Below, piece after piece: positions 1 to 50,250 of a stretch of DNA of 50,250 bases. Location of the stretch: positions 1-50,250 of the IMG/VR virus record IMGVR_UViG_3300046028_003665; one strand, 5' to 3'. Numbering within the stretch: position 1 is the stretch's first letter; each line of letters begins with the position of its first letter. Made by a program: the position numbers and the translations under genes. The notes beneath the pieces were generated by a model. The model searched no databases. It saw only the letters and a list, made by a program, of their open reading frames with translations, and was not told the origin of the DNA. The DNA is from a virus.

Positions 1-306
1 GACAAAGTGAAGAAAGAACTGGTCAGCGGACTAAACAAGCTGAGCGAAGTCCCGTACATTTTCTTTCCGGCGACCGGCGGCTACGGGCGCAGCGGGGTGC
101 CCGATATTGTGGGATGTATTCGTGGGAGGTTCTTTGCGATTGAGGTCAAGATAACAGGCAAGTGCCCGACGGCGTTGCAGGCTAGACAACTGGAGCTTAT
201 TAGATCTGCAGAGGGGCTGGCGTTTGTATGTGCCGGGGTTGAAGATATACCGAGGATACTCAACGCACTGGAAGGTGCATGTGCAGAAGTTTATTTGGAG
301 GATTAG
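1..306 (+). CDS. VRR-NUC domain nuclease (5' end outside window)
   Basis: A small PD-(D/E)XK-fold nuclease of the VRR-NUC family, probably acting on DNA ends or branched intermediates during phage replication. The visible motif is GRSGVPDIVG followed by FFAIEVK, which supplies the D...ExK metal-binding residues, then PTALQARQLELI, the usual VRR-NUC helix. The window opens inside the frame (codons Asp, Lys, then GTG at 7). Family members usually carry several residues before this point, so the true start is probably upstream and GTG7 is only an alternative. It begins the + strand DNA-metabolism operon and is followed two bases later by the next gene. Family assignment is firm; the biological role is inferred. 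Confidence 0.88.
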   Translation, partial: DKVKKELVSGLNKLSEVPYIFFPATGGYGRSGVPDIVGCIRGRFFAIEVKITGKCPTALQARQLELIRSAEGLAFVCAGVEDIPRILNALEGACAEVYLED

Positions 307-308
307 AC

Positions 309-554
309 ATGGCTAAGTCACCAGCATGGACCCGTAAAGAGGGTAAAAACCCAGCGGGCGGATTGAACGCCAAGGGCCGAGCATCGGCTAAGGCCGAGGG
401 GATGAATCTCAAAGCGCCGCAGCCCGAGGGCGGCTCTCGGAAGAAATCATTTTGCGCCCGAATGGGCGGCCTGAAGAAGAAATTAACATCGGCCAAGACG
501 GCCAAGGACCCGAACAGTAGGATTAATAAATCACTGAGGGCATGGAAATGTTGA
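309..554 (+). CDS. Small basic phage protein, DUF6321-like
   Basis: An 81-residue Lys/Arg/Gly-rich protein beginning MAKSPAWTRKEGKNP and continuing GGLNAKGRASAKA. This signature occurs in a widespread family of small phage and bacterial proteins of unknown function that I associate with DUF6321. The ATG at 309 is chosen because GGAGG lies about ten bases upstream, overlapping the end of the nuclease gene; the frame is open 30 bases further up but lacks a better start. The basic composition suggests nucleic-acid binding, which is inference only. Confidence 0.75.
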   Translation: MAKSPAWTRKEGKNPAGGLNAKGRASAKAEGMNLKAPQPEGGSRKKSFCARMGGLKKKLTSAKTAKDPNSRINKSLRAWKC

Positions 555-730
555 TGAAAGCTAAACCTAAACTGTCAATTGTAGACGCGCAGCGGATTGA
601 GGAAAAGAAAATTACCCCCGAGCGCAAGAGTGCGTTGCAGAATGCGATGGATTTTCTGGGCGATAGATGGCTGCTTTCTCCAAAACATAGTCCCAAGAAA
701 GGTGACTACTCTGGATGGCCCGTAAAATAG
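548..730 (+). CDS. Small phage protein of unknown function
   Basis: About 60 residues, charged, with no domain I recognise. Three in-frame ATGs lie at 542, 548 and 554. GAGGG at 536-540 is best spaced for 548, while 554 would give a TGATG overlap with the preceding stop. The C-terminal part contains a short aromatic and proline stretch (GDRWLLSPKHSPKKGDYSGW). It is co-oriented and coupled with its neighbours, which supports it as a real gene; function is unknown. Confidence 0.55.
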   Translation: MLMKAKPKLSIVDAQRIEEKKITPERKSALQNAMDFLGDRWLLSPKHSPKKGDYSGWPVK

Positions 731-759
731 TTGCTTGGTACTGAGTGGTTTGCTATGAT
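731..759 (+). promoter_or_regulatory. sigma70-type promoter upstream of the small-gene cluster
   Basis: TTGCTT at 731-736, a 17-base spacer and TATGAT at 754-759 preceded by TGC (extended -10) form a near-consensus host promoter on the + strand. It sits in the short gap between genes and would start transcription near 766, giving a short leader before the ATG at 790. It suggests that host RNA polymerase drives the early module. Confidence 0.65.
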
Positions 760-789
760 ACAAATTCATTCAATTTACGAGTAGAAAAC

Positions 790-999
790 ATGACTGAAGA
801 AAAATCTATCCGCCCGCGTAGTCCTAAAGTGTTCATCGTTGTGATGAACGGCGAGACGCATTACGTCCGCGCAATCTCCAAGACCGCCGCGCTGAACTAT
901 GCGGTGTCGGAGACGGTCTCGGTGGTTGCAGCCAAACTATCCGACATGGCGGAGATCGCCACGGCGGTCGGCAAAGGCGCGGAAATCCACAACGCCTAA
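790..999 (+). CDS. Small conserved phage protein, unknown function
   Basis: A 69-residue protein starting MTEEKSIRPRSPKVF. The frame is open to 745, but ATG790 lies just downstream of the predicted promoter, which makes it the plausible start. The core MNGETHYVRAISKTAALNYA and the following VSVVAAKLSDMAEIATAVGKG resemble small phage proteins that carry a beta-hairpin plus helix; I do not know a function. A strong terminator follows seven bases after the stop, so this gene could form its own short transcript from the promoter at 731-759. Confidence 0.7.
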   Translation: MTEEKSIRPRSPKVFIVVMNGETHYVRAISKTAALNYAVSETVSVVAAKLSDMAEIATAVGKGAEIHNA

Positions 1000-1004
1000 A
1001 GCTG

Positions 1005-1029
1005 AGCCGGGGTAACCCCCCGGCTTTTT
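1005..1029 (+). terminator. Rho-independent terminator
   Basis: An eight-base-pair GC-rich stem (AGCCGGGG at 1005-1012 pairing with CCCCGGCT at 1018-1025) with a five-base loop is followed by a run of T up to 1029. It follows the stop at 999 and precedes a gene with a strong ribosome binding site, so it probably attenuates rather than isolates the next genes. Confidence 0.8.
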
Positions 1030-1041
1030 AAGGAGTATAAT

Positions 1042-1224
1042 ATGGACAGTGTAAATAAGACGTACAAATTTGAGGCGACGTATTGCTCAAACTGCGGGGG
1101 GCAGTTCGGCCCGGGAGACAACGGGTTCTCGCACTGTGAGAACCACGCGGGGATGTTTCCGACGGAGCTGGGGACATACTTGTTCAAGTCAAACAACAGC
1201 GAGCAAAAGGAGAAATCAGAATGA
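1042..1224 (+). CDS. Small zinc-ribbon-like phage protein
   Basis: A 60-residue protein with CSNCGGQFGPGDNGFSHCENH, a CxxC plus CxxH pattern that could bind one zinc. AAGGAG at 1030-1035 lies six bases before the ATG and is directly downstream of the terminator. The stop overlaps the next start (ATGA). No function is known; a DNA- or protein-binding accessory role is the natural guess. Confidence 0.7.
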   Translation: MDSVNKTYKFEATYCSNCGGQFGPGDNGFSHCENHAGMFPTELGTYLFKSNNSEQKEKSE

Positions 1225-1412
1225 ACGAATTAGAGAAAGCGGAGGCCGTATGGGAGGCGGCACTGAGTAAGTGGCGCATTGAATATTTCAAGGGGCAAAA
1301 GCAGCAGAATAGAGCATTTGAAATCTTGGCGGCGGCGCGCAAGGTGTGGGATGCAGCGAAGGAGAAGCCAGAATGCGGGCACCCGTTTTGCGCGCAGGAG
1401 AAACCAGAATGA
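1221..1412 (+). CDS. Small helical phage protein, unknown function
   Basis: A 63-residue Ala/Glu/Lys-rich protein predicted by eye to be almost wholly alpha-helical (MNELEKAEAVWEAALSKW and similar). It ends in a short Cys/His segment, CGHPFCAQ. AAAGGAG precedes the ATG at suitable distance, and both ends overlap neighbouring genes by ATGA, which indicates translational coupling. No family is recognised. Confidence 0.65.
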   Translation: MNELEKAEAVWEAALSKWRIEYFKGQKQQNRAFEILAAARKVWDAAKEKPECGHPFCAQEKPE

Positions 1413-1639
1413 ATGATGCACTTATTAAAATGGCCTTTGATGCTGGTCTATTATTTCATCAAGACTATCCACCGACGAATGAAGGATATTTCCCTTCTGA
1501 ATATCCTGTCGAAACAGAAGATTTACAAAAATTTGCTGAATTGATTATTCACGAATGCATGCGCCAGATTAGGAAAGATGAAAATGGTTTAGCATCTGAT
1601 GCCATTGGACGGATTGCTGAATATTTTGGAGTTGAGTAA
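1409..1639 (+). CDS. Small conserved phage protein (FAELI..EC family)
   Basis: A 76-residue protein starting MNDALIKMAFDAGLLF. It carries the segment LQKFAELIIHECMRQI, a signature of many short phage proteins of unknown function. I chose ATG1409 because AGGAG lies nine bases upstream and the ATG overlaps the previous stop; the frame is open to 1346, but the upstream part is the shadow of the preceding gene. Confidence 0.7.
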   Translation: MNDALIKMAFDAGLLFHQDYPPTNEGYFPSEYPVETEDLQKFAELIIHECMRQIRKDENGLASDAIGRIAEYFGVE

Positions 1640-1953
1640 TGAAAGTCTACATCGTAATACGCCGAATACTCGACACCGAAACCATTGTAGGGGTTTTTCG
1701 AACGCTTGACGCAGCGAAAATTGGTACGAAAGGCTATGCCAGAATCTCAGCCCATGATTCGTTTCGTGTCGAGGAGTACGAAATAACGGAGGACGCGGCA
1801 GAAGATGAAGCCGCGTGGAGGGCGATGATGGCAAAGGCACCGGCGGAATGGACGAAGGCGGAAGCCGCGATGTGGGAAGCAAAGTTTCAAGCCGCCCACG
1901 CCCGCGCAGAAAAGCAGTTGGCTAATAACCGGAGAATATTTCATGACCGATGA
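1639..1953 (+). CDS. Hypothetical phage protein
   Basis: A 104-residue protein with a beta-rich start (MKVYIVIRRILDTETIVGVF) and a long acidic/alanine-rich helical C-terminal half. GGAG lies ten bases upstream and the ATG overlaps the previous stop as TAATG. No domain recognised. It overlaps the following DUF3310 gene by 11 bases. Confidence 0.65.
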   Translation: MKVYIVIRRILDTETIVGVFRTLDAAKIGTKGYARISAHDSFRVEEYEITEDAAEDEAAWRAMMAKAPAEWTKAEAAMWEAKFQAAHARAEKQLANNRRIFHDR

Positions 1954-2170
1954 AGTTAACCACCCCCCGCACTACACCACCGGGGCGGTCGAATGTATTG
2001 ACGCAATTGCCGCAGCGACGACGGGGCTGTCGGGGATTGAAGCCGTATGTACCGCCAATATTATTAAATACACGTGGCGCTGGAAGCACAAGTCCGGGCT
2101 GGTAGACCTAGAAAAGGCCCGCTGGTATCTGGAGAAACTTATTGTGGAATTAAATAAGGCCAACAAATGA
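1943..2170 (+). CDS. DUF3310 family protein
   Basis: A 75-residue member of DUF3310, a common small phage family sometimes labelled nucleotide kinase-like without biochemical proof. Visible family signatures are VNHPPHYTTGAVECIDAI near the N-terminus, the central NIIKYTWRWKHKSG, and DLEKARWYLEKLI at the C-terminus. CCGGAG precedes the start. It overlaps the DNA polymerase start by four bases (ATGA), so the two are likely translated together. Role unknown; its place beside the polymerase suggests nucleotide or replication metabolism. Confidence 0.88.
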   Translation: MTDEVNHPPHYTTGAVECIDAIAAATTGLSGIEAVCTANIIKYTWRWKHKSGLVDLEKARWYLEKLIVELNKANK

Positions 2171-3975
2171 ACCTAGTCACGATAGACTTTGAAACATACT
2201 ACGACAAGGCGTTCAGTCTATCTAAACTATCCACCGAGGAGTATATCCGCGACGACCGGTTTGAAGTGCTGGGTGTCGGGATTAAGTTTGGCAAGAAGCA
2301 GGCAGTGTGGTATGCCGGGGAGGCGGTGGCCCCGGCGCTGCGGGCGATAGACTGGTCGAAGTATATGGTCATCGCCCACAACGCGATGTTTGACGCCGCT
2401 ATATTGTCATGGATATATGACCACCATCCCGAACGGTGGATAGACACGTTGTCGATCGCACGGGCAATCGACGGGCTGGAAGTTTCCGGTTCGCTGAAGG
2501 CCGCAGCCGAGCGTCATAACTTAGGCGTCAAAGGTGAGGAGGTAGTCGCGGCACTGGGCAAGCGGCTCAAAGACTTCACGATTGAAGAGCTACAGCGGTA
2601 CGGCGAGTACTGCATGAACGACTGTGATTTAACACACTCGTTGTTCCTGCTGTACATGGAGAAATACGGCATATCTTATTCCGAGCTAGTCAATATAGAT
2701 CTGACCATCAAGATGTTTGCTGAGCCGGTGCTGGAGTTAGACTTGCCATTGCTCGAACAGTATCTGGAGAATCTTAGGTCTGTGAAAGATGCGCTGCTAG
2801 AAACCTGCGGCGTTGACGGGGACATCCTGCGGTCGAACCCGAAGTTCGCGGGGCTATTAGAAAGCTACGACGTCACGGTTCCGATGAAGGTCTCGCCTAC
2901 GACGGGCAAAGAAACCTATGCGTTCGCGAAGACCGACGCGGGTTTACAGGCGCTAATGACCCACGAAGACGAGCGGGTGCAGGCAGCAGTCAGTGCCCGA
3001 CTGGGTATCAAGTCGTCGATTGCAGAGACACGTGCTCAGCGATTCATCGACATTGCCAAGCGCGGCAAGCTGCCGGTACCGCTGAAATACTATGCCGCGC
3101 ACACAGGCCGCTGGGGCGGGACTGACAAGATAAACTTGCAGAATCTCCCGTCACGCGGTGGTAGCACCGTGTTGCGGCAGGCTATCCGTGCGCCGGACGG
3201 GTATCTGATATTGGATTGCGACTCTGCTCAGATCGAGGCGCGGGTGCTGGCGTGGCTCGCGGGGCAAGACGACTTAGTCGCCGACTTCGCTGCTGGCAAA
3301 GACGTCTACAAGATTATGGCGGGGGTTATCTATAGTAAACCGCCCGAGGAAATTAACGACGCCGAGCGTTTCATGGGCAAGACGTTGGTATTGGGCTGCG
3401 GGTACGGCATCGGCGCTGAGAAGTTCCACCGACAGCTAGCCGTGGCCGGGGTCGTGACGACGCTGGAGAACTGCGACACCAATATTAATCTGTACAGAAA
3501 TACCTATAAGGCAATCCCACAGTTATGGTCCTCGGCGGCGCGGTGTTTAAAAGCGCTGAAGGATAATAAGAACTGTGATTTAGGCGTGTATAAAGACGCC
3601 GTGACCCTCAGCGGGGAAGATGGTTTTATACTCCCGAGTGGGTATAACTTAAAATACACCGGGTTAGAGTTATCGGATAAAGGTGACTTTTCCTACAAAT
3701 CCCGCAGCGGGCGGCAAAAAATATATGGTGGCAAGGTCGTGGAAAATATAACGCAGGCGCTCGCACGGTGTGTCATAGCAGATCAGATGGCCGCAATATC
3801 CACAGTATACCGACCTATTCTAACGGTTCACGACGCTATCGCGGTGGTGGTCCCTGCGGATAAAATAGACGAGGCTCAGCGTTTCGTTGAGCACCACATG
3901 AGTACCGCTCCCGACTGGGCACCGGGGCTCCCGCTGTCCTGTAAATCTAAAATTGGAGAAACGTATGGCGGTTAA
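2167..3975 (+). CDS. DNA polymerase, family A, with 3'-5' exonuclease
   Basis: The phage replicative DNA polymerase (602 residues), of the short A-family type without a 5'-nuclease domain. The N-terminal DEDDy proofreading domain shows TIDFETY (D7, E9), HNAMFD (N72, D76) and YCMND (Y148, D152). The polymerase domain shows motif A with D352 in DSAQIEA, motif B RFMGKTLVLGCGYG (R401, K405, Y413) and motif C TVHDA (H555, D556). All catalytic residues are present. It sits in the + strand replication operon and overlaps the genes on both sides. No processivity partner can be recognised nearby. Confidence 0.97.
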   Translation: MNLVTIDFETYYDKAFSLSKLSTEEYIRDDRFEVLGVGIKFGKKQAVWYAGEAVAPALRAIDWSKYMVIAHNAMFDAAILSWIYDHHPERWIDTLSIARAIDGLEVSGSLKAAAERHNLGVKGEEVVAALGKRLKDFTIEELQRYGEYCMNDCDLTHSLFLLYMEKYGISYSELVNIDLTIKMFAEPVLELDLPLLEQYLENLRSVKDALLETCGVDGDILRSNPKFAGLLESYDVTVPMKVSPTTGKETYAFAKTDAGLQALMTHEDERVQAAVSARLGIKSSIAETRAQRFIDIAKRGKLPVPLKYYAAHTGRWGGTDKINLQNLPSRGGSTVLRQAIRAPDGYLILDCDSAQIEARVLAWLAGQDDLVADFAAGKDVYKIMAGVIYSKPPEEINDAERFMGKTLVLGCGYGIGAEKFHRQLAVAGVVTTLENCDTNINLYRNTYKAIPQLWSSAARCLKALKDNKNCDLGVYKDAVTLSGEDGFILPSGYNLKYTGLELSDKGDFSYKSRSGRQKIYGGKVVENITQALARCVIADQMAAISTVYRPILTVHDAIAVVVPADKIDEAQRFVEHHMSTAPDWAPGLPLSCKSKIGETYGG

Positions 3976-4204
3976 GCCGAGAAACATCACAGACTATTCC
4001 GAGCTGCTAGTCTCGCTGAAGCAAAAGATTAAATGGCTCGACGACGAGTGCCCGCACGTACTGGTCGCCTGCACTCCCGAGTATTGGGAGAAGTTCGGAG
4101 CCGTGGCAACAGAGATTGCGGCGCTGGGCATCCGGCTTAGCGTGCTAGCGGACAACGCGGTGACGAAACTAGATCGGGTTAAAACAACCTACGCGGGGAA
4201 ATAG
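3965..4204 (+). CDS. Small phage protein, unknown function
   Basis: A 79-residue protein beginning MAVKPRNITDYSELL. ATG3965 is preferred over an upstream TTG at 3953 because GGAG lies seven bases before it. It overlaps the polymerase C-terminus by 11 bases and stops one base before the next gene. Sequence is helical and charged with two cysteines; no family recognised. Confidence 0.65.
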   Translation: MAVKPRNITDYSELLVSLKQKIKWLDDECPHVLVACTPEYWEKFGAVATEIAALGIRLSVLADNAVTKLDRVKTTYAGK

Positions 4205-4205
4205 C

Positions 4206-4874
4206 ATGCAGTGGTCGTACTCCTCCATCTCGTTGTTCAAGCAGTGCCCGAGAAAATATCACCACCTACGTATTCTAAAAGATGTCGTAGATCCGGTGAC
4301 AAGCTACCTGATGTACGGTAGCGACGCGCACAAAGCGGCGGAGGATTACGGACGCGACGGCGTGCCGCTGCCCGCGCGATTCGAGTTCATGAAGAGCATG
4401 ATCGACGCGATCATGTGCTCATCCGGGGAGCGGTTATTCGAGCAAAAACTCGCGGTGACGCGGGATTTAGTGGCCTGCGATTTTGATTCTCACTACGCAT
4501 GGTGGCGCGGCATCGCGGACTTCATGGCGGTGCCCGCAGCGGGCGACGGGGATGAGGCCACGCTGGTGGACTACAAAACCGGCAAGAGCGCCAAGTTCGC
4601 CGACACCGACCAGCTTGAGCTTTTATCCCTCGCGATATTCGCTCAATACCCCCATATCAAAAAAGTCAAGGGGGGTCTACTATTTGTGGTCAGCAAAGAG
4701 TTCATCACCCTGCACGTGGACCGCGAGGGATCTGAGGCTCGGTGGGATAAATGGAAGAACTTTTCCCAAAGGCTAGACGACTGCAATATGTATAACGTCT
4801 GGAACCCCTCGACAAACTTCACCTGCCGCAATTTCTGTGCGGTCACTACCTGCGAACACAACGGGAGAAATTAA
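4206..4874 (+). CDS. Cas4/AddB-like PD-(D/E)XK exonuclease
   Basis: A 222-residue nuclease of the PD-(D/E)XK superfamily (PDDEXK_1, Cas4/RecB type). It starts with the typical WSYSSISLFKQCPRKY and has GSDAHKAAE (H42), RGIADF (D105), VDYKTGK (D122, K124) and DQLELL (Q136), the expected catalytic set. Four cysteines (C14 plus C207, C211 and C216 in CRNFCAVTTC) match the arrangement that holds a 4Fe-4S cluster in Cas4 and AddB. It probably resects DNA ends in recombination or replication. The next genes are an HNH nuclease and an SNF2 helicase. No CRISPR genes are nearby, so a CRISPR role is not indicated. Confidence 0.88.
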   Translation: MQWSYSSISLFKQCPRKYHHLRILKDVVDPVTSYLMYGSDAHKAAEDYGRDGVPLPARFEFMKSMIDAIMCSSGERLFEQKLAVTRDLVACDFDSHYAWWRGIADFMAVPAAGDGDEATLVDYKTGKSAKFADTDQLELLSLAIFAQYPHIKKVKGGLLFVVSKEFITLHVDREGSEARWDKWKNFSQRLDDCNMYNVWNPSTNFTCRNFCAVTTCEHNGRN

Positions 4875-4875
4875 T

Positions 4876-5043
4876 ATGAAAGACAAAACCTGTAATGAAT
4901 GTAGTTGTGAGATTGACCCAGCCATAGTGCTTCAAGGCGATGAATTCGACGACGAGTTCGTCTGTAAGTTGTGCCGCGTAGAAATTGATTTCGATCGGTT
5001 CGAATCGGACTTTCAAAAGGAATTCGGCGATGCCCTACGTTAA
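4876..5043 (+). CDS. Small zinc-ribbon protein
   Basis: A 55-residue acidic protein with two CxxC knuckles (CNEC near the start and CKLC in the middle), consistent with a single structural zinc. ATG4876 has GGAG about ten bases upstream and directly follows the nuclease gene; the longer open frame to 4837 is its shadow. It overlaps the following HNH gene by 14 bases. Function unknown. Confidence 0.65.
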   Translation: MKDKTCNECSCEIDPAIVLQGDEFDDEFVCKLCRVEIDFDRFESDFQKEFGDALR

Positions 5044-5332
5044 CAAACCCCGTCCGTACAAGAAAGAATACCAGCAGCAGAAAGCCAGAAACGAGGCGGC
5101 TCCTCGGGCGGCTAGAGAACGAGCCCGCTACGAAATGGACAACCCCGGTAAGGACGGTAAAGTAGTGAACCGAAAGGGTAAAGATATAGAACATATCAAA
5201 CCTTTAAGTAAAGGTGGAACTAGCGCTGCTAATAATTTGCGATTAGAATCCCCTCACGACAATCGTAGTTTCTATAGAAACGCAGACCACACAGTTAAGA
5301 AAAATGTATCTAGGAAGAAAAAGACAGTGTAA
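5030..5332 (+). CDS. HNH endonuclease
   Basis: A 100-residue HNH nuclease. The catalytic region reads DIEHIKPLSKGGTSAANNLR, with the metal-binding His, the central Asn pair and a following DNRS segment; a Lys/Arg-rich N-terminus could bind DNA. There are no zinc-binding CxxC pairs, unlike the terminase-associated HNH at the right end of the window. ATG5030 has AAGGAA upstream. Its place between a Cas4-like nuclease and a helicase suggests a role in phage DNA processing or homing; which one is not decidable here. Confidence 0.8.
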   Translation: MPYVNKPRPYKKEYQQQKARNEAAPRAARERARYEMDNPGKDGKVVNRKGKDIEHIKPLSKGGTSAANNLRLESPHDNRSFYRNADHTVKKNVSRKKKTV

Positions 5333-6900
5333 TGGAAATTGTACAAAATAAGTATTTACATGTTAAGACAAGAAACCCAATAACAATAACCGACGCCATC
5401 CCTGATAGCGAAGTAATAGAAGATAATTCAGGGATATTTACCGTATCAGTCAAGTGGGATTTGTGGGAATCCCAGATGCTGCGGCATGTGAAGATTAAGG
5501 GCGTCCCCTCCCCGATACTGCGAGATTACTCATGGCCCGGGATGTACCGCCCGATGGCCCACCAGCGAACGACGTCGGAGTTCCTGACCCTGCACCGGCG
5601 AGCGTTCTGCTTCAACGAGCAGGGAACTGGCAAGACCGCAAGTGCAATTTGGGCATCCGACTACTTGCTGACCGCAGGGTACATCAAGCGCGTGCTGGTC
5701 ATTTGCCCCCTGTCGATCATGCAGGCAGCGTGGCAGCGTGACCTATTCCAGTTTGCTATCCACAGATCTGTCGGGCTAGCCCACGGCACCCGAGAGAAAC
5801 GCCGCAGGGTGGTCGCCGATTCATACGAATACGTGGTGATTAATTACGACGGAATTGAGATTATCCTCCCCGAACTGCTGGCGGGTGGGTTCGACTTGGT
5901 TATCGTAGACGAGGCGAACGCCTACAAAACCCCCACCACGAAACGCTGGAAAGCCCTAAAGCAATTGGCTGGGGACAATGTGTGGATGTGGATGATGACG
6001 GGCACCCCTGCCGCCCAATCACCGGTTGACGCCTACGGGCTCGCGAAACTCACGGTGCCGCACCGGGTTCCGAAATATGCGGGGTCGTTCCGGGATATGG
6101 TGATGGTGTCTGTTGGACGGTTCCGGTGGATACCCAAGGCGTCGGCCACCGATGAGGTGTTTAAAGCGCTGCAGCCAGCCATCCGCTATGCCAAAAAAGA
6201 TTGTTTAGACCTGCCAGAAGTCACGTATGTCAATCGAGACGCGCCGCTTACCGCTCAGCAGAAGAAGTATTACGACATATTGAGGAAAGAGTTCCTGATG
6301 GTGTCGGGCGACGAGCAGGTCACGTCGGCCAACGTGGCGGTTAATCTAAACAAACTACTGCAGGTTAGCTGCGGTGCCATTTACACGAACTCAAAAGCTG
6401 TCCTAGAGTTCGACGCGCAACCCCGACTCAACGCCATGACCGAAGTAATCGACGAGTCCTCTAACAAGGTGCTTGTATTCGTACCGTTTACTCACACTAT
6501 AGAACTAATAGAAAACCACTTAAAAAGTCAGAATATACCTTGCGAAGTAATATCCGGAAGTGTTAGTGTTACTAAACGTTCAGAGATAATAAATAGATTT
6601 CAGACAAAGGATAGCTCGGACATTAAGGTGCTCGTGATTCAGCCGATGGCCGCAGCGCACGGGGTAACCCTGACCGCTGCCGACACGATCATATGGTACG
6701 CGCCACCCATCAGTATTGAGATATATCTGCAGGCGAATGCTCGCATAGACCGGCAGGGCCAGAAAAATACAATGACTATTTTTCACTTAGCAGGCAGTCC
6801 CGTGGAGCATCGCATGTACCAGAAACTGCAGACTAAACTAGGCCAACACTTTGATTTGATTGAACTTTACAATGAAGAGCTGGGAGTGACTACGCCGTAA
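5332..6900 (+). CDS. SNF2/superfamily 2 DNA helicase
   Basis: A 522-residue SF2 helicase of the SNF2-like phage type, probably a translocase in replication or recombination. Motif I is QGTGKT (K101), motif II is VDEAN (D193, E194; the fourth residue is Asn rather than His), motif III is MTGTPA, and motif VI is QANARIDRQGQ (R471, R474). The second RecA-like lobe begins near residue 370. Start ATG overlaps the stop of the HNH gene by one base. The product ends before a 69-base gap that holds a possible promoter. Confidence 0.92.
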   Translation: MEIVQNKYLHVKTRNPITITDAIPDSEVIEDNSGIFTVSVKWDLWESQMLRHVKIKGVPSPILRDYSWPGMYRPMAHQRTTSEFLTLHRRAFCFNEQGTGKTASAIWASDYLLTAGYIKRVLVICPLSIMQAAWQRDLFQFAIHRSVGLAHGTREKRRRVVADSYEYVVINYDGIEIILPELLAGGFDLVIVDEANAYKTPTTKRWKALKQLAGDNVWMWMMTGTPAAQSPVDAYGLAKLTVPHRVPKYAGSFRDMVMVSVGRFRWIPKASATDEVFKALQPAIRYAKKDCLDLPEVTYVNRDAPLTAQQKKYYDILRKEFLMVSGDEQVTSANVAVNLNKLLQVSCGAIYTNSKAVLEFDAQPRLNAMTEVIDESSNKVLVFVPFTHTIELIENHLKSQNIPCEVISGSVSVTKRSEIINRFQTKDSSDIKVLVIQPMAAAHGVTLTAADTIIWYAPPISIEIYLQANARIDRQGQKNTMTIFHLAGSPVEHRMYQKLQTKLGQHFDLIELYNEELGVTTP

Positions 6901-6919
6901 ATTATTTTTGGTTATGATG

Positions 6920-6951
6920 TTGACACAGGATACTTTAGTGTTCACTATGTA
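6920..6951 (+). promoter_or_regulatory. Possible promoter upstream of the second replication block
   Basis: A perfect TTGACA (6920-6925) lies in the only substantial gap between 5332 and 8607. A -10 element is less clear: CACTAT at 6943-6948 gives a 17-base spacer, TATGTA at 6946-6951 a 20-base one. The position just before a block of co-oriented genes supports it. Confidence 0.45.
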
Positions 6952-6969
6952 AAAAACGACAACGAGGCA

Positions 6970-7350
6970 ATGACGATGACAGCTAAAAAAGGGATGGGGG
7001 TACGCACCAACATCCGTGAGGGTACACCGCATTATCCATCAGAGCCATCGGGTGATGAGGGGTTTCGGTTTTACTTTCCCGACCCCGAAGAATTCCGTGT
7101 GGCGATGATCAGGGCTAAGCAGTTAGACCACGCCAACTGCCCACGTCGGGCGTGGCGGGTCCGCATGAATCTAGACGGCACGCAGCCGACCTATGAGCCA
7201 CCGGTAGTAGAAGTGGTGGAGGTGGAAGAGCCTCTGGTGTCGGACAAAAAACGCCGAGGACCGAATAAGACACCGCCGCCCGTGCGGAAGCGCGACCATA
7301 AAGCTGAGCGAGACCGCAGGCTACTGCGGGCAAATAAGGGGATGTTGTAA
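6970..7350 (+). CDS. Hypothetical phage protein
   Basis: A 126-residue protein with a compact N-terminal half (GFRFYFPDPEEFRVAMIRA) and a C-terminal half rich in Pro, Lys and Arg (SDKKRRGPNKTPPPVRKR) that is probably disordered and could bind nucleic acid. ATGs lie at 6970 and 6976, and GAGG lies just upstream. It follows the possible promoter and its stop overlaps the next start by one base. No family recognised. Confidence 0.6.
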   Translation: MTMTAKKGMGVRTNIREGTPHYPSEPSGDEGFRFYFPDPEEFRVAMIRAKQLDHANCPRRAWRVRMNLDGTQPTYEPPVVEVVEVEEPLVSDKKRRGPNKTPPPVRKRDHKAERDRRLLRANKGML

Positions 7351-7733
7351 TGGACGCCGATAGGATGGTGAGTGCCTACGTAGCAATCCGGGACGAAAAA
7401 CGGAGGTTGCAGGCTGAAGTGGAGGGGCAGATTGCCGTGCTGGACGCACATTTAGAGATGCTGTCCGAGGCGTTGTTGGAGCAATGCAAAGAGATTAACG
7501 CAGACAGCATCAAGACCAACTCCGGCGTCGCTATGCGGAGCCTGAAGACCAAGTACTGGACCGGTGACTGGGGGTCGATGTACGCCTTTATCCAAGAGCA
7601 CGGGGCGTTTGACCTATTAGAGAAACGTATCCAGCAGAAAAACATGAAGCAGTTTCTAGAAGAAAACGAAGGTGTTTTCCCCCCGGGGTTAAACATAGAA
7701 CAAGAGTACACAATCGTAATTCGTCGTAAATAA
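7350..7733 (+). CDS. Gp157-like phage protein
   Basis: A 127-residue protein whose layout resembles the phage Gp157/Gam-like families. A helical N-terminal half (RDEKRRLQAEVEGQIAVLDA) is followed by NADSIKTNSGVAMRSLKTKY and then by GAFDLLEKRIQQKNMKQFLE. Such genes sit beside single-strand-binding and recombination genes in many phages. Here it lies directly upstream of a candidate single-strand-binding protein. Function is not established in this phage. Confidence 0.7.
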   Translation: MDADRMVSAYVAIRDEKRRLQAEVEGQIAVLDAHLEMLSEALLEQCKEINADSIKTNSGVAMRSLKTKYWTGDWGSMYAFIQEHGAFDLLEKRIQQKNMKQFLEENEGVFPPGLNIEQEYTIVIRRK

Positions 7734-7749
7734 GGTAAGAGAAGCAGAT

Positions 7750-8607
7750 ATGAGCAATACAAAATCCGACATCGTTCCATTTGGTTCGGCATCTGTGCCC
7801 GACCACATTCGTGCCCGTGGTCAGAGCGATCTGACCAAGAGCCTCATGAAGGGCACCACCAGCAAACGCATCTCCATCAAAGGCAAAGTGTTCCGCCTTG
7901 TCGTGGGCGGTGAAGAGCTGGCTAAAATCACCACCGGCAGCATCGACGTCGTTGTGGTGAACATCGCGCCGTCCATCCACCGCACATACTACGCCGCTGC
8001 GTATGACCCGAAAGCCGCTGACGGGCAGCTCCCAGCGTGCTGGTCCGCCGACGGTAAGGTGCCGCACGAGTCTATCTCCGAGCCGATGGCCCCAGCGTGC
8101 AACGGGTGCCGCATGAATATCAGCGGCAGTGGACAGGGCTCGTCGCGGGCGTGCCGGTTCAAGCAGGTATTGGCAGTGGCATTGGCGGGAGACTTGGCGA
8201 GCGGGGTCTATCAGCTCGAACTCCCAGCGACCAGCATCTTTGGTACGGGTGACCCAGCGCACATGCCGTGGCAGCAGTACTTCAAGTACGTGTCCTCACA
8301 GTCTTACTCCATTGACCGGCTCGTGACCCGCATTAGCTTTGACACGGACGCTGAGTCTCCGAAGCTCCTGTTTAACGCGATTGGGTTTCCGTCTGAGGCA
8401 ATGCTGGCGATCACCGAAGAACTCGGCACCAGCCCGGAAGCGGTAGCCGCGACGACCGTGAGCTATAGCTCCCGGAAGACCGAAGAGCCGAAGGTGGCAC
8501 GTAGCGCCCCGAAGCGCGAGACCCCCGCCGCGAAGCCCGCGATGGAGGACGTGCTGCTGAAGTTTGCCGGTAAGTCTACGGCTTCCGACAGCGACGAGGA
8601 GGGTTAA
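7750..8607 (+). CDS. Candidate single-stranded DNA-binding protein
   Basis: A 285-residue conserved phage protein with no family I can name firmly. Three features suggest an SSB. It lies between a Gp157-like gene and the primase-helicase. The central part contains a possible zinc site (C97, C117, C120, C135). The C-terminus is a low-complexity Pro/Ala/Lys linker ending in the acidic DSDEEG, like the partner-binding tails of SSBs. The segment from residue 45 to 100 is beta-rich, as an OB-like fold would be. A different nucleic-acid-binding role is equally possible. Confidence 0.6.
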   Translation: MSNTKSDIVPFGSASVPDHIRARGQSDLTKSLMKGTTSKRISIKGKVFRLVVGGEELAKITTGSIDVVVVNIAPSIHRTYYAAAYDPKAADGQLPACWSADGKVPHESISEPMAPACNGCRMNISGSGQGSSRACRFKQVLAVALAGDLASGVYQLELPATSIFGTGDPAHMPWQQYFKYVSSQSYSIDRLVTRISFDTDAESPKLLFNAIGFPSEAMLAITEELGTSPEAVAATTVSYSSRKTEEPKVARSAPKRETPAAKPAMEDVLLKFAGKSTASDSDEEG

Positions 8608-8610
8608 CCC

Positions 8611-8847
8611 TTGGACGCACGAGGCTATTCCCAAAGAACGATTACGGCTAATGCGGAAGCTGGTGGGGATAGCCTCGGCGTCCTTCTCGGGAGGTACTGC
8701 ATCTCCCGAGACATCCCAGTTGCTGAAGTCACAGAGTATTTCAAAGTTAGTCGTATGACTATCTACAAATGGTTCTCGGGTACTACCACCCCCCGTAAAA
8801 AATACGGGGAAAAGATTCGGAGCATGCTAAACGCAGGAGGCTGGTAA
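8611..8847 (+). CDS. Small helix-turn-helix DNA-binding protein
   Basis: A 78-residue protein with a Cro/CI-type helix-turn-helix: IPVAEVTEYFKVSRMTIYKW, then a short wing and a basic helix. The start is TTG at 8611, supported by AGGAGG about eight bases upstream at the end of the preceding gene; the only later ATG is within the helix-turn-helix itself. It probably regulates phage promoters or marks an origin; no operator can be assigned from the sequence. Confidence 0.72.
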   Translation: MDARGYSQRTITANAEAGGDSLGVLLGRYCISRDIPVAEVTEYFKVSRMTIYKWFSGTTTPRKKYGEKIRSMLNAGGW

Positions 8848-8876
8848 CGTACATTGCTGGAAGCTAGGAATATTTT

Positions 8877-11720
8877 ATGACAATGAGTATCTCAGAATTC
8901 CTCTCTTTGGTTTTACCAGAGAGGGGGATGTACTGCATCCAAGGGCTCACGCCAACATCTAATAAACAGTATTTTTGCGCCACCCAAGAGGATGCGGAGG
9001 CCCGGGCGGAATGGTTAATACAGCAGCAGTACAACGTATATTTTGCATGTTCTAAGTTTAAATCTAACGCTAGAAATAACAAAAATATAGAATGCATAAA
9101 GGTATTCTTTTTAGATGTAGATTGCGGCAAAGGTAAGCCATACCTTGACCACTTCAGTGGGGCGACGGCGGCAATAGCGTTTTGCAAATTGACTGGGCTG
9201 CCCCCGCCCACGATCGTTAATTCCGGCAATGGCCTGCATTTGTACTGGGTGATGGATCGCGACCTTTCCGCAGCGGAGTGGAAGCCCGCCGCAGAGGCCC
9301 TGAAAGACCTGTGCATAAAAGCCAAGTTCCACGCTGACCACGCGGTTACTGCCGACTTATCTCGGATATTGCGGCTCCCCGGTTCGCAGAACCATAAGGT
9401 CACGCCACCATTAGAGACAGAGGTGCTGAGTACCGCCGACGTAATGGCGTTCGACACGTTTAAATCTTTGCTCGGGGGGCTGCCAGCGGTCCCGAGGTTG
9501 CCAGTGGTGTCGGTACCGCAGGTGGTGGGGGAAGTGGAGGCCCCTGCGGTAGAGGTCCTCATGGATTTACCCGAATATATTCCTCGGGAACCGTCGCCGT
9601 TGATGCTCCGCAAAATAGATCAGACGCACAAGCTGTTCTCCAAGATATTGGGTAGGGTTGATACCCAGACAGGATGTGCGCAGATAGACCGCATTGTCCT
9701 CGACCAAGCAACCATCCCGGAACCCGAGTGGCGTGCGGGCTTGTCAATCGCACGAAACTGCTCGGATTGGGAGCAATACATTCACGAAATATCGTCGGGG
9801 CACCCGGAGTACGACGCCGATAAGACTCACGCAAAGGCTGAGGAAACCCTAGACAAGCCCTACACCTGCGAGACGTTTTCGAGACTCGTGCCAGACCTCT
9901 GTGATAAGTGCATCCACAAAGGGAAAATTAAGAGCCCCATCCAGCTAGGGATGGAGCATATCCTCGCGGATTCCCCTGAGTTGGTTGTTATGGATGGGGA
10001 CCTACCGGTGGTATACACCGTGCCCGACATGCCCCCGGGGTACAGCCGCCTAAAGAGTGGTGGGGTTATATTCGGGGATTCTGACGACGAAGTCCTGATC
10101 TACGAGCATGATTTGTACCTAGTGAAACGCATGCGGGACAACACCCGAGGCGACCTAGTGCTGTGCCGGTTGCACCTGCCACGGGAGAAAGTGCGGGAGT
10201 TCGTTATCCCCCTGACATATCTTTCCAATAACGAGAAGCTCCGAGAATTGCTGGCTTCGAACGGGGTAATCGGCTCTAGCAAACAGATGGAGCGGATAAC
10301 GGCCTACCTTATTGTCTCGGCTAAATACCACCAGACGCTGTTGAATCTTGAAGTGCTGCACCCACAGTTCGGGTGGGCGAACAACAACACGAGTTTCATT
10401 CTGGGGGACAAAGAAATAACCGCCACGGAGATCCGTTACTCGCCCCCGTCGGAAGTAACCGAGTCCCTCGCCAAGCTGATTTACTCTAAGGGAGACCTAG
10501 CCGAATGGCGTCGGGTCATAGAAGTCTACGACCGGCCCGGGTTTGAGCCGCAGGCGTTTGCCTTACTCGCTGGAATAGGGGCGCTGATGATGCCGTTCAC
10601 GGGACACCGGGGGGCATTTGTAAACGTCATGCACGGGGATTCCGGGACAGGTAAAACAACTACACAGAAAGCTGTCAATAGTTTCTTCGGGCACCCCACA
10701 GCGCTGCTCAGCAAGGAAACCGACACCCTAGCCTATAAGCTGCATTTGATGGGGGTATTCAATAACCTCCCCGTTTGCTATGACGAACTGACCAACATAA
10801 CTCCTGTGAACACATCCATCCTGTTATACGCAGCGTCGCAGGGGCAAGGGCCCGCGCGGATGCAGGGGGCGGCTAATCTCGCCCGGAAGAATGAGACCAC
10901 GTGGGCGACGATAGCGATTGGCTCGTCGAATTCCTCCCTCGTACAGAAGCTGCATTCCATCAAAGCCGCCACCAACGGTGAGGTCATGCGGCTGCTGGAG
11001 TACACGATGCCGCCTACTGGGATCTTACAAAAGGCAGAAGCCTACGAATTGTACGAACAGACACTGCACAATAACTTTGGGATGGCGTTGCCCATACTGA
11101 TACAAGCCCTGCTCCAAGACCTACCAAAGGAGATAGCTGCCCTAGGCGCGATACAGGCTAGGTTCGATGCTGACGCGCATTTACAAAGTAGAGACCGGTT
11201 TCATTCGCAGGTTATTTCTAATGCGTTGTATATGGGTTATAAGTGCCGGGAAATTGGCTTGTTCACCTTTGATATGGAGCGCCACGAGGCATGGGCAAAG
11301 AGTGTTTTGCTGCCTCAAATACAGAGTGCTGTTCGGGAGATGGACGACGTGTATACGGACGTCTTGGGGCTCTTCATGCACAAGCACATGAGTCACATAT
11401 TAATTATAGACAGCATCCCAGACCCTGCTAGTGGGCGGGGGAAACTAGCTGACCGCTTCCCGACGAACGAACTGGTTATCCGGCTAGAACCAGACACGAA
11501 GACCATGTACCTATCGAGCAAGCCATTCCGAGATCACTGCACAACGGAGCAGATGGTGTGCCGCGACCTGCTGGAAGACCTGAAGAAAAAAGGAATTTAT
11601 CTGGGGGAGGTGCGAAAACGTTTGGCGTCTGGCACGAATGTGGTTTCGCCGCCAGTCTGGTGTTTTAAATTTGCGTACCAAGAAGACGACAACTATATGC
11701 CCGGGCTAAACGTTGGCTAA
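8877..11720 (+). CDS. Primase-helicase (AEP-like primase fused to DUF927-type helicase)
   Basis: A 947-residue replication protein. The N-terminal 200 residues look like an archaeo-eukaryotic primase: FLDVDCG (D80, D82), SGNGLHLYW (H121) and LSRILRLPG (R163, R166). The middle has a Cys-containing segment (CDKCIHKGK) near residue 345 that may bind zinc. The C-terminal half is a DUF927-type superfamily 3-like helicase with GDSGTGKTTT (K593), CYDELT (D636, E637), and a sensor segment IAIGSSNSS. It would prime and unwind DNA for the family A polymerase. AGGAA precedes the ATG. Confidence 0.88.
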   Translation: MTMSISEFLSLVLPERGMYCIQGLTPTSNKQYFCATQEDAEARAEWLIQQQYNVYFACSKFKSNARNNKNIECIKVFFLDVDCGKGKPYLDHFSGATAAIAFCKLTGLPPPTIVNSGNGLHLYWVMDRDLSAAEWKPAAEALKDLCIKAKFHADHAVTADLSRILRLPGSQNHKVTPPLETEVLSTADVMAFDTFKSLLGGLPAVPRLPVVSVPQVVGEVEAPAVEVLMDLPEYIPREPSPLMLRKIDQTHKLFSKILGRVDTQTGCAQIDRIVLDQATIPEPEWRAGLSIARNCSDWEQYIHEISSGHPEYDADKTHAKAEETLDKPYTCETFSRLVPDLCDKCIHKGKIKSPIQLGMEHILADSPELVVMDGDLPVVYTVPDMPPGYSRLKSGGVIFGDSDDEVLIYEHDLYLVKRMRDNTRGDLVLCRLHLPREKVREFVIPLTYLSNNEKLRELLASNGVIGSSKQMERITAYLIVSAKYHQTLLNLEVLHPQFGWANNNTSFILGDKEITATEIRYSPPSEVTESLAKLIYSKGDLAEWRRVIEVYDRPGFEPQAFALLAGIGALMMPFTGHRGAFVNVMHGDSGTGKTTTQKAVNSFFGHPTALLSKETDTLAYKLHLMGVFNNLPVCYDELTNITPVNTSILLYAASQGQGPARMQGAANLARKNETTWATIAIGSSNSSLVQKLHSIKAATNGEVMRLLEYTMPPTGILQKAEAYELYEQTLHNNFGMALPILIQALLQDLPKEIAALGAIQARFDADAHLQSRDRFHSQVISNALYMGYKCREIGLFTFDMERHEAWAKSVLLPQIQSAVREMDDVYTDVLGLFMHKHMSHILIIDSIPDPASGRGKLADRFPTNELVIRLEPDTKTMYLSSKPFRDHCTTEQMVCRDLLEDLKKKGIYLGEVRKRLASGTNVVSPPVWCFKFAYQEDDNYMPGLNVG

Positions 11721-11961
11721 AGACCTCGTATCGCCGTCCCCGATTAGAATCCACACAATAGATTTTATAATCCCGTGGAAAGAATTTGTGGTTGGGTCGT
11801 CGTTCTGGATACCGTGTTTGAACTGTGAGGTAGCCGAGAAGGCTGTGAAGAAAGCCTGCGGGTCACGTAGAATAAGGATACGTATAAGCACAGTAAACGA
11901 AAACGGTATTCGTGGAATACGGGTGTGGCGTTTGCCCCCAAATAAGGTTCGATACTATTGA
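11713..11961 (+). CDS. Small conserved phage protein
   Basis: An 82-residue protein with the segment FIIPWKEFVVGSSFWIPC and a C-terminal GIRGIRVWRL, a layout seen in small phage proteins that end replication operons. The apparent start is TTG at 11713, overlapping the primase stop by eight bases; no ATG lies upstream in frame and no strong ribosome binding site is visible, so the start is uncertain. It is the last + strand gene before the terminator. Function unknown. Confidence 0.6.
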   Translation: MAKDLVSPSPIRIHTIDFIIPWKEFVVGSSFWIPCLNCEVAEKAVKKACGSRRIRIRISTVNENGIRGIRVWRLPPNKVRYY

Positions 11962-12009
11962 CACACGACTAATTTTCCTACACACTCGCCCGCTCATTGT
12001 CTTGATCTT

Positions 12010-12044
12010 AGCCCCACCGCGCCAACCGCTGTGGGGCTTTTTTT
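12010..12044 (+). terminator. Rho-independent terminator between convergent modules
   Basis: An eight-base-pair stem (AGCCCCAC at 12010-12017 with GTGGGGCT at 12031-12038) is followed by seven T on the + strand. It ends the replication transcript exactly where the virion transcript arrives from the other side; the T run covers the stop codon of the 2048-residue gene. In the opposite direction no T run follows, so it is mainly a one-way terminator. Confidence 0.85.
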
Positions 12045-15000
12045 ATTCTCCGATTTCTCTCACGACCTCCCGCACCTTCTTCGGAGTAGACACGCCTGCG
12101 ATAGAATCTCGGATATAGGCGAGTTTGTTTTTGGTAGATGTTTTCACGGATTTGTCGGTTATCTGGTCGGCGCGACCGAACTCACTCTTATTGTAGCTAG
12201 CCTGCTCTTCCTGCCACGCTTTGACGGCAGCGGGTTTATTGCCGCCCTGAGTGATACCCCACCGACGGTCTAGTAGCGCTTGTTTGCGTTTTGCAGCGGT
12301 TCTCATCCCGGTCACCCGCATGCTGTTAAGCGTCATTTGCGCTGCAACATTTGCTGGGGCAAACCCCACAGCTTGCGCGAGGATGTTTGCGGGGTTTACG
12401 TCGTCTTGGATAACCGCGCCTTGCTTTGTTAAGACCCCCTCGTCTGCGAAGCGCCCCGCCTTCAATATATTTTTAATGGGTGTGGGCGCAAATTTCTCTA
12501 TGGCCCGCTCAGTGTGACCTTCGGTAAACAATTTATACCCATCCCACATATTCTTAGCGATAGATGCCGACGGCCCCGCCATAAGCTCTAATGCCGCCAT
12601 AAAGGGGCCGACGTCCGCGATATGTCCCGGATCTAACCGCACGAGTGAGCCTAGCTGCGTGCGTGACGCGATGTCTAGGTTGGTCACGTAGTTCATCGGC
12701 CCGTAGGTCCAGAACTCCCCCAATGTCTCCAGCATCCAGCGGTCTAGATCTGCGGGTTCGTCGTCGTCGCCGAACAACATGCTAGCTAGGATAGACAGGC
12801 CCCCCATTAGCGGCAGGCCGCTAGACCCTGTGAAGATCAGCGACGCTCCTAAGATCCCGAAGAGTTGGTTGCGGGCAATCTCTTTATTCCTCTTGGCCTC
12901 TGAACCTGAGCCAGCACTGATAAACGCCTCGTGAAATAGCTTGGCCTGCAGAAACAACTGCGCAATGGGGAACCGTTTAAACGTGCCCGCAATCTTCCCT
13001 AAGCCCGACTGGAATAACCGGGGGCCGGTTTCCGACGTAGCACTACCGTTGGCCTGTTCAGTAACGTATATCGCGTCGGTTATTGCGTCCGCCTCGGATT
13101 TTCCAGAGTCCCGAGCTAGCTCATACGCCGCTACGAATGTGACCTCTCGGTTCATGCGCTCCGAGTTCTGGAACACCCACCCTAACGTGGTTTGGACTTG
13201 GATGAATGTCCCTGTGAAATCCTCAAGGTTTTGTTTCCTGAACTCCGAAATATCCAAGCCCGTAGACCGTCGGATAGCGCCACGGGTGACCGCAGCTTCG
13301 TAGGCATTGATCAAGTCAGGACGACTGCTTGCAAACTTAGCGCGGCCCTTATCTCCCATGAAGGACACGTCCGTAAGGGAAATTTTGGTACCCGGCACCG
13401 TCATCAAGGTCGTGTGATCTTTGCCGCCCGAAAAATACATCCGCATTGCTTTAGCCATCGCGGCGTTCGTTTTACCGATCCCGTGCTTCCCCGCCAGCAG
13501 GGAATACGTCACCATCGGCAGGGTCGTGAGATTGACAATGCCCGACGATATATTTCCTAGGATGAACCACCAATAGCTGAGGGTTCCCAAAAAGGCCGAG
13601 GCCCTAGAGGGTACCGGGGAACGCACGAACGCCTCCTGCATATCTAAACTATTCCCGACGGATTTCTCTATCTCACTGGGATGTTTACCAATGACCTCTT
13701 CACTACGTAACGCCCTGTAAATCTCATCCAAGGGACTAGTCACAGCAAACTGTGCTAAGTCATTAGCCATCTTCGACCCGACAGCCGCGAAATTACGGAA
13801 AATATCTTGGCGGTAACCCGCCGTATTTTGCCGGGGCCTAAACTGCTGCTTGATGGATTTATCGGGGAACAAGGACAAGTATGTGCGGTACACATCTTGG
13901 ATAACCGCGTCGGTTACGTTGGCTTCTTTCAGGGTCTTGAGGATTTCCGCGAACGCCGCCGTGGGCGGCATAGATCCCGTGGTGATGTTCTCCCGACGCG
14001 CGAACTCCACGGGGTTCGCTATGCCATTAGCCTTTAGAAAACTGATTCGTTGCAAGCGGTCTTTCCGACTCTCGAACGCCTCGATCACAGAATCTCCGGT
14101 GGCGTTGGTGTACCCCACCCAGTAATCCCCCTCCCGGTACAAGGGGAGGTATGGGACCAATTTACGCTGCATCCGCAGTTGCTTCTCTTTCATGGCAGGG
14201 GTAAACGCCGTCCCTCCCATTTTCTCCAACATCTCCAGATACTCGACGGAGTACTGTTTGTATCTATCTACAATCTCAAAATACATGTCTCGGAGCGGCT
14301 TATCCAAGGCGTAGAATTCTCTGTATAACGGGTTCCCGCTGTTAGCGGGGTCAGAGAAATCTATCCCATCAATAGTGGAGTCGTGTGCTATCCGGTTAAA
14401 TTCTTCCATCGTCGCGCTAGAGTATCTATCCGTCAGGGTTTTAGCCCGGACCAGAATCTCCTCTAGAATTTCTTTACGGTTCGCCGAATCTTGTGCGCGG
14501 GCGTTAATGACGTCGCGCAACTGTTCGATTAGGTCGGCCATCTTTTTGTTGATGGGGCGGATGTAGTCCGCCATCGACGTAAGACTGCGGAGCGAGTTTA
14601 CGAAGTTTCGGATCGGCGTAGGAACGTTAGATAGCGTCTCCACCCCAGCCTTTATTGTGCGCCGGACAGCCGCAGGCGTGTGGGCTAAGCCGTTGTCGAT
14701 TGCGGTGTAGAGCTGGGTCTCTAGTTCTGGGTACGGCATCCGCATGAATGCGGCGGAATCATCGGCCCCGTCGGCGCGAGACTCCGTAGCTTTCTCTGTT
14801 TCAGTCTGTATCTTGACGACCTCAGGGCCCGTCATATACAGCGCCGCGCCACGGGCTAATCCCAGTATGTCTTCCGCCGTTAGAGGGGGCTGAGTCCCTG
14901 TGGACTTCCCGCCAAATAGTGCTTTTACCCGCTGGATTATTTTATTTAGGAACTCAAGAATAACTTTTTTATTGGCGGGGCCAGTCAGCTTAATGTCTTC

Positions 15001-18000
15001 CGCCGCAAAAGATATGAACTGCGCTAGTAATTCTTCATTAAGCGCGGCTACGTTGGGCGTTCCGTCCTCGTTAAGATACTGCGAATCTTTTTCGTAAAGT
15101 TTTAGCGCTTCGCGGGCTTTGCGGGAAATTAAATTTTCAACTTTAGTTTCTGTAGATTCAGACCAGCTTTTTATTTGTCCTACTAAACCTTTGAATACAA
15201 AGTCGTTACGAATTATCTTTCGTATACCGATATGCCCTGCCAGCTCATGTAAGAACGCACCAAACGCTTCGTCAACGGAAACCCCATCGGAAAACACGGC
15301 GGCTATCCACTCGCCACCACCAGATCTCCCTTGGCGGTTTCCTGCGGCTATCCCACTTACACCCTCTAGATTTAAATCTTCTTTCCCGTAGAACGTTTTA
15401 AACGCCGCGCGGGTACCTACAAATATCTTTCCCCCGTATACCGAATGAACAAAATATTCGGTAGATTTAGAGGTATCAAATATGTTACTTCCAAGCTTGA
15501 CGTTTATCTGCTCCGCCACAGCGCGGGTGTGGGCTGACGTCCCCGCTGCGTAACCTACTGGAGGCGGCGACCGCATTAAATAATCATCACCATCGGATTG
15601 GCCGGATAGAGACTCGTTTACATCGTCGCTAAATGCGTTTAATTTTTTCTTCCGTCTATTCGCTAGGTCTAATTTGCGTTCCGAGGCTATTAAGTCCTCG
15701 TCAGGGTCAATAAAACCTTCAAATGCGGGTTCTTCCACGGGCGCAGCCGCTACGGGCGCTTCCACGGGCGCAGCCACTACGGGCGCTTCCACGGGCGCAG
15801 CCGCTACGGGCGCTTCCACGGGCGCAGCCGCTACGGGTTCTTCCACGGGCGCAGCCGCTACGGGTTCTTCCACTACGGGCGCGGGTTCTTCCACTACTGG
15901 CGCGGGTTCTTCCACTACTGGCGCGGGTTCTTCCACTACTGGCGCGGGTTCTTCCACTACTGGCGCAGGGCCGGGAGTTGGGGCAGGCCCAGCGGTACGG
16001 GCCCTAGCCTTCAGTTCGGCAAAAGCCTCGCTGAATTCCGGTAGGTCTAGGATTGCCCCTAGCCGTGTAATTTCCTTGGTGTTGGCAGCGACACCCGGGG
16101 GTTTCTTTTTCAGTACGTCTAGCTTACGTTGGACAATCTGCCGCACTAGGTCGGGGTGTTCGTTCGTGGTTTCACCACCGAATTGCGCGCCCAATTCTTG
16201 AAGCTCTTTCTTTCTTAGCCCGCCGCCTTGTGGGGTTTTGGCCGCGTGGACGTACTGGTACAAATCTCCGGGGTTGCTTATCTGTTCCCGCAAATTATTC
16301 TGGTCAATGGTTATCTTGCCAGCGTCATCAGCGTTGTAGTACGTCAGCTCATCTTGTAGAGTTTTTAGCTTGTTGTTCTCTTGGGCTAATAAAGTCTGAT
16401 CTGCCGTATACCGTGGATTATTGATGGCCGCCATGTTCGCTTGCTTATCTGCAACAACCTTGGTTTGCGCCTCAATGTCTTTACTAATAGCGACATCAGT
16501 CCGTGGCTGAAGTGCCTCATTCGTATCTAACTGATTCTGTATTTTAGCCTTGGTTTCTGCATCAGTAGCCGGGTCGTCTATCTTAGACTGCAGGAAGTCC
16601 CGCATGGCCTGCGCATTGGCCGCCGTGATGGGTTTTTCATACCTAAGGGCATTCGGGATGCCAGACTTATTGCCCTTGGACATACTGATCCCCGCCGCTG
16701 TTAGGATGTCCTTTACCTTACTTGCGGCGGCCGTGCCCGCAGCAGGTGCAGACGCTGCGACTGGGATGTTGAGAAGCCCATCCAACTGGCTCTGCAGGTC
16801 CGTAACTTTCTTAGCCGCTTCCGCGTCTGCCACGGGATCTCCGCTAGAAATCCTTACCGCCGCGCGGGCTTCTGCAAGGTCTTTGCGGGTCTGGATGATT
16901 TGCTGGTTCTTGGCAATACGTGCCTCGCGATCTTGCGTCGCTGAAAGCTGACGGTCGCCCTCTGCACGGGTCTCTGAGTATTTCCCAACCCCCTCGACAA
17001 CGCCGAACGGACCACCCGCAGCGGCTCCGCGTACCGATGCCTCGAAGACGCGATTAAAATCTTCGGACGTAAGAGCCTCGGAGTTCTCTCCGACAATCCG
17101 CTCTGCTGCGATGTTTACGGATTCTTGCGCGCCCTCAGTAACACCTTCTTTCACAGCGGTCTTAAACACGGTCTTGCCGACGGTCTTCACAAGCCCCGGA
17201 GTCATTCCCGAATTACGGAGCAGGGTTTGGGCAACCGCCGCCTGCAAGCCCGGAGTCTTCTTAAACGCACTTAGTACAGCGGTGGGCACGACCGCCTCTA
17301 ACGCCGCGTTAACGCCGCCACCAATAATCGCTGCGGGTAGCGACAGCTTGCCCGTCTTTTCGTACACACCTTCGTAAACTTCCGGGGCGGTTTGCGCGAA
17401 CGACCCAAGGGCTACGCCGACACCAGCACCTGCCGCAGCGCCTGCGCGTTTTGCTTGTGGGAGTAGGGTGTTAGTGACGAGCCGGTTCCTAGCCGCCGCA
17501 ATCGCCTCGGGTGTAGCAGCAACAGGCGACCTCCCCGGCGGAAATGGGGCTCTAACAGGCCCTACGAATGAGGGCGGAGGATTTCTGGCGTAGTTAAAAT
17601 CGGCAGCGTTCTGCGCTCTTTGCAACGCCACCCGATCTAGGTTCTGAGCAGCGGCTCCGGTTCCTCCTACCGCTGTTCGGGAAGCTAATCCCCTAGCGGC
17701 CATCCCTCGACCTACTAAAGCCCCAAGCCCGCCGGTGGCTACCGTCAACGCGATGTTCGCGCCCTGCTCACCAAAGTTCTCGGCTAGGAAATTCGAGACG
17801 TCCCCCAAACCCTTAACATCCGATAACGACCGAAACTCCGAGGGGTTCTCCCGTTGGAGCTGGGCTTCCGCGTACCGCGCGTTTATGAGCCTGTTTTCTG
17901 CAAGGTCCTTGCGCCCGATGGCGTCGTCCAACATTGCCGGTAAGACGTTCGTGACCGTGGACTTTAGGCGCGAAAGAGACCGCAGCCCACCTGCTCCAAG

Positions 18001-18189
18001 GGCCTCTCCAAACGACCGCTTATCCGGGAGCATCTGGATGCGCTCCATAGCGGACATTTCTTCTACGGGCTTCGCCCCGTACTTATTGTCTAGATAGGCG
18101 TTCGCGTCTTCTTCTGTCGCGTCGTCCCCCGGCAGCGTAACTTTGTATTTCTTGCCGTTATATCTTTGTACTTCAAATGTATTCGGCAT
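12043..18189 (-). CDS. Giant internal-virion (polyvalent) protein with zincin-like motif
   Basis: A 2048-residue protein, last of the virion transcript, probably packaged in the head and ejected into the cell. Segments: a helical N-terminal region with Gly/Ala-rich hydrophobic stretches (residues 100-380); a disordered region ending in Pro/Val/Glu repeats (740-825); a domain with FLHELAGHIG (H981, E982, H986), like the HExxGH of zincin-like domains in phage polyvalent proteins; and a long C-terminal region resembling LPD38-type polyvalent proteins, with hydrophobic segments near 1540-1565 and 1783-1810. Size, position and composition support an ejection-protein role; protease activity is inferred and unproven. 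Confidence 0.8.
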   Translation of the reverse strand: MPNTFEVQRYNGKKYKVTLPGDDATEEDANAYLDNKYGAKPVEEMSAMERIQMLPDKRSFGEALGAGGLRSLSRLKSTVTNVLPAMLDDAIGRKDLAENRLINARYAEAQLQRENPSEFRSLSDVKGLGDVSNFLAENFGEQGANIALTVATGGLGALVGRGMAARGLASRTAVGGTGAAAQNLDRVALQRAQNAADFNYARNPPPSFVGPVRAPFPPGRSPVAATPEAIAAARNRLVTNTLLPQAKRAGAAAGAGVGVALGSFAQTAPEVYEGVYEKTGKLSLPAAIIGGGVNAALEAVVPTAVLSAFKKTPGLQAAVAQTLLRNSGMTPGLVKTVGKTVFKTAVKEGVTEGAQESVNIAAERIVGENSEALTSEDFNRVFEASVRGAAAGGPFGVVEGVGKYSETRAEGDRQLSATQDREARIAKNQQIIQTRKDLAEARAAVRISSGDPVADAEAAKKVTDLQSQLDGLLNIPVAASAPAAGTAAASKVKDILTAAGISMSKGNKSGIPNALRYEKPITAANAQAMRDFLQSKIDDPATDAETKAKIQNQLDTNEALQPRTDVAISKDIEAQTKVVADKQANMAAINNPRYTADQTLLAQENNKLKTLQDELTYYNADDAGKITIDQNNLREQISNPGDLYQYVHAAKTPQGGGLRKKELQELGAQFGGETTNEHPDLVRQIVQRKLDVLKKKPPGVAANTKEITRLGAILDLPEFSEAFAELKARARTAGPAPTPGPAPVVEEPAPVVEEPAPVVEEPAPVVEEPAPVVEEPVAAAPVEEPVAAAPVEAPVAAAPVEAPVVAAPVEAPVAAAPVEEPAFEGFIDPDEDLIASERKLDLANRRKKKLNAFSDDVNESLSGQSDGDDYLMRSPPPVGYAAGTSAHTRAVAEQINVKLGSNIFDTSKSTEYFVHSVYGGKIFVGTRAAFKTFYGKEDLNLEGVSGIAAGNRQGRSGGGEWIAAVFSDGVSVDEAFGAFLHELAGHIGIRKIIRNDFVFKGLVGQIKSWSESTETKVENLISRKAREALKLYEKDSQYLNEDGTPNVAALNEELLAQFISFAAEDIKLTGPANKKVILEFLNKIIQRVKALFGGKSTGTQPPLTAEDILGLARGAALYMTGPEVVKIQTETEKATESRADGADDSAAFMRMPYPELETQLYTAIDNGLAHTPAAVRRTIKAGVETLSNVPTPIRNFVNSLRSLTSMADYIRPINKKMADLIEQLRDVINARAQDSANRKEILEEILVRAKTLTDRYSSATMEEFNRIAHDSTIDGIDFSDPANSGNPLYREFYALDKPLRDMYFEIVDRYKQYSVEYLEMLEKMGGTAFTPAMKEKQLRMQRKLVPYLPLYREGDYWVGYTNATGDSVIEAFESRKDRLQRISFLKANGIANPVEFARRENITTGSMPPTAAFAEILKTLKEANVTDAVIQDVYRTYLSLFPDKSIKQQFRPRQNTAGYRQDIFRNFAAVGSKMANDLAQFAVTSPLDEIYRALRSEEVIGKHPSEIEKSVGNSLDMQEAFVRSPVPSRASAFLGTLSYWWFILGNISSGIVNLTTLPMVTYSLLAGKHGIGKTNAAMAKAMRMYFSGGKDHTTLMTVPGTKISLTDVSFMGDKGRAKFASSRPDLINAYEAAVTRGAIRRSTGLDISEFRKQNLEDFTGTFIQVQTTLGWVFQNSERMNREVTFVAAYELARDSGKSEADAITDAIYVTEQANGSATSETGPRLFQSGLGKIAGTFKRFPIAQLFLQAKLFHEAFISAGSGSEAKRNKEIARNQLFGILGASLIFTGSSGLPLMGGLSILASMLFGDDDEPADLDRWMLETLGEFWTYGPMNYVTNLDIASRTQLGSLVRLDPGHIADVGPFMAALELMAGPSASIAKNMWDGYKLFTEGHTERAIEKFAPTPIKNILKAGRFADEGVLTKQGAVIQDDVNPANILAQAVGFAPANVAAQMTLNSMRVTGMRTAAKRKQALLDRRWGITQGGNKPAAVKAWQEEQASYNKSEFGRADQITDKSVKTSTKNKLAYIRDSIAGVSTPKKVREVVREIGE
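15720..15970 (-). repeat. Coding tandem repeats (Pro/Val/Glu linker)
   Basis: Two adjacent arrays encode a flexible linker in the giant virion protein. One has 21-base units encoding PVVEEPA-type heptads; the other has about 24-base units encoding AAPVEAPV-type octads. Units are almost identical at DNA level, which points to recent slippage or unequal exchange. The open frame on the opposite strand here is only a mirror of the repeats. Confidence 0.85.
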
Positions 18190-18195
18190 GTTCCC

Positions 18196-19794
18196 TTACT
18201 CCAACCCGTCGCCTGCACTCGCGTTACTAGAAGTCCCGATTGGAGATACGCTTACACCCGTTTCGTCTAAAAGTTTTCTAAACCCCTCCATTAGCGCCGC
18301 GTTTAACAAGGGAGCTTGGGCTGCCTTGGGAGTTTTCTTTTCGTCTAATAGTGCTGTAATGGCTGGAGCCGCAGTCTCCGAATACTTTTGGAACGCAATT
18401 ATCCGTTGATTGGCAGTTAACCCTCGCCCGCCTCCCGCTTGTGCTCTTACCGCAGCCCCTATAGTTGCTATAGCTTCTCTAGACCCACGATCTAATGCGC
18501 TGTTAGCAAGTTCTGCAAGCGCTATTGCTCTTTTTTGGTCTAGTTCCACCTGCGCCACTTTTGCGTTGTACGCCTCTACTCTATTGGCTTCATTCAGGGC
18601 CCGCTCTTCTGCTGCCGAGGCTTTCTCCGCAGCCAACGTATTGGCGGCGTCACTACGGGCCTCACCGCGTTGCTGTCCACGCAACAGATCTGCGCGAGTA
18701 TCTAGCAGCTCTTGGCGACTGCGAGAGTATTGATTCCCCTCTTTGACTGCACCGGTGTATGCGGGTATGGCTTTGGAGAAATTATCAAGGAAATTAGATC
18801 CCTCTTGAGCCGACAGCGCCGCGCCGAAATCCATCAGCCCCTGTCCTGAAAAGACGCCTTTACGCTCGGCTTCCAACGCAGAGAGTTTTGCTTCGTTCTG
18901 AGCTTTTTCTTGCTCGTAGAAGTCTTTACCTAAGCCATACAAATTGTTGACGCGGTCTTGATCAGCCTGAAGCTGCTCCGCTGACTGGGCTTTTGGTACG
19001 ACCCGTGGCACATACTCGGGGAGCATAGTGCGGTCTAAATTAGGGGCCCCGCCGCCTAGCCCCGCTATCCCCAGTCCGGGGTCTTCGGATTCCCCTGTAA
19101 CAACGGGCTCACCGGCTAATGCCGTGTCGGATGCAATTCCGACGGGTTCAGCCGCAGGAGCATTGAGTCTGCTAGCTAAGTAACTTTCTGCCCCAACCCC
19201 CGCGCCCACTACCGCGCTTGGGATAATCGCCTTTTTTGCGTACTCTACGATATTTTTTTTCACTTTTGGGGGAAGTAATCCCCACGCTTTTCCTACTAAG
19301 CCCGGCAACTTAAACGACGCCAGCGTGCCTGCCCCCGCTATAACTTTTGCGGTAGTGGGGTTTTCATTAATAGCCGTCTTTAATTGCTGCACGAACCCCT
19401 CGGGATCTTCGGCTTTCGCTTCGGGCTCGCCACCTTCGGCGAACGACACAATCCCACCGTGCCCGTAATTGGCCTCGTACGGGAGGCTTGCAACACCGTA
19501 GTCGTGGATGTACCCACCACGCGCCGCCATCTGCGTGGGGGCTTGAGGAGCGGGCATAGCCTGCCCCGCAGGTGGCGCACCTACCGACTTATCGACGATT
19601 TGCTGAGCGACGGGCGGCGCGGCTGGACCTGCTGCGGGCTGCCCTTGCTGCCGGATATTATTCTGTGCGTCTATGGCAGCAATTTTCAGATAGTCCGGCG
19701 CGCTGGCATTAGCCATCTGCTGCGGCGTTAGCTGCATAAGCCGCGCCCATGTGGCGCTAAGATTCTGGAACGGCCCGGTGGTTAAACTGCTCAT
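18196..19794 (-). CDS. Internal virion protein (putative)
   Basis: A 532-residue protein. The N-terminus contains LTPQQMANASAPDYLKI, then a Pro/Ala/Gln-rich stretch and the segment ARGGYIHDYGVASLPYEANY and GHGGIVSFAEGG, a glycine-rich motif typical of podovirus internal proteins. A hydrophobic stretch near residues 185-210 may insert in a membrane, and residues 290-450 form a long coiled coil. It lies between two other ejection-type genes and overlaps the previous one by four bases. The exact role within the ejection complex is not known. Confidence 0.68.
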   Translation of the reverse strand: MSSLTTGPFQNLSATWARLMQLTPQQMANASAPDYLKIAAIDAQNNIRQQGQPAAGPAAPPVAQQIVDKSVGAPPAGQAMPAPQAPTQMAARGGYIHDYGVASLPYEANYGHGGIVSFAEGGEPEAKAEDPEGFVQQLKTAINENPTTAKVIAGAGTLASFKLPGLVGKAWGLLPPKVKKNIVEYAKKAIIPSAVVGAGVGAESYLASRLNAPAAEPVGIASDTALAGEPVVTGESEDPGLGIAGLGGGAPNLDRTMLPEYVPRVVPKAQSAEQLQADQDRVNNLYGLGKDFYEQEKAQNEAKLSALEAERKGVFSGQGLMDFGAALSAQEGSNFLDNFSKAIPAYTGAVKEGNQYSRSRQELLDTRADLLRGQQRGEARSDAANTLAAEKASAAEERALNEANRVEAYNAKVAQVELDQKRAIALAELANSALDRGSREAIATIGAAVRAQAGGGRGLTANQRIIAFQKYSETAAPAITALLDEKKTPKAAQAPLLNAALMEGFRKLLDETGVSVSPIGTSSNASAGDGLE

Positions 19795-20690
19795 GACGTG
19801 CCCGTCCCTTTGGAGTTGTTATACAACCCTGCCGCTGTCGTCGCTGCCCCGAGCAATTGGCCTGCGGTATTCGTCGGGACCTTGTACCCCGTCTGCTGCT
19901 CGAACGAACCTTGCGGCAAACCTTGGAGAATACCGGACTCAAAGTTGAGCTGGTTCTTGGCGTAGTCCCGCTGATTGATGAACTCTTCTTTCTGCAAGTC
20001 GTCGCGACGTTGCTGCAAGTCGCGGGCCGCTGAACCCGCCGCGTTCTGCGCGCCAATCCTAGCAAGGTCCGCAGTCTGCCGAGTGGTGCCTAACGACGCT
20101 AATCCGGAAGCGGAATTCTGGCCTAGGGTTTGTGCGTACTCGCGTGCGGCGCGGTCGCGCTGATACTGCTGCTGCGCGTTGTCATACGCGGCTTGCGCAC
20201 CTTTAGTAGACAGATCGCCCACATCACGGTTCAGTGTTCTCGCCGTCATAGCGTTCGTAATTGCGTTGCCGCTGCTACCGTAGCCGCCACCGCGCGCGGA
20301 GTTAATCCCCGCCAAGGCCATACTGCGCGCGGCTTGTTCGTTTAAATCCCGAATGCCAATGTCCGTGACGTTTCTTTGGTACGGCGACATATACTGCGCG
20401 GCTTCAGCGGCACCGAACATCCCCGGGTTGTAGTCCATGCCGCGTTGATACCCGGCTTGCGCCTGATCGTATTCGCCGGGGCTGGTAAGGGCTGCGATGT
20501 CCTGCTGCGCTTTGGTTTCCGCTGGGTTGAACCCGGCAATGCTTTCCCCCTTGTATCCGACATACGGGGTATTGCCTAAACCTTGTGCACGTTTCGCTAT
20601 ACTCGTGAAGTACGGGATCATCGCAGGATCGATGGTGTTCTGCGTGACCTGCGTACTCGTTTTAGAAGGGGCGCTGCTACCACCACTCAT
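19791..20690 (-). CDS. Internal virion / tail-associated protein (putative)
   Basis: A 299-residue protein rich in Ala, Gln, Arg and Gly, mostly helical after residue 60. Recognisable stretches include AAEAAQYMSPYQRNVTDI and SARGGGYGSSGNA, which recur in podovirus internal virion proteins. The Arg/Gln-rich central helices (AYDNAQQQYQRDRAAREY) suggest a rod that lines the ejection tube or binds packaged DNA. Start ATG is five bases from the preceding gene. Function inferred from neighbours. Confidence 0.62.
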   Translation of the reverse strand: MSGGSSAPSKTSTQVTQNTIDPAMIPYFTSIAKRAQGLGNTPYVGYKGESIAGFNPAETKAQQDIAALTSPGEYDQAQAGYQRGMDYNPGMFGAAEAAQYMSPYQRNVTDIGIRDLNEQAARSMALAGINSARGGGYGSSGNAITNAMTARTLNRDVGDLSTKGAQAAYDNAQQQYQRDRAAREYAQTLGQNSASGLASLGTTRQTADLARIGAQNAAGSAARDLQQRRDDLQKEEFINQRDYAKNQLNFESGILQGLPQGSFEQQTGYKVPTNTAGQLLGAATTAAGLYNNSKGTGTS

Positions 20691-20693
20691 GGT

Positions 20694-21131
20694 CTATCTC
20701 CTTAATCCGCTATTGCCCGGGGGCATTTCGTAAATGTAGCGGGTTGCGACCGCACCGTATTTGTGGAGCGCCTTGCCCCAGCCTTTTCGCCCCTGCAGTT
20801 CAATTACATCGCAGTCCGTATCGTAAGCGTAGCTCTTAAACATATCCATCACGGTGGACGCATATTTCTTCAGGATACCGGGGGGCGTGCCTAGGTATTC
20901 AATTAAGAGCACTTTGCGGGTTGGATATTCCCTAAGGGCGGTAGTCGCCGCACCAAAAATATCTTGGTTCTTGTTAAAGAGAATCCAAAGCCCGTGCCCT
21001 TCGATATTTAAATTCTTGCGTAGGTTTTCTAGCGTATCCATTTTAGAAAACTGGATTGCCGGGAGTAGGTGTTGACTCACTTCCTCCCAGATAGTGTCTA
21101 TGTCGTCATAGAGCACTAGCGCCATTTTCAT
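20694..21131 (-). CDS. GNAT-like acyltransferase domain protein
   Basis: A 145-residue protein with the layout of phage GNAT-like proteins: a strand-turn-strand GLWILFNKNQDIFGAATTAL, a beta-strand VLLIEYLGTPPG, a helix, then CDVIELQGRKGWGKALHKYG, which corresponds to the end of the acetyl-CoA-binding fold. The usual Q/RxxGxG/A loop is not obvious, so enzymatic activity is uncertain. Such genes commonly sit among podovirus tail and ejection genes, where their job is unknown. It overlaps the upstream gene by four bases. Confidence 0.62.
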   Translation of the reverse strand: MKMALVLYDDIDTIWEEVSQHLLPAIQFSKMDTLENLRKNLNIEGHGLWILFNKNQDIFGAATTALREYPTRKVLLIEYLGTPPGILKKYASTVMDMFKSYAYDTDCDVIELQGRKGWGKALHKYGAVATRYIYEMPPGNSGLRR

Positions 21132-22405
21132 GCGGGTAAGAACTCATTGGCGTTGATCTGCTTGCCTTGGGCTGGGTTACCAGTTCTTGCTTCTCGGATT
21201 GCGTCCATCATCGCGTACAACCGCTGGGAACCGGACTTTGACGACCCGTTGCCGATGTGAGAAACCACATCCGCCGGGATAACAAACTCGCCGTCAGCTA
21301 ACCGAGCTTCTTGTTTACCGTCGATATTGGCGGGGATGGAGTCACTCATGCCGTCACCCGGACCCGACAACATGCCCTCTACAGCACCGGGGGCAGACTC
21401 CTGCGGACCGGGGAGGCTCGCAATACCACCTTCTGCGTAACTCGTGAACGTCGGACCGTTGGGGGAAGTAAACGTGTTCTGCCCGGGGAAATAGTTGATG
21501 TTGCCCGTATTATTGCTGGCGTAGTACTGGGCTAATTCTTCCTCGGTGGGGCCACCTCCCGGACGCTGCATCGAGTACGGCCCCACGTAAGGCTCGTAGG
21601 GAGACTTGTTTTTAGGCGACATATCTTTCATGGGGCCACTTAGCTCCCCAGATAAACCCGCCGTTACAATGGGGCCAAACGTGCCCGCTGTATTGGATAA
21701 CAGTTTCGCGCCGCCGCCCCCGCCAACCCCGCCGTAAGTGGAAAAATCCTTAGCTTTATAGAGGTTTTCAACCCCTTTTCCGATATTTCCTAAACGCCCT
21801 AACGCAGTAGGGTTGGATATTCCTTCCGCCAACACAGTAGGGTTGGGTATAACCGGCGCGGCTGCTAAATTTAGAGGAATTGCGCTTGCGGATCCCGCTA
21901 CTGGATTTACTGCTGCTTGTAGTGGAGTCCCGAAATTCAAGGGGATTGCGCTTGCTGCTCCCGGCACCGCGCTTAGTGGTGCCGCCGCTCCTACCGCCCC
22001 CGCTGCTGGATTCGCGGCTGCTTGTAGTCCAGACCCCAATGCTTTAGCGGAGCCTCCAGCTATTGCGCCGGTTAGCCCCGCGATACCCATCTTTTTCAGG
22101 TCAAACCCGGTCTCAACCCCCGTTGCCAAGGCGCTAGTAGCCCCCGAAAGTCCTGCGGTAGCAAGAGTCCCAATTCCGGGGAGCAGGATGGACGCGCCAA
22201 TACCGGCGACTATGGGAAGAAGACTGCTCAACCACCCAGCTTCGGGGTAGCCGGTGTCGGGGTTAACCGTGAGGGAGCCGCCGTGAGCGGCGGCGAGATC
22301 TTGAAGGCTCTGGACTTCGCGCGGGGTCATGTGCACGAGCATGGTGTCTTCGCCGCGCCCTAGAGCCGCGATGCCTTTGTAATCGTGCTTGCGTGCTCGA
22401 CTCAT
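21128..22405 (-). CDS. Internal virion protein (putative)
   Basis: A 425-residue protein with the N-terminal segment MLVHMTPREVQSLQDLAAAH and GGSLTVNPDTGYPEAGWLSS, a signature I associate with podovirus structural proteins. It has hydrophobic Gly/Ala stretches (residues 60-125) that could span or perturb a membrane, then Ala/Pro-rich repeats and a C-terminal conserved block (SDSIPANIDGKQEARLADG, EFVIPADVVSHIGNGSSKSG). The C-terminal block resembles a known end region of virion proteins in this phage type. Probably part of the ejection apparatus; inferred. Confidence 0.68.
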   Translation of the reverse strand: MSRARKHDYKGIAALGRGEDTMLVHMTPREVQSLQDLAAAHGGSLTVNPDTGYPEAGWLSSLLPIVAGIGASILLPGIGTLATAGLSGATSALATGVETGFDLKKMGIAGLTGAIAGGSAKALGSGLQAAANPAAGAVGAAAPLSAVPGAASAIPLNFGTPLQAAVNPVAGSASAIPLNLAAAPVIPNPTVLAEGISNPTALGRLGNIGKGVENLYKAKDFSTYGGVGGGGGAKLLSNTAGTFGPIVTAGLSGELSGPMKDMSPKNKSPYEPYVGPYSMQRPGGGPTEEELAQYYASNNTGNINYFPGQNTFTSPNGPTFTSYAEGGIASLPGPQESAPGAVEGMLSGPGDGMSDSIPANIDGKQEARLADGEFVIPADVVSHIGNGSSKSGSQRLYAMMDAIREARTGNPAQGKQINANEFLPA

Positions 22406-22416
22406 GATTTTTTATC

Positions 22417-22899
22417 CTACGCTTGGAGAGAAGTGACGATCCACCTGTGGTCATTTATAGAGTAGAGCAGTGTGACTGCCCCTTGCCCGGAGGTCACAAT
22501 ATCCGCGCCCGTGCCCGTGATAACCCGATTATTGGCGACGCTGCTGACACTTTCATTGGCAATCGTCATATTATGAACCGTTGAATTAAATAGAACCAGC
22601 ACTCTACCGTCAAGGCCACCGGACATCCCCGTAAGAGAGAACGCCCCGGTAGGTCCGGCAACCCGAATAAAGCTCGCGGACGCTAACGAGACGTTATTAT
22701 TTGCCCCGTTAACTCCAACAAACTGCGCGACGGGTAACCGGAGCATCGTGGTCGTAATGCTGTCTATGGTTAGCCCCGCGCGAGAATCCGAGATCTTGAA
22801 GAACGTCCCCAGCGCCCGCACCAACTGCATGAAATAGTCCCGGCTGTAAGTACGCGGCGGGGCCGGGAGGTTCGGGGAACTGTAGTTGTCAAACGCCAT
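22417..22899 (-). CDS. Tail-associated structural protein (putative)
   Basis: A 160-residue protein. Residues 1-45 contain PNLPAPPRTYSRDYFMQLVR, a short adaptor-like N-terminus, followed by a beta-rich domain (SLASASFIRVAGPTGAFSLT, then RVLVLFNSTVHNMTIANE) similar to receptor- or carbohydrate-facing jelly-roll segments of tail proteins. It lies two bases downstream of the 1539-residue tail protein. No named family. Confidence 0.6.
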   Translation of the reverse strand: MAFDNYSSPNLPAPPRTYSRDYFMQLVRALGTFFKISDSRAGLTIDSITTTMLRLPVAQFVGVNGANNNVSLASASFIRVAGPTGAFSLTGMSGGLDGRVLVLFNSTVHNMTIANESVSSVANNRVITGTGADIVTSGQGAVTLLYSINDHRWIVTSLQA

Positions 22900-22901
22900 C
22901 G

Positions 22902-25900
22902 CTAGTACCCGTACCGCGTCTTAAAGTGATCCCAGTTCTGCGTCACCTGCGTGCTGTTTAATGCCACGTCGTAGATTTGGAGCGCGCCGAGTTTGCCGGG
23001 CATTACCGATGGGTCAACTTGATTACGCCAATTTCGGGTTACGTGTATAACATTAACTGGGCTGGGTTGCGTAATACTACCGGTAACAGACGCAGTACCA
23101 TACGAAACATTATTGCGGTAGAACGTTATTATTCCCGTACCGGAATTAAACGTCATGGTGTAGTTGTACCAGACATTTAACATCGCTACTACCACCGGGG
23201 TATCTGCCCACGCACCTATACTTCTATTGTATATGCCCGCGCGGATCTCGTCGTCTTTCGTCCCACCGGTCCCAGTGTTATTCCCGATAAACATACCGAT
23301 GTCGGAATTACCCCCACTTGGCGCGTAGACTGATCCTTCGTATAACTGCGCTATAACCGAACCGTACTTTGTTGGGAACGCTGTGTGGTAATACCACACA
23401 TTGACAGAGAACGACGCGCGCGTAGTTAATATAGTCCGAAGATTTTCTGCGGGGACTATGGCAAGCGACGAATCTCCCACATAGGTGACATATAACGGAC
23501 GCGCGCTGGTCAGTGTTGTCGGTAGAAGCCCAGCGCTGTTATCGTAATACGCCCCGTAGGTCCCAAAGTTAAGAGAAGCTAATGGGTTAGTATTGGGATA
23601 CGCAGTAAAAATAAGCCCCGTTAGTGTCCCGGCGGTGGAATTCATTGGGGATGCTACTGACCCACCACCGTTATAATCCGCCGAAGAAGAATGGAAAGAA
23701 TGTTCGTTAGGTCCGTTGGGGTAAATAGTTGAGGAAGTAGTGTTTGCCGTAGAGCTATAATTGGCTCCCGCTGTCCACCACACGCTCCCGCTTACGTACG
23801 TTGCCCTCAGATTCCCAGTACCAGTATTTGTCCCCGTTATAACAATAGGCGTCATTGGGGGTAAACCAGCGGGGTAAGTCGCCGAAATTGTGGAGTATGT
23901 TATTACGCCATTAGCGTCAACCCCCGATACTGTTAGCGTCACGGGCGTCGTGGTGAGATAATCTACCTGATTGACCAACCCGCTAGTAGAGGTGTAAGAA
24001 TTAGACCCGTTGCCAAACGTGGGTAAGAACAACGAATCTCCGACGGCATAGTCGCCATACTGCCCGTAGTCCGTGATAGCGGTGTCGTACAACGCAATGG
24101 GGGTACCGACAAGTGCTGGGGATACCACCGCTGGTAGCGCAGGATTAGTGAACCGTGGCGAGTAATATGCGTAGCTGTCTTGGATTTCAAGCGCTGTTAA
24201 TGCTCGGGCGTATCCGTTAACGACGGGGATCCATCCAATTATGGATTGGCTATAATGAACATACTGAGACGTATCTTGCCCCGTAAATGTGTTAGCCCCA
24301 ATATTTAGTGCATTATTTCCTGAGCTATTCCTAAATATTCCAGTTATGTTTGACGGGTCTGCCCCCGAATAAGCCCGCCCGGAGCTGACAAGCGTTCCGT
24401 CAACGTACAGTTTTATTGCGTCAGAGTTTGCTTGGATGTTTGTATACACCATTGTCAGGTTATACCAACGGTCTACTAACGGTGCCCACGGGCCTGTAGA
24501 AGAGTTTTTTGAGATCCCACTATCCGGTTGATCTATCCCCACTCTAAGGTATGACCCCCCATCCACCGAACCTAATCTAACTAATTTAAACCCTTGACTA
24601 CTTGCAATACTGTCTAAAATCATCGCCCCATTTGTAAAATTAGCGTTCCCCGCCGGGGTATTTATTTGTACAAATGGGCTTAAGTCGGAGAATTTAACCC
24701 ACACATCAAATGTATAGGCTGTATTAACTGTGGTTCCTACCCCGGTATCTACTGACAGCGTCTCGATCATCGCGGTAGGTACGCGCGCGTAGGAATTAGA
24801 CGTAATATTAAACGTTAACCCCGTGGTCGTGCCCGCCGTAGTAGTAACCGCCGCGCCGCCGAGCGTCGTGGATAACGTAAACGACGTAGATCCGTTTGTA
24901 GTTGGGATAACAAAATACGTTGTGGGGTTGATGTAACCAGAAATTGCCCCGCTACCGCTAGGGGCTCCGGATACTCGCACCATAGACCCGACGTACACCG
25001 GGGTAGCCAGAGCAGTACAAGTGATCACACCAGCCGTGCCCACGATGGCGGTGCCAGACGCTAGCTGCCTTAGCGGATTGGCGAATTGCATCGCGGGCGC
25101 GCCACCGCCGCTGTTGAACACCGTGTTGGAATTCAGGGACGTGTCGTAGTTATTTCCGCTGATGTCGTACCAAATATCTCCCGTACCGGAATAAGACGCC
25201 GGGTCGTCTGCGTCTAGCCGGAGTAACGGGGTTGCTGGGAGAACTACCGACCCCGCTGTGACATTGCCTATCCCGCCAAAAGCCTCCACACCGCCGACCA
25301 TTAAGTCGGGAATCAGCGGGCCGGAATCGCCCACGAGGCCGATTTGCCCTAAAGACTCCACACCCTCAACCGTGAGCCCTTGGTAGAACGTGCTGACGGC
25401 ACCAACGCAAATATCCGCGCCGTTCGTGGTTCTTCCAAACACGAGAATCCCCGGAGGGGTGCCAATCCCACGACGTCCGTCGGGTACGACATCCGCGCGG
25501 ACCGCGCCTAACGACCAGTGCGTGCCCAGCGTATCGGAAGATACGGCGATCGCCATCTGGCGAGCCCGCGCCCGAACAAACACTTGCTCAGTGAACTCGT
25601 TCATAACGGTCGTGCTTTGCAAATCCACGCGGCGAGGGAATAGCTGTCCCTCTTGGTTTTCCGTCATGTACGGGGACCCGGGGAAATTCCGTGGGGCTAC
25701 CGTAAAATTAACCTGCGCAAATCCCTCCGAATCGGCAAAGGACAAGTCTGGGATAATACGTTTAATGAGCACAAAGTGTTCGCCGCTTTCCGGCAAGTCG
25801 ATGTCCGCCGACTGGATGTACGACGTCATGGGAAGTAACCCAGCGTCTACGCCAGATTCTTGGTTGTAAAGCCGACTGGTCCCCGTATATACCCCATCGA

Positions 25901-27521
25901 CAACCGTGGGCTCAGCCGCTTGTGGGAACGGACGCAACGGCGACGACGACCACCCTGTACGTACAAAACCATCGTCGCAGTTGCCGTAATACCAGATGTT
26001 GTCGTCGTATTTGTACACGACGTAGCTGTTGACAACGGTGCTGCTTCCCGAGCAGTAGAACCACCAGACTTCCAAATATTTTTCAACGTGAACTGCGAAG
26101 CACTGATCGCTCTGATCAAAATTCAGGTTATCAAACACGTGCAAGGTCAGCGTGCAGTCAAGTGCTTCTGCTCTACCGTTGTAGATGTAGAACTTATCCC
26201 GGCCCATCCAGTACAGCGTGTTGTTAATCGCAGTTACTGCTCGCGGAGCGAATAACGATATATTGGCAGAAATTAACGTCTGACTAAACAGGTTCGGGTA
26301 GGAGTAGGTGTACTGCACGGACGTGATGGAGGATTCCGTGAATACCAATATTTCCTTGGCATTGCTCACCGCCTGCAAAATATTAGACCCGCTCTGGATA
26401 CGGAGGTACCCCGCCGTGGAAATCCCAATGTCGTCGCTGGGTGTCCAGTTCAAATAGTCGGCTTGGCTTGCCCACCGGATAAGCAACGGATCTAGGGGCT
26501 GCGGGGTCACATCGTACGGATTACAGCCAAAGGCCATCAACGTGTTGCTGTTGTCGTCGAACAATATCTGCGTAACTTCTGGAGGAACGTCCGCGCTGGA
26601 AAACCCGGCTGCGGCTGCCGCGTCGGCTATGGATTCCGCCCTATTGGCAAACGTAAAGGGGTCGGGGAAAAGCCAGCGGTACATGCTTTGCGGCACGCTA
26701 ACTAGCGCCGTATTTGGGCCGCTATATCGGTAATTAAAAAATAAATCGTTGGTAAACTTATCAAAATAAACAATACGTATCGGGAGGAAAATGGGGGTTA
26801 GTGACCCGTCTCCCCAGCCTAATTGCGGAGACTCTACGGAACCGCCCCACGACGGCGCGCCCCAACCGCCACCGGAGTACGCGACATTGCCGCCAATCCC
26901 GACCTCGAACTCAACGGTGATCGCGGTTCCGCCGCCAGTAAGCCCGGCAGTTGGGGTCAATCCTACGTCAATGTAAAAAGAATTGGCGCTATACGGCAGC
27001 AGGCCAAGGTCTTCAAGCACAATATGGGCGGCGTTTAGCGTCCCAATGGGAATCCCAGCAAAAGTTGTTGCCCCACTGAAAATGACGGTATCTCCGGCAT
27101 TTGCATTCAGCGCTACAGGGGGGGCGAATACTACTTTAATCCACGTCGGGTGCGCGGCGATCACCGCGTCAGAGACCGTACTGAAGCAGTTATCTGAATC
27201 GGGGGAGACAAACGTCGCGCGGATAGGGGTTATGTTGTGGTACACCCCCTCATATTCCACAAACACGTTGGTATTAGTGCCAACGGCGAGTAAGTTATAA
27301 GCGTCCTTAGACCAGTTGAACAGCGTCCGGACTACCCCGGCGAACTCCACGCCGGTTTTGTAGAGCTTCCAACCACCGAGTTTCTGGGGGAACCCCGACA
27401 AGAAACGAATCTTATTGGCCGAATACCACCCAGCCTGCCCATCGGGACTGCCGCTACCCTGCGAGTAGTTGGTGGTATCCCGGTTAATCCCGGGTTGGAA
27501 GATAAGTTTCTTGAGCGCCAT
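22902..27521 (-). CDS. Large tail protein with P22 gp10-like N-terminus and LamG-like domains
   Basis: A 1539-residue virion protein. Residues 1 to about 700 match the podovirus tail/stabilisation protein type: KLIFQPGINRDTTNYSQG, IRFLSGFPQKLGGWKLY and many beta-strands as in a propeller. From about residue 760 two concanavalin A/LamG-like lectin domains follow, with LDADDPASYSGTGDIWYD and the typical AYTFDVWVKFSDLS and NLTMVYTN strands in the first, and RASFSVNVWYYHTA and WYNYTMTFN in the second. Lectin domains on a tail hub suggest surface-glycan binding. Its length, about three times that of P22 gp10, is explained by these additions. Confidence 0.8.
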   Translation of the reverse strand: MALKKLIFQPGINRDTTNYSQGSGSPDGQAGWYSANKIRFLSGFPQKLGGWKLYKTGVEFAGVVRTLFNWSKDAYNLLAVGTNTNVFVEYEGVYHNITPIRATFVSPDSDNCFSTVSDAVIAAHPTWIKVVFAPPVALNANAGDTVIFSGATTFAGIPIGTLNAAHIVLEDLGLLPYSANSFYIDVGLTPTAGLTGGGTAITVEFEVGIGGNVAYSGGGWGAPSWGGSVESPQLGWGDGSLTPIFLPIRIVYFDKFTNDLFFNYRYSGPNTALVSVPQSMYRWLFPDPFTFANRAESIADAAAAAGFSSADVPPEVTQILFDDNSNTLMAFGCNPYDVTPQPLDPLLIRWASQADYLNWTPSDDIGISTAGYLRIQSGSNILQAVSNAKEILVFTESSITSVQYTYSYPNLFSQTLISANISLFAPRAVTAINNTLYWMGRDKFYIYNGRAEALDCTLTLHVFDNLNFDQSDQCFAVHVEKYLEVWWFYCSGSSTVVNSYVVYKYDDNIWYYGNCDDGFVRTGWSSSPLRPFPQAAEPTVVDGVYTGTSRLYNQESGVDAGLLPMTSYIQSADIDLPESGEHFVLIKRIIPDLSFADSEGFAQVNFTVAPRNFPGSPYMTENQEGQLFPRRVDLQSTTVMNEFTEQVFVRARARQMAIAVSSDTLGTHWSLGAVRADVVPDGRRGIGTPPGILVFGRTTNGADICVGAVSTFYQGLTVEGVESLGQIGLVGDSGPLIPDLMVGGVEAFGGIGNVTAGSVVLPATPLLRLDADDPASYSGTGDIWYDISGNNYDTSLNSNTVFNSGGGAPAMQFANPLRQLASGTAIVGTAGVITCTALATPVYVGSMVRVSGAPSGSGAISGYINPTTYFVIPTTNGSTSFTLSTTLGGAAVTTTAGTTTGLTFNITSNSYARVPTAMIETLSVDTGVGTTVNTAYTFDVWVKFSDLSPFVQINTPAGNANFTNGAMILDSIASSQGFKLVRLGSVDGGSYLRVGIDQPDSGISKNSSTGPWAPLVDRWYNLTMVYTNIQANSDAIKLYVDGTLVSSGRAYSGADPSNITGIFRNSSGNNALNIGANTFTGQDTSQYVHYSQSIIGWIPVVNGYARALTALEIQDSYAYYSPRFTNPALPAVVSPALVGTPIALYDTAITDYGQYGDYAVGDSLFLPTFGNGSNSYTSTSGLVNQVDYLTTTPVTLTVSGVDANGVITYSTISATYPAGLPPMTPIVITGTNTGTGNLRATYVSGSVWWTAGANYSSTANTTSSTIYPNGPNEHSFHSSSADYNGGGSVASPMNSTAGTLTGLIFTAYPNTNPLASLNFGTYGAYYDNSAGLLPTTLTSARPLYVTYVGDSSLAIVPAENLRTILTTRASFSVNVWYYHTAFPTKYGSVIAQLYEGSVYAPSGGNSDIGMFIGNNTGTGGTKDDEIRAGIYNRSIGAWADTPVVVAMLNVWYNYTMTFNSGTGIITFYRNNVSYGTASVTGSITQPSPVNVIHVTRNWRNQVDPSVMPGKLGALQIYDVALNSTQVTQNWDHFKTRYGY

Positions 27522-27527
27522 GAGCGG

Positions 27528-27713
27528 TTATCCTTTGCGGCCAATCTCAATTGCCGATACCGCCGCGCCGACCATGACTCCGATCTGCATGATCGCGTCG
27601 GGGTTGTACCCTACCCCTAACACACCTAACAACAAGGCCACACCGCGCCACGTGGAGGGTTCTTTCGACCGGTCTAGGACGAACACCAAATACTTGTTGG
27701 GTACATTATCCAT
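27528..27713 (-). CDS. Holin (putative)
   Basis: A 61-residue protein with DRSKEPSTWRGVALLLGVLG, then NPDAIMQIGVMVGAAVSAIE and a short basic tail. The EPSTWRG lead followed by two hydrophobic helices (about residues 24-36 and 40-56) is typical of small phage holins. It directly precedes no other function but lies 13 bases from the endolysin gene, which supports a lysis role. GGAGCG lies upstream of the ATG. Confidence 0.75.
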   Translation of the reverse strand: MDNVPNKYLVFVLDRSKEPSTWRGVALLLGVLGVGYNPDAIMQIGVMVGAAVSAIEIGRKG

Positions 27714-27726
27714 GTCAGCGCTCCAT

Positions 27727-28197
27727 TTAGGTAATATTTATTAGGTTCTCGGCAATCCGTCGCGCCCACCCCCGGCCAAACGTGTTAAATGTCGGCAGGT
27801 TTGTTAACGCTTGTAGCCGCATACCGTTAAAACGGGCGGCTAATTTGTACACGTTGGTGGCGTTCGCTGTTGCCAACGTCGTCGGGCCAATAACGCCATC
27901 GTCTTTGACACCAAGGCAACGTTGCAGCCACTTGGCCGCTGTCCCAAGCCCCGAATTGACCCCGGCATCAAACAACATGAAACGTAGATTTTCCGGGAGC
28001 GCGTCTAATTTAAGGGGGCTCCAGTAGTCCCGCTTGTAGATTTCTTTTGCGCGATCTAACGTCAAATTCTTGATGTCCTCGTCGGGATATATCCGCTTGC
28101 TAATGCCGTACTTGGTCTCACCACCGGGGTCACGCGGGTCCCATCCGTAGCCGCCTTCGTGCCCGATGAGTACCTTAAACGACTCATCGAAATTCAT
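27727..28197 (-). CDS. Endolysin, GH108 N-acetylmuramidase
   Basis: A 156-residue lysozyme-like muramidase. The family signature is HEGGYGWDPRDPGGETKYGI, with catalytic E14, followed by the PG_binding_3-type C-terminal half (LQRCLGVKDDGVIGPTTLA). It cleaves peptidoglycan glycan strands at the end of infection. No signal peptide is visible, so export depends on the holin. The start overlaps the end of the upstream gene by four bases. Confidence 0.92.
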   Translation of the reverse strand: MNFDESFKVLIGHEGGYGWDPRDPGGETKYGISKRIYPDEDIKNLTLDRAKEIYKRDYWSPLKLDALPENLRFMLFDAGVNSGLGTAAKWLQRCLGVKDDGVIGPTTLATANATNVYKLAARFNGMRLQALTNLPTFNTFGRGWARRIAENLINIT

Positions 28198-28433
28198 CGG
28201 TTGGCTTTCTCGCCAAGGCGCTCAACTATCCCCATGAGAAGGGCTTTAACTTCCTTAATATCGGCTCGATAATCTTCGCGGGTGACATAGGTACGAGGAA
28301 GATGCTCTCTAAGGTTGGACACATCATTCTTTAGGTCTTTCCCCGCAGACCATAGTTCTCTGGCGAACCAGCCTAAAATGGACATACCGACCCCTATCAC
28401 AGCGTTTGTAATTTGTTGAAATTCCATAGTCAC
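28194..28433 (-). CDS. Small membrane protein in lysis cluster
   Basis: A 79-residue protein with one predicted membrane helix (ITNAVIGVGMSILGWFAREL, about residues 7-26) and a charged helical C-terminal part (NLREHLPRTYVTREDYRADI). It lies directly upstream of the endolysin and overlaps it. A holin, antiholin or spanin-like helper are all possible; the single membrane helix with a coiled tail makes a helper more likely than the main holin. Confidence 0.62.
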   Translation of the reverse strand: MTMEFQQITNAVIGVGMSILGWFARELWSAGKDLKNDVSNLREHLPRTYVTREDYRADIKEVKALLMGIVERLGEKANR

Positions 28434-28705
28434 AATCCTGTTAACCGTTTCAGTTCATCCGTGGGTGCGCGCAAAACATTTGACCGGACTACTTGGGTGA
28501 CTAATTCCCTAACCTGATCTACCCGAGCAACCCCTTCTCTTGCATGCTTAGCGTTCTCTATCAGCAACATCGGCAGCATGCTTACCGCACAGCCAAATTC
28601 GTCTATCGCCGCACCTGTCTGAGGGTTCGCCCCCATCAAATGCGTGTACCAATGACATCCATGTTCCATGCATTCCCCCTGCACGAGCGGGCATTTTTTA
28701 ACCAT
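28430..28705 (-). CDS. Small Cys-containing phage protein
   Basis: A 91-residue protein with the conserved start KKCPLVQGECMEHGCHWYTH and FGCAVSMLPMLLIENAKHAR. Four cysteines and several His residues in the first half could bind a metal. I recognise the family as recurring near lysis and tail-fibre genes of phages, without known function. It overlaps the next gene by four bases. Confidence 0.65.
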   Translation of the reverse strand: MVKKCPLVQGECMEHGCHWYTHLMGANPQTGAAIDEFGCAVSMLPMLLIENAKHAREGVARVDQVRELVTQVVRSNVLRAPTDELKRLTGL

Positions 28706-28706
28706 G

Positions 28707-29681
28707 TTAGGTCTTCTGAATGACTTGCATGTCGTAGTACAACACGGCGTTCGAGTTCAAGGGGTGGGTGTGGCCCGAGGAAGCGTTGGAAGTGCTAGCG
28801 GTGTTTGTGTTGGAGGAAATTGTCTGCGCCGACGTGTTCCCCGACCCATTTGCAAACCCGAGGACATATGACTCGGCGGGGGCTACGTACGTATACGGAT
28901 GCGTATGCGCCCCGACGCCGCTTTGCGCGGAGGTTAGAGTCGTAGATCCCGTTATCGTCGTACCGTTAAACACCGTAGTGAACACAACCGACCCGCCAGA
29001 CGACGGGGCGCTAGCAAGACCGCCAACAATACGTAGGGCGCTGTTGGTAGTTGGGCCGGTGGCAATAACCCAACCGCTTGGAAACGCCGCGCCTCGAAAT
29101 AAGATCTGATTGCCCGCTACAAACGTAATGCCCGAAGAGCCCGCCGTCGTGATTGCCGCAGCTACCGCCGTTTGGTTCATGACGCTAGTGCCAACGGTTG
29201 GCGCGGCGGTGACGTTCAACGAATTAAACGTCATATCGGCGAGCACAGCGGTGACGGTGGACAGTACCGCGCCAAGGCCACTGCACATAATCACCGCGTC
29301 TTGACCTCCGGAGATCGTCAGCGCGCGGCCAACGTCGTACGTTCCTTGAAAAATAGTCAGGTCGCGCGAACCCAGTAGGTTGTTCTGGACGAAGTAGTAC
29401 CCCGTAAAATTGTTGGGGGTAATCTGGTAATACACGGTAGTCAGTAAATCTGACGCGCTGGTAAAATTAAGTACCCGGTTCCGCCCATCGGACGCTGTGG
29501 CGTCGGTGATGGGTAGGTTGTTTGGTACCGATGCAGTCCCTGTACCGGGCGCAATAATATTTCCTATCCCGCAAATCGCCGTGTCAAAGAAGTCAAAGTT
29601 GGTGTTGGTGGTAGCCCCCCAAGTACCCGCTTCAGCCCCGGTATCAATTTGGGTAATCCCAAGATTGGTATATGCGACCAT
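28707..29681 (-). CDS. Tail fibre / collar-type protein
   Basis: A 324-residue tail fibre. The N-terminus (TNLGITQIDTGAEAGTWGAT) is a common fibre start. The C-terminal half has a tail-collar-like pattern: FRGAAFPSGWVIATGPT, ALRIVGGLA, AHTHPYTYVA and SGHTHPLNSNAVLYYDMQVI, where the paired HTHP motifs may bind metal ions along the fibre axis as in phage T4 fibre tips. Probably recognises a host surface structure. Confidence 0.78.
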   Translation of the reverse strand: MVAYTNLGITQIDTGAEAGTWGATTNTNFDFFDTAICGIGNIIAPGTGTASVPNNLPITDATASDGRNRVLNFTSASDLLTTVYYQITPNNFTGYYFVQNNLLGSRDLTIFQGTYDVGRALTISGGQDAVIMCSGLGAVLSTVTAVLADMTFNSLNVTAAPTVGTSVMNQTAVAAAITTAGSSGITFVAGNQILFRGAAFPSGWVIATGPTTNSALRIVGGLASAPSSGGSVVFTTVFNGTTITGSTTLTSAQSGVGAHTHPYTYVAPAESYVLGFANGSGNTSAQTISSNTNTASTSNASSGHTHPLNSNAVLYYDMQVIQKT

Positions 29682-29696
29682 ATCAGATTCCTGAAA

Positions 29697-30836
29697 TTAA
29701 GAGGTTACTAAGTCTTGCCAGTTGGGGGCTTGCGTTGCCGGTACTGCGCCCCATCCGCCATCCGCCGCAGGCGCTGTAGGGCCCCATACCGTTCCTACCG
29801 AATCGTTCACAGGGTACCATGTTGCGGCGACTAAAAAGGCATTTACTATATCCGCGCCGTTGGTCGTGGCGCTTACGATAAGCGTGTCAAAGAAGATTAT
29901 TCCGACACTAATATCCGCACCGTTGGTCGTAGCGCTTGTAACACCAAATATGGGGTCAATGGCCCCAGCGCTAATGTCCGCGCCGTTGGTCGTAGCGCTC
30001 GTAACGGAGAGCGCGGGGTTGATTACCCCAACGCTAATGTCCGCGCCGTTGGTCGTAGCGCTCGTAATCTCGAATATGGGGTTGATTACCCCATCGCTAA
30101 TGTCCGCGCCGTTGGTCGTAGCGCTCGTAACGGAGAGCGCGGGGTTGATTACCCCAACGCTAATGTCCGCGCCGTTGGTCGTACCGTTCGTAACGGAGAG
30201 CGCGGGGTTGATTACCCCATCGCTAATGTCCGCGCCGTTGGTCGTAGCGCTCGTAACGCTCGTATCAGCTAGAAGCGCGATTGCCCCCGCGCTGATGTCC
30301 TGACCGTTGGTCGTGGCACTTGTAATACCTATAACGGCTGGGAGATCTATGACCCCCGCGCTGATGTCCTGACCGTTGGTCGTAGCGCTTGTTATCGATG
30401 TGACAATAGCAGCGTTAATTATCCCCGCGCTAATATCCGGACCGTTGGTCGTAGCGCTCGTAACGGAGAGCGCGGGGTTGATTACCCCAACGCTAATGTC
30501 CGCGCCGTTGGTCGTACCGTTCGTAACGGAGAGCGCGGGGTTGATTACCCCAACGCTAATATCCGCGCCGTTGGTCGTAGCGCTCGTAACGGAGAGCGCG
30601 GGGTTGATTACCCCAGCGCTAATGTCCGCGCCGTTGGTCGTAGCGCTCGTAACGGAGAGCGCGGGGTTGATTACCCCAGCGCTAATGTCCGCGCCGTTGG
30701 TCGTAGCACTTGTTATCGACGTCCCGGTAGCCGTTAACTGAATTAACGACTGATCAAAGAACCCCTCAACTACGGCACTTTCGTCGTACCAGCCAGCAGG
30801 AACTAAGGTTGGGTCAAATGCCCCTAAGCGTGCCAT
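29697..30836 (-). CDS. Tail protein made of 21-residue tandem repeats
   Basis: A 379-residue protein in three parts. The N-terminal 38 residues (ARLGAFDPTLVPAGWYDE and following) are a conserved virion anchor. Residues 40 to about 338 are 14 copies of a repeat close to VTSATTNGADISVGVINPAL. The C-terminal 40 residues (WGPTAPAADGGWGAVPATQA and end) form a short cap. The repeat's Thr/Asn-rich beta-like pattern suggests a fibrous shaft. It lies between the collar fibre and the Gly-rich adhesins, so it is probably part of the tail-fibre set; no named domain. Confidence 0.72.
   Translation of the reverse strand: MARLGAFDPTLVPAGWYDESAVVEGFFDQSLIQLTATGTSITSATTNGADISAGVINPALSVTSATTNGADISAGVINPALSVTSATTNGADISVGVINPALSVTNGTTNGADISVGVINPALSVTSATTNGPDISAGIINAAIVTSITSATTNGQDISAGVIDLPAVIGITSATTNGQDISAGAIALLADTSVTSATTNGADISDGVINPALSVTNGTTNGADISVGVINPALSVTSATTNGADISDGVINPIFEITSATTNGADISVGVINPALSVTSATTNGADISAGAIDPIFGVTSATTNGADISVGIIFFDTLIVSATTNGADIVNAFLVAATWYPVNDSVGTVWGPTAPAADGGWGAVPATQAPNWQDLVTS
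29829..30719 (-). repeat. Coding 63-bp tandem repeat array
   Basis: Fourteen units of about 63 bases (some 66), most nearly identical at DNA level, encode the shaft of the tail protein. Consensus protein unit: TSATTNGADIS, one variable residue, GVINPALSV. The most diverged units lie at positions 5-7 and at the ends; the rest look recently homogenised. Confidence 0.9.
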
Positions 30837-32138
30837 TTACCAAGAAATCACAACGCAATAGCCTCTACCGCCGTCGCCGCCCCTTCCGCCGGTATTGCCC
30901 GCGATAGTCAGCCCGCCACCGCCACCACCACCACCGCCTTGACCGCCAGCCCCACCAGCGCCACCATCCACCGCAGTGTTTCTGCTGTTGCCTCCAGCGC
31001 CACCGCCAGAGCCACCCCAGATGGAATTGCCCGCAGCGCCAGCACCGCCAGCGGTTGGGGCCGTGCCGGTAATGCCCGCGCCGCCGGGGAATCGGCCACA
31101 GGCTTGCTGGCTGCTATTAGGCCCAATTGCTTGCCCGCTGGCTGTGCGCCAGCCTGCCGCGCCACCGCCAGAGCCGCCGAAAATGGAAGAAACCCCGGTG
31201 GACGTTCCGGTAGCAAACGCAGCACTACCAGTGCCTACACCGTTGTTTCCGCCAAATTCTGTTAACGACACAAGGGTTGAGGTAGTCCCGCCAATAGCGC
31301 CGCCGTCAAATTGTCCGTTTGGCAGTCCTGCGGCGACGAGAACCGCGGCGCTGCCTGTTCCACCGCCGCCGCCGGATTGTGTGGTTGCTCCTGATGCTGC
31401 GCCGCCAGCGCCCCCGCCACCGCCGTAGGCCGACAGGTAGCTGCCAAAGGTAGAGATAGCGCCGTTCCCGCCTGCGCTGCCCGCGGCAGATAAGTTGCCG
31501 TTGCCGCCAGAGCCAGCCGCGCCCAGCCCAACTACAACAGTTGCGGTTAGTTCGGAGGCTAAGAAATACTTAATGGCGCACGCGCCACCGCCGCCGCCAA
31601 CACCTCCCTTGCAAGCTGTAGCAAACGCAACAGATCCCCCGCCACCTCCGCCGCCGCCACTGCCCCAAAGTTTGACTAGCACTTGAGTGGGTACGAACGC
31701 TGTGGGTTTGACCCAATTTTTGGTATCAGTAGTAAATGTCTGGATGTCTACAGGACCGGTATTGCCAAGAATAATTGGGACGCCATTGCTATTAAATCGC
31801 GTCCAGCCGCGCCCTTCGACCCACGATACGGCTTCTCCCACACCTAAATTGATCGTAAGCAGCGTAATGAGGTTTGTGCCGTCGGTGTGTTTAAGCGTTA
31901 GGACGTTTGACAGGGTAGCGTGCGTATTAGAGATGCTGATGAACTTTGCGTTCCGCAACGTGCTAGCCGCTGGCGAACCCAAAATAGGCGTAGTTGCTAC
32001 CGATGTAATGGACGCCGTGTTGGTGTTTCCGGGTGTGATAGTAGTAGTTAGCTGATCAACCCAACTTACAGTCGCGCTGATAGCGCCAGCCGTTGCTGTG
32101 CCTAGCGTTAGCGAGTCGGTTGATTCAAGGTTTATCAC
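30837..32138 (-). CDS. Glycine-rich tail adhesin, copy 1
   Basis: A 433-residue protein with a beta-rich N-terminal domain (SLTLGTATAGAISATVSWVD and later TLKHTDGTNLITLL). Next comes a joint segment with FTTDTKNWVKPTAFVPTQVL, then a C-terminal half packed with poly-Gly runs ending GYCVVISW. Such Gly-rich ends form polyglycine-II helix sandwiches in receptor-binding adhesins of the gp38 type; that structure is inferred here. It starts with GTG overlapping the previous stop (GTGA). It is one of three tandem paralogues. Confidence 0.8.
   Translation of the reverse strand: MINLESTDSLTLGTATAGAISATVSWVDQLTTTITPGNTNTASITSVATTPILGSPAASTLRNAKFISISNTHATLSNVLTLKHTDGTNLITLLTINLGVGEAVSWVEGRGWTRFNSNGVPIILGNTGPVDIQTFTTDTKNWVKPTAFVPTQVLVKLWGSGGGGGGGGSVAFATACKGGVGGGGGACAIKYFLASELTATVVVGLGAAGSGGNGNLSAAGSAGGNGAISTFGSYLSAYGGGGGAGGAASGATTQSGGGGGTGSAAVLVAAGLPNGQFDGGAIGGTTSTLVSLTEFGGNNGVGTGSAAFATGTSTGVSSIFGGSGGGAAGWRTASGQAIGPNSSQQACGRFPGGAGITGTAPTAGGAGAAGNSIWGGSGGGAGGNSRNTAVDGGAGGAGGQGGGGGGGGGLTIAGNTGGRGGDGGRGYCVVISW
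30846..31029. repeat. Exact 184-bp repeat, adhesin copy 1 end
   Basis: This 184-base stretch, encoding the Gly-rich C-terminus, is identical to 32144-32327 at an offset of 1298 bases. Perfect identity in a region that could drift at third positions suggests recent duplication or ongoing gene conversion. Confidence 0.92.
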
Positions 32139-33430
32139 CAGCTAATCACAACGCAATAGCCTCTACCGCCGTCGCCGCCCCTTCCGCCGGTATTGCCCGC
32201 GATAGTCAGCCCGCCACCGCCACCACCACCACCGCCTTGACCGCCAGCCCCACCAGCGCCACCATCCACCGCAGTGTTTCTGCTGTTGCCTCCAGCGCCA
32301 CCGCCAGAGCCACCCCAGATGGAATTGGCCGGGCCGCCAGCAGCGCCAGCCGTTGGGGCAGTGCCGGTAATGCCCGCGCCGCCGGGGAATCGGCCCGCCG
32401 CGCCTTGCGTAAGGTTTGGTCCAACTGCTTGCCCGCTGGCTGCTCGAAAACCTGCTGCGCCACCGCCAGAGCCGCCAAAAAGAGAGCCGTTGGGGGGAGT
32501 AGTAAAAAAAGCAGCGGAATTTGTACTAATTCCAGAGCACCCGCCAAACTCCGTTGTAGATATTGCGGAAAGGTTTGCGCCAGCCGAGCCGCCACCATCA
32601 TAAATTACTGCGGGTAGCCCCGCGCCGGTGCCAACCGCGCCGCCGCCAGTCCCGCCGCCGCCACCGCCGTTGGTATTGATGGCAGATATTTGCCCCCCCG
32701 ATCCACCGCCGCCGCCGTAGGCCGACAGATAGCTGCCAAAGGTAGAAATAGCGCCATTGCCGCCTGCGCTGCCCGCAGCGGATAAGTTGCCATTGCCGCC
32801 AGATCCGCCCGCCCCTAGCGTGACAACTACTGTCGAGGCTAACTCAGAGGCTAAGAAATACTTAACGGCGCACGCGCCACCGCCGCCGCCAACACCTCCC
32901 TTGCAAGCTGTAGCAAACGCAACAGATCCACCGCCGCCGCCGCCGCCGCCAGCGCCCCAGATTTTGACTAGGACTTGAGTGGGTACGAACGCTGTGGGTT
33001 TAGTCCAGTCTGCGGTGGTGGTAGTAAATGTCTGGATGTCTACAGGACCGGTATTGCCAAGAATAATTGGGACGCCATTGCTATTAAATCGCGTCCAGCC
33101 GCGCCCCTCAGTCCAAGAAACGGACTCGCCCGCTGCAAGGATAATTGTCAGCAACGTGATTAGGTTTGTGCCGTCGGTATGTTTAAGCGTTAGGACGTTT
33201 GACAGGGTAGCGTGCGTATTAAAGATGCTGATGAACTTAGCATCTCGAAGCGTGCTAGCCGCTGGCGAACCCAAAATAGGCGTAGTTGCTACCGATGTAA
33301 TGGACGCCGTGTTGGTGTTTCCGGGCGTAACCACCGTGCCTAATTGGTCAATCCAACTCACGTGCGCGCTGATAGCGCCAGCCGTTGCTGTGCCAAGCGT
33401 TAACGAGTCAGTGGATTCAAGGTTTATCAC
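32135..33430 (-). CDS. Glycine-rich tail adhesin, copy 2
   Basis: A 431-residue paralogue of the adhesin downstream of it. The N-terminal 150 residues and the last 70 or so are almost the same in both copies, while the Gly-rich centre differs in the short non-Gly loops (for example GGQISAINTNGGGGGG against GGAASGATTQSGGGGG). Variation limited to these loops suits a receptor-binding surface under selection. GTG start overlapping the upstream stop. Confidence 0.8.
   Translation of the reverse strand: MINLESTDSLTLGTATAGAISAHVSWIDQLGTVVTPGNTNTASITSVATTPILGSPAASTLRDAKFISIFNTHATLSNVLTLKHTDGTNLITLLTIILAAGESVSWTEGRGWTRFNSNGVPIILGNTGPVDIQTFTTTTADWTKPTAFVPTQVLVKIWGAGGGGGGGGSVAFATACKGGVGGGGGACAVKYFLASELASTVVVTLGAGGSGGNGNLSAAGSAGGNGAISTFGSYLSAYGGGGGSGGQISAINTNGGGGGGTGGGAVGTGAGLPAVIYDGGGSAGANLSAISTTEFGGCSGISTNSAAFFTTPPNGSLFGGSGGGAAGFRAASGQAVGPNLTQGAAGRFPGGAGITGTAPTAGAAGGPANSIWGGSGGGAGGNSRNTAVDGGAGGAGGQGGGGGGGGGLTIAGNTGGRGGDGGRGYCVVISW
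32144..32327. repeat. Exact 184-bp repeat, adhesin copy 2 end
   Basis: Second copy of the 184-base repeat at 30846-31029, in direct orientation. Recombination between the copies would delete or duplicate one 1.3-kb adhesin gene. Confidence 0.92.
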
Positions 33431-34776
33431 CAGCTAATCACCACAACGTAGCCCGCCCCGCCGTTGCCGCCAGCGCCGCCAAGCGATGAAGTTCCACCAC
33501 CAGCGCCCCCGCCACCGCCGCCGCCGCCGCACAGCCCTCCGTTGCCCCCGGTGCCCGCAGTAATGGTTGTGCTTATTGTTGACCCGCCCCCGCCGCCGCC
33601 TGAGCCACCTTTGTAGCTAAATCCATCCGCGCCGTTTGCGCCGACCATTGCTATGGTTGATGCGCCGCTATTTGCGCCCGCAGCGCCTCCGCCGCCAGCC
33701 GAGTATGAACCGCCTGCGCCGCCTGCGCCGCCAGCCACCGGAGATGCTGTGTGGTGGCTGCCTGAGCCGCCGCCAGCACCACCAAAAATGGCGCTACCGC
33801 CCAAGCTAGTGGCGGTTGGGGTGCCGTTACTTCCAGCTCCGCCAGCCCCGCCGCGTTCGGCGTTTGCCGTCGCAATGGTCGACGCCGTGCCAGTCACGCC
33901 TTGCCCGCCAGCGCCGTTAGTTGTGGCAGTAGGTAGGCCGCCCGCGCCGCCAGAAGTAGTGCCTACGGAACCAACGCCGCCAACGCCACCGCCACCGCCA
34001 CCGCCGGTTACTACCAGCGTGATTGCCCCACCGCGCCCGCCGCCACCGCCAAAAGCAGTTAGAATCGCCGTAGTTCCAAAAGTTGTGTTAGCGCCCGCCG
34101 AGCCGTCGCCGCCTAAAGCGCCTGCGGCCCCCGGAACACCGCCGTTGCTGACCGTTGTCATGCCAATCGATTCGGTTGCGCCAAGCTCAGAGGCGGCAAA
34201 TTGCTGCGTGATGTACGCCCCACCGCCACCGCCACCGCCGCCTTTTGCAGTAGCCGCCGTTGTGCTAGAACCCGCCCCACCGCCGCCGCCTTGACCCCAC
34301 ATGTGGACGAGCACGGTTGTGGGTGTAAATGTGGTGGGTTTAGTCCAAGGGCCGGGCAATGTTGGCGAGAAAAATTGAATATTCACCGGGGCTGCGGTGC
34401 CTGACGTGATCGGCGTGCCGGAACCGTTTACCCGCTGCCATCCCGCGCCTTCGGCGTAAAGCAGCGTCTCGTTAGTGCCCAACAACGCCGAGGTTAGTTG
34501 CTCAACGACCGTTCCGTTAGAGTGGCTAACCGTTACCGTGTTTTGAACCGTTGCCGAAGTGTTGGCAATGCTTAAGAATTTGACGTTGCGGTAAGTACTG
34601 GCCCCCGGCGCGGCTACTACGGTGGTCGTAGTAGCGGTTATAATCGACGCGGTATTCGTGCGCCCCGGCGTAACCGTTGTGCCGTTTAGGTCAACGTAGG
34701 AAGCGTGGACTGAGATTGCGCCAATGGCGCTGGTGGTGACCGTGATTAAGTCAGTAGTCGAGAGTACGTTAATCAT
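33427..34776 (-). CDS. Glycine-rich tail adhesin, copy 3 (diverged)
   Basis: The most diverged paralogue (449 residues from ATG34776). Its N-terminus (MINVLSTTDLITVTTSAIGA) aligns with MINLESTDSLTLGTATAGA of the others, and it has the same layout, including PGPWTKPTTFTPTTVLVHMW and a Gly-rich end GYVVVISW. The frame is open to GTG34788, but ATG34776 matches the paralogues and overlaps the previous stop. It lies first in transcription order, and its loops differ throughout from the other two copies. Confidence 0.78.
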   Translation of the reverse strand: MINVLSTTDLITVTTSAIGAISVHASYVDLNGTTVTPGRTNTASIITATTTTVVAAPGASTYRNVKFLSIANTSATVQNTVTVSHSNGTVVEQLTSALLGTNETLLYAEGAGWQRVNGSGTPITSGTAAPVNIQFFSPTLPGPWTKPTTFTPTTVLVHMWGQGGGGGAGSSTTAATAKGGGGGGGGAYITQQFAASELGATESIGMTTVSNGGVPGAAGALGGDGSAGANTTFGTTAILTAFGGGGGRGGAITLVVTGGGGGGGVGGVGSVGTTSGGAGGLPTATTNGAGGQGVTGTASTIATANAERGGAGGAGSNGTPTATSLGGSAIFGGAGGGSGSHHTASPVAGGAGGAGGSYSAGGGGAAGANSGASTIAMVGANGADGFSYKGGSGGGGGGSTISTTITAGTGGNGGLCGGGGGGGGAGGGTSSLGGAGGNGGAGYVVVISW

Positions 34777-34984
34777 GGTATTCGTCACCCAGATAGCCGG
34801 TTACAGGTTCGTCGTTAGCCACTTCGGTAATCACGGGTTCCGGCGTAAGATTTAAGTAGGCGTTACTTGCCGTACGTTCGTAGCAAAGCCATTGCGGATA
34901 GTATTTTTGGGCGAGTTCTATCGAGTCAACGACAATGCAATTGACCAGCAGGTTAGTCGTTGGATCTACCAGATAAACGTCCAT
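34769..34984 (-). CDS. Small tail-fibre-associated protein
   Basis: A 71-residue protein (MDVYLVDPTTNLLVNCIVVD, then a helix and an acidic end). The pattern strand-turn-strand with a 'VD' ending resembles small phage proteins encoded beside tail-fibre genes, some of which assist fibre assembly. It overlaps the Gly-rich adhesin by eight bases. Function inferred only from position. Confidence 0.58.
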   Translation of the reverse strand: MDVYLVDPTTNLLVNCIVVDSIELAQKYYPQWLCYERTASNAYLNLTPEPVITEVANDEPVTGYLGDEYHD

Positions 34985-35007
34985 GCGGGCTACCTTTTTT
35001 AATTACT

Positions 35008-35421
35008 TTACGCACCAAACGCGGTAATAGTCATCGAGGTAAACGAGACGTTCTGTCCCCCCGCGATGGTTGTGCTGGTGATATTCCAGTCAGATCCAGA
35101 TACCGCTACGTCCCCTTGAATTACCCTGTCAGTGCTATTAGTAGTTGACGTGGGGTAAATACCAAACCACGCAGCAGTGCCCGCAGCGCCCACCACGGGG
35201 TTAACGAGCGGCGCGCTTACCGTCAGTACGCCAGCAGTCGCCGTGCCGAACTGCGTGGCGTTGGACGTCCAAGTAGCTAATACCGCCTGTCCAGTAGTTG
35301 GCGTAGCACAATCCGCAGGTTTCGTCCCCGCATACAACACCATAACGCCCGAGGTAGTGACGGCTGTAGCAATCGCCGTCATAGAAGCAGTGCGATAGGT
35401 CGTGCCATATTGAAGTGCCAT
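35008..35421 (-). CDS. Small virion structural protein (putative)
   Basis: A 137-residue Thr/Ala/Ser-rich beta protein beginning MALQYGTTYRTASMTAIATA. Composition and length resemble small virion proteins of tailed phages. The two proteins of similar type at 35434 and 40715 suggest a set of beta-sandwich structural proteins in this phage. No family name. Confidence 0.6.
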   Translation of the reverse strand: MALQYGTTYRTASMTAIATAVTTSGVMVLYAGTKPADCATPTTGQAVLATWTSNATQFGTATAGVLTVSAPLVNPVVGAAGTAAWFGIYPTSTTNSTDRVIQGDVAVSGSDWNITSTTIAGGQNVSFTSMTITAFGA

Positions 35422-35433
35422 GAATAAATCCTC

Positions 35434-35922
35434 TTAACTAAGTTGTACAGCGGCGACAGTAATGCCGGAAGCGTATGTGGGGAACGTGACGGTAAATGTG
35501 CCGCCGCCAGAAACGGTTTTATCAGATCCAAAATCTAATACTGCGACAGCTAGACCTGCTGCTGGGCCCCCGTTGGTGTAGTTGTATATTAAAGCCCCCC
35601 GGGCGGTAAAATCCGCGACGGTCCACACCGCTGGGGAGAAACTGATATACCCCGCGTTTTGCGCCGTGTCCCCCGTGGGAGTTGTGCTAATAGTCAATGC
35701 TATCCCGCCCGCGACATACGCCGTCCCGCTTGTATTAGTAATTTCGTTGGTTGCACTATAAACCGTAGTGGTATTATCAAGCGCCGCGCTGCTGGTATAC
35801 AACGCGATGTAAAATACATCGGGGGTATTTAAGATTACTGCGCGGTTAGACGGACTGAAATTATGCGCGCAAGACAGTAGTCCCGTCTTGAAACCAGTCG
35901 GCATGGATTGAACGATAGTCAT
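35434..35922 (-). CDS. Virion structural protein (putative)
   Basis: A 162-residue beta-rich protein with the segments TGFKTGLLSCAHNFSPSNRA, VFYIALYTSSAALDNTT and AVLDFGSDKTVSGGGTFTVT, a pattern I know from conserved tail or head proteins of environmental phages. GAGGAGGAA, the end of the small gene before it, supplies the ribosome binding site for its ATG. Role not established. Confidence 0.66.
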   Translation of the reverse strand: MTIVQSMPTGFKTGLLSCAHNFSPSNRAVILNTPDVFYIALYTSSAALDNTTTVYSATNEITNTSGTAYVAGGIALTISTTPTGDTAQNAGYISFSPAVWTVADFTARGALIYNYTNGGPAAGLAVAVLDFGSDKTVSGGGTFTVTFPTYASGITVAAVQLS

Positions 35923-36042
35923 TTATTCCTCCTCGTCGTTGGGAGGCGTAGACACCTCGGGTTCTTCTGCCGGTGGGGGTTCCCCGCCATTCACGATCGT
36001 AACGACTACTTCGCCAACCGTGCCGTTTAATAGGTCTAACAT
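35923..36042 (-). CDS. Small acidic protein (39 aa)
   Basis: Too short for most gene finders, but it fits exactly between two genes: ATG36042 follows the previous stop directly and its stop is next to the following ATG. The product starts MLDLLNGTVGEVVVTIVNGG and ends in Pro/Glu repeats (EEPEVSTPPNDEEE). GGTGA lies upstream. The very tight fit and open frame support a real gene; function unknown. Confidence 0.5.
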   Translation of the reverse strand: MLDLLNGTVGEVVVTIVNGGEPPPAEEPEVSTPPNDEEE

Positions 36043-36675
36043 TTAAGTCACCGGGTATCGTACTTGCCCTGACCGGTAAGCGTCACGGCGGTTTTTACCA
36101 TCCCCAAGCTGTTTCATCAGCGCCATCGCGTCATCGTACCGCTTCTGATACACCGTTAACATATCTACCTCGGCTTTCATAAAAGTGCCCGCTTCGATAA
36201 GCGTCCCATAAAAAAGCACCGAGCTGAAATTATCCCCTACCCACGTATTCCCCGCCGTCACGATCGATTCCGGGTAGTAGTAGTAGTGCAGTTCTACTGT
36301 ATAGGCTACGTCCGGTGTGGGACCTAAGATGAACGTGTTGTCATCAAATATGGCGTAGTACTCCGGAGATCCCGTAGCCGTCGGATCTGGATACGCCGCG
36401 CGAATGAAATTAACGTCTTTGTCCAGCAGGTAGGAGTACTCCCCCGTCGTGGGGTTCACGACCGCCAAGGAGTACGTGGCTAACCAATCCGCCGGGGTTA
36501 GGAGGTATTTGTTACCCAAAGTCAGCGTGCCTAACGAGTTCTTCCGTAACGCCGGAAGCTGAACAGCGTTATAGATACGTTGTTCCGCTTGCTGGATAAA
36601 CGTATTGAAGTCAGCCGTGAGATACTCGTTCTCGGTATACGTCTGAATCTCTGTTGCAAGCTCCAAATAATTCAT
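36043..36675 (-). CDS. Head-tail adaptor / tail tube-type protein
   Basis: A 210-residue protein with the pattern of podovirus adaptor/tail tubular proteins: MNYLELATEIQTYTENEYLT with IQQAEQRIYNAV, then NKYLLTPADWLATYSLAV and ILGPTPDVAYTVELHYYYYP, then a long C-terminal helix. It likely connects the portal ring to the tail hub. Its order after the gp4-like protein fits that role. Identification is by pattern, not by an exact family. Confidence 0.7.
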   Translation of the reverse strand: MNYLELATEIQTYTENEYLTADFNTFIQQAEQRIYNAVQLPALRKNSLGTLTLGNKYLLTPADWLATYSLAVVNPTTGEYSYLLDKDVNFIRAAYPDPTATGSPEYYAIFDDNTFILGPTPDVAYTVELHYYYYPESIVTAGNTWVGDNFSSVLFYGTLIEAGTFMKAEVDMLTVYQKRYDDAMALMKQLGDGKNRRDAYRSGQVRYPVT

Positions 36676-36678
36676 CGC

Positions 36679-36837
36679 CTAGCCCATTTTGTCGCTGGCT
36701 TTCGTGCCTTTGGTCGCAGCGCCAGTTCCCCGAATCTTGATGGATTGCTTCTTGGGGGACGTGTCCTGCGGGACCGTGGAGATATTGCCCACACTGATAT
36801 AATCAGTGGGCATGCAGTGTGATTGTTTCTTAGCCAT
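36679..36837 (-). CDS. Small basic protein with RGTGAATKG motif (52 aa)
   Basis: Read directly from the - strand. The product begins MAKKQSHCMPTDYISVGNIS and ends KIRGTGAATKGTKASDKMG. The ATG overlaps the stop of the preceding gene (TAATG), GGGGGA lies upstream, and the stop is three bases before the next gene. The C-terminal motif is related to the ends of the proteins at 38587-39318 and 39318-40385. A structural or assembly role is inferred. Confidence 0.65.
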   Translation of the reverse strand: MAKKQSHCMPTDYISVGNISTVPQDTSPKKQSIKIRGTGAATKGTKASDKMG

Positions 36838-36986
36838 TATTTCCCCCGGGAATTGCCGCGTGTGGGTTTAGTGCCTCGTGGCTGACCTGTCTTTTTGACA
36901 TGGAGTTTCTTCACATGCCCTTTAATCTCAACGTCTGCGATCTTACGGACTTGCCGCACATCGCCGCCTGTTAAATATTTCTTCAT
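36837..36986 (-). CDS. Small basic protein (49 aa)
   Basis: Read directly from the - strand: MKKYLTGGDVRQVRKIADVE and a Lys/Arg/Gly-rich tail ending NSRGK. It starts with ATG overlapping the previous stop (ATGA) and ends in TAATG. With the 52-residue gene downstream it fills what would otherwise be an empty gap of about 300 bases. The basic tail suggests DNA or capsid binding; unknown. Confidence 0.6.
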   Translation of the reverse strand: MKKYLTGGDVRQVRKIADVEIKGHVKKLHVKKTGQPRGTKPTRGNSRGK

Positions 36987-37363
36987 GTGATAGTAACCTC
37001 TACTACGCCGATCTGTCCCACTGCGAGCAAATCGTTAGGCGTGAATTTAGGGTTCCCCCCACCTACCGGAGCCCACCCCCACTGAATTTCCCGACTACCC
37101 CCACTTAAATGGCCCAGTACGTTCAACCCGGACACCAAATACGTGTTATCGCGGCGCGGGTTTCTCAGCGCCTGTGGGTCAACTACCGGGTACATCCCCT
37201 GCATATTCTGCGGGTGATCTGGGTCCCAGCACGTCGGACACACCATGATATTAGTGGTCTTGGTTCGAATCACCAATACTTTTAGTTTGGATAGCTTATA
37301 TTGCAATCCACACCTATCGCAAACCGATATAGCAATGCGGCCTGCGGCAAACTTAATGCCCAT
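36983..37363 (-). CDS. Zinc-ribbon structural protein
   Basis: A 126-residue protein with two paired CxxC knuckles (CDRCGLQ and CPTCWDPDHPQ) forming a zinc ribbon, followed by a variable C-terminal part. Similar proteins with CDRCG...CPxCxDPDHPQ lie among head-tail genes of other phages, so a virion or assembly role is likely. It overlaps the previous gene by one base. Confidence 0.68.
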   Translation of the reverse strand: MGIKFAAGRIAISVCDRCGLQYKLSKLKVLVIRTKTTNIMVCPTCWDPDHPQNMQGMYPVVDPQALRNPRRDNTYLVSGLNVLGHLSGGSREIQWGWAPVGGGNPKFTPNDLLAVGQIGVVEVTIT

Positions 37364-38079
37364 CAGATGTACATCTGTCGCGGTACCATCATCATGGAGG
37401 CTTTCTGGCGATCTTCGTCAGCCGCTTCTTGCCACGCTTCATCATACATGGCTTTCAACATCGGCAAACGCGGCATTGCGTCTGGGATCTTAAGCGCCAC
37501 ATAATACGCCAACCCCGCGACCATCGCCGGTAAAAACCGGAACGGGATGTCCTGCGTGTTCACGCCCGTACCCGAATCCAACATGCGACGTAACCGCCAG
37601 TAAACTAGCTGGTAGGTGTTAGACACGTTGGGAACGGGCCACATTGTGACTGTGGGGAACTGCACGACCGCCAAGGACGACGTAGCGCCGCTAAGACGGT
37701 TAACGTAAATCTGGATCGGACGGCCCGTTGCGGTCTTGTTGGGTAGTGTGGCGTACGTCGAAACACTAATGCGCGAGATACTGATGTCGGACTGTATCGA
37801 CGTCCCCGCATTCGTACGAATTACCTGCTCAAGTAAATCCACCGTGTCTACCGGGAGGTCGTAGGTCGCCTGATCTGCAACCAAAGGCACCATCCCCTGT
37901 TCTACCGTCCACAGATTAATGCCTTTGTTCGCCCATTCAGCAAACATGAGGTTTAAACTGCGTCGGGCCGTCCGAAACTCATACCCTGTACGTACTTCCG
38001 CACCCGCCCGCTCAAACGCCTCCTCGATCAAATCGTTGAGGTTGAGGTTAAATACTGGCGGGGTTGCGGAAGTGCTCAT
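37363..38079 (-). CDS. Head completion/adaptor protein, gp4-like
   Basis: A 238-residue helical protein resembling the P22 gp4-type adaptor. Key stretches are LNDLIEEAFERAGAEVRTGY, FRTARRSLNLMFAEWANKGI and NLWTVEQGMVPLVADQATYDL near the N-terminus, a beta-containing middle, then FRFLPAMVAGLAYYVALKIP and a C-terminal helix. In P22, gp4 docks on the portal and can have muramidase activity; nothing here proves that activity. Confidence 0.72.
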   Translation of the reverse strand: MSTSATPPVFNLNLNDLIEEAFERAGAEVRTGYEFRTARRSLNLMFAEWANKGINLWTVEQGMVPLVADQATYDLPVDTVDLLEQVIRTNAGTSIQSDISISRISVSTYATLPNKTATGRPIQIYVNRLSGATSSLAVVQFPTVTMWPVPNVSNTYQLVYWRLRRMLDSGTGVNTQDIPFRFLPAMVAGLAYYVALKIPDAMPRLPMLKAMYDEAWQEAADEDRQKASMMMVPRQMYI

Positions 38080-38081
38080 TT

Positions 38082-38318
38082 CTAAATCCTAAATTTAGCC
38101 GTTTTCTTGGCAATCTTCTTGGGTTGCGCTACAAACTGTTTGCCCGCTGCTTTCCCCGTCCGTTTAGCCTTGGTGGTGGCTGCGTATTCAGCGGGGGATA
38201 ACGCCTTGATGGCGTTCTCAGGAAGGTAGCGTTCTCCCGTCTTGGACGACGGCTTACCCGACTTAGTCTGCCACTTAGCCTTTCCCCAATCTTTAAGCGA
38301 CTGCTGCGGAGCTTTCAT
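38082..38318 (-). CDS. Small basic conserved phage protein
   Basis: A 78-residue Lys-rich protein: SLKDWGKAKWQTKSGKPSSK, TGERYLPENAIKALSPAEYA and a basic end. This pattern is common in head genes of podoviruses and environmental phages, often next to the protein at 38318. It overlaps its neighbour by one base. Probably binds DNA or capsid; unproven. Confidence 0.68.
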   Translation of the reverse strand: MKAPQQSLKDWGKAKWQTKSGKPSSKTGERYLPENAIKALSPAEYAATTKAKRTGKAAGKQFVAQPKKIAKKTAKFRI

Positions 38319-38587
38319 CAGTCTGTGTACCCGCCACCGGCGTCTTTGTACCGCTTGGCAACCAACTGCGCCTTACGGGCCGACCACTGCCCCGCTTTAG
38401 TCCCGTGCGTGGCAGCAGCTTTTACCCTTGCCACAATCTTCGCACGCATTCCCGGTTTGGTGTAATTCCCCGCCTTGTTGACGCTACCCCCGGCTTTAAA
38501 GATTTTCACAGGCTCGTTTCCGTCACGTTTTTTAACCGTTCGGACCTTAGCCTGATTGATAGCCCCCATGCCGCGTGACTGCATCAT
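38318..38587 (-). CDS. DUF5872-like small basic protein
   Basis: An 89-residue basic protein with AGNYTKPGMRAKIVARVKAA, then GTKAGQWSARKAQLVAKRYK and a GGGYTD end. The GNYTKP and GQWSARKAQ motifs match a family I associate with DUF5872, present in phages and large viruses with unknown role. Start ATG overlaps the stop of the preceding gene (TAATG). Confidence 0.72.
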   Translation of the reverse strand: MMQSRGMGAINQAKVRTVKKRDGNEPVKIFKAGGSVNKAGNYTKPGMRAKIVARVKAAATHGTKAGQWSARKAQLVAKRYKDAGGGYTD

Positions 38588-39318
38588 TACCGCATCGTCC
38601 CTTTCGTACCACCCTTGGTGACGCAGCCGTCGCCCCGGCCCATGACCGCGCCACCCTTGGCGAACTTCTTCACCGCGCCACCCTTGGCTTTGCGGTCTAG
38701 TTTAAGCACCCGGTCTACCCCATAATGCCTACTCGTTTTACTAAGAGTTTCCGCATCTTTCTTGGCGTCTTGATACCGCCCTTCTCGCAATTTGTTATCT
38801 TCATTGATACTTCGAGAGTAATCCTCTGCTCTGTTCTGTGGATTTAACAGCGGATAGGAGGTCATGAATTTGTCCAAGATTCGGCTAGAAAGCGGACGTT
38901 TTCTTTGCCCCTCTGCGTCTTTAAGCGCGGCGGCTTTTTCAGCGCTAAGTTTTTTCTGTTCAGCGGGGGTCATTTGATTAAACCGCGCCATGCGTGTTTC
39001 ATCATCTCCCAGAACCTTGCCACCCTTGGCGAACTTCTTCACCATAGTTTTCACCATGCCGCCCTTGGTGCTTTTCTTCACCGCGCCACCCTTACGCATA
39101 GCCTGTGTGGGCGCAGCGGGGGCCATAGCGGGGGTTTGAGTCATCGCGGGCGTGGGCGCGGCGCGTACGCCTCCTACGCCCGTGTCAGCGGTGTTTGCCA
39201 TACCACCGGCCATGCCGGAGCCGAACGCGGGCGGGGCCCCACCGAACTGCGTGAACGCAGGCTGCGGGCTAGAGGACGCCATACCCCCCGCGTCGAACTT
39301 CCTAATTTTCTTACCCAT
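38587..39318 (-). CDS. Lys/Gly-rich virion protein with conserved C-terminal tag
   Basis: A 243-residue protein starting MGKKIRKFDAGGMASSSPQ; this start overlaps the previous stop, while the longer frame to 39357 is a shadow. It has a disordered Gly/Ala/Pro N-terminus, a charged helical middle and Lys/Gly repeats (KKFAKGGKV, KKFAKGGAV). It ends in GDGCVTKGGTKGTMR, almost the same as the end of the next protein upstream. Structural or DNA-associated role inferred. Confidence 0.66.
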   Translation of the reverse strand: MGKKIRKFDAGGMASSSPQPAFTQFGGAPPAFGSGMAGGMANTADTGVGGVRAAPTPAMTQTPAMAPAAPTQAMRKGGAVKKSTKGGMVKTMVKKFAKGGKVLGDDETRMARFNQMTPAEQKKLSAEKAAALKDAEGQRKRPLSSRILDKFMTSYPLLNPQNRAEDYSRSINEDNKLREGRYQDAKKDAETLSKTSRHYGVDRVLKLDRKAKGGAVKKFAKGGAVMGRGDGCVTKGGTKGTMR

Positions 39319-40385
39319 TACCGCATAGCACCTTTGGTCCCACCCTTGGTGGCGCAACCGTCAATGCCCTTGACCATGCCGCCCTTAGCCATCTTCATGG
39401 GCATCTTGGCTTTGGCCATCTTCATGGGCATCTTGGCTTTGTCCATCTTCATGGGGGCCTTGGCATCGCCTTTCTTCTTAAACCGGTTCAACAGAAAAGC
39501 CGGCCTTTTTACCGGTCCACCTTTTTTGTATCCCTCAGCCATGTCAGCAGCTTCCTTTTCGGTTACAACGCCTTTTTTACGAGCGGTGTCTGCTTTTTTA
39601 GCAAACCCCTGCTTCTTCACCATATCTTTTCGATACGCTTTATCAGCTTCATATTTTTCTTTACGCGCAGTTGATGCCTCAACCTTTTTTTGCCCGGGGA
39701 GCAGTTCGCTAAATTTCTTGGGCTTAGCCGACACGCGCGCAATGGTCTCTTCCACCGAGACAACTTTGCCTGCGCCCGCATCGGGCTTCTTGCGGCTAAA
39801 CATATTCTTAGCGGCGTCCATCGCCCGCTTACCCATGCCGGGGGCAGCGCCCATTGCCCGCTTAATCACGCCGGGTGAATTAATGACGGCGGTTCTAACG
39901 GCAGTGGCGGCTGCCGGATTTTTTGTCAAACCTAATGTGCCCAGCCCAAAGAGCGTCCCCGCCGTACCCAAACCTGCGGCTGAGTCAAAACGCAGTGGTG
40001 CCCGAGAGAACTTCCCGTAATTGTCGTTCTTGGAGTCTTCAGCGGTTTTAGCCATATATTGGGCCGCTGATTGGGCCCCCCGGGCCCCTTCACGCTTTAA
40101 TACAACCGGGGCGGCTGGAGGATTGCGTTTGTTCGACTCTAACTCCGACGCTGGTTTGCTGGTTGCGCCGGGTTTAGCGGCAGCGCGTCCGGCGCTTCGC
40201 TTGTCGTCTACCCCAGCCATAGCGACGTTATATTTCTTCCCGCCATATTCAAACTGCGCGTCTTTGGCGTACGGATCTGTGCCACCGGATTTCTCAAACT
40301 TTGCCCGGGCAGCCCTAAACGCCGCGCCGCGACCCGATAGCCGGGATGGGCCACCGGGGATTTTTTTAAGTGTGTCTTCAGCCAT
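39318..40385 (-). CDS. Lys/Ala-rich virion protein with conserved C-terminal tag
   Basis: A 355-residue very basic protein (MAEDTLKKIPGGPSRLSGRG start). The middle has an Ala-rich hydrophobic stretch near residues 160-190 and the C-terminal 60 residues carry tandem KMAKAKMPM-like nonamers. The end GIDGCATKGGTKGAMR pairs with the tag of the neighbouring gene. Possibly a DNA-condensing or internal head protein. No family known. Confidence 0.62.
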   Translation of the reverse strand: MAEDTLKKIPGGPSRLSGRGAAFRAARAKFEKSGGTDPYAKDAQFEYGGKKYNVAMAGVDDKRSAGRAAAKPGATSKPASELESNKRNPPAAPVVLKREGARGAQSAAQYMAKTAEDSKNDNYGKFSRAPLRFDSAAGLGTAGTLFGLGTLGLTKNPAAATAVRTAVINSPGVIKRAMGAAPGMGKRAMDAAKNMFSRKKPDAGAGKVVSVEETIARVSAKPKKFSELLPGQKKVEASTARKEKYEADKAYRKDMVKKQGFAKKADTARKKGVVTEKEAADMAEGYKKGGPVKRPAFLLNRFKKKGDAKAPMKMDKAKMPMKMAKAKMPMKMAKGGMVKGIDGCATKGGTKGAMR

Positions 40386-40397
40386 GTGAAATTCCTT

Positions 40398-40697
40398 CTA
40401 GCCGTGAAATATGGTGAGGGTCGTGATGGCGGCGCTGGTGGTTACGAAAATCCCGGTTCTAAACAGAATGCCTTCCCCCGGGATAGGTACGGATAGAGGG
40501 ATTGGGTTTGTGTTGGAAACAATATCAAACTCCAACATCACCGTCCCAGACGCGCTCGTGCCATCAAAGAACTTAACTGTCGCCGCCGTGGACACCACTC
40601 CGGACACTAGAAGCCCTTTGAGCCGCGTCGAGGCGGCGTACATGGCCGTTGAAACCGTTCCGGACGCATGTGCGCTCTTAACATCTGTTTGCATCAT
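40398..40697 (-). CDS. Small virion structural protein (putative)
   Basis: A 99-residue beta-rich protein (GTVSTAMYAASTRLKGLLVS, TAATVKFFDGTSASGTVML, IPGEGILFRTGIFVTTSA). The pattern resembles small beta-sandwich virion proteins that decorate or join phage structures. AGGAGG lies upstream. Function inferred. Confidence 0.6.
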   Translation of the reverse strand: MMQTDVKSAHASGTVSTAMYAASTRLKGLLVSGVVSTAATVKFFDGTSASGTVMLEFDIVSNTNPIPLSVPIPGEGILFRTGIFVTTSAAITTLTIFHG

Positions 40698-40714
40698 AGC
40701 CAGTTCCTCCTACA

Positions 40715-41197
40715 TTACGCCGATGCGGGGTACTGCGAGCCGTCAGGTGCGCGGACCAAGTACGCGATCACCAGCGTGCCAGCGCCTGTGGTGCCGCCGC
40801 CATTAGAATGCGTGAACGAAACAATCGCGTCCGTCGTACCCACGTTAAGGACCAAATTGGGGTTGGAAGTTCCCAGCGGAATCGCCGCGACGCCAGTAGC
40901 GCCTGCTGCGGGAGATGCAATAACCGCCGTCGCACTAATTGCCGTCCCGTTTACATAAATAGTAAAGGTCGGGTTAGTCGTGGTGTACGCAGTGGAAATT
41001 ACATACTGGACGTTCTGGATATACGCGCCAGCAGGAAGCACCGCTAAGGTGGTGTTCGCAACGGTGTCACCATAAGCCACCGTTTTCATTTGAAGGGTCG
41101 GGGTTGCGCCCGTATTCCGGATAGTGCCCGCAGTGGTGCCGGTGGTGTCTTTAACAGTGCCCAAGAGCCACGGGCCAAGATGAGTAGCGAAAGCCAT
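40715..41197 (-). CDS. Virion structural protein, paralogue A
   Basis: A 160-residue Thr/Ala/Val-rich beta protein with FATHLGPWLLGTVKDTTGTT at the start and TLVIAYLVRAPDGSQYPASA at the end. It is a clear paralogue of the next gene upstream (41219-41701). A decoration, minor head or tail role fits; no family recognised. Confidence 0.66.
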   Translation of the reverse strand: MAFATHLGPWLLGTVKDTTGTTAGTIRNTGATPTLQMKTVAYGDTVANTTLAVLPAGAYIQNVQYVISTAYTTTNPTFTIYVNGTAISATAVIASPAAGATGVAAIPLGTSNPNLVLNVGTTDAIVSFTHSNGGGTTGAGTLVIAYLVRAPDGSQYPASA

Positions 41198-41218
41198 TAG
41201 ATTATTCCTTACGTTAAA

Positions 41219-41701
41219 TTAAGCGGATGCGGGGAACTGCGCCCCGTCGGGTGCGCGGACTACATATGTAATTACCAGCGTACCTGCCCCGGTTGACCCA
41301 GTAACATTCGCTTGCGTAAACGAAACAACCGCGTCCGTTGTACCCACGTTAAGGATCAACCCGGGGTTAACGGAACCTAACTGATTAGCAAAACTTTGCG
41401 CGCCCGTATTACCAAATGTTGACGCGTTTAACGTCGCAGTAATAGCAGTTCCATTTACAAAAAAAGCAAACGTCGGGGTGGTGGTGACGTACGCCGTAGA
41501 AGTAATGTACTTCATATTATCAATAATTGCGCCAGCGGGGAGCACCGCTAAAGTCGTATTTGCAGTTATATCAGTAGCTAAAACTGCTTTTGATTGCGTG
41601 ACCATTGTCGCGCCAGTGTTGCGAATAGTGCCAGCAGTATTGCCGGTGGTGTCTTTAACAGTGCCCAAGAGCCAAGGGCCGAGATGGGTAGCGAATCCCA
41701 T
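41219..41701 (-). CDS. Virion structural protein, paralogue B
   Basis: A 160-residue paralogue of the preceding protein: start FATHLGPWLLGTVKDTTGNT, end VVRAPDGAQFPASA. ATG41701 is chosen, not the open-frame ATG at 41734, because it aligns with its paralogue and has AAGGAA upstream. The two proteins differ mostly in the central part (residues 80-130). It is the first gene after the non-coding island and may be transcribed from the predicted promoter there. Confidence 0.66.
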   Translation of the reverse strand: MGFATHLGPWLLGTVKDTTGNTAGTIRNTGATMVTQSKAVLATDITANTTLAVLPAGAIIDNMKYITSTAYVTTTPTFAFFVNGTAITATLNASTFGNTGAQSFANQLGSVNPGLILNVGTTDAVVSFTQANVTGSTGAGTLVITYVVRAPDGAQFPASA

Positions 41702-41792
41702 TAAATTATTCCTTACATACAAGATTAAGTGCATTCATCGGTATGTCGTCCGACCGGGCGGTTGAATGCACCGGGTGCCCCGGTAAGTAAGT

Positions 41793-41821
41793 GGTATATC
41801 AGGGTTGCGCAGAGGGTGCAA
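41793..41821 (-). promoter_or_regulatory. Possible promoter for tail/lysis genes
   Basis: On the - strand TTGCAC (41816-41821), a 17-base spacer and TATACC (41793-41798) preceded by TGA form a weak sigma70-like promoter with an extended -10. It sits after the capsid gene terminator and before the next - strand gene, a sensible place for a second late promoter. The -35 match is poor. Confidence 0.35.
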
Positions 41822-41829
41822 CCGGTTTT

Positions 41830-41868
41830 ACACGTGCGGTATAAATCCCAAAAACACGTCCGGTATAA
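41830..41868. repeat. Paired 15-bp direct repeats in non-coding island
   Basis: ACACGTGCGGTATAA (41830-41844) and ACACGTCCGGTATAA (41854-41868) differ at one base and start 24 bases apart. On the - strand they read TTATACCGnACGTGT. They could be regulator binding sites or phage promoter elements upstream of the tail genes; nothing similar is seen as a pair elsewhere. Confidence 0.55.
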
Positions 41869-41895
41869 GGCTAGGAACCGTAATGTTTCGGAGGG

Positions 41896-41917
41896 TCATC
41901 CGGCGGATGAATTTTTT
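41896..41917 (+). terminator. Terminator-like hairpin on + strand
   Basis: A six-base-pair stem (TCATCC with GGATGA, loop GGC) followed by six T after one A on the + strand. No + strand gene precedes it within the island, so it may stop antisense transcription or be a chance structure. Confidence 0.4.
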
Positions 41918-41929
41918 ACCCGAGGCATT

Positions 41930-41952
41930 AAAAAAGGCCCCGAAGGGCCTTT
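41930..41952 (-). terminator. Rho-independent terminator after the capsid gene
   Basis: On the - strand an eight-base-pair stem (AAAGGCCC with GGGCCTTT) with loop TTCG is followed by six T (the A run at 41930-41935). It lies 40 bases past the major capsid stop and would separate the highly expressed head genes from the tail genes. Confidence 0.85.
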
Positions 41953-41991
41953 CCAAATCACGCTAAATGCTTGATTTTATTGGGGTTAAAC

Positions 41992-42900
41992 CTAAGCCCC
42001 CGGCGAACCGAAGATGCCTAGCGGATCGCTCACCCCGAACGAATACCGCTCGCGGGCCTTGTAGCGAACATTACCCGTATCGAAGTCGCCGTCCATCTTG
42101 TTTTCCAAGCTGGCGCGAACAAAGTGCTTCAGGCCATTCGGAACGTCGGTGGTCAGGAACCAGCCATTGGTATCAGTCAACCAATGGTTCACGGTGTAGC
42201 CGCCCGGAATCGCGCCGTTATTCTTAATCGCGTTCAAGTCGTTGTCGGTCGTGCCCACACGCAGCTCGGTTTCGAGCAGACGGGTAGCCACAAACATCAA
42301 CGCCGGAGGAATAACGAGCTTTTTGGGCTTCGCCGCAATCAAGAGACCGCGCTCGTCAGTCCAAGCAGCAATCTGAATCACCGCCGCTTCCAGCGAGGTT
42401 TCATTCAAATCCGCCGCTACGGCAGGACGATTGCTGTTGACGCCACCAGAAACGAGGGGATGGGCGGTGGAAAACAACGCCTGATTATCGCCGTAGGTGA
42501 CAGCCGCCGAGAAACCCTGATTCAGAATATACGCAGCCTTAACTTGCTTGGTATATGCCATCGCTCGGGCCAACGCCTTGGTATAACGACTGGAAAGGGA
42601 GTCGTAAAGGTTGTCCTCTACTGCCTCTTCCGTGATCGAGAAACCCATCGCAATCGTCTCGTGGTTATAACGAGCGGTCCACGCTTCTTGCGCATTATCG
42701 TACGCAATGGCGGAACCTTCGGCTTTCACCGGGGCGGCGCTGAAGCCAGAAAGTTTAGTTTCTTCTTCAAACGAACGCTCGGACGATTCAACTTCATAAA
42801 TTTCTTTATGCTCATCTGGGTACCGCTTGTATTCAAGCCCGAACAGAGCATTAAGACCGGGGAGCAACTCTTTGAGTAGCTGTGCGCGTGAAATAGCCAT
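41992..42900 (-). CDS. Major capsid protein (Mu gpT-like, HK97 fold)
   Basis: A 302-residue capsid protein of the Mu gpT type. Segments supporting it are the start SRAQLLKELLPGLNALFGLE, the long E-loop-like region with EETKLSGFSAAPVKAEGSAI, the spine helix NLYDSLSSRYTKALARAMAY and the central AALFSTAHPLVSGG-like motif (NQALFSTAHPL). The C-terminal half has the P-domain-like TDTNGWFLTTDVP. AAGGAG lies nine bases upstream, and a terminator follows. No scaffold-like N-terminal extension is visible. Confidence 0.88.
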   Translation of the reverse strand: MAISRAQLLKELLPGLNALFGLEYKRYPDEHKEIYEVESSERSFEEETKLSGFSAAPVKAEGSAIAYDNAQEAWTARYNHETIAMGFSITEEAVEDNLYDSLSSRYTKALARAMAYTKQVKAAYILNQGFSAAVTYGDNQALFSTAHPLVSGGVNSNRPAVAADLNETSLEAAVIQIAAWTDERGLLIAAKPKKLVIPPALMFVATRLLETELRVGTTDNDLNAIKNNGAIPGGYTVNHWLTDTNGWFLTTDVPNGLKHFVRASLENKMDGDFDTGNVRYKARERYSFGVSDPLGIFGSPGA

Positions 42901-42913
42901 TATTTATTGCTCC

Positions 42914-43819
42914 TTAAACGCTAGTAGCGTTGTAATAGCCGTGATACCCAAAGTTCCATTTAACTAGAACTTCTGGGTAACCAACAAACGAAACTGGCCC
43001 AGAAACGGCCAAAGTGACGCTGTTGGAAATTGTGATAGCCGTAGCGCTTGTCACAGCCGTTACATAGGTGTTGTAGCCCGCGCCGCCAGAACCAGCCGTC
43101 GCGCCCGGGATAATTACCTGCATGCCCGGGAAAACCCCCGCGCTAGACGCAACCGTCAACGAAGTAGTGGAACAAGTCCCCGTCGTCACCACGTTAATCG
43201 CCGTCTCAGAAACAAGGCCAACAACACGGAACGCCGCAGTAGCCGCATTCGTCTTGATGACGTTACCAGCGCCATTGGACGCACCGGCGGTGTTACCGAC
43301 GACGCCACCAGTGGAATTACCAGTAAACGTGCTACCCACGTTCGCACCGACGTAATACACGTTGGTACCCACAAACGCGGGGGACATGTAGCCGATCGTG
43401 CTAAGCGCAGTCGCGGTATTGGTAGCCGCAGCAGGCATAGACAGCACGGCGGATTTAAACACCGTATCCGGATCGTCTACAACGTACGCAACTGCGTCAA
43501 TCGCGGCGGTACCAGAAGGCCAGAATTGCGCTCGCTGTTTACCAAAAAGTGGGCCGGTCGGAGGCGAATACTCGCAACCGAGGAACACGCCGACAGTGGC
43601 CGGAACAACCGTTTGCACTGCTTGCGACACGGTGCCGATAGCCAGTGCGGAAACAATCACGGTACCGGTAGCCGCCATCTGCACCACGTCGCCATTGAAA
43701 ATTCCCGTGCCATAAGCCTGTGCGATAGGGATCATACGGGTAGACCCCGCGAACACCTGACCGCCGATCAAATTGACCGGTTTTAGCCCGTAGGGGGCGT
43801 CGATAGTTGGATATGCCAT
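42914..43819 (-). CDS. Capsid decoration or head-associated protein
   Basis: A 301-residue beta-rich protein starting MAYPTIDAPYGLKPVNLIGG. The segments FAGSTRMIPIAQAYGTGIFN, GVFLGCEYSPPTGPLFGKQR and ending YPEVLVKWNFGYHGYYNATS match a capsid-associated protein type of environmental phages. It lies just upstream of the major capsid gene with a 13-base gap, so it may be expressed in similar amount. A decoration role is inferred. Confidence 0.72.
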   Translation of the reverse strand: MAYPTIDAPYGLKPVNLIGGQVFAGSTRMIPIAQAYGTGIFNGDVVQMAATGTVIVSALAIGTVSQAVQTVVPATVGVFLGCEYSPPTGPLFGKQRAQFWPSGTAAIDAVAYVVDDPDTVFKSAVLSMPAAATNTATALSTIGYMSPAFVGTNVYYVGANVGSTFTGNSTGGVVGNTAGASNGAGNVIKTNAATAAFRVVGLVSETAINVVTTGTCSTTSLTVASSAGVFPGMQVIIPGATAGSGGAGYNTYVTAVTSATAITISNSVTLAVSGPVSFVGYPEVLVKWNFGYHGYYNATSV

Positions 43820-43833
43820 GTTTGGCTCCTAAG

Positions 43834-44292
43834 TTATTTACGAAGACCTTTGCCAAAAGTAACTGTAGAGCGCTTGTCCTTGAACATCGGCATGCGCGGA
43901 TCGCTCTCACGCATGTAGCTGTTGTCAACGGATTCCATCTGATCGTCAGTGGACTTCTGAAAATGAGCGGAGCGTTGTTGGACAAACTCAACAGGTGTCT
44001 TACAGAGAATAAGACCGCCAGACTCAATTGAGTCTTTAAACCGACTATTTGGATCGGCCATTGTAAATGCTTCAGGATGCTCCGAAGCCTTCACGGGTTC
44101 CCAACCTTCTCGGAATTTGGCCGAGACGTTGTTCGCGTCAGCAACGCCTAGTGTAGAAACTCGTACATACCGATACGCATATCCCGGCTCCTGATTAATA
44201 TCAGGAAGCAAGCTCGCGGGTGCCCAATTTTTGATTCGGGTAGTCGCGTCACGGGTGGTCGTATCTCGGTCAGTTCGGTTAGAATCAGTCAC
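43834..44292 (-). CDS. Conserved head-region protein, unknown function
   Basis: A 152-residue protein with YRYVRVSTLGVADANNVSAK, FREGWEPVKASEHPEA and ESGGLILCKTPVEFVQQRSA, ending in DPRMPMFKDKRSTVTFGKG. This pattern recurs in phage head gene clusters between scaffold and capsid genes. Polar N-terminus is probably disordered. It overlaps the scaffold gene by eight bases. Function unknown. Confidence 0.7.
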   Translation of the reverse strand: MTDSNRTDRDTTTRDATTRIKNWAPASLLPDINQEPGYAYRYVRVSTLGVADANNVSAKFREGWEPVKASEHPEAFTMADPNSRFKDSIESGGLILCKTPVEFVQQRSAHFQKSTDDQMESVDNSYMRESDPRMPMFKDKRSTVTFGKGLRK

Positions 44293-45202
44293 TGGCGTTA
44301 CCTATTTTAATCATTTCGCGGGCGTATTGCTCAGGGGTTAGCCCGAACTTCTTAGCGAGGGCTACTGCCGAGGCAGTTAGCGTCACTTTAGTGGGTGCAG
44401 TGGACCGTCTAGCGGATGCCACTACCGTGGTAGAACCCCGTTTGCTGTCCCCGGCAAACTTCTCTGGGTATCTACGGCGCATCGTTTTGTCGATCTGCTC
44501 GTAATACGCATCAGAGGTAGGGTCATAACCCTCGCCTACTAATTTCTCGTGAACGCCAAAAGCTAAACTCGTCATCTCCCTATCAACTTGAAACCAATTG
44601 GCGTTACGTTTCTGCCACGTCACGGCCTTAGGATCAATTTTAGGGGCTGGCTCGCGCTCCGCACCTGAAGTATCACTATCTACACGACCTGCGGTTTCCT
44701 GTAAAGCGGAAGATTCAAATTGTGGAGTATATTCCTCAATCCGTTTTGCGCCCCACTGGGCGTCAAATAGTTTCTTCTGCGCTTGAGTAACCCGGTCAGA
44801 GTCCCCGGAGTCGTAGGCGTCCTTATACTCGCGCTCTGCCGTCTCTACCGATAAATCAGCAGCGGTCTTAGCCGAGCCAACATACGCCCGCTCGCCGTTC
44901 TCTAGTTGCTGCTTATAAGTCTTATTCTGCTCCGAGAGGCGGCGGGCAAAGTTAATCGCCTCGTCCCGCTCGCGAGTAGCAGACTCTTTAGCCCGGCGCT
45001 CGTCGTGCCATACCTTCTTAAGTTGCTTGGCGCGCTCTTTAGAGAAGTCCTCAAGCTCGTCATCCCCGTCTAGAGCCTGCACAATATCGTCGGGCATCGG
45101 GGCACGGCCCCTGTCTGCTTCCGGCGTATCGTCTTCAATGGAGATGTCGAATTCCGTGTCGTCTCCGTCTTCAATCTGCGTGTCAGTTGGTGTTTGTGCC
45201 AT
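44285..45202 (-). CDS. Scaffolding protein
   Basis: A 305-residue protein with the usual scaffold features: an acidic N-terminus (DGDDTEFDISIEDDTPEADR), a long charged coiled coil from about residue 55 to 150 (SKERAKQLKKVWHDERRAKE and following), a disordered middle, and a small basic C-terminal domain ending LTASAVALAKKFGLTPEQYA. It precedes the capsid genes in transcription order. It would guide prohead assembly; no protease is seen nearby. Confidence 0.72.
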   Translation of the reverse strand: MAQTPTDTQIEDGDDTEFDISIEDDTPEADRGRAPMPDDIVQALDGDDELEDFSKERAKQLKKVWHDERRAKESATRERDEAINFARRLSEQNKTYKQQLENGERAYVGSAKTAADLSVETAEREYKDAYDSGDSDRVTQAQKKLFDAQWGAKRIEEYTPQFESSALQETAGRVDSDTSGAEREPAPKIDPKAVTWQKRNANWFQVDREMTSLAFGVHEKLVGEGYDPTSDAYYEQIDKTMRRRYPEKFAGDSKRGSTTVVASARRSTAPTKVTLTASAVALAKKFGLTPEQYAREMIKIGNASD

Positions 45203-45216
45203 GACTTTATCCTTAT

Positions 45217-45642
45217 TTAGCCCCGGGTGATGCCGCGAGGATCTTGGACAACGCCTTCAACGGAGTCGTCGTTAATTAATCGAAATGCCCGGTCGTGAAT
45301 CGTTACGCGCGACCCTGAGTGAGGGCGCACCAAAACGAAATCCCCTTCCTTGCAATACGGACCGCTCGGGAACCTTGATGCGTCGGTATAACAGTCAGGC
45401 CCCATAGCCACGACAAATAACACCGTGGTCAACGTGGCTTCGTCTTTTACAGTTTTGTCGGCTTTGATGAGCCCACTGTCAAACTTAGCCTCAATGTCCG
45501 GCACCGCGCAAAGAATCCGATACCCCGACGGCTGCGGCAATTGTGTTGCTGCTTCTGGGACTTCTTCTACTTCCGACGGACCCGAGTCAATGTATCCTTC
45601 AATCTTAAACCCGACGTTCGCTAATGATTCGCTTACTTCCAT
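45217..45642 (-). CDS. GroES-like co-chaperonin
   Basis: A 141-residue protein with a GroES/Cpn10-like core (about residues 40-138): PSGYRILCAVPDIEAK, then a mobile-loop-like region with SGLIKADKTVKDEATLTTV, LFVVAMGPDCYTDASRFPSG and EGDFVLVRPHSGSRV, ending FRLINDDSVEGVVQDP. It would cap host GroEL for folding of phage proteins, as T4 gp31 does for its capsid. Its place between portal and scaffold genes supports a head-folding role. The N-terminal 35 residues are acidic and extra to GroES. Confidence 0.82.
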   Translation of the reverse strand: MEVSESLANVGFKIEGYIDSGPSEVEEVPEAATQLPQPSGYRILCAVPDIEAKFDSGLIKADKTVKDEATLTTVLFVVAMGPDCYTDASRFPSGPYCKEGDFVLVRPHSGSRVTIHDRAFRLINDDSVEGVVQDPRGITRG

Positions 45643-45643
45643 A

Positions 45644-45826
45644 CTAATATTCCTCGACGTTTTGTTGTAACTCTTTGATGTACAATCTAACCCAACTTAA
45701 CCCCTTCAATACTCCACAGAGATGTTGATACTCTGCGTAGTCTTTCGTGTCGCCACGAACGATTTCTTCCTGCACGTCAACGTAGCGCTCGCTGACTTTC
45801 TCTAGAATCAATTCTAAGATATTCAT
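45644..45826 (-). CDS. Small helical phage protein
   Basis: A 60-residue helical protein (MNILELILEKVSERYVDVQE, then KDYAEYQHLCGVLKGLSWVR). It overlaps the portal stop by four bases and precedes the GroES-like gene by one base, so it belongs to the head operon. Similar short proteins beside portal genes exist in other phages without known function. Confidence 0.66.
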   Translation of the reverse strand: MNILELILEKVSERYVDVQEEIVRGDTKDYAEYQHLCGVLKGLSWVRLYIKELQQNVEEY

Positions 45827-48357
45827 TCAGGTGCCCCATTTTTTGGTTTCCCTTCCAATTTGGTCCTACTGGCAAACTTCTCCCGCTGTAACTGATCTGC
45901 CTGCGCTTGGGCAGCGGCGGTGCGGCCTTCGGTTTTGCCGGACATTCCCTGCACCGTCTTCACCCCGTCTAAGACCGACTTCATCGCGGCGGCGGTGTCT
46001 TTGAACTCGCCCTCCGCCTCAATCTTCTTCGCCTCTAACAGCAATTTCGCGCGTTTAATCTCCAACTCAACGGTGTCAACCGCGACCTTGTGGTCTAACT
46101 CCTTGCCCTTCAATTCCAACTCCGCCCGCTGAATGATGTTCAACGGATCTTCCGCCTGCGCTTGCTGCGCCTGTTGCTGCGCCTCCGCTTGGTTCTTCTG
46201 CGCTAACTGTGCCGACGCCTGCGCCACGAGCTTCGATAACTGCACCTCCACGTCCTCCGGCAACTTCTCGTCCACCGGGGGCAACGGCACGCCCAACTCC
46301 GCCTCAATCTGACGTCGGTACTCAAACCCAATGTGTTCTGCCACATGGGCCATTGCCGCTGCCATAATAGACGGCGCTTGGGGGTTATTCTGGAGGAGGG
46401 CGGTAATCTTCGGATCTTGGGCTGCTGCCATATGCACCGAGATATGCGCCTCGTGGTCTTGGTACATAAACGCCTTAACCGGCTTGCCTGCCAGTAGCGC
46501 CATGTTCTCGGACACCGGGTCTTTCGGGGCGAGGTCCTCTTCCGTCGGGATTATTTTCCCAATGTTCTTAATCCCCAGAACCTCCAACATCTGCCGGTGT
46601 AACTCCGGCATGTCGTATATCTGCGGCGAACCCTGCGCTAACTGCATGACTGCCTGATACTGGGTGACTTTCTGCGCCATTGTGGATGCGTTCGGGTCAG
46701 ATACTGGGATGACCTCCACCACGTCATAGTCTGCCTGCTTCGCCCGACGGTCGCCTTCTTCAGGCTCGTATGGGTACTGCTTGGGCGTGTAATCCCGAAT
46801 TATGGCCGCTAACAGCTTGAACTCGCGCTTCATCGCGTAGTGAATCCGCGCCTGTACCGACGACATCACCTTCAATGTCCGCTCTAAAATAGCCAACGTC
46901 GTGCCCACCGGAGCCTGTGCCGACATGTCACTGACGTTCAAGTCCGTGGTAGACGCGAACTTCCGACCCTCGTCCACGATATTCTGGAGCAGCGTGAATA
47001 ATACCTGCGACGGCTCTTTATAAGGGAGCGTCATAATATTATCTTTAATGGTCCCCGACGCGACGTCCACATCCCGGAACTCGCCCGGGGCAATCGGAGT
47101 ATCGTCACCCTTAATACGCATACCCTTGGTCTTAAACCCGCCGGGTAAGTTAGATAAGGTGCCTGCATCGACTAATTGCCGAATAAGGGAGGTGCCAGAC
47201 TTGGCAAACGACCCCAACAGGTGCACTAACCCGAACGCATAAAACCCAAAACCGGGAATATACGGGTAGTGGACAAAATGCTCGCGCTTAACCATGCGCT
47301 TATCATCCGGCACCCAGTTGCGGTAAATAGATAATACCGTCTGGCTGTTTTTCTCAATGGTGACAATATAAGGGCGGGCAATAGCCCCCATCTCCATATC
47401 GTCGTCATCGTCGTTATCAGTCTCCTCGTCGCGCTCGTCATATTCCTCCAAATCGAGGTTGACGTGCATTTCTAGGAGCTTGTAGCGGTCGTCAGAGGTG
47501 GCATTGAACCCCATATTCTCCGCAATCTTCTTCTCAACGTCGTCCAATTCCCCCTTAACGGGCTCGCCGAGGTCCACATCCACGTAAAAACCCGATGCTT
47601 GGAGCTTCCGGACCTCGTTCTTGGTCTTCCGCATCACGTGGGTGACGCGCTCAGCGGTCTCTAAATTAGACGCGCCGTAGGGCACGACCAAATCTTCCGC
47701 CGGGACGTAAAGGGCTACTTGGCGCTCAATAGAGGGGTCGTAGTACACCTTTTTGAAGGCATTTCCGCTCAATCCCAAGCCCCATAAGAGCCGTTCTTGC
47801 TCTGGGCGGTACTCCGTCATGACCTCCATGAGCTGGAAATTCATATCATTCGTGACATTTATTGCCGCTTGCTTCTTCGCCGGAGTTTCTTTGCCAATAA
47901 TGATGGCCTTTACCGGTCCCGCTGCCGGGAACGTGGACATAATCGTCTCGGCTTGGAACTTCACCAGCGCCTCACTCAGGAGAGGGTGAAATACGCCGCA
48001 TGCGCCCGCCCACGGCTCGGTGCGATTCTCGATCCGCAAGCCTAGAAGTTCTAGGCCATCGACATAGGTCTGCAACCAGTCTTTGCGCGACATCGCGTCG
48101 TCGTCAAACGCATCCAGCAGGTCGTCGGCGATCGACTGCAACGCCCGTGACGGCATGTCCTCGGCAAGATTCCGGTAGAACTCCTCGGTCTCGGGGTCGT
48201 CGCTGTTGATTTTCGGCTCGCCCATGAGTTCCGACATGTCGAACTCCATCCCCTCTTCCTCGGGGGCCGCATCGTCCTCCGGCATCTCAATGTCCAACGG
48301 CTCTTGGTCTGCGTCGGGTGGCATCTCGAAGTCCATCTCAATCTGGTCTGGCGGCAT
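45823..48357 (-). CDS. Portal protein (Bcep22/P22-like)
   Basis: An 844-residue portal that forms the dodecameric ring for DNA passage. After an acidic low-complexity N-terminus (residues 1-60) comes the portal core: TEPWAGACGVFHPLLSEALV, KAIIIGKETPAKKQAAINVT, VYYDPSIERQVALYVPAEDL and YIPGFGFYAFGLVHLLGSFA, with NVSDMSAQAPVGTTLAILER at the clip/wing region. The C-terminal 150 residues are a long Gln/Ala/Lys coiled coil (ELELKGKELDHKVAVDTVEL) like the P22 barrel. The size suits a podovirus of this type. Confidence 0.92.
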   Translation of the reverse strand: MPPDQIEMDFEMPPDADQEPLDIEMPEDDAAPEEEGMEFDMSELMGEPKINSDDPETEEFYRNLAEDMPSRALQSIADDLLDAFDDDAMSRKDWLQTYVDGLELLGLRIENRTEPWAGACGVFHPLLSEALVKFQAETIMSTFPAAGPVKAIIIGKETPAKKQAAINVTNDMNFQLMEVMTEYRPEQERLLWGLGLSGNAFKKVYYDPSIERQVALYVPAEDLVVPYGASNLETAERVTHVMRKTKNEVRKLQASGFYVDVDLGEPVKGELDDVEKKIAENMGFNATSDDRYKLLEMHVNLDLEEYDERDEETDNDDDDDMEMGAIARPYIVTIEKNSQTVLSIYRNWVPDDKRMVKREHFVHYPYIPGFGFYAFGLVHLLGSFAKSGTSLIRQLVDAGTLSNLPGGFKTKGMRIKGDDTPIAPGEFRDVDVASGTIKDNIMTLPYKEPSQVLFTLLQNIVDEGRKFASTTDLNVSDMSAQAPVGTTLAILERTLKVMSSVQARIHYAMKREFKLLAAIIRDYTPKQYPYEPEEGDRRAKQADYDVVEVIPVSDPNASTMAQKVTQYQAVMQLAQGSPQIYDMPELHRQMLEVLGIKNIGKIIPTEEDLAPKDPVSENMALLAGKPVKAFMYQDHEAHISVHMAAAQDPKITALLQNNPQAPSIMAAAMAHVAEHIGFEYRRQIEAELGVPLPPVDEKLPEDVEVQLSKLVAQASAQLAQKNQAEAQQQAQQAQAEDPLNIIQRAELELKGKELDHKVAVDTVELEIKRAKLLLEAKKIEAEGEFKDTAAAMKSVLDGVKTVQGMSGKTEGRTAAAQAQADQLQREKFASRTKLEGKPKNGAPE

Positions 48358-48369
48358 TGTCTGAATTCC

Positions 48370-50250
48370 TTAGTAGTACGGCTTGCGGTTTGGATTTCGG
48401 TAGTACGTTTCCATCTCATCCTCGTCCAACGCGGTGCGGATATACCCACCTTTCCGAAAACGCATTAGCGCCATCGAAACGCTGTCCACGTAATCGTCGT
48501 GTTCCCCCGCTGGGAAACTCGCCACTTCCTCAATCACTTCTTCAGCCCACCGCGTCTCCGGTGCCCATACGCGGCCTGAAGCAAACATGTCAGAAACAGC
48601 ATTAAGACGGGATATTTTATCGTTGCCTTTGGTGGGGGTGAACTCTTGCACCGGGATGCCCATCGCCCGCATTTCATATATTAGCGGCGCACCCGTTGCC
48701 TTCTTCTCGATAATAACACCGTCGGGTTGCCATTCCTTATACTGCGCAATAGCCACCCGCTTCAACTCTGGGAACTCCATCCGATCGCGGAACGCATTCA
48801 AGAGAATAATGTGGGCCTGCATCTTACCCTTATCCGCCGCACTGACCTCGGGGTCGGTGCCATCGTCGGCACGGTAGAAAACCCCCCACGTTGTGCACGC
48901 AGAATAATCCGCCCGGTTGTGCTTCTCGAACGCGGTATCCCACGACATGAGCACGAACTCACACTCCGGTGGGTCGTCTTTCTCCCATACCTGCCACCAC
49001 TCGCGCTTAACGATGGCGCTGACCTCACTCGTCGGGTCCTGCATGTACTGCGCCATCCACTTCGAGTACGGCAGTTCTTTGCGCAAAACCTCTAGTTCCG
49101 TTAGCGGCCAAAACTCCGGCCAAACGGGGTTGCCGCTCGGCATGATGGCGGGGAACTCAATGACCTCCCACTCCTCACCGTCACGCTGCGCCGCCGCCTT
49201 GAGTACTTGTGCTGTCAGGTCCCGCTTACTCCAGCGGGTATTATGGCTCACCACCCCGTTGGCAATGAAGTTATATGTACGCCCTACCTCAACGTCAAAG
49301 ACTTCTTCGCGCCCACTGGGAGTAATGGAAACAATAGGATCAAGAATGAAGTCGGAGGTATGTAGCCACTGCGTCGGCAATTGCAGCAGTTTTTGCATAC
49401 CCCGTTGCAAGATTGCAGTCGTTGCAGAGTAACCCGCGAACTTTTCCGGTGCTGTGGTCGTGGTCAATACAGAGCTTTCCGTTCCAGTGTGCGCGAGTAT
49501 TAGCTGACGAAGGCGGTTGCCCACAGATCGCGCAAACCCCGTTCTGGCCTTTGAGAATGTTGTTAAAGTCCTCTTGGGTAATCCCGTATCTACTTTTAAT
49601 TCTGTTCCTGTATTTAGCTGCGGGAGTCTGCCTACCTCCCCCGGATGCCCAATATTGAATAGTGTAGTGGGAGGCACATAGCCCTTTGACGCGAGTAGGG
49701 CTTTCACACCCTTCTGTACTGCACGTTTTACCTTTCCACTTACCGTGAAAACCCATTGGGCGGTGCGGGGCATCTGGGTTTTTTTTGTGGTATGACTTAG
49801 ATGCTTGGCATGGCCCGCATAGGCCGGGGTTTTTGCTAGACCTTGGGGGACGGTTGCACCCCTCGTTGCTACAAGTGACATCCCCGGCTTCAGGTCCTTT
49901 AGACGTATCCATTTACACTCCTCGGCAAGTTCTACAAGAAACGGATGTCTCTCGTTTGCATGGAGTAGTCTACCAGATTGTGTTTGTACCTCATATACGT
50001 CATCAACACCATTTGACCGATGGTTTACCACCACGGTGGAGGCGAGCTTTCCTTTTTCGTAGGTCGCTATTTTGCTACCGGGGACAATGTCCCGGAGTCT
50101 GGTGCTTGTCCCATCTGCCATCAGTACATCCGTATCTCCCGTCATGCACATGACAATCACAATGGCCCCGCCGGGCTGTAACCGCTGGCGTGGACCGGAG
50201 GTGTACCACTCGTAAACCCCATCGTAAATCTCAGGGTTAGACTCCGCCGC
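48370..50250 (-). CDS. terL: Terminase large subunit, interrupted by an intein (5' end outside window)
   Basis: The packaging motor ATPase-nuclease. The N-extein fragment in the window ends SGPRQRLQPGGAIVIVM and the C-extein resumes TRWSKRDLTAQVL, rejoining the conserved ATPase-domain segment 'IVIM-TRW'. The C-extein (48370-49239) has the RNase H-like nuclease residues: Asp in MSWDTAF, Glu in VIIEKKATGAP and Asp in GEHDDYVDSVSMAL. The ATPase Walker motifs lie beyond the right edge. The open frame runs through the intein to the edge, so GTG50160 is not the real start. The product must be spliced to be functional. Confidence 0.93.
   Translation of the reverse strand, partial: AAESNPEIYDGVYEWYTSGPRQRLQPGGAIVIVMCMTGDTDVLMADGTSTRLRDIVPGSKIATYEKGKLASTVVVNHRSNGVDDVYEVQTQSGRLLHANERHPFLVELAEECKWIRLKDLKPGMSLVATRGATVPQGLAKTPAYAGHAKHLSHTTKKTQMPRTAQWVFTVSGKVKRAVQKGVKALLASKGYVPPTTLFNIGHPGEVGRLPQLNTGTELKVDTGLPKRTLTTFSKARTGFARSVGNRLRQLILAHTGTESSVLTTTTAPEKFAGYSATTAILQRGMQKLLQLPTQWLHTSDFILDPIVSITPSGREEVFDVEVGRTYNFIANGVVSHNTRWSKRDLTAQVLKAAAQRDGEEWEVIEFPAIMPSGNPVWPEFWPLTELEVLRKELPYSKWMAQYMQDPTSEVSAIVKREWWQVWEKDDPPECEFVLMSWDTAFEKHNRADYSACTTWGVFYRADDGTDPEVSAADKGKMQAHIILLNAFRDRMEFPELKRVAIAQYKEWQPDGVIIEKKATGAPLIYEMRAMGIPVQEFTPTKGNDKISRLNAVSDMFASGRVWAPETRWAEEVIEEVASFPAGEHDDYVDSVSMALMRFRKGGYIRTALDEDEMETYYRNPNRKPYY
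49340..49912 (-). CDS. Endonuclease VII-type HNH homing endonuclease nested in the intein
   Basis: A 190-residue protein read in a different frame from the surrounding intein-terminase sequence on the same strand. The C-terminal half is a recombination endonuclease VII-type HNH: CAICGQPP, LCIDHDHSTGKVRGLLCNDC and a final helix, with two CxxC knuckles for zinc. The N-terminal half has two Cys-rich modules (CSNEGCNRPP...GLCGPC and CSTEGCESPT...GLCASHY) likely to bind DNA. ATG49912 is preceded by an in-frame TAA and by GAGGAG five bases upstream, so it is a separately translated gene. It presumably cuts intein-less terminase alleles to spread the intein; that is inference. Confidence 0.9.
   Translation of the reverse strand: MDTSKGPEAGDVTCSNEGCNRPPRSSKNPGLCGPCQASKSYHKKNPDAPHRPMGFHGKWKGKTCSTEGCESPTRVKGLCASHYTIQYWASGGGRQTPAAKYRNRIKSRYGITQEDFNNILKGQNGVCAICGQPPSSANTRAHWNGKLCIDHDHSTGKVRGLLCNDCNLATGYAKTAAIADAVATYLRLHS
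49918..49923 (-). promoter_or_regulatory. Ribosome binding site of the nested HNH gene
   Basis: GAGGAG on the - strand ends five bases before ATG49912. It lies inside the intein reading frame, where it encodes part of the block B domain (Glu-Glu). A strong Shine-Dalgarno sequence at ideal spacing within another gene supports independent translation of the nuclease. Confidence 0.8.

Follow-up and report, generated by a model that had tools for sequence, protein, structure and literature searches.

A conserved C-terminal peptide on head-neck module proteins of an aquatic tailed-phage lineage and its possible role in head targeting

Introduction

Encapsulin cargo-loading peptides are short C-terminal sequences that load cargo into an HK97-fold shell. 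PEP-CTERM-type signals, which are membrane or secretion signals of cellular proteins, consist of a short C-terminal end found on many unrelated proteins, and were found by computation before their receptor was known. Internal proteins of phage T4 reach the prohead by means of a capsid targeting sequence (CTS), an N-terminal peptide of approximately 10 residues, which can encapsidate virtually any protein attached to it and is cut off by a head maturation protease (PMC7697877).

The peptide studied here (hereafter, the tag) was noticed in a 50,250-nucleotide stretch of viral DNA (IMG/VR record IMGVR_UViG_3300046028_003665; hereafter, the window), which codes for phage capsid, portal and terminase. 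As is the case with the T4 CTS, the tag is a terminal peptide common to several otherwise different proteins of one phage, with one to four tagged proteins per genome. It differs from encapsulin cargo-loading peptides in that encapsulins are bacterial compartments, whereas the tag is carried by phage head-region proteins, and from PEP-CTERM-type signals in that it occurs in phages and that no sorting enzyme was found.

Results

Tagged proteins in the window

Three proteins with C-terminal ends of a shared type had been noted, and all three are present at the positions given, on the minus strand, in a pattern that is more than chance. Protein A (39318..40385, minus strand) is a very basic ORF product of 355 aa that ends in AKGGMVKGIDGCATKGGTKGAMR; its tag, GIDGCATKGGTKGAMR, was located by pattern match at 39321..39368 (minus strand). 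Protein B (38587..39318, minus strand), an ORF product of 243 aa counted from the ATG, contains several KGG repeats and ends in AKGGAVMGRGDGCVTKGGTKGTMR, with the tag RGDGCVTKGGTKGTMR matched at 38590..38637 (minus strand); according to the ORF list, its ATG overlaps the stop of the protein A gene. The tag DGCxTKGGTKGxMR forms the C-terminal end of both. When all six frames of the window were searched, DGCxTKGGTKG ends were found on proteins A and B only, and the two places matched by the tag core pattern are these same ends. The third ORF product, protein C (36679..36837, minus strand; 52 aa), bears the tag RGTGAATKGTKASDKMG at 36682..36732 (minus strand). Its end, RGTGAATKGTK, is indeed related to the tag of proteins A and B, yet the claim of one shared end needed refinement, as this is a distinct variant (RGxGAATKG) at a distinct site, between two neck genes.

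Protein A belongs to no Pfam, PHROG or NCBIfam family, and protein B to no PHROG family. The AlphaFold model of protein A has a mean pLDDT of 46, with values below 50 in the last 55 residues.

The major capsid protein gene (41992..42900, minus strand; Pfam Phage_capsid_4 and Mu-like gpT; PHROG 371, major head protein) is the 5' border of the main tag zone. The gene of the portal adaptor (37363..38079, minus strand; Pfam SU10_adaptor; "ADA") is the 3' border of the zone of DG-type tags (i.e., those of the kind found on proteins A and B), and the second neck gene (36043..36675, minus strand; PHROG 2941, virion structural protein, head and packaging; "A2") is the 3' border of the whole tag zone. 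The portal protein is encoded at 45823..48357 (minus strand; PHROG 1216, portal), and has relatives in HTVC023P, Pag-Yong1 and others. Given that two small basic proteins of the tag zone (89 and 78 aa; 38082..38587, minus strand; PHROG 17747 and 14910, function unknown) are untagged, tagging is not universal among the basic proteins of this zone. No solved structure was matched by sequence for the capsid, adaptor, portal or carrier proteins.

Frequency of the tag and its distance from the stop codon

The codon-degenerate pattern GDGCxx[K/R]GxTKG was found in at least 120 viral contig stretches, a total that, like all viral-contig totals given here, is a lower bound obtained from non-random samples. 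Among the DG matches listed, 122 of 141 lie exactly 15 codons before the stop, and a further 12 of the 141 are the first of two tandem tags. In 257 Gb of cellular sequence (85,000 bacterial and archaeal genomes), this first variant was found on a single contig, which holds the head genes of the tagged phage lineage, including capsid and adaptor. A looser pattern produced 64 matches in 35 long phage contigs against none for its reversed control, and on each contig the matches span approximately 2.5 kb at most. Such reversed controls rule out a chance motif.

In all, the search for the C-terminal motif on unrelated phage proteins returned at least hundreds of tagged viral relatives, the carriers being many different basic, disordered proteins. 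They share the core R[G/A]xG[C/A/I/V][A/V]x[K/R]G, whose distance from the stop is the same in most cases, and 97% of the DG-type tags are inside the last 30 residues, against 29% expected under uniform placement.

Selection appears to act on the peptide. All four codons are in use at the conserved Gly and Thr residues, and identical tag residues share the same codon in 42% of cases between genomes and in 49% within a genome. An element at the DNA level is ruled out, since the peptide is conserved although its synonymous codons are scrambled. As the search pattern fixes some residues, independent evidence comes not from the constancy of those residues, but from the freedom of their codons.

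Variants of the tag

The second form, ADGIAx[K/R]GxT[K/R]G, is found exactly 15 codons from the stop in 105 of the 151 matches listed, the remaining ones mostly having a short MxxxGGKxC tail, and 116 of the 117 loci listed are in the same phage lineage. The third form, RGxG[A/C]ATKGxK, is the kind found on protein C, and in relatives it occurs mostly as protein C does, between the adaptor and the second neck gene. For the fourth form, RGxGAA[I/V/T][K/R]GxxFxG, the distance is exactly 16 codons in 122 of the 130 matches listed, and homologs of the lineage's genes are present in 110 of the 115 loci listed. Two cultured phages are also tagged: HTVC023P, which has the fourth form on gp32, adjoining the portal gene, and on gp51, and Pag-Yong1, which has a DG-type tag on UMO75986.1.

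In a subclade whose capsid is approximately 59-65% identical, the basic proteins encoded between capsid and adaptor end in RGMGAATKGGKYTIK, RGMGAATKGGKYSRA or a close form, and the DG tag was not found on the loci of this subclade. Hence, the forms seem interchangeable, i.e., judging by these endings, variants of the tag seem to replace one another on basic proteins in the same position.

Confinement to the head-neck module of one lineage

The lineage is marked by a Mu gpT-like capsid protein, an SU10-type adaptor and a GroES gene. Its named relatives include the Pelagibacter phages HTVC023P and HTVC027P, the Planktothrix phage Pag-Yong1, DSL-LC04 and the Roseobacter phage CRP-902, among others. 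Homologs of the structural genes of the window or of Pag-Yong1 are present in 119 of the 121 loci found through the tag, which suggests the tag is a property of one aquatic tailed-phage lineage, nearly all tag loci having its head genes.

In order to avoid selecting loci by the tag, further loci were fetched via the capsid and via the adaptor. With a strict tag profile (at least 17 bits, the best reversed decoy reaching 15.9), 295 tags were obtained from the loci collected, and every tag with anchors falls between the capsid gene and the adaptor that follows it. Of 72 loci in which both anchors are present, drawn from the capsid- and adaptor-anchored sets together with the window and the named phages, 60 have one or more DG-type tags, with one to four per genome. 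As the capsid-anchored sample is narrow (at least 82% identity to the window's capsid) and genes were called by a simple script, the fractions in this section are estimates.

A unified core covering the variants, R[GA]xG[ACIVM][AVCIT]x[KRQ]G, was then sought near the C-terminus. In the capsid- or adaptor-anchored loci, it was found in 154 of 821 genes from the capsid gene to the second neck gene, namely 82 of 564 between capsid and adaptor and 72 of 257 between adaptor and second neck gene. Outside this zone the core was found in none of 796 genes of the anchored loci (0 of 97 before the portal, 0 of 325 from portal to capsid, and 0 of 374 after the second neck gene). There were four internal matches, and none in the reversed controls. 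Loci retrieved through the fourth form show the tag on either side of the portal gene as well, and none of their 132 genes after the second neck gene has it.

By the patterns used, no tag was found in the genome parts examined of HTVC027P, CRP-902, Caulobacter RW and Alcaligenes QDWS535. As several related phages have no tag by these patterns, the tag is dispensable for this head type.

Carrier proteins and portability

With the tail removed, the carriers of the first scan formed 47 body clusters. In a larger set, 596 bodies were divided into 177 clusters, or 238 under a stricter rule; one cluster contains 254 of the 596 under the loose rule (180 under the strict one), and there are from 124 to 177 singletons. 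Given the bodies fall into so many clusters, many carriers detectably have in common only the tag and a Gly-Gly linker, GG being present at most 30 residues upstream of the tag in 618 of 624 cases. The description of the proteins as otherwise unrelated is thus correct for most carriers, yet not for all of them, since some are homologous to each other beyond the tag.

When 55 carriers were scanned, only DUF6321 and other body regions were matched, and among the matches inspected there is no Pfam, NCBIfam or PHROG model that covers the tag. Neither these libraries nor the clustering of the carriers revealed a wider homologous domain that explains the tag. In one tandem-tag protein, the N-terminal 35-53 residues are common to PHROG families labelled virion structural protein, and this module is also found in phiKZ-like phages.

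DUF6321 (PF19846) is a small domain that is C-terminal in many phage protein families. In the loci examined, approximately 212 copies end at most three residues from a W[N/K]C end, most of them at RAW[N/K]C, and approximately 13 run on into tags of several kinds, namely RGGGCEVRGKTKGKMV, SADGIAQRGKTKGKMC, ADGCATSGRTKGRFV and ADGCAVRGLTKGKYV, the last of which is joined to the domain directly, with no linker. Of the proteins with a VYPSAYANA domain, 23 bear the fourth tag, on C-terminal halves that differ widely, and 10 have other ends, a ratio biased by most of these loci having been fetched by the tag. At the sequence level, the tag is portable, in that a given carrier may occur with or without it.

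Discussion

Proposed function

Judged from sequence, the tag is a conserved C-terminal peptide, present on many carriers, only in the head-neck module, optional for each carrier and with interchangeable variants. This has the look expected of the sorting or capsid-binding signal originally predicted (i.e., a portable C-terminal peptide on head and neck genes of one capsid lineage, with no wider domain), yet a nucleic acid or some other shared partner could give it as well. Our preferred reading is a head-targeting peptide with a mode of action like that of T4's N-terminal sequence, for and against which we find the case evenly balanced. The tag would serve as an address in one aquatic tailed-phage lineage, in the form of a portable peptide of about 16 residues at the C-terminus, preceded by a Gly-Gly linker. 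Through the tag, all carriers of a phage would bind the same receptor on the prohead or neck, which would be the capsid protein, the scaffold or the portal, and the bound carriers would be taken up as the particle assembles, becoming internal or neck-associated accessory proteins. Basic, disordered carrier bodies would sit among the DNA, and could be delivered along with it.

A broader reading, which we put forward tentatively and consider rather doubtful, is that of a head-address code: head-neck genes would gain the tag and their products would be loaded, giving each phage a changing packaged set, some of which would be delivered into the host cell. Gene co-occurrence singled out no receptor. 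By tblastn, the product of the gene immediately upstream of the capsid gene appeared specific to tagged phages, yet in every named relative this place is taken by a protein whose start and length are similar, and this candidate was rejected.

Alternative explanations

The tag might instead be a Gly-Lys-rich nucleic-acid-binding end, with which the basic disordered carriers would bind and condense phage DNA or RNA with no specific protein receptor. Tag and carriers are strongly basic: the tagged proteins between capsid and adaptor have a median pI of 10.2, a net charge of +17 and 14% WFYILVC, against a pI of 8.1, a charge of +1 and 27% WFYILVC for their untagged neighbours in that zone. The Gly/Lys composition fits as well, as does AlphaFold, which gives the tag alone no fold and, for two carriers, low-confidence models with the tag unstructured. 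However, the uncharged positions (Gly, Cys/Ile/Ala, Ala, Thr or Phe) show no less constancy than the Lys/Arg ones, which vary between K and R, some positions being fixed by the pattern. Moreover, the tag is also attached to the conserved DUF6321 domain, and other basic proteins in the tag zone do not have it. We consider this explanation unlikely.

Somewhat less probable is that the carriers are one fast-diverging paralogous family produced by local duplication, in which the tag is the C-terminal working part that is still recognisable, rather than a portable address. Confinement to the module could indeed come from local duplication instead of head function, given the carriers adjoin in one gene zone, their low-complexity bodies diverge fast and some of these are mutually homologous. 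In addition, the similarity among tags within a genome slightly exceeds expectation (0.72 against 0.67, with a permutation maximum of 0.684), which fits either a shared partner or some local copying. Yet both DUF6321 and the VYPSAYANA domain occur tagged and untagged, and the N-terminal module of one carrier is common to other phages.

It is quite improbable that the partner of the tag lies outside the head, as a chaperonin, a host protein or an unpackaged assembly factor. Any common partner would account for a common end, and a GroES gene is near the capsid gene in the named relatives; the untagged HTVC027P and CRP-902 have GroES too, however, and the carriers are confined to the head-neck module. 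Finally, an element of the nascent peptide by which translation is slowed or coupled at the gene end would suit the usual fixed short distance from tag to stop codon and the overlap of the next gene with the stop in the window, but is hardly credible given the frequent extensions of 8-20 residues and tandem internal copies.

Comparison with known systems

Neither the tag strings nor the feature itself was found described in the literature searched, and the papers examined on related phages hold no "C-terminal" passage. Even if its partner is not in the head, a C-terminal peptide that many protein families of a whole lineage have in common is absent from the libraries and papers that were searched. 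When DG-type tag peptides were compared with the named phages by tblastn, nothing was found even at E 10, probably because of low-complexity masking; the RG-type query matched only a Synechococcus sequence, weakly and outside a head region, and this match was set aside.

HTVC023P-type phages have been called widespread in the sea (PMC9599517). The genes of the phage group studied here are mostly annotated as hypothetical, and if the tag loads heads, packaged proteins of unknown function could be read from sequence alone. The cultured phages HTVC023P (gp32 and gp51) and Pag-Yong1 make the head-targeting idea directly testable.

We know of no sequence resemblance between the tag and the T4 CTS. 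The CTS is N-terminal and has approximately 10 residues, whereas the tag is C-terminal, has approximately 16 and is found on many more carrier families. Given its C-terminal position, the tag is not classed as a T4-type CTS, yet by analogy it may work like one. If it does load heads, the T4 sequence would be joined by another, independent peptide for capsid targeting, at the opposite end of the protein.

Other proteins of the window

The large terminase gene (48370-50160, minus strand) appears to contain an intein-like insertion, with a Hint-type start and the end ...FIANGVVSHN. It is overlapped by an endonuclease-like open reading frame (49340-49912) that lies on the same strand and is read in a different frame. 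In a 2048-residue protein (12043-18189, minus strand), the C-terminal part has a match, at E = 4e-66, to a PHROG annotated as DarB-like antirestriction. Also on the minus strand are a protein composed of repeats of the type SATTNGADISxGVINPALSVT (29697-30836) and three tandem Gly-rich proteins of about 430-450 residues each (30837-34788), which are mutually related, the start and end being nearly identical in two of the three.

Conserved modules and ends

After many of the tags, i.e., the short C-terminal peptides of basic head-neck-zone proteins, comes another short conserved end, MxxxGGKxC, in carriers from many loci (e.g., L295, L322 and L324), which suggests the C-terminus of these carriers may be two-part. 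DUF6321 is a C-terminal module common to many families of phage proteins (PHROGs 3477, 727, 30733, 28131 and others), as in L370 (4383-4706, minus strand) and L205 (10456-10887, plus strand). Matches to it occur in over 500 named phage records, most of them from cyanophages. Some tagged proteins present an N-terminal module, SPKQKKFMxAxAHNPxFAKKxGIPxSVxKDF (e.g., L003, 3750-4178, minus strand; L391, 333-803, plus strand), which is also found in phiKZ-like jumbo phages and Rhizobium phages.
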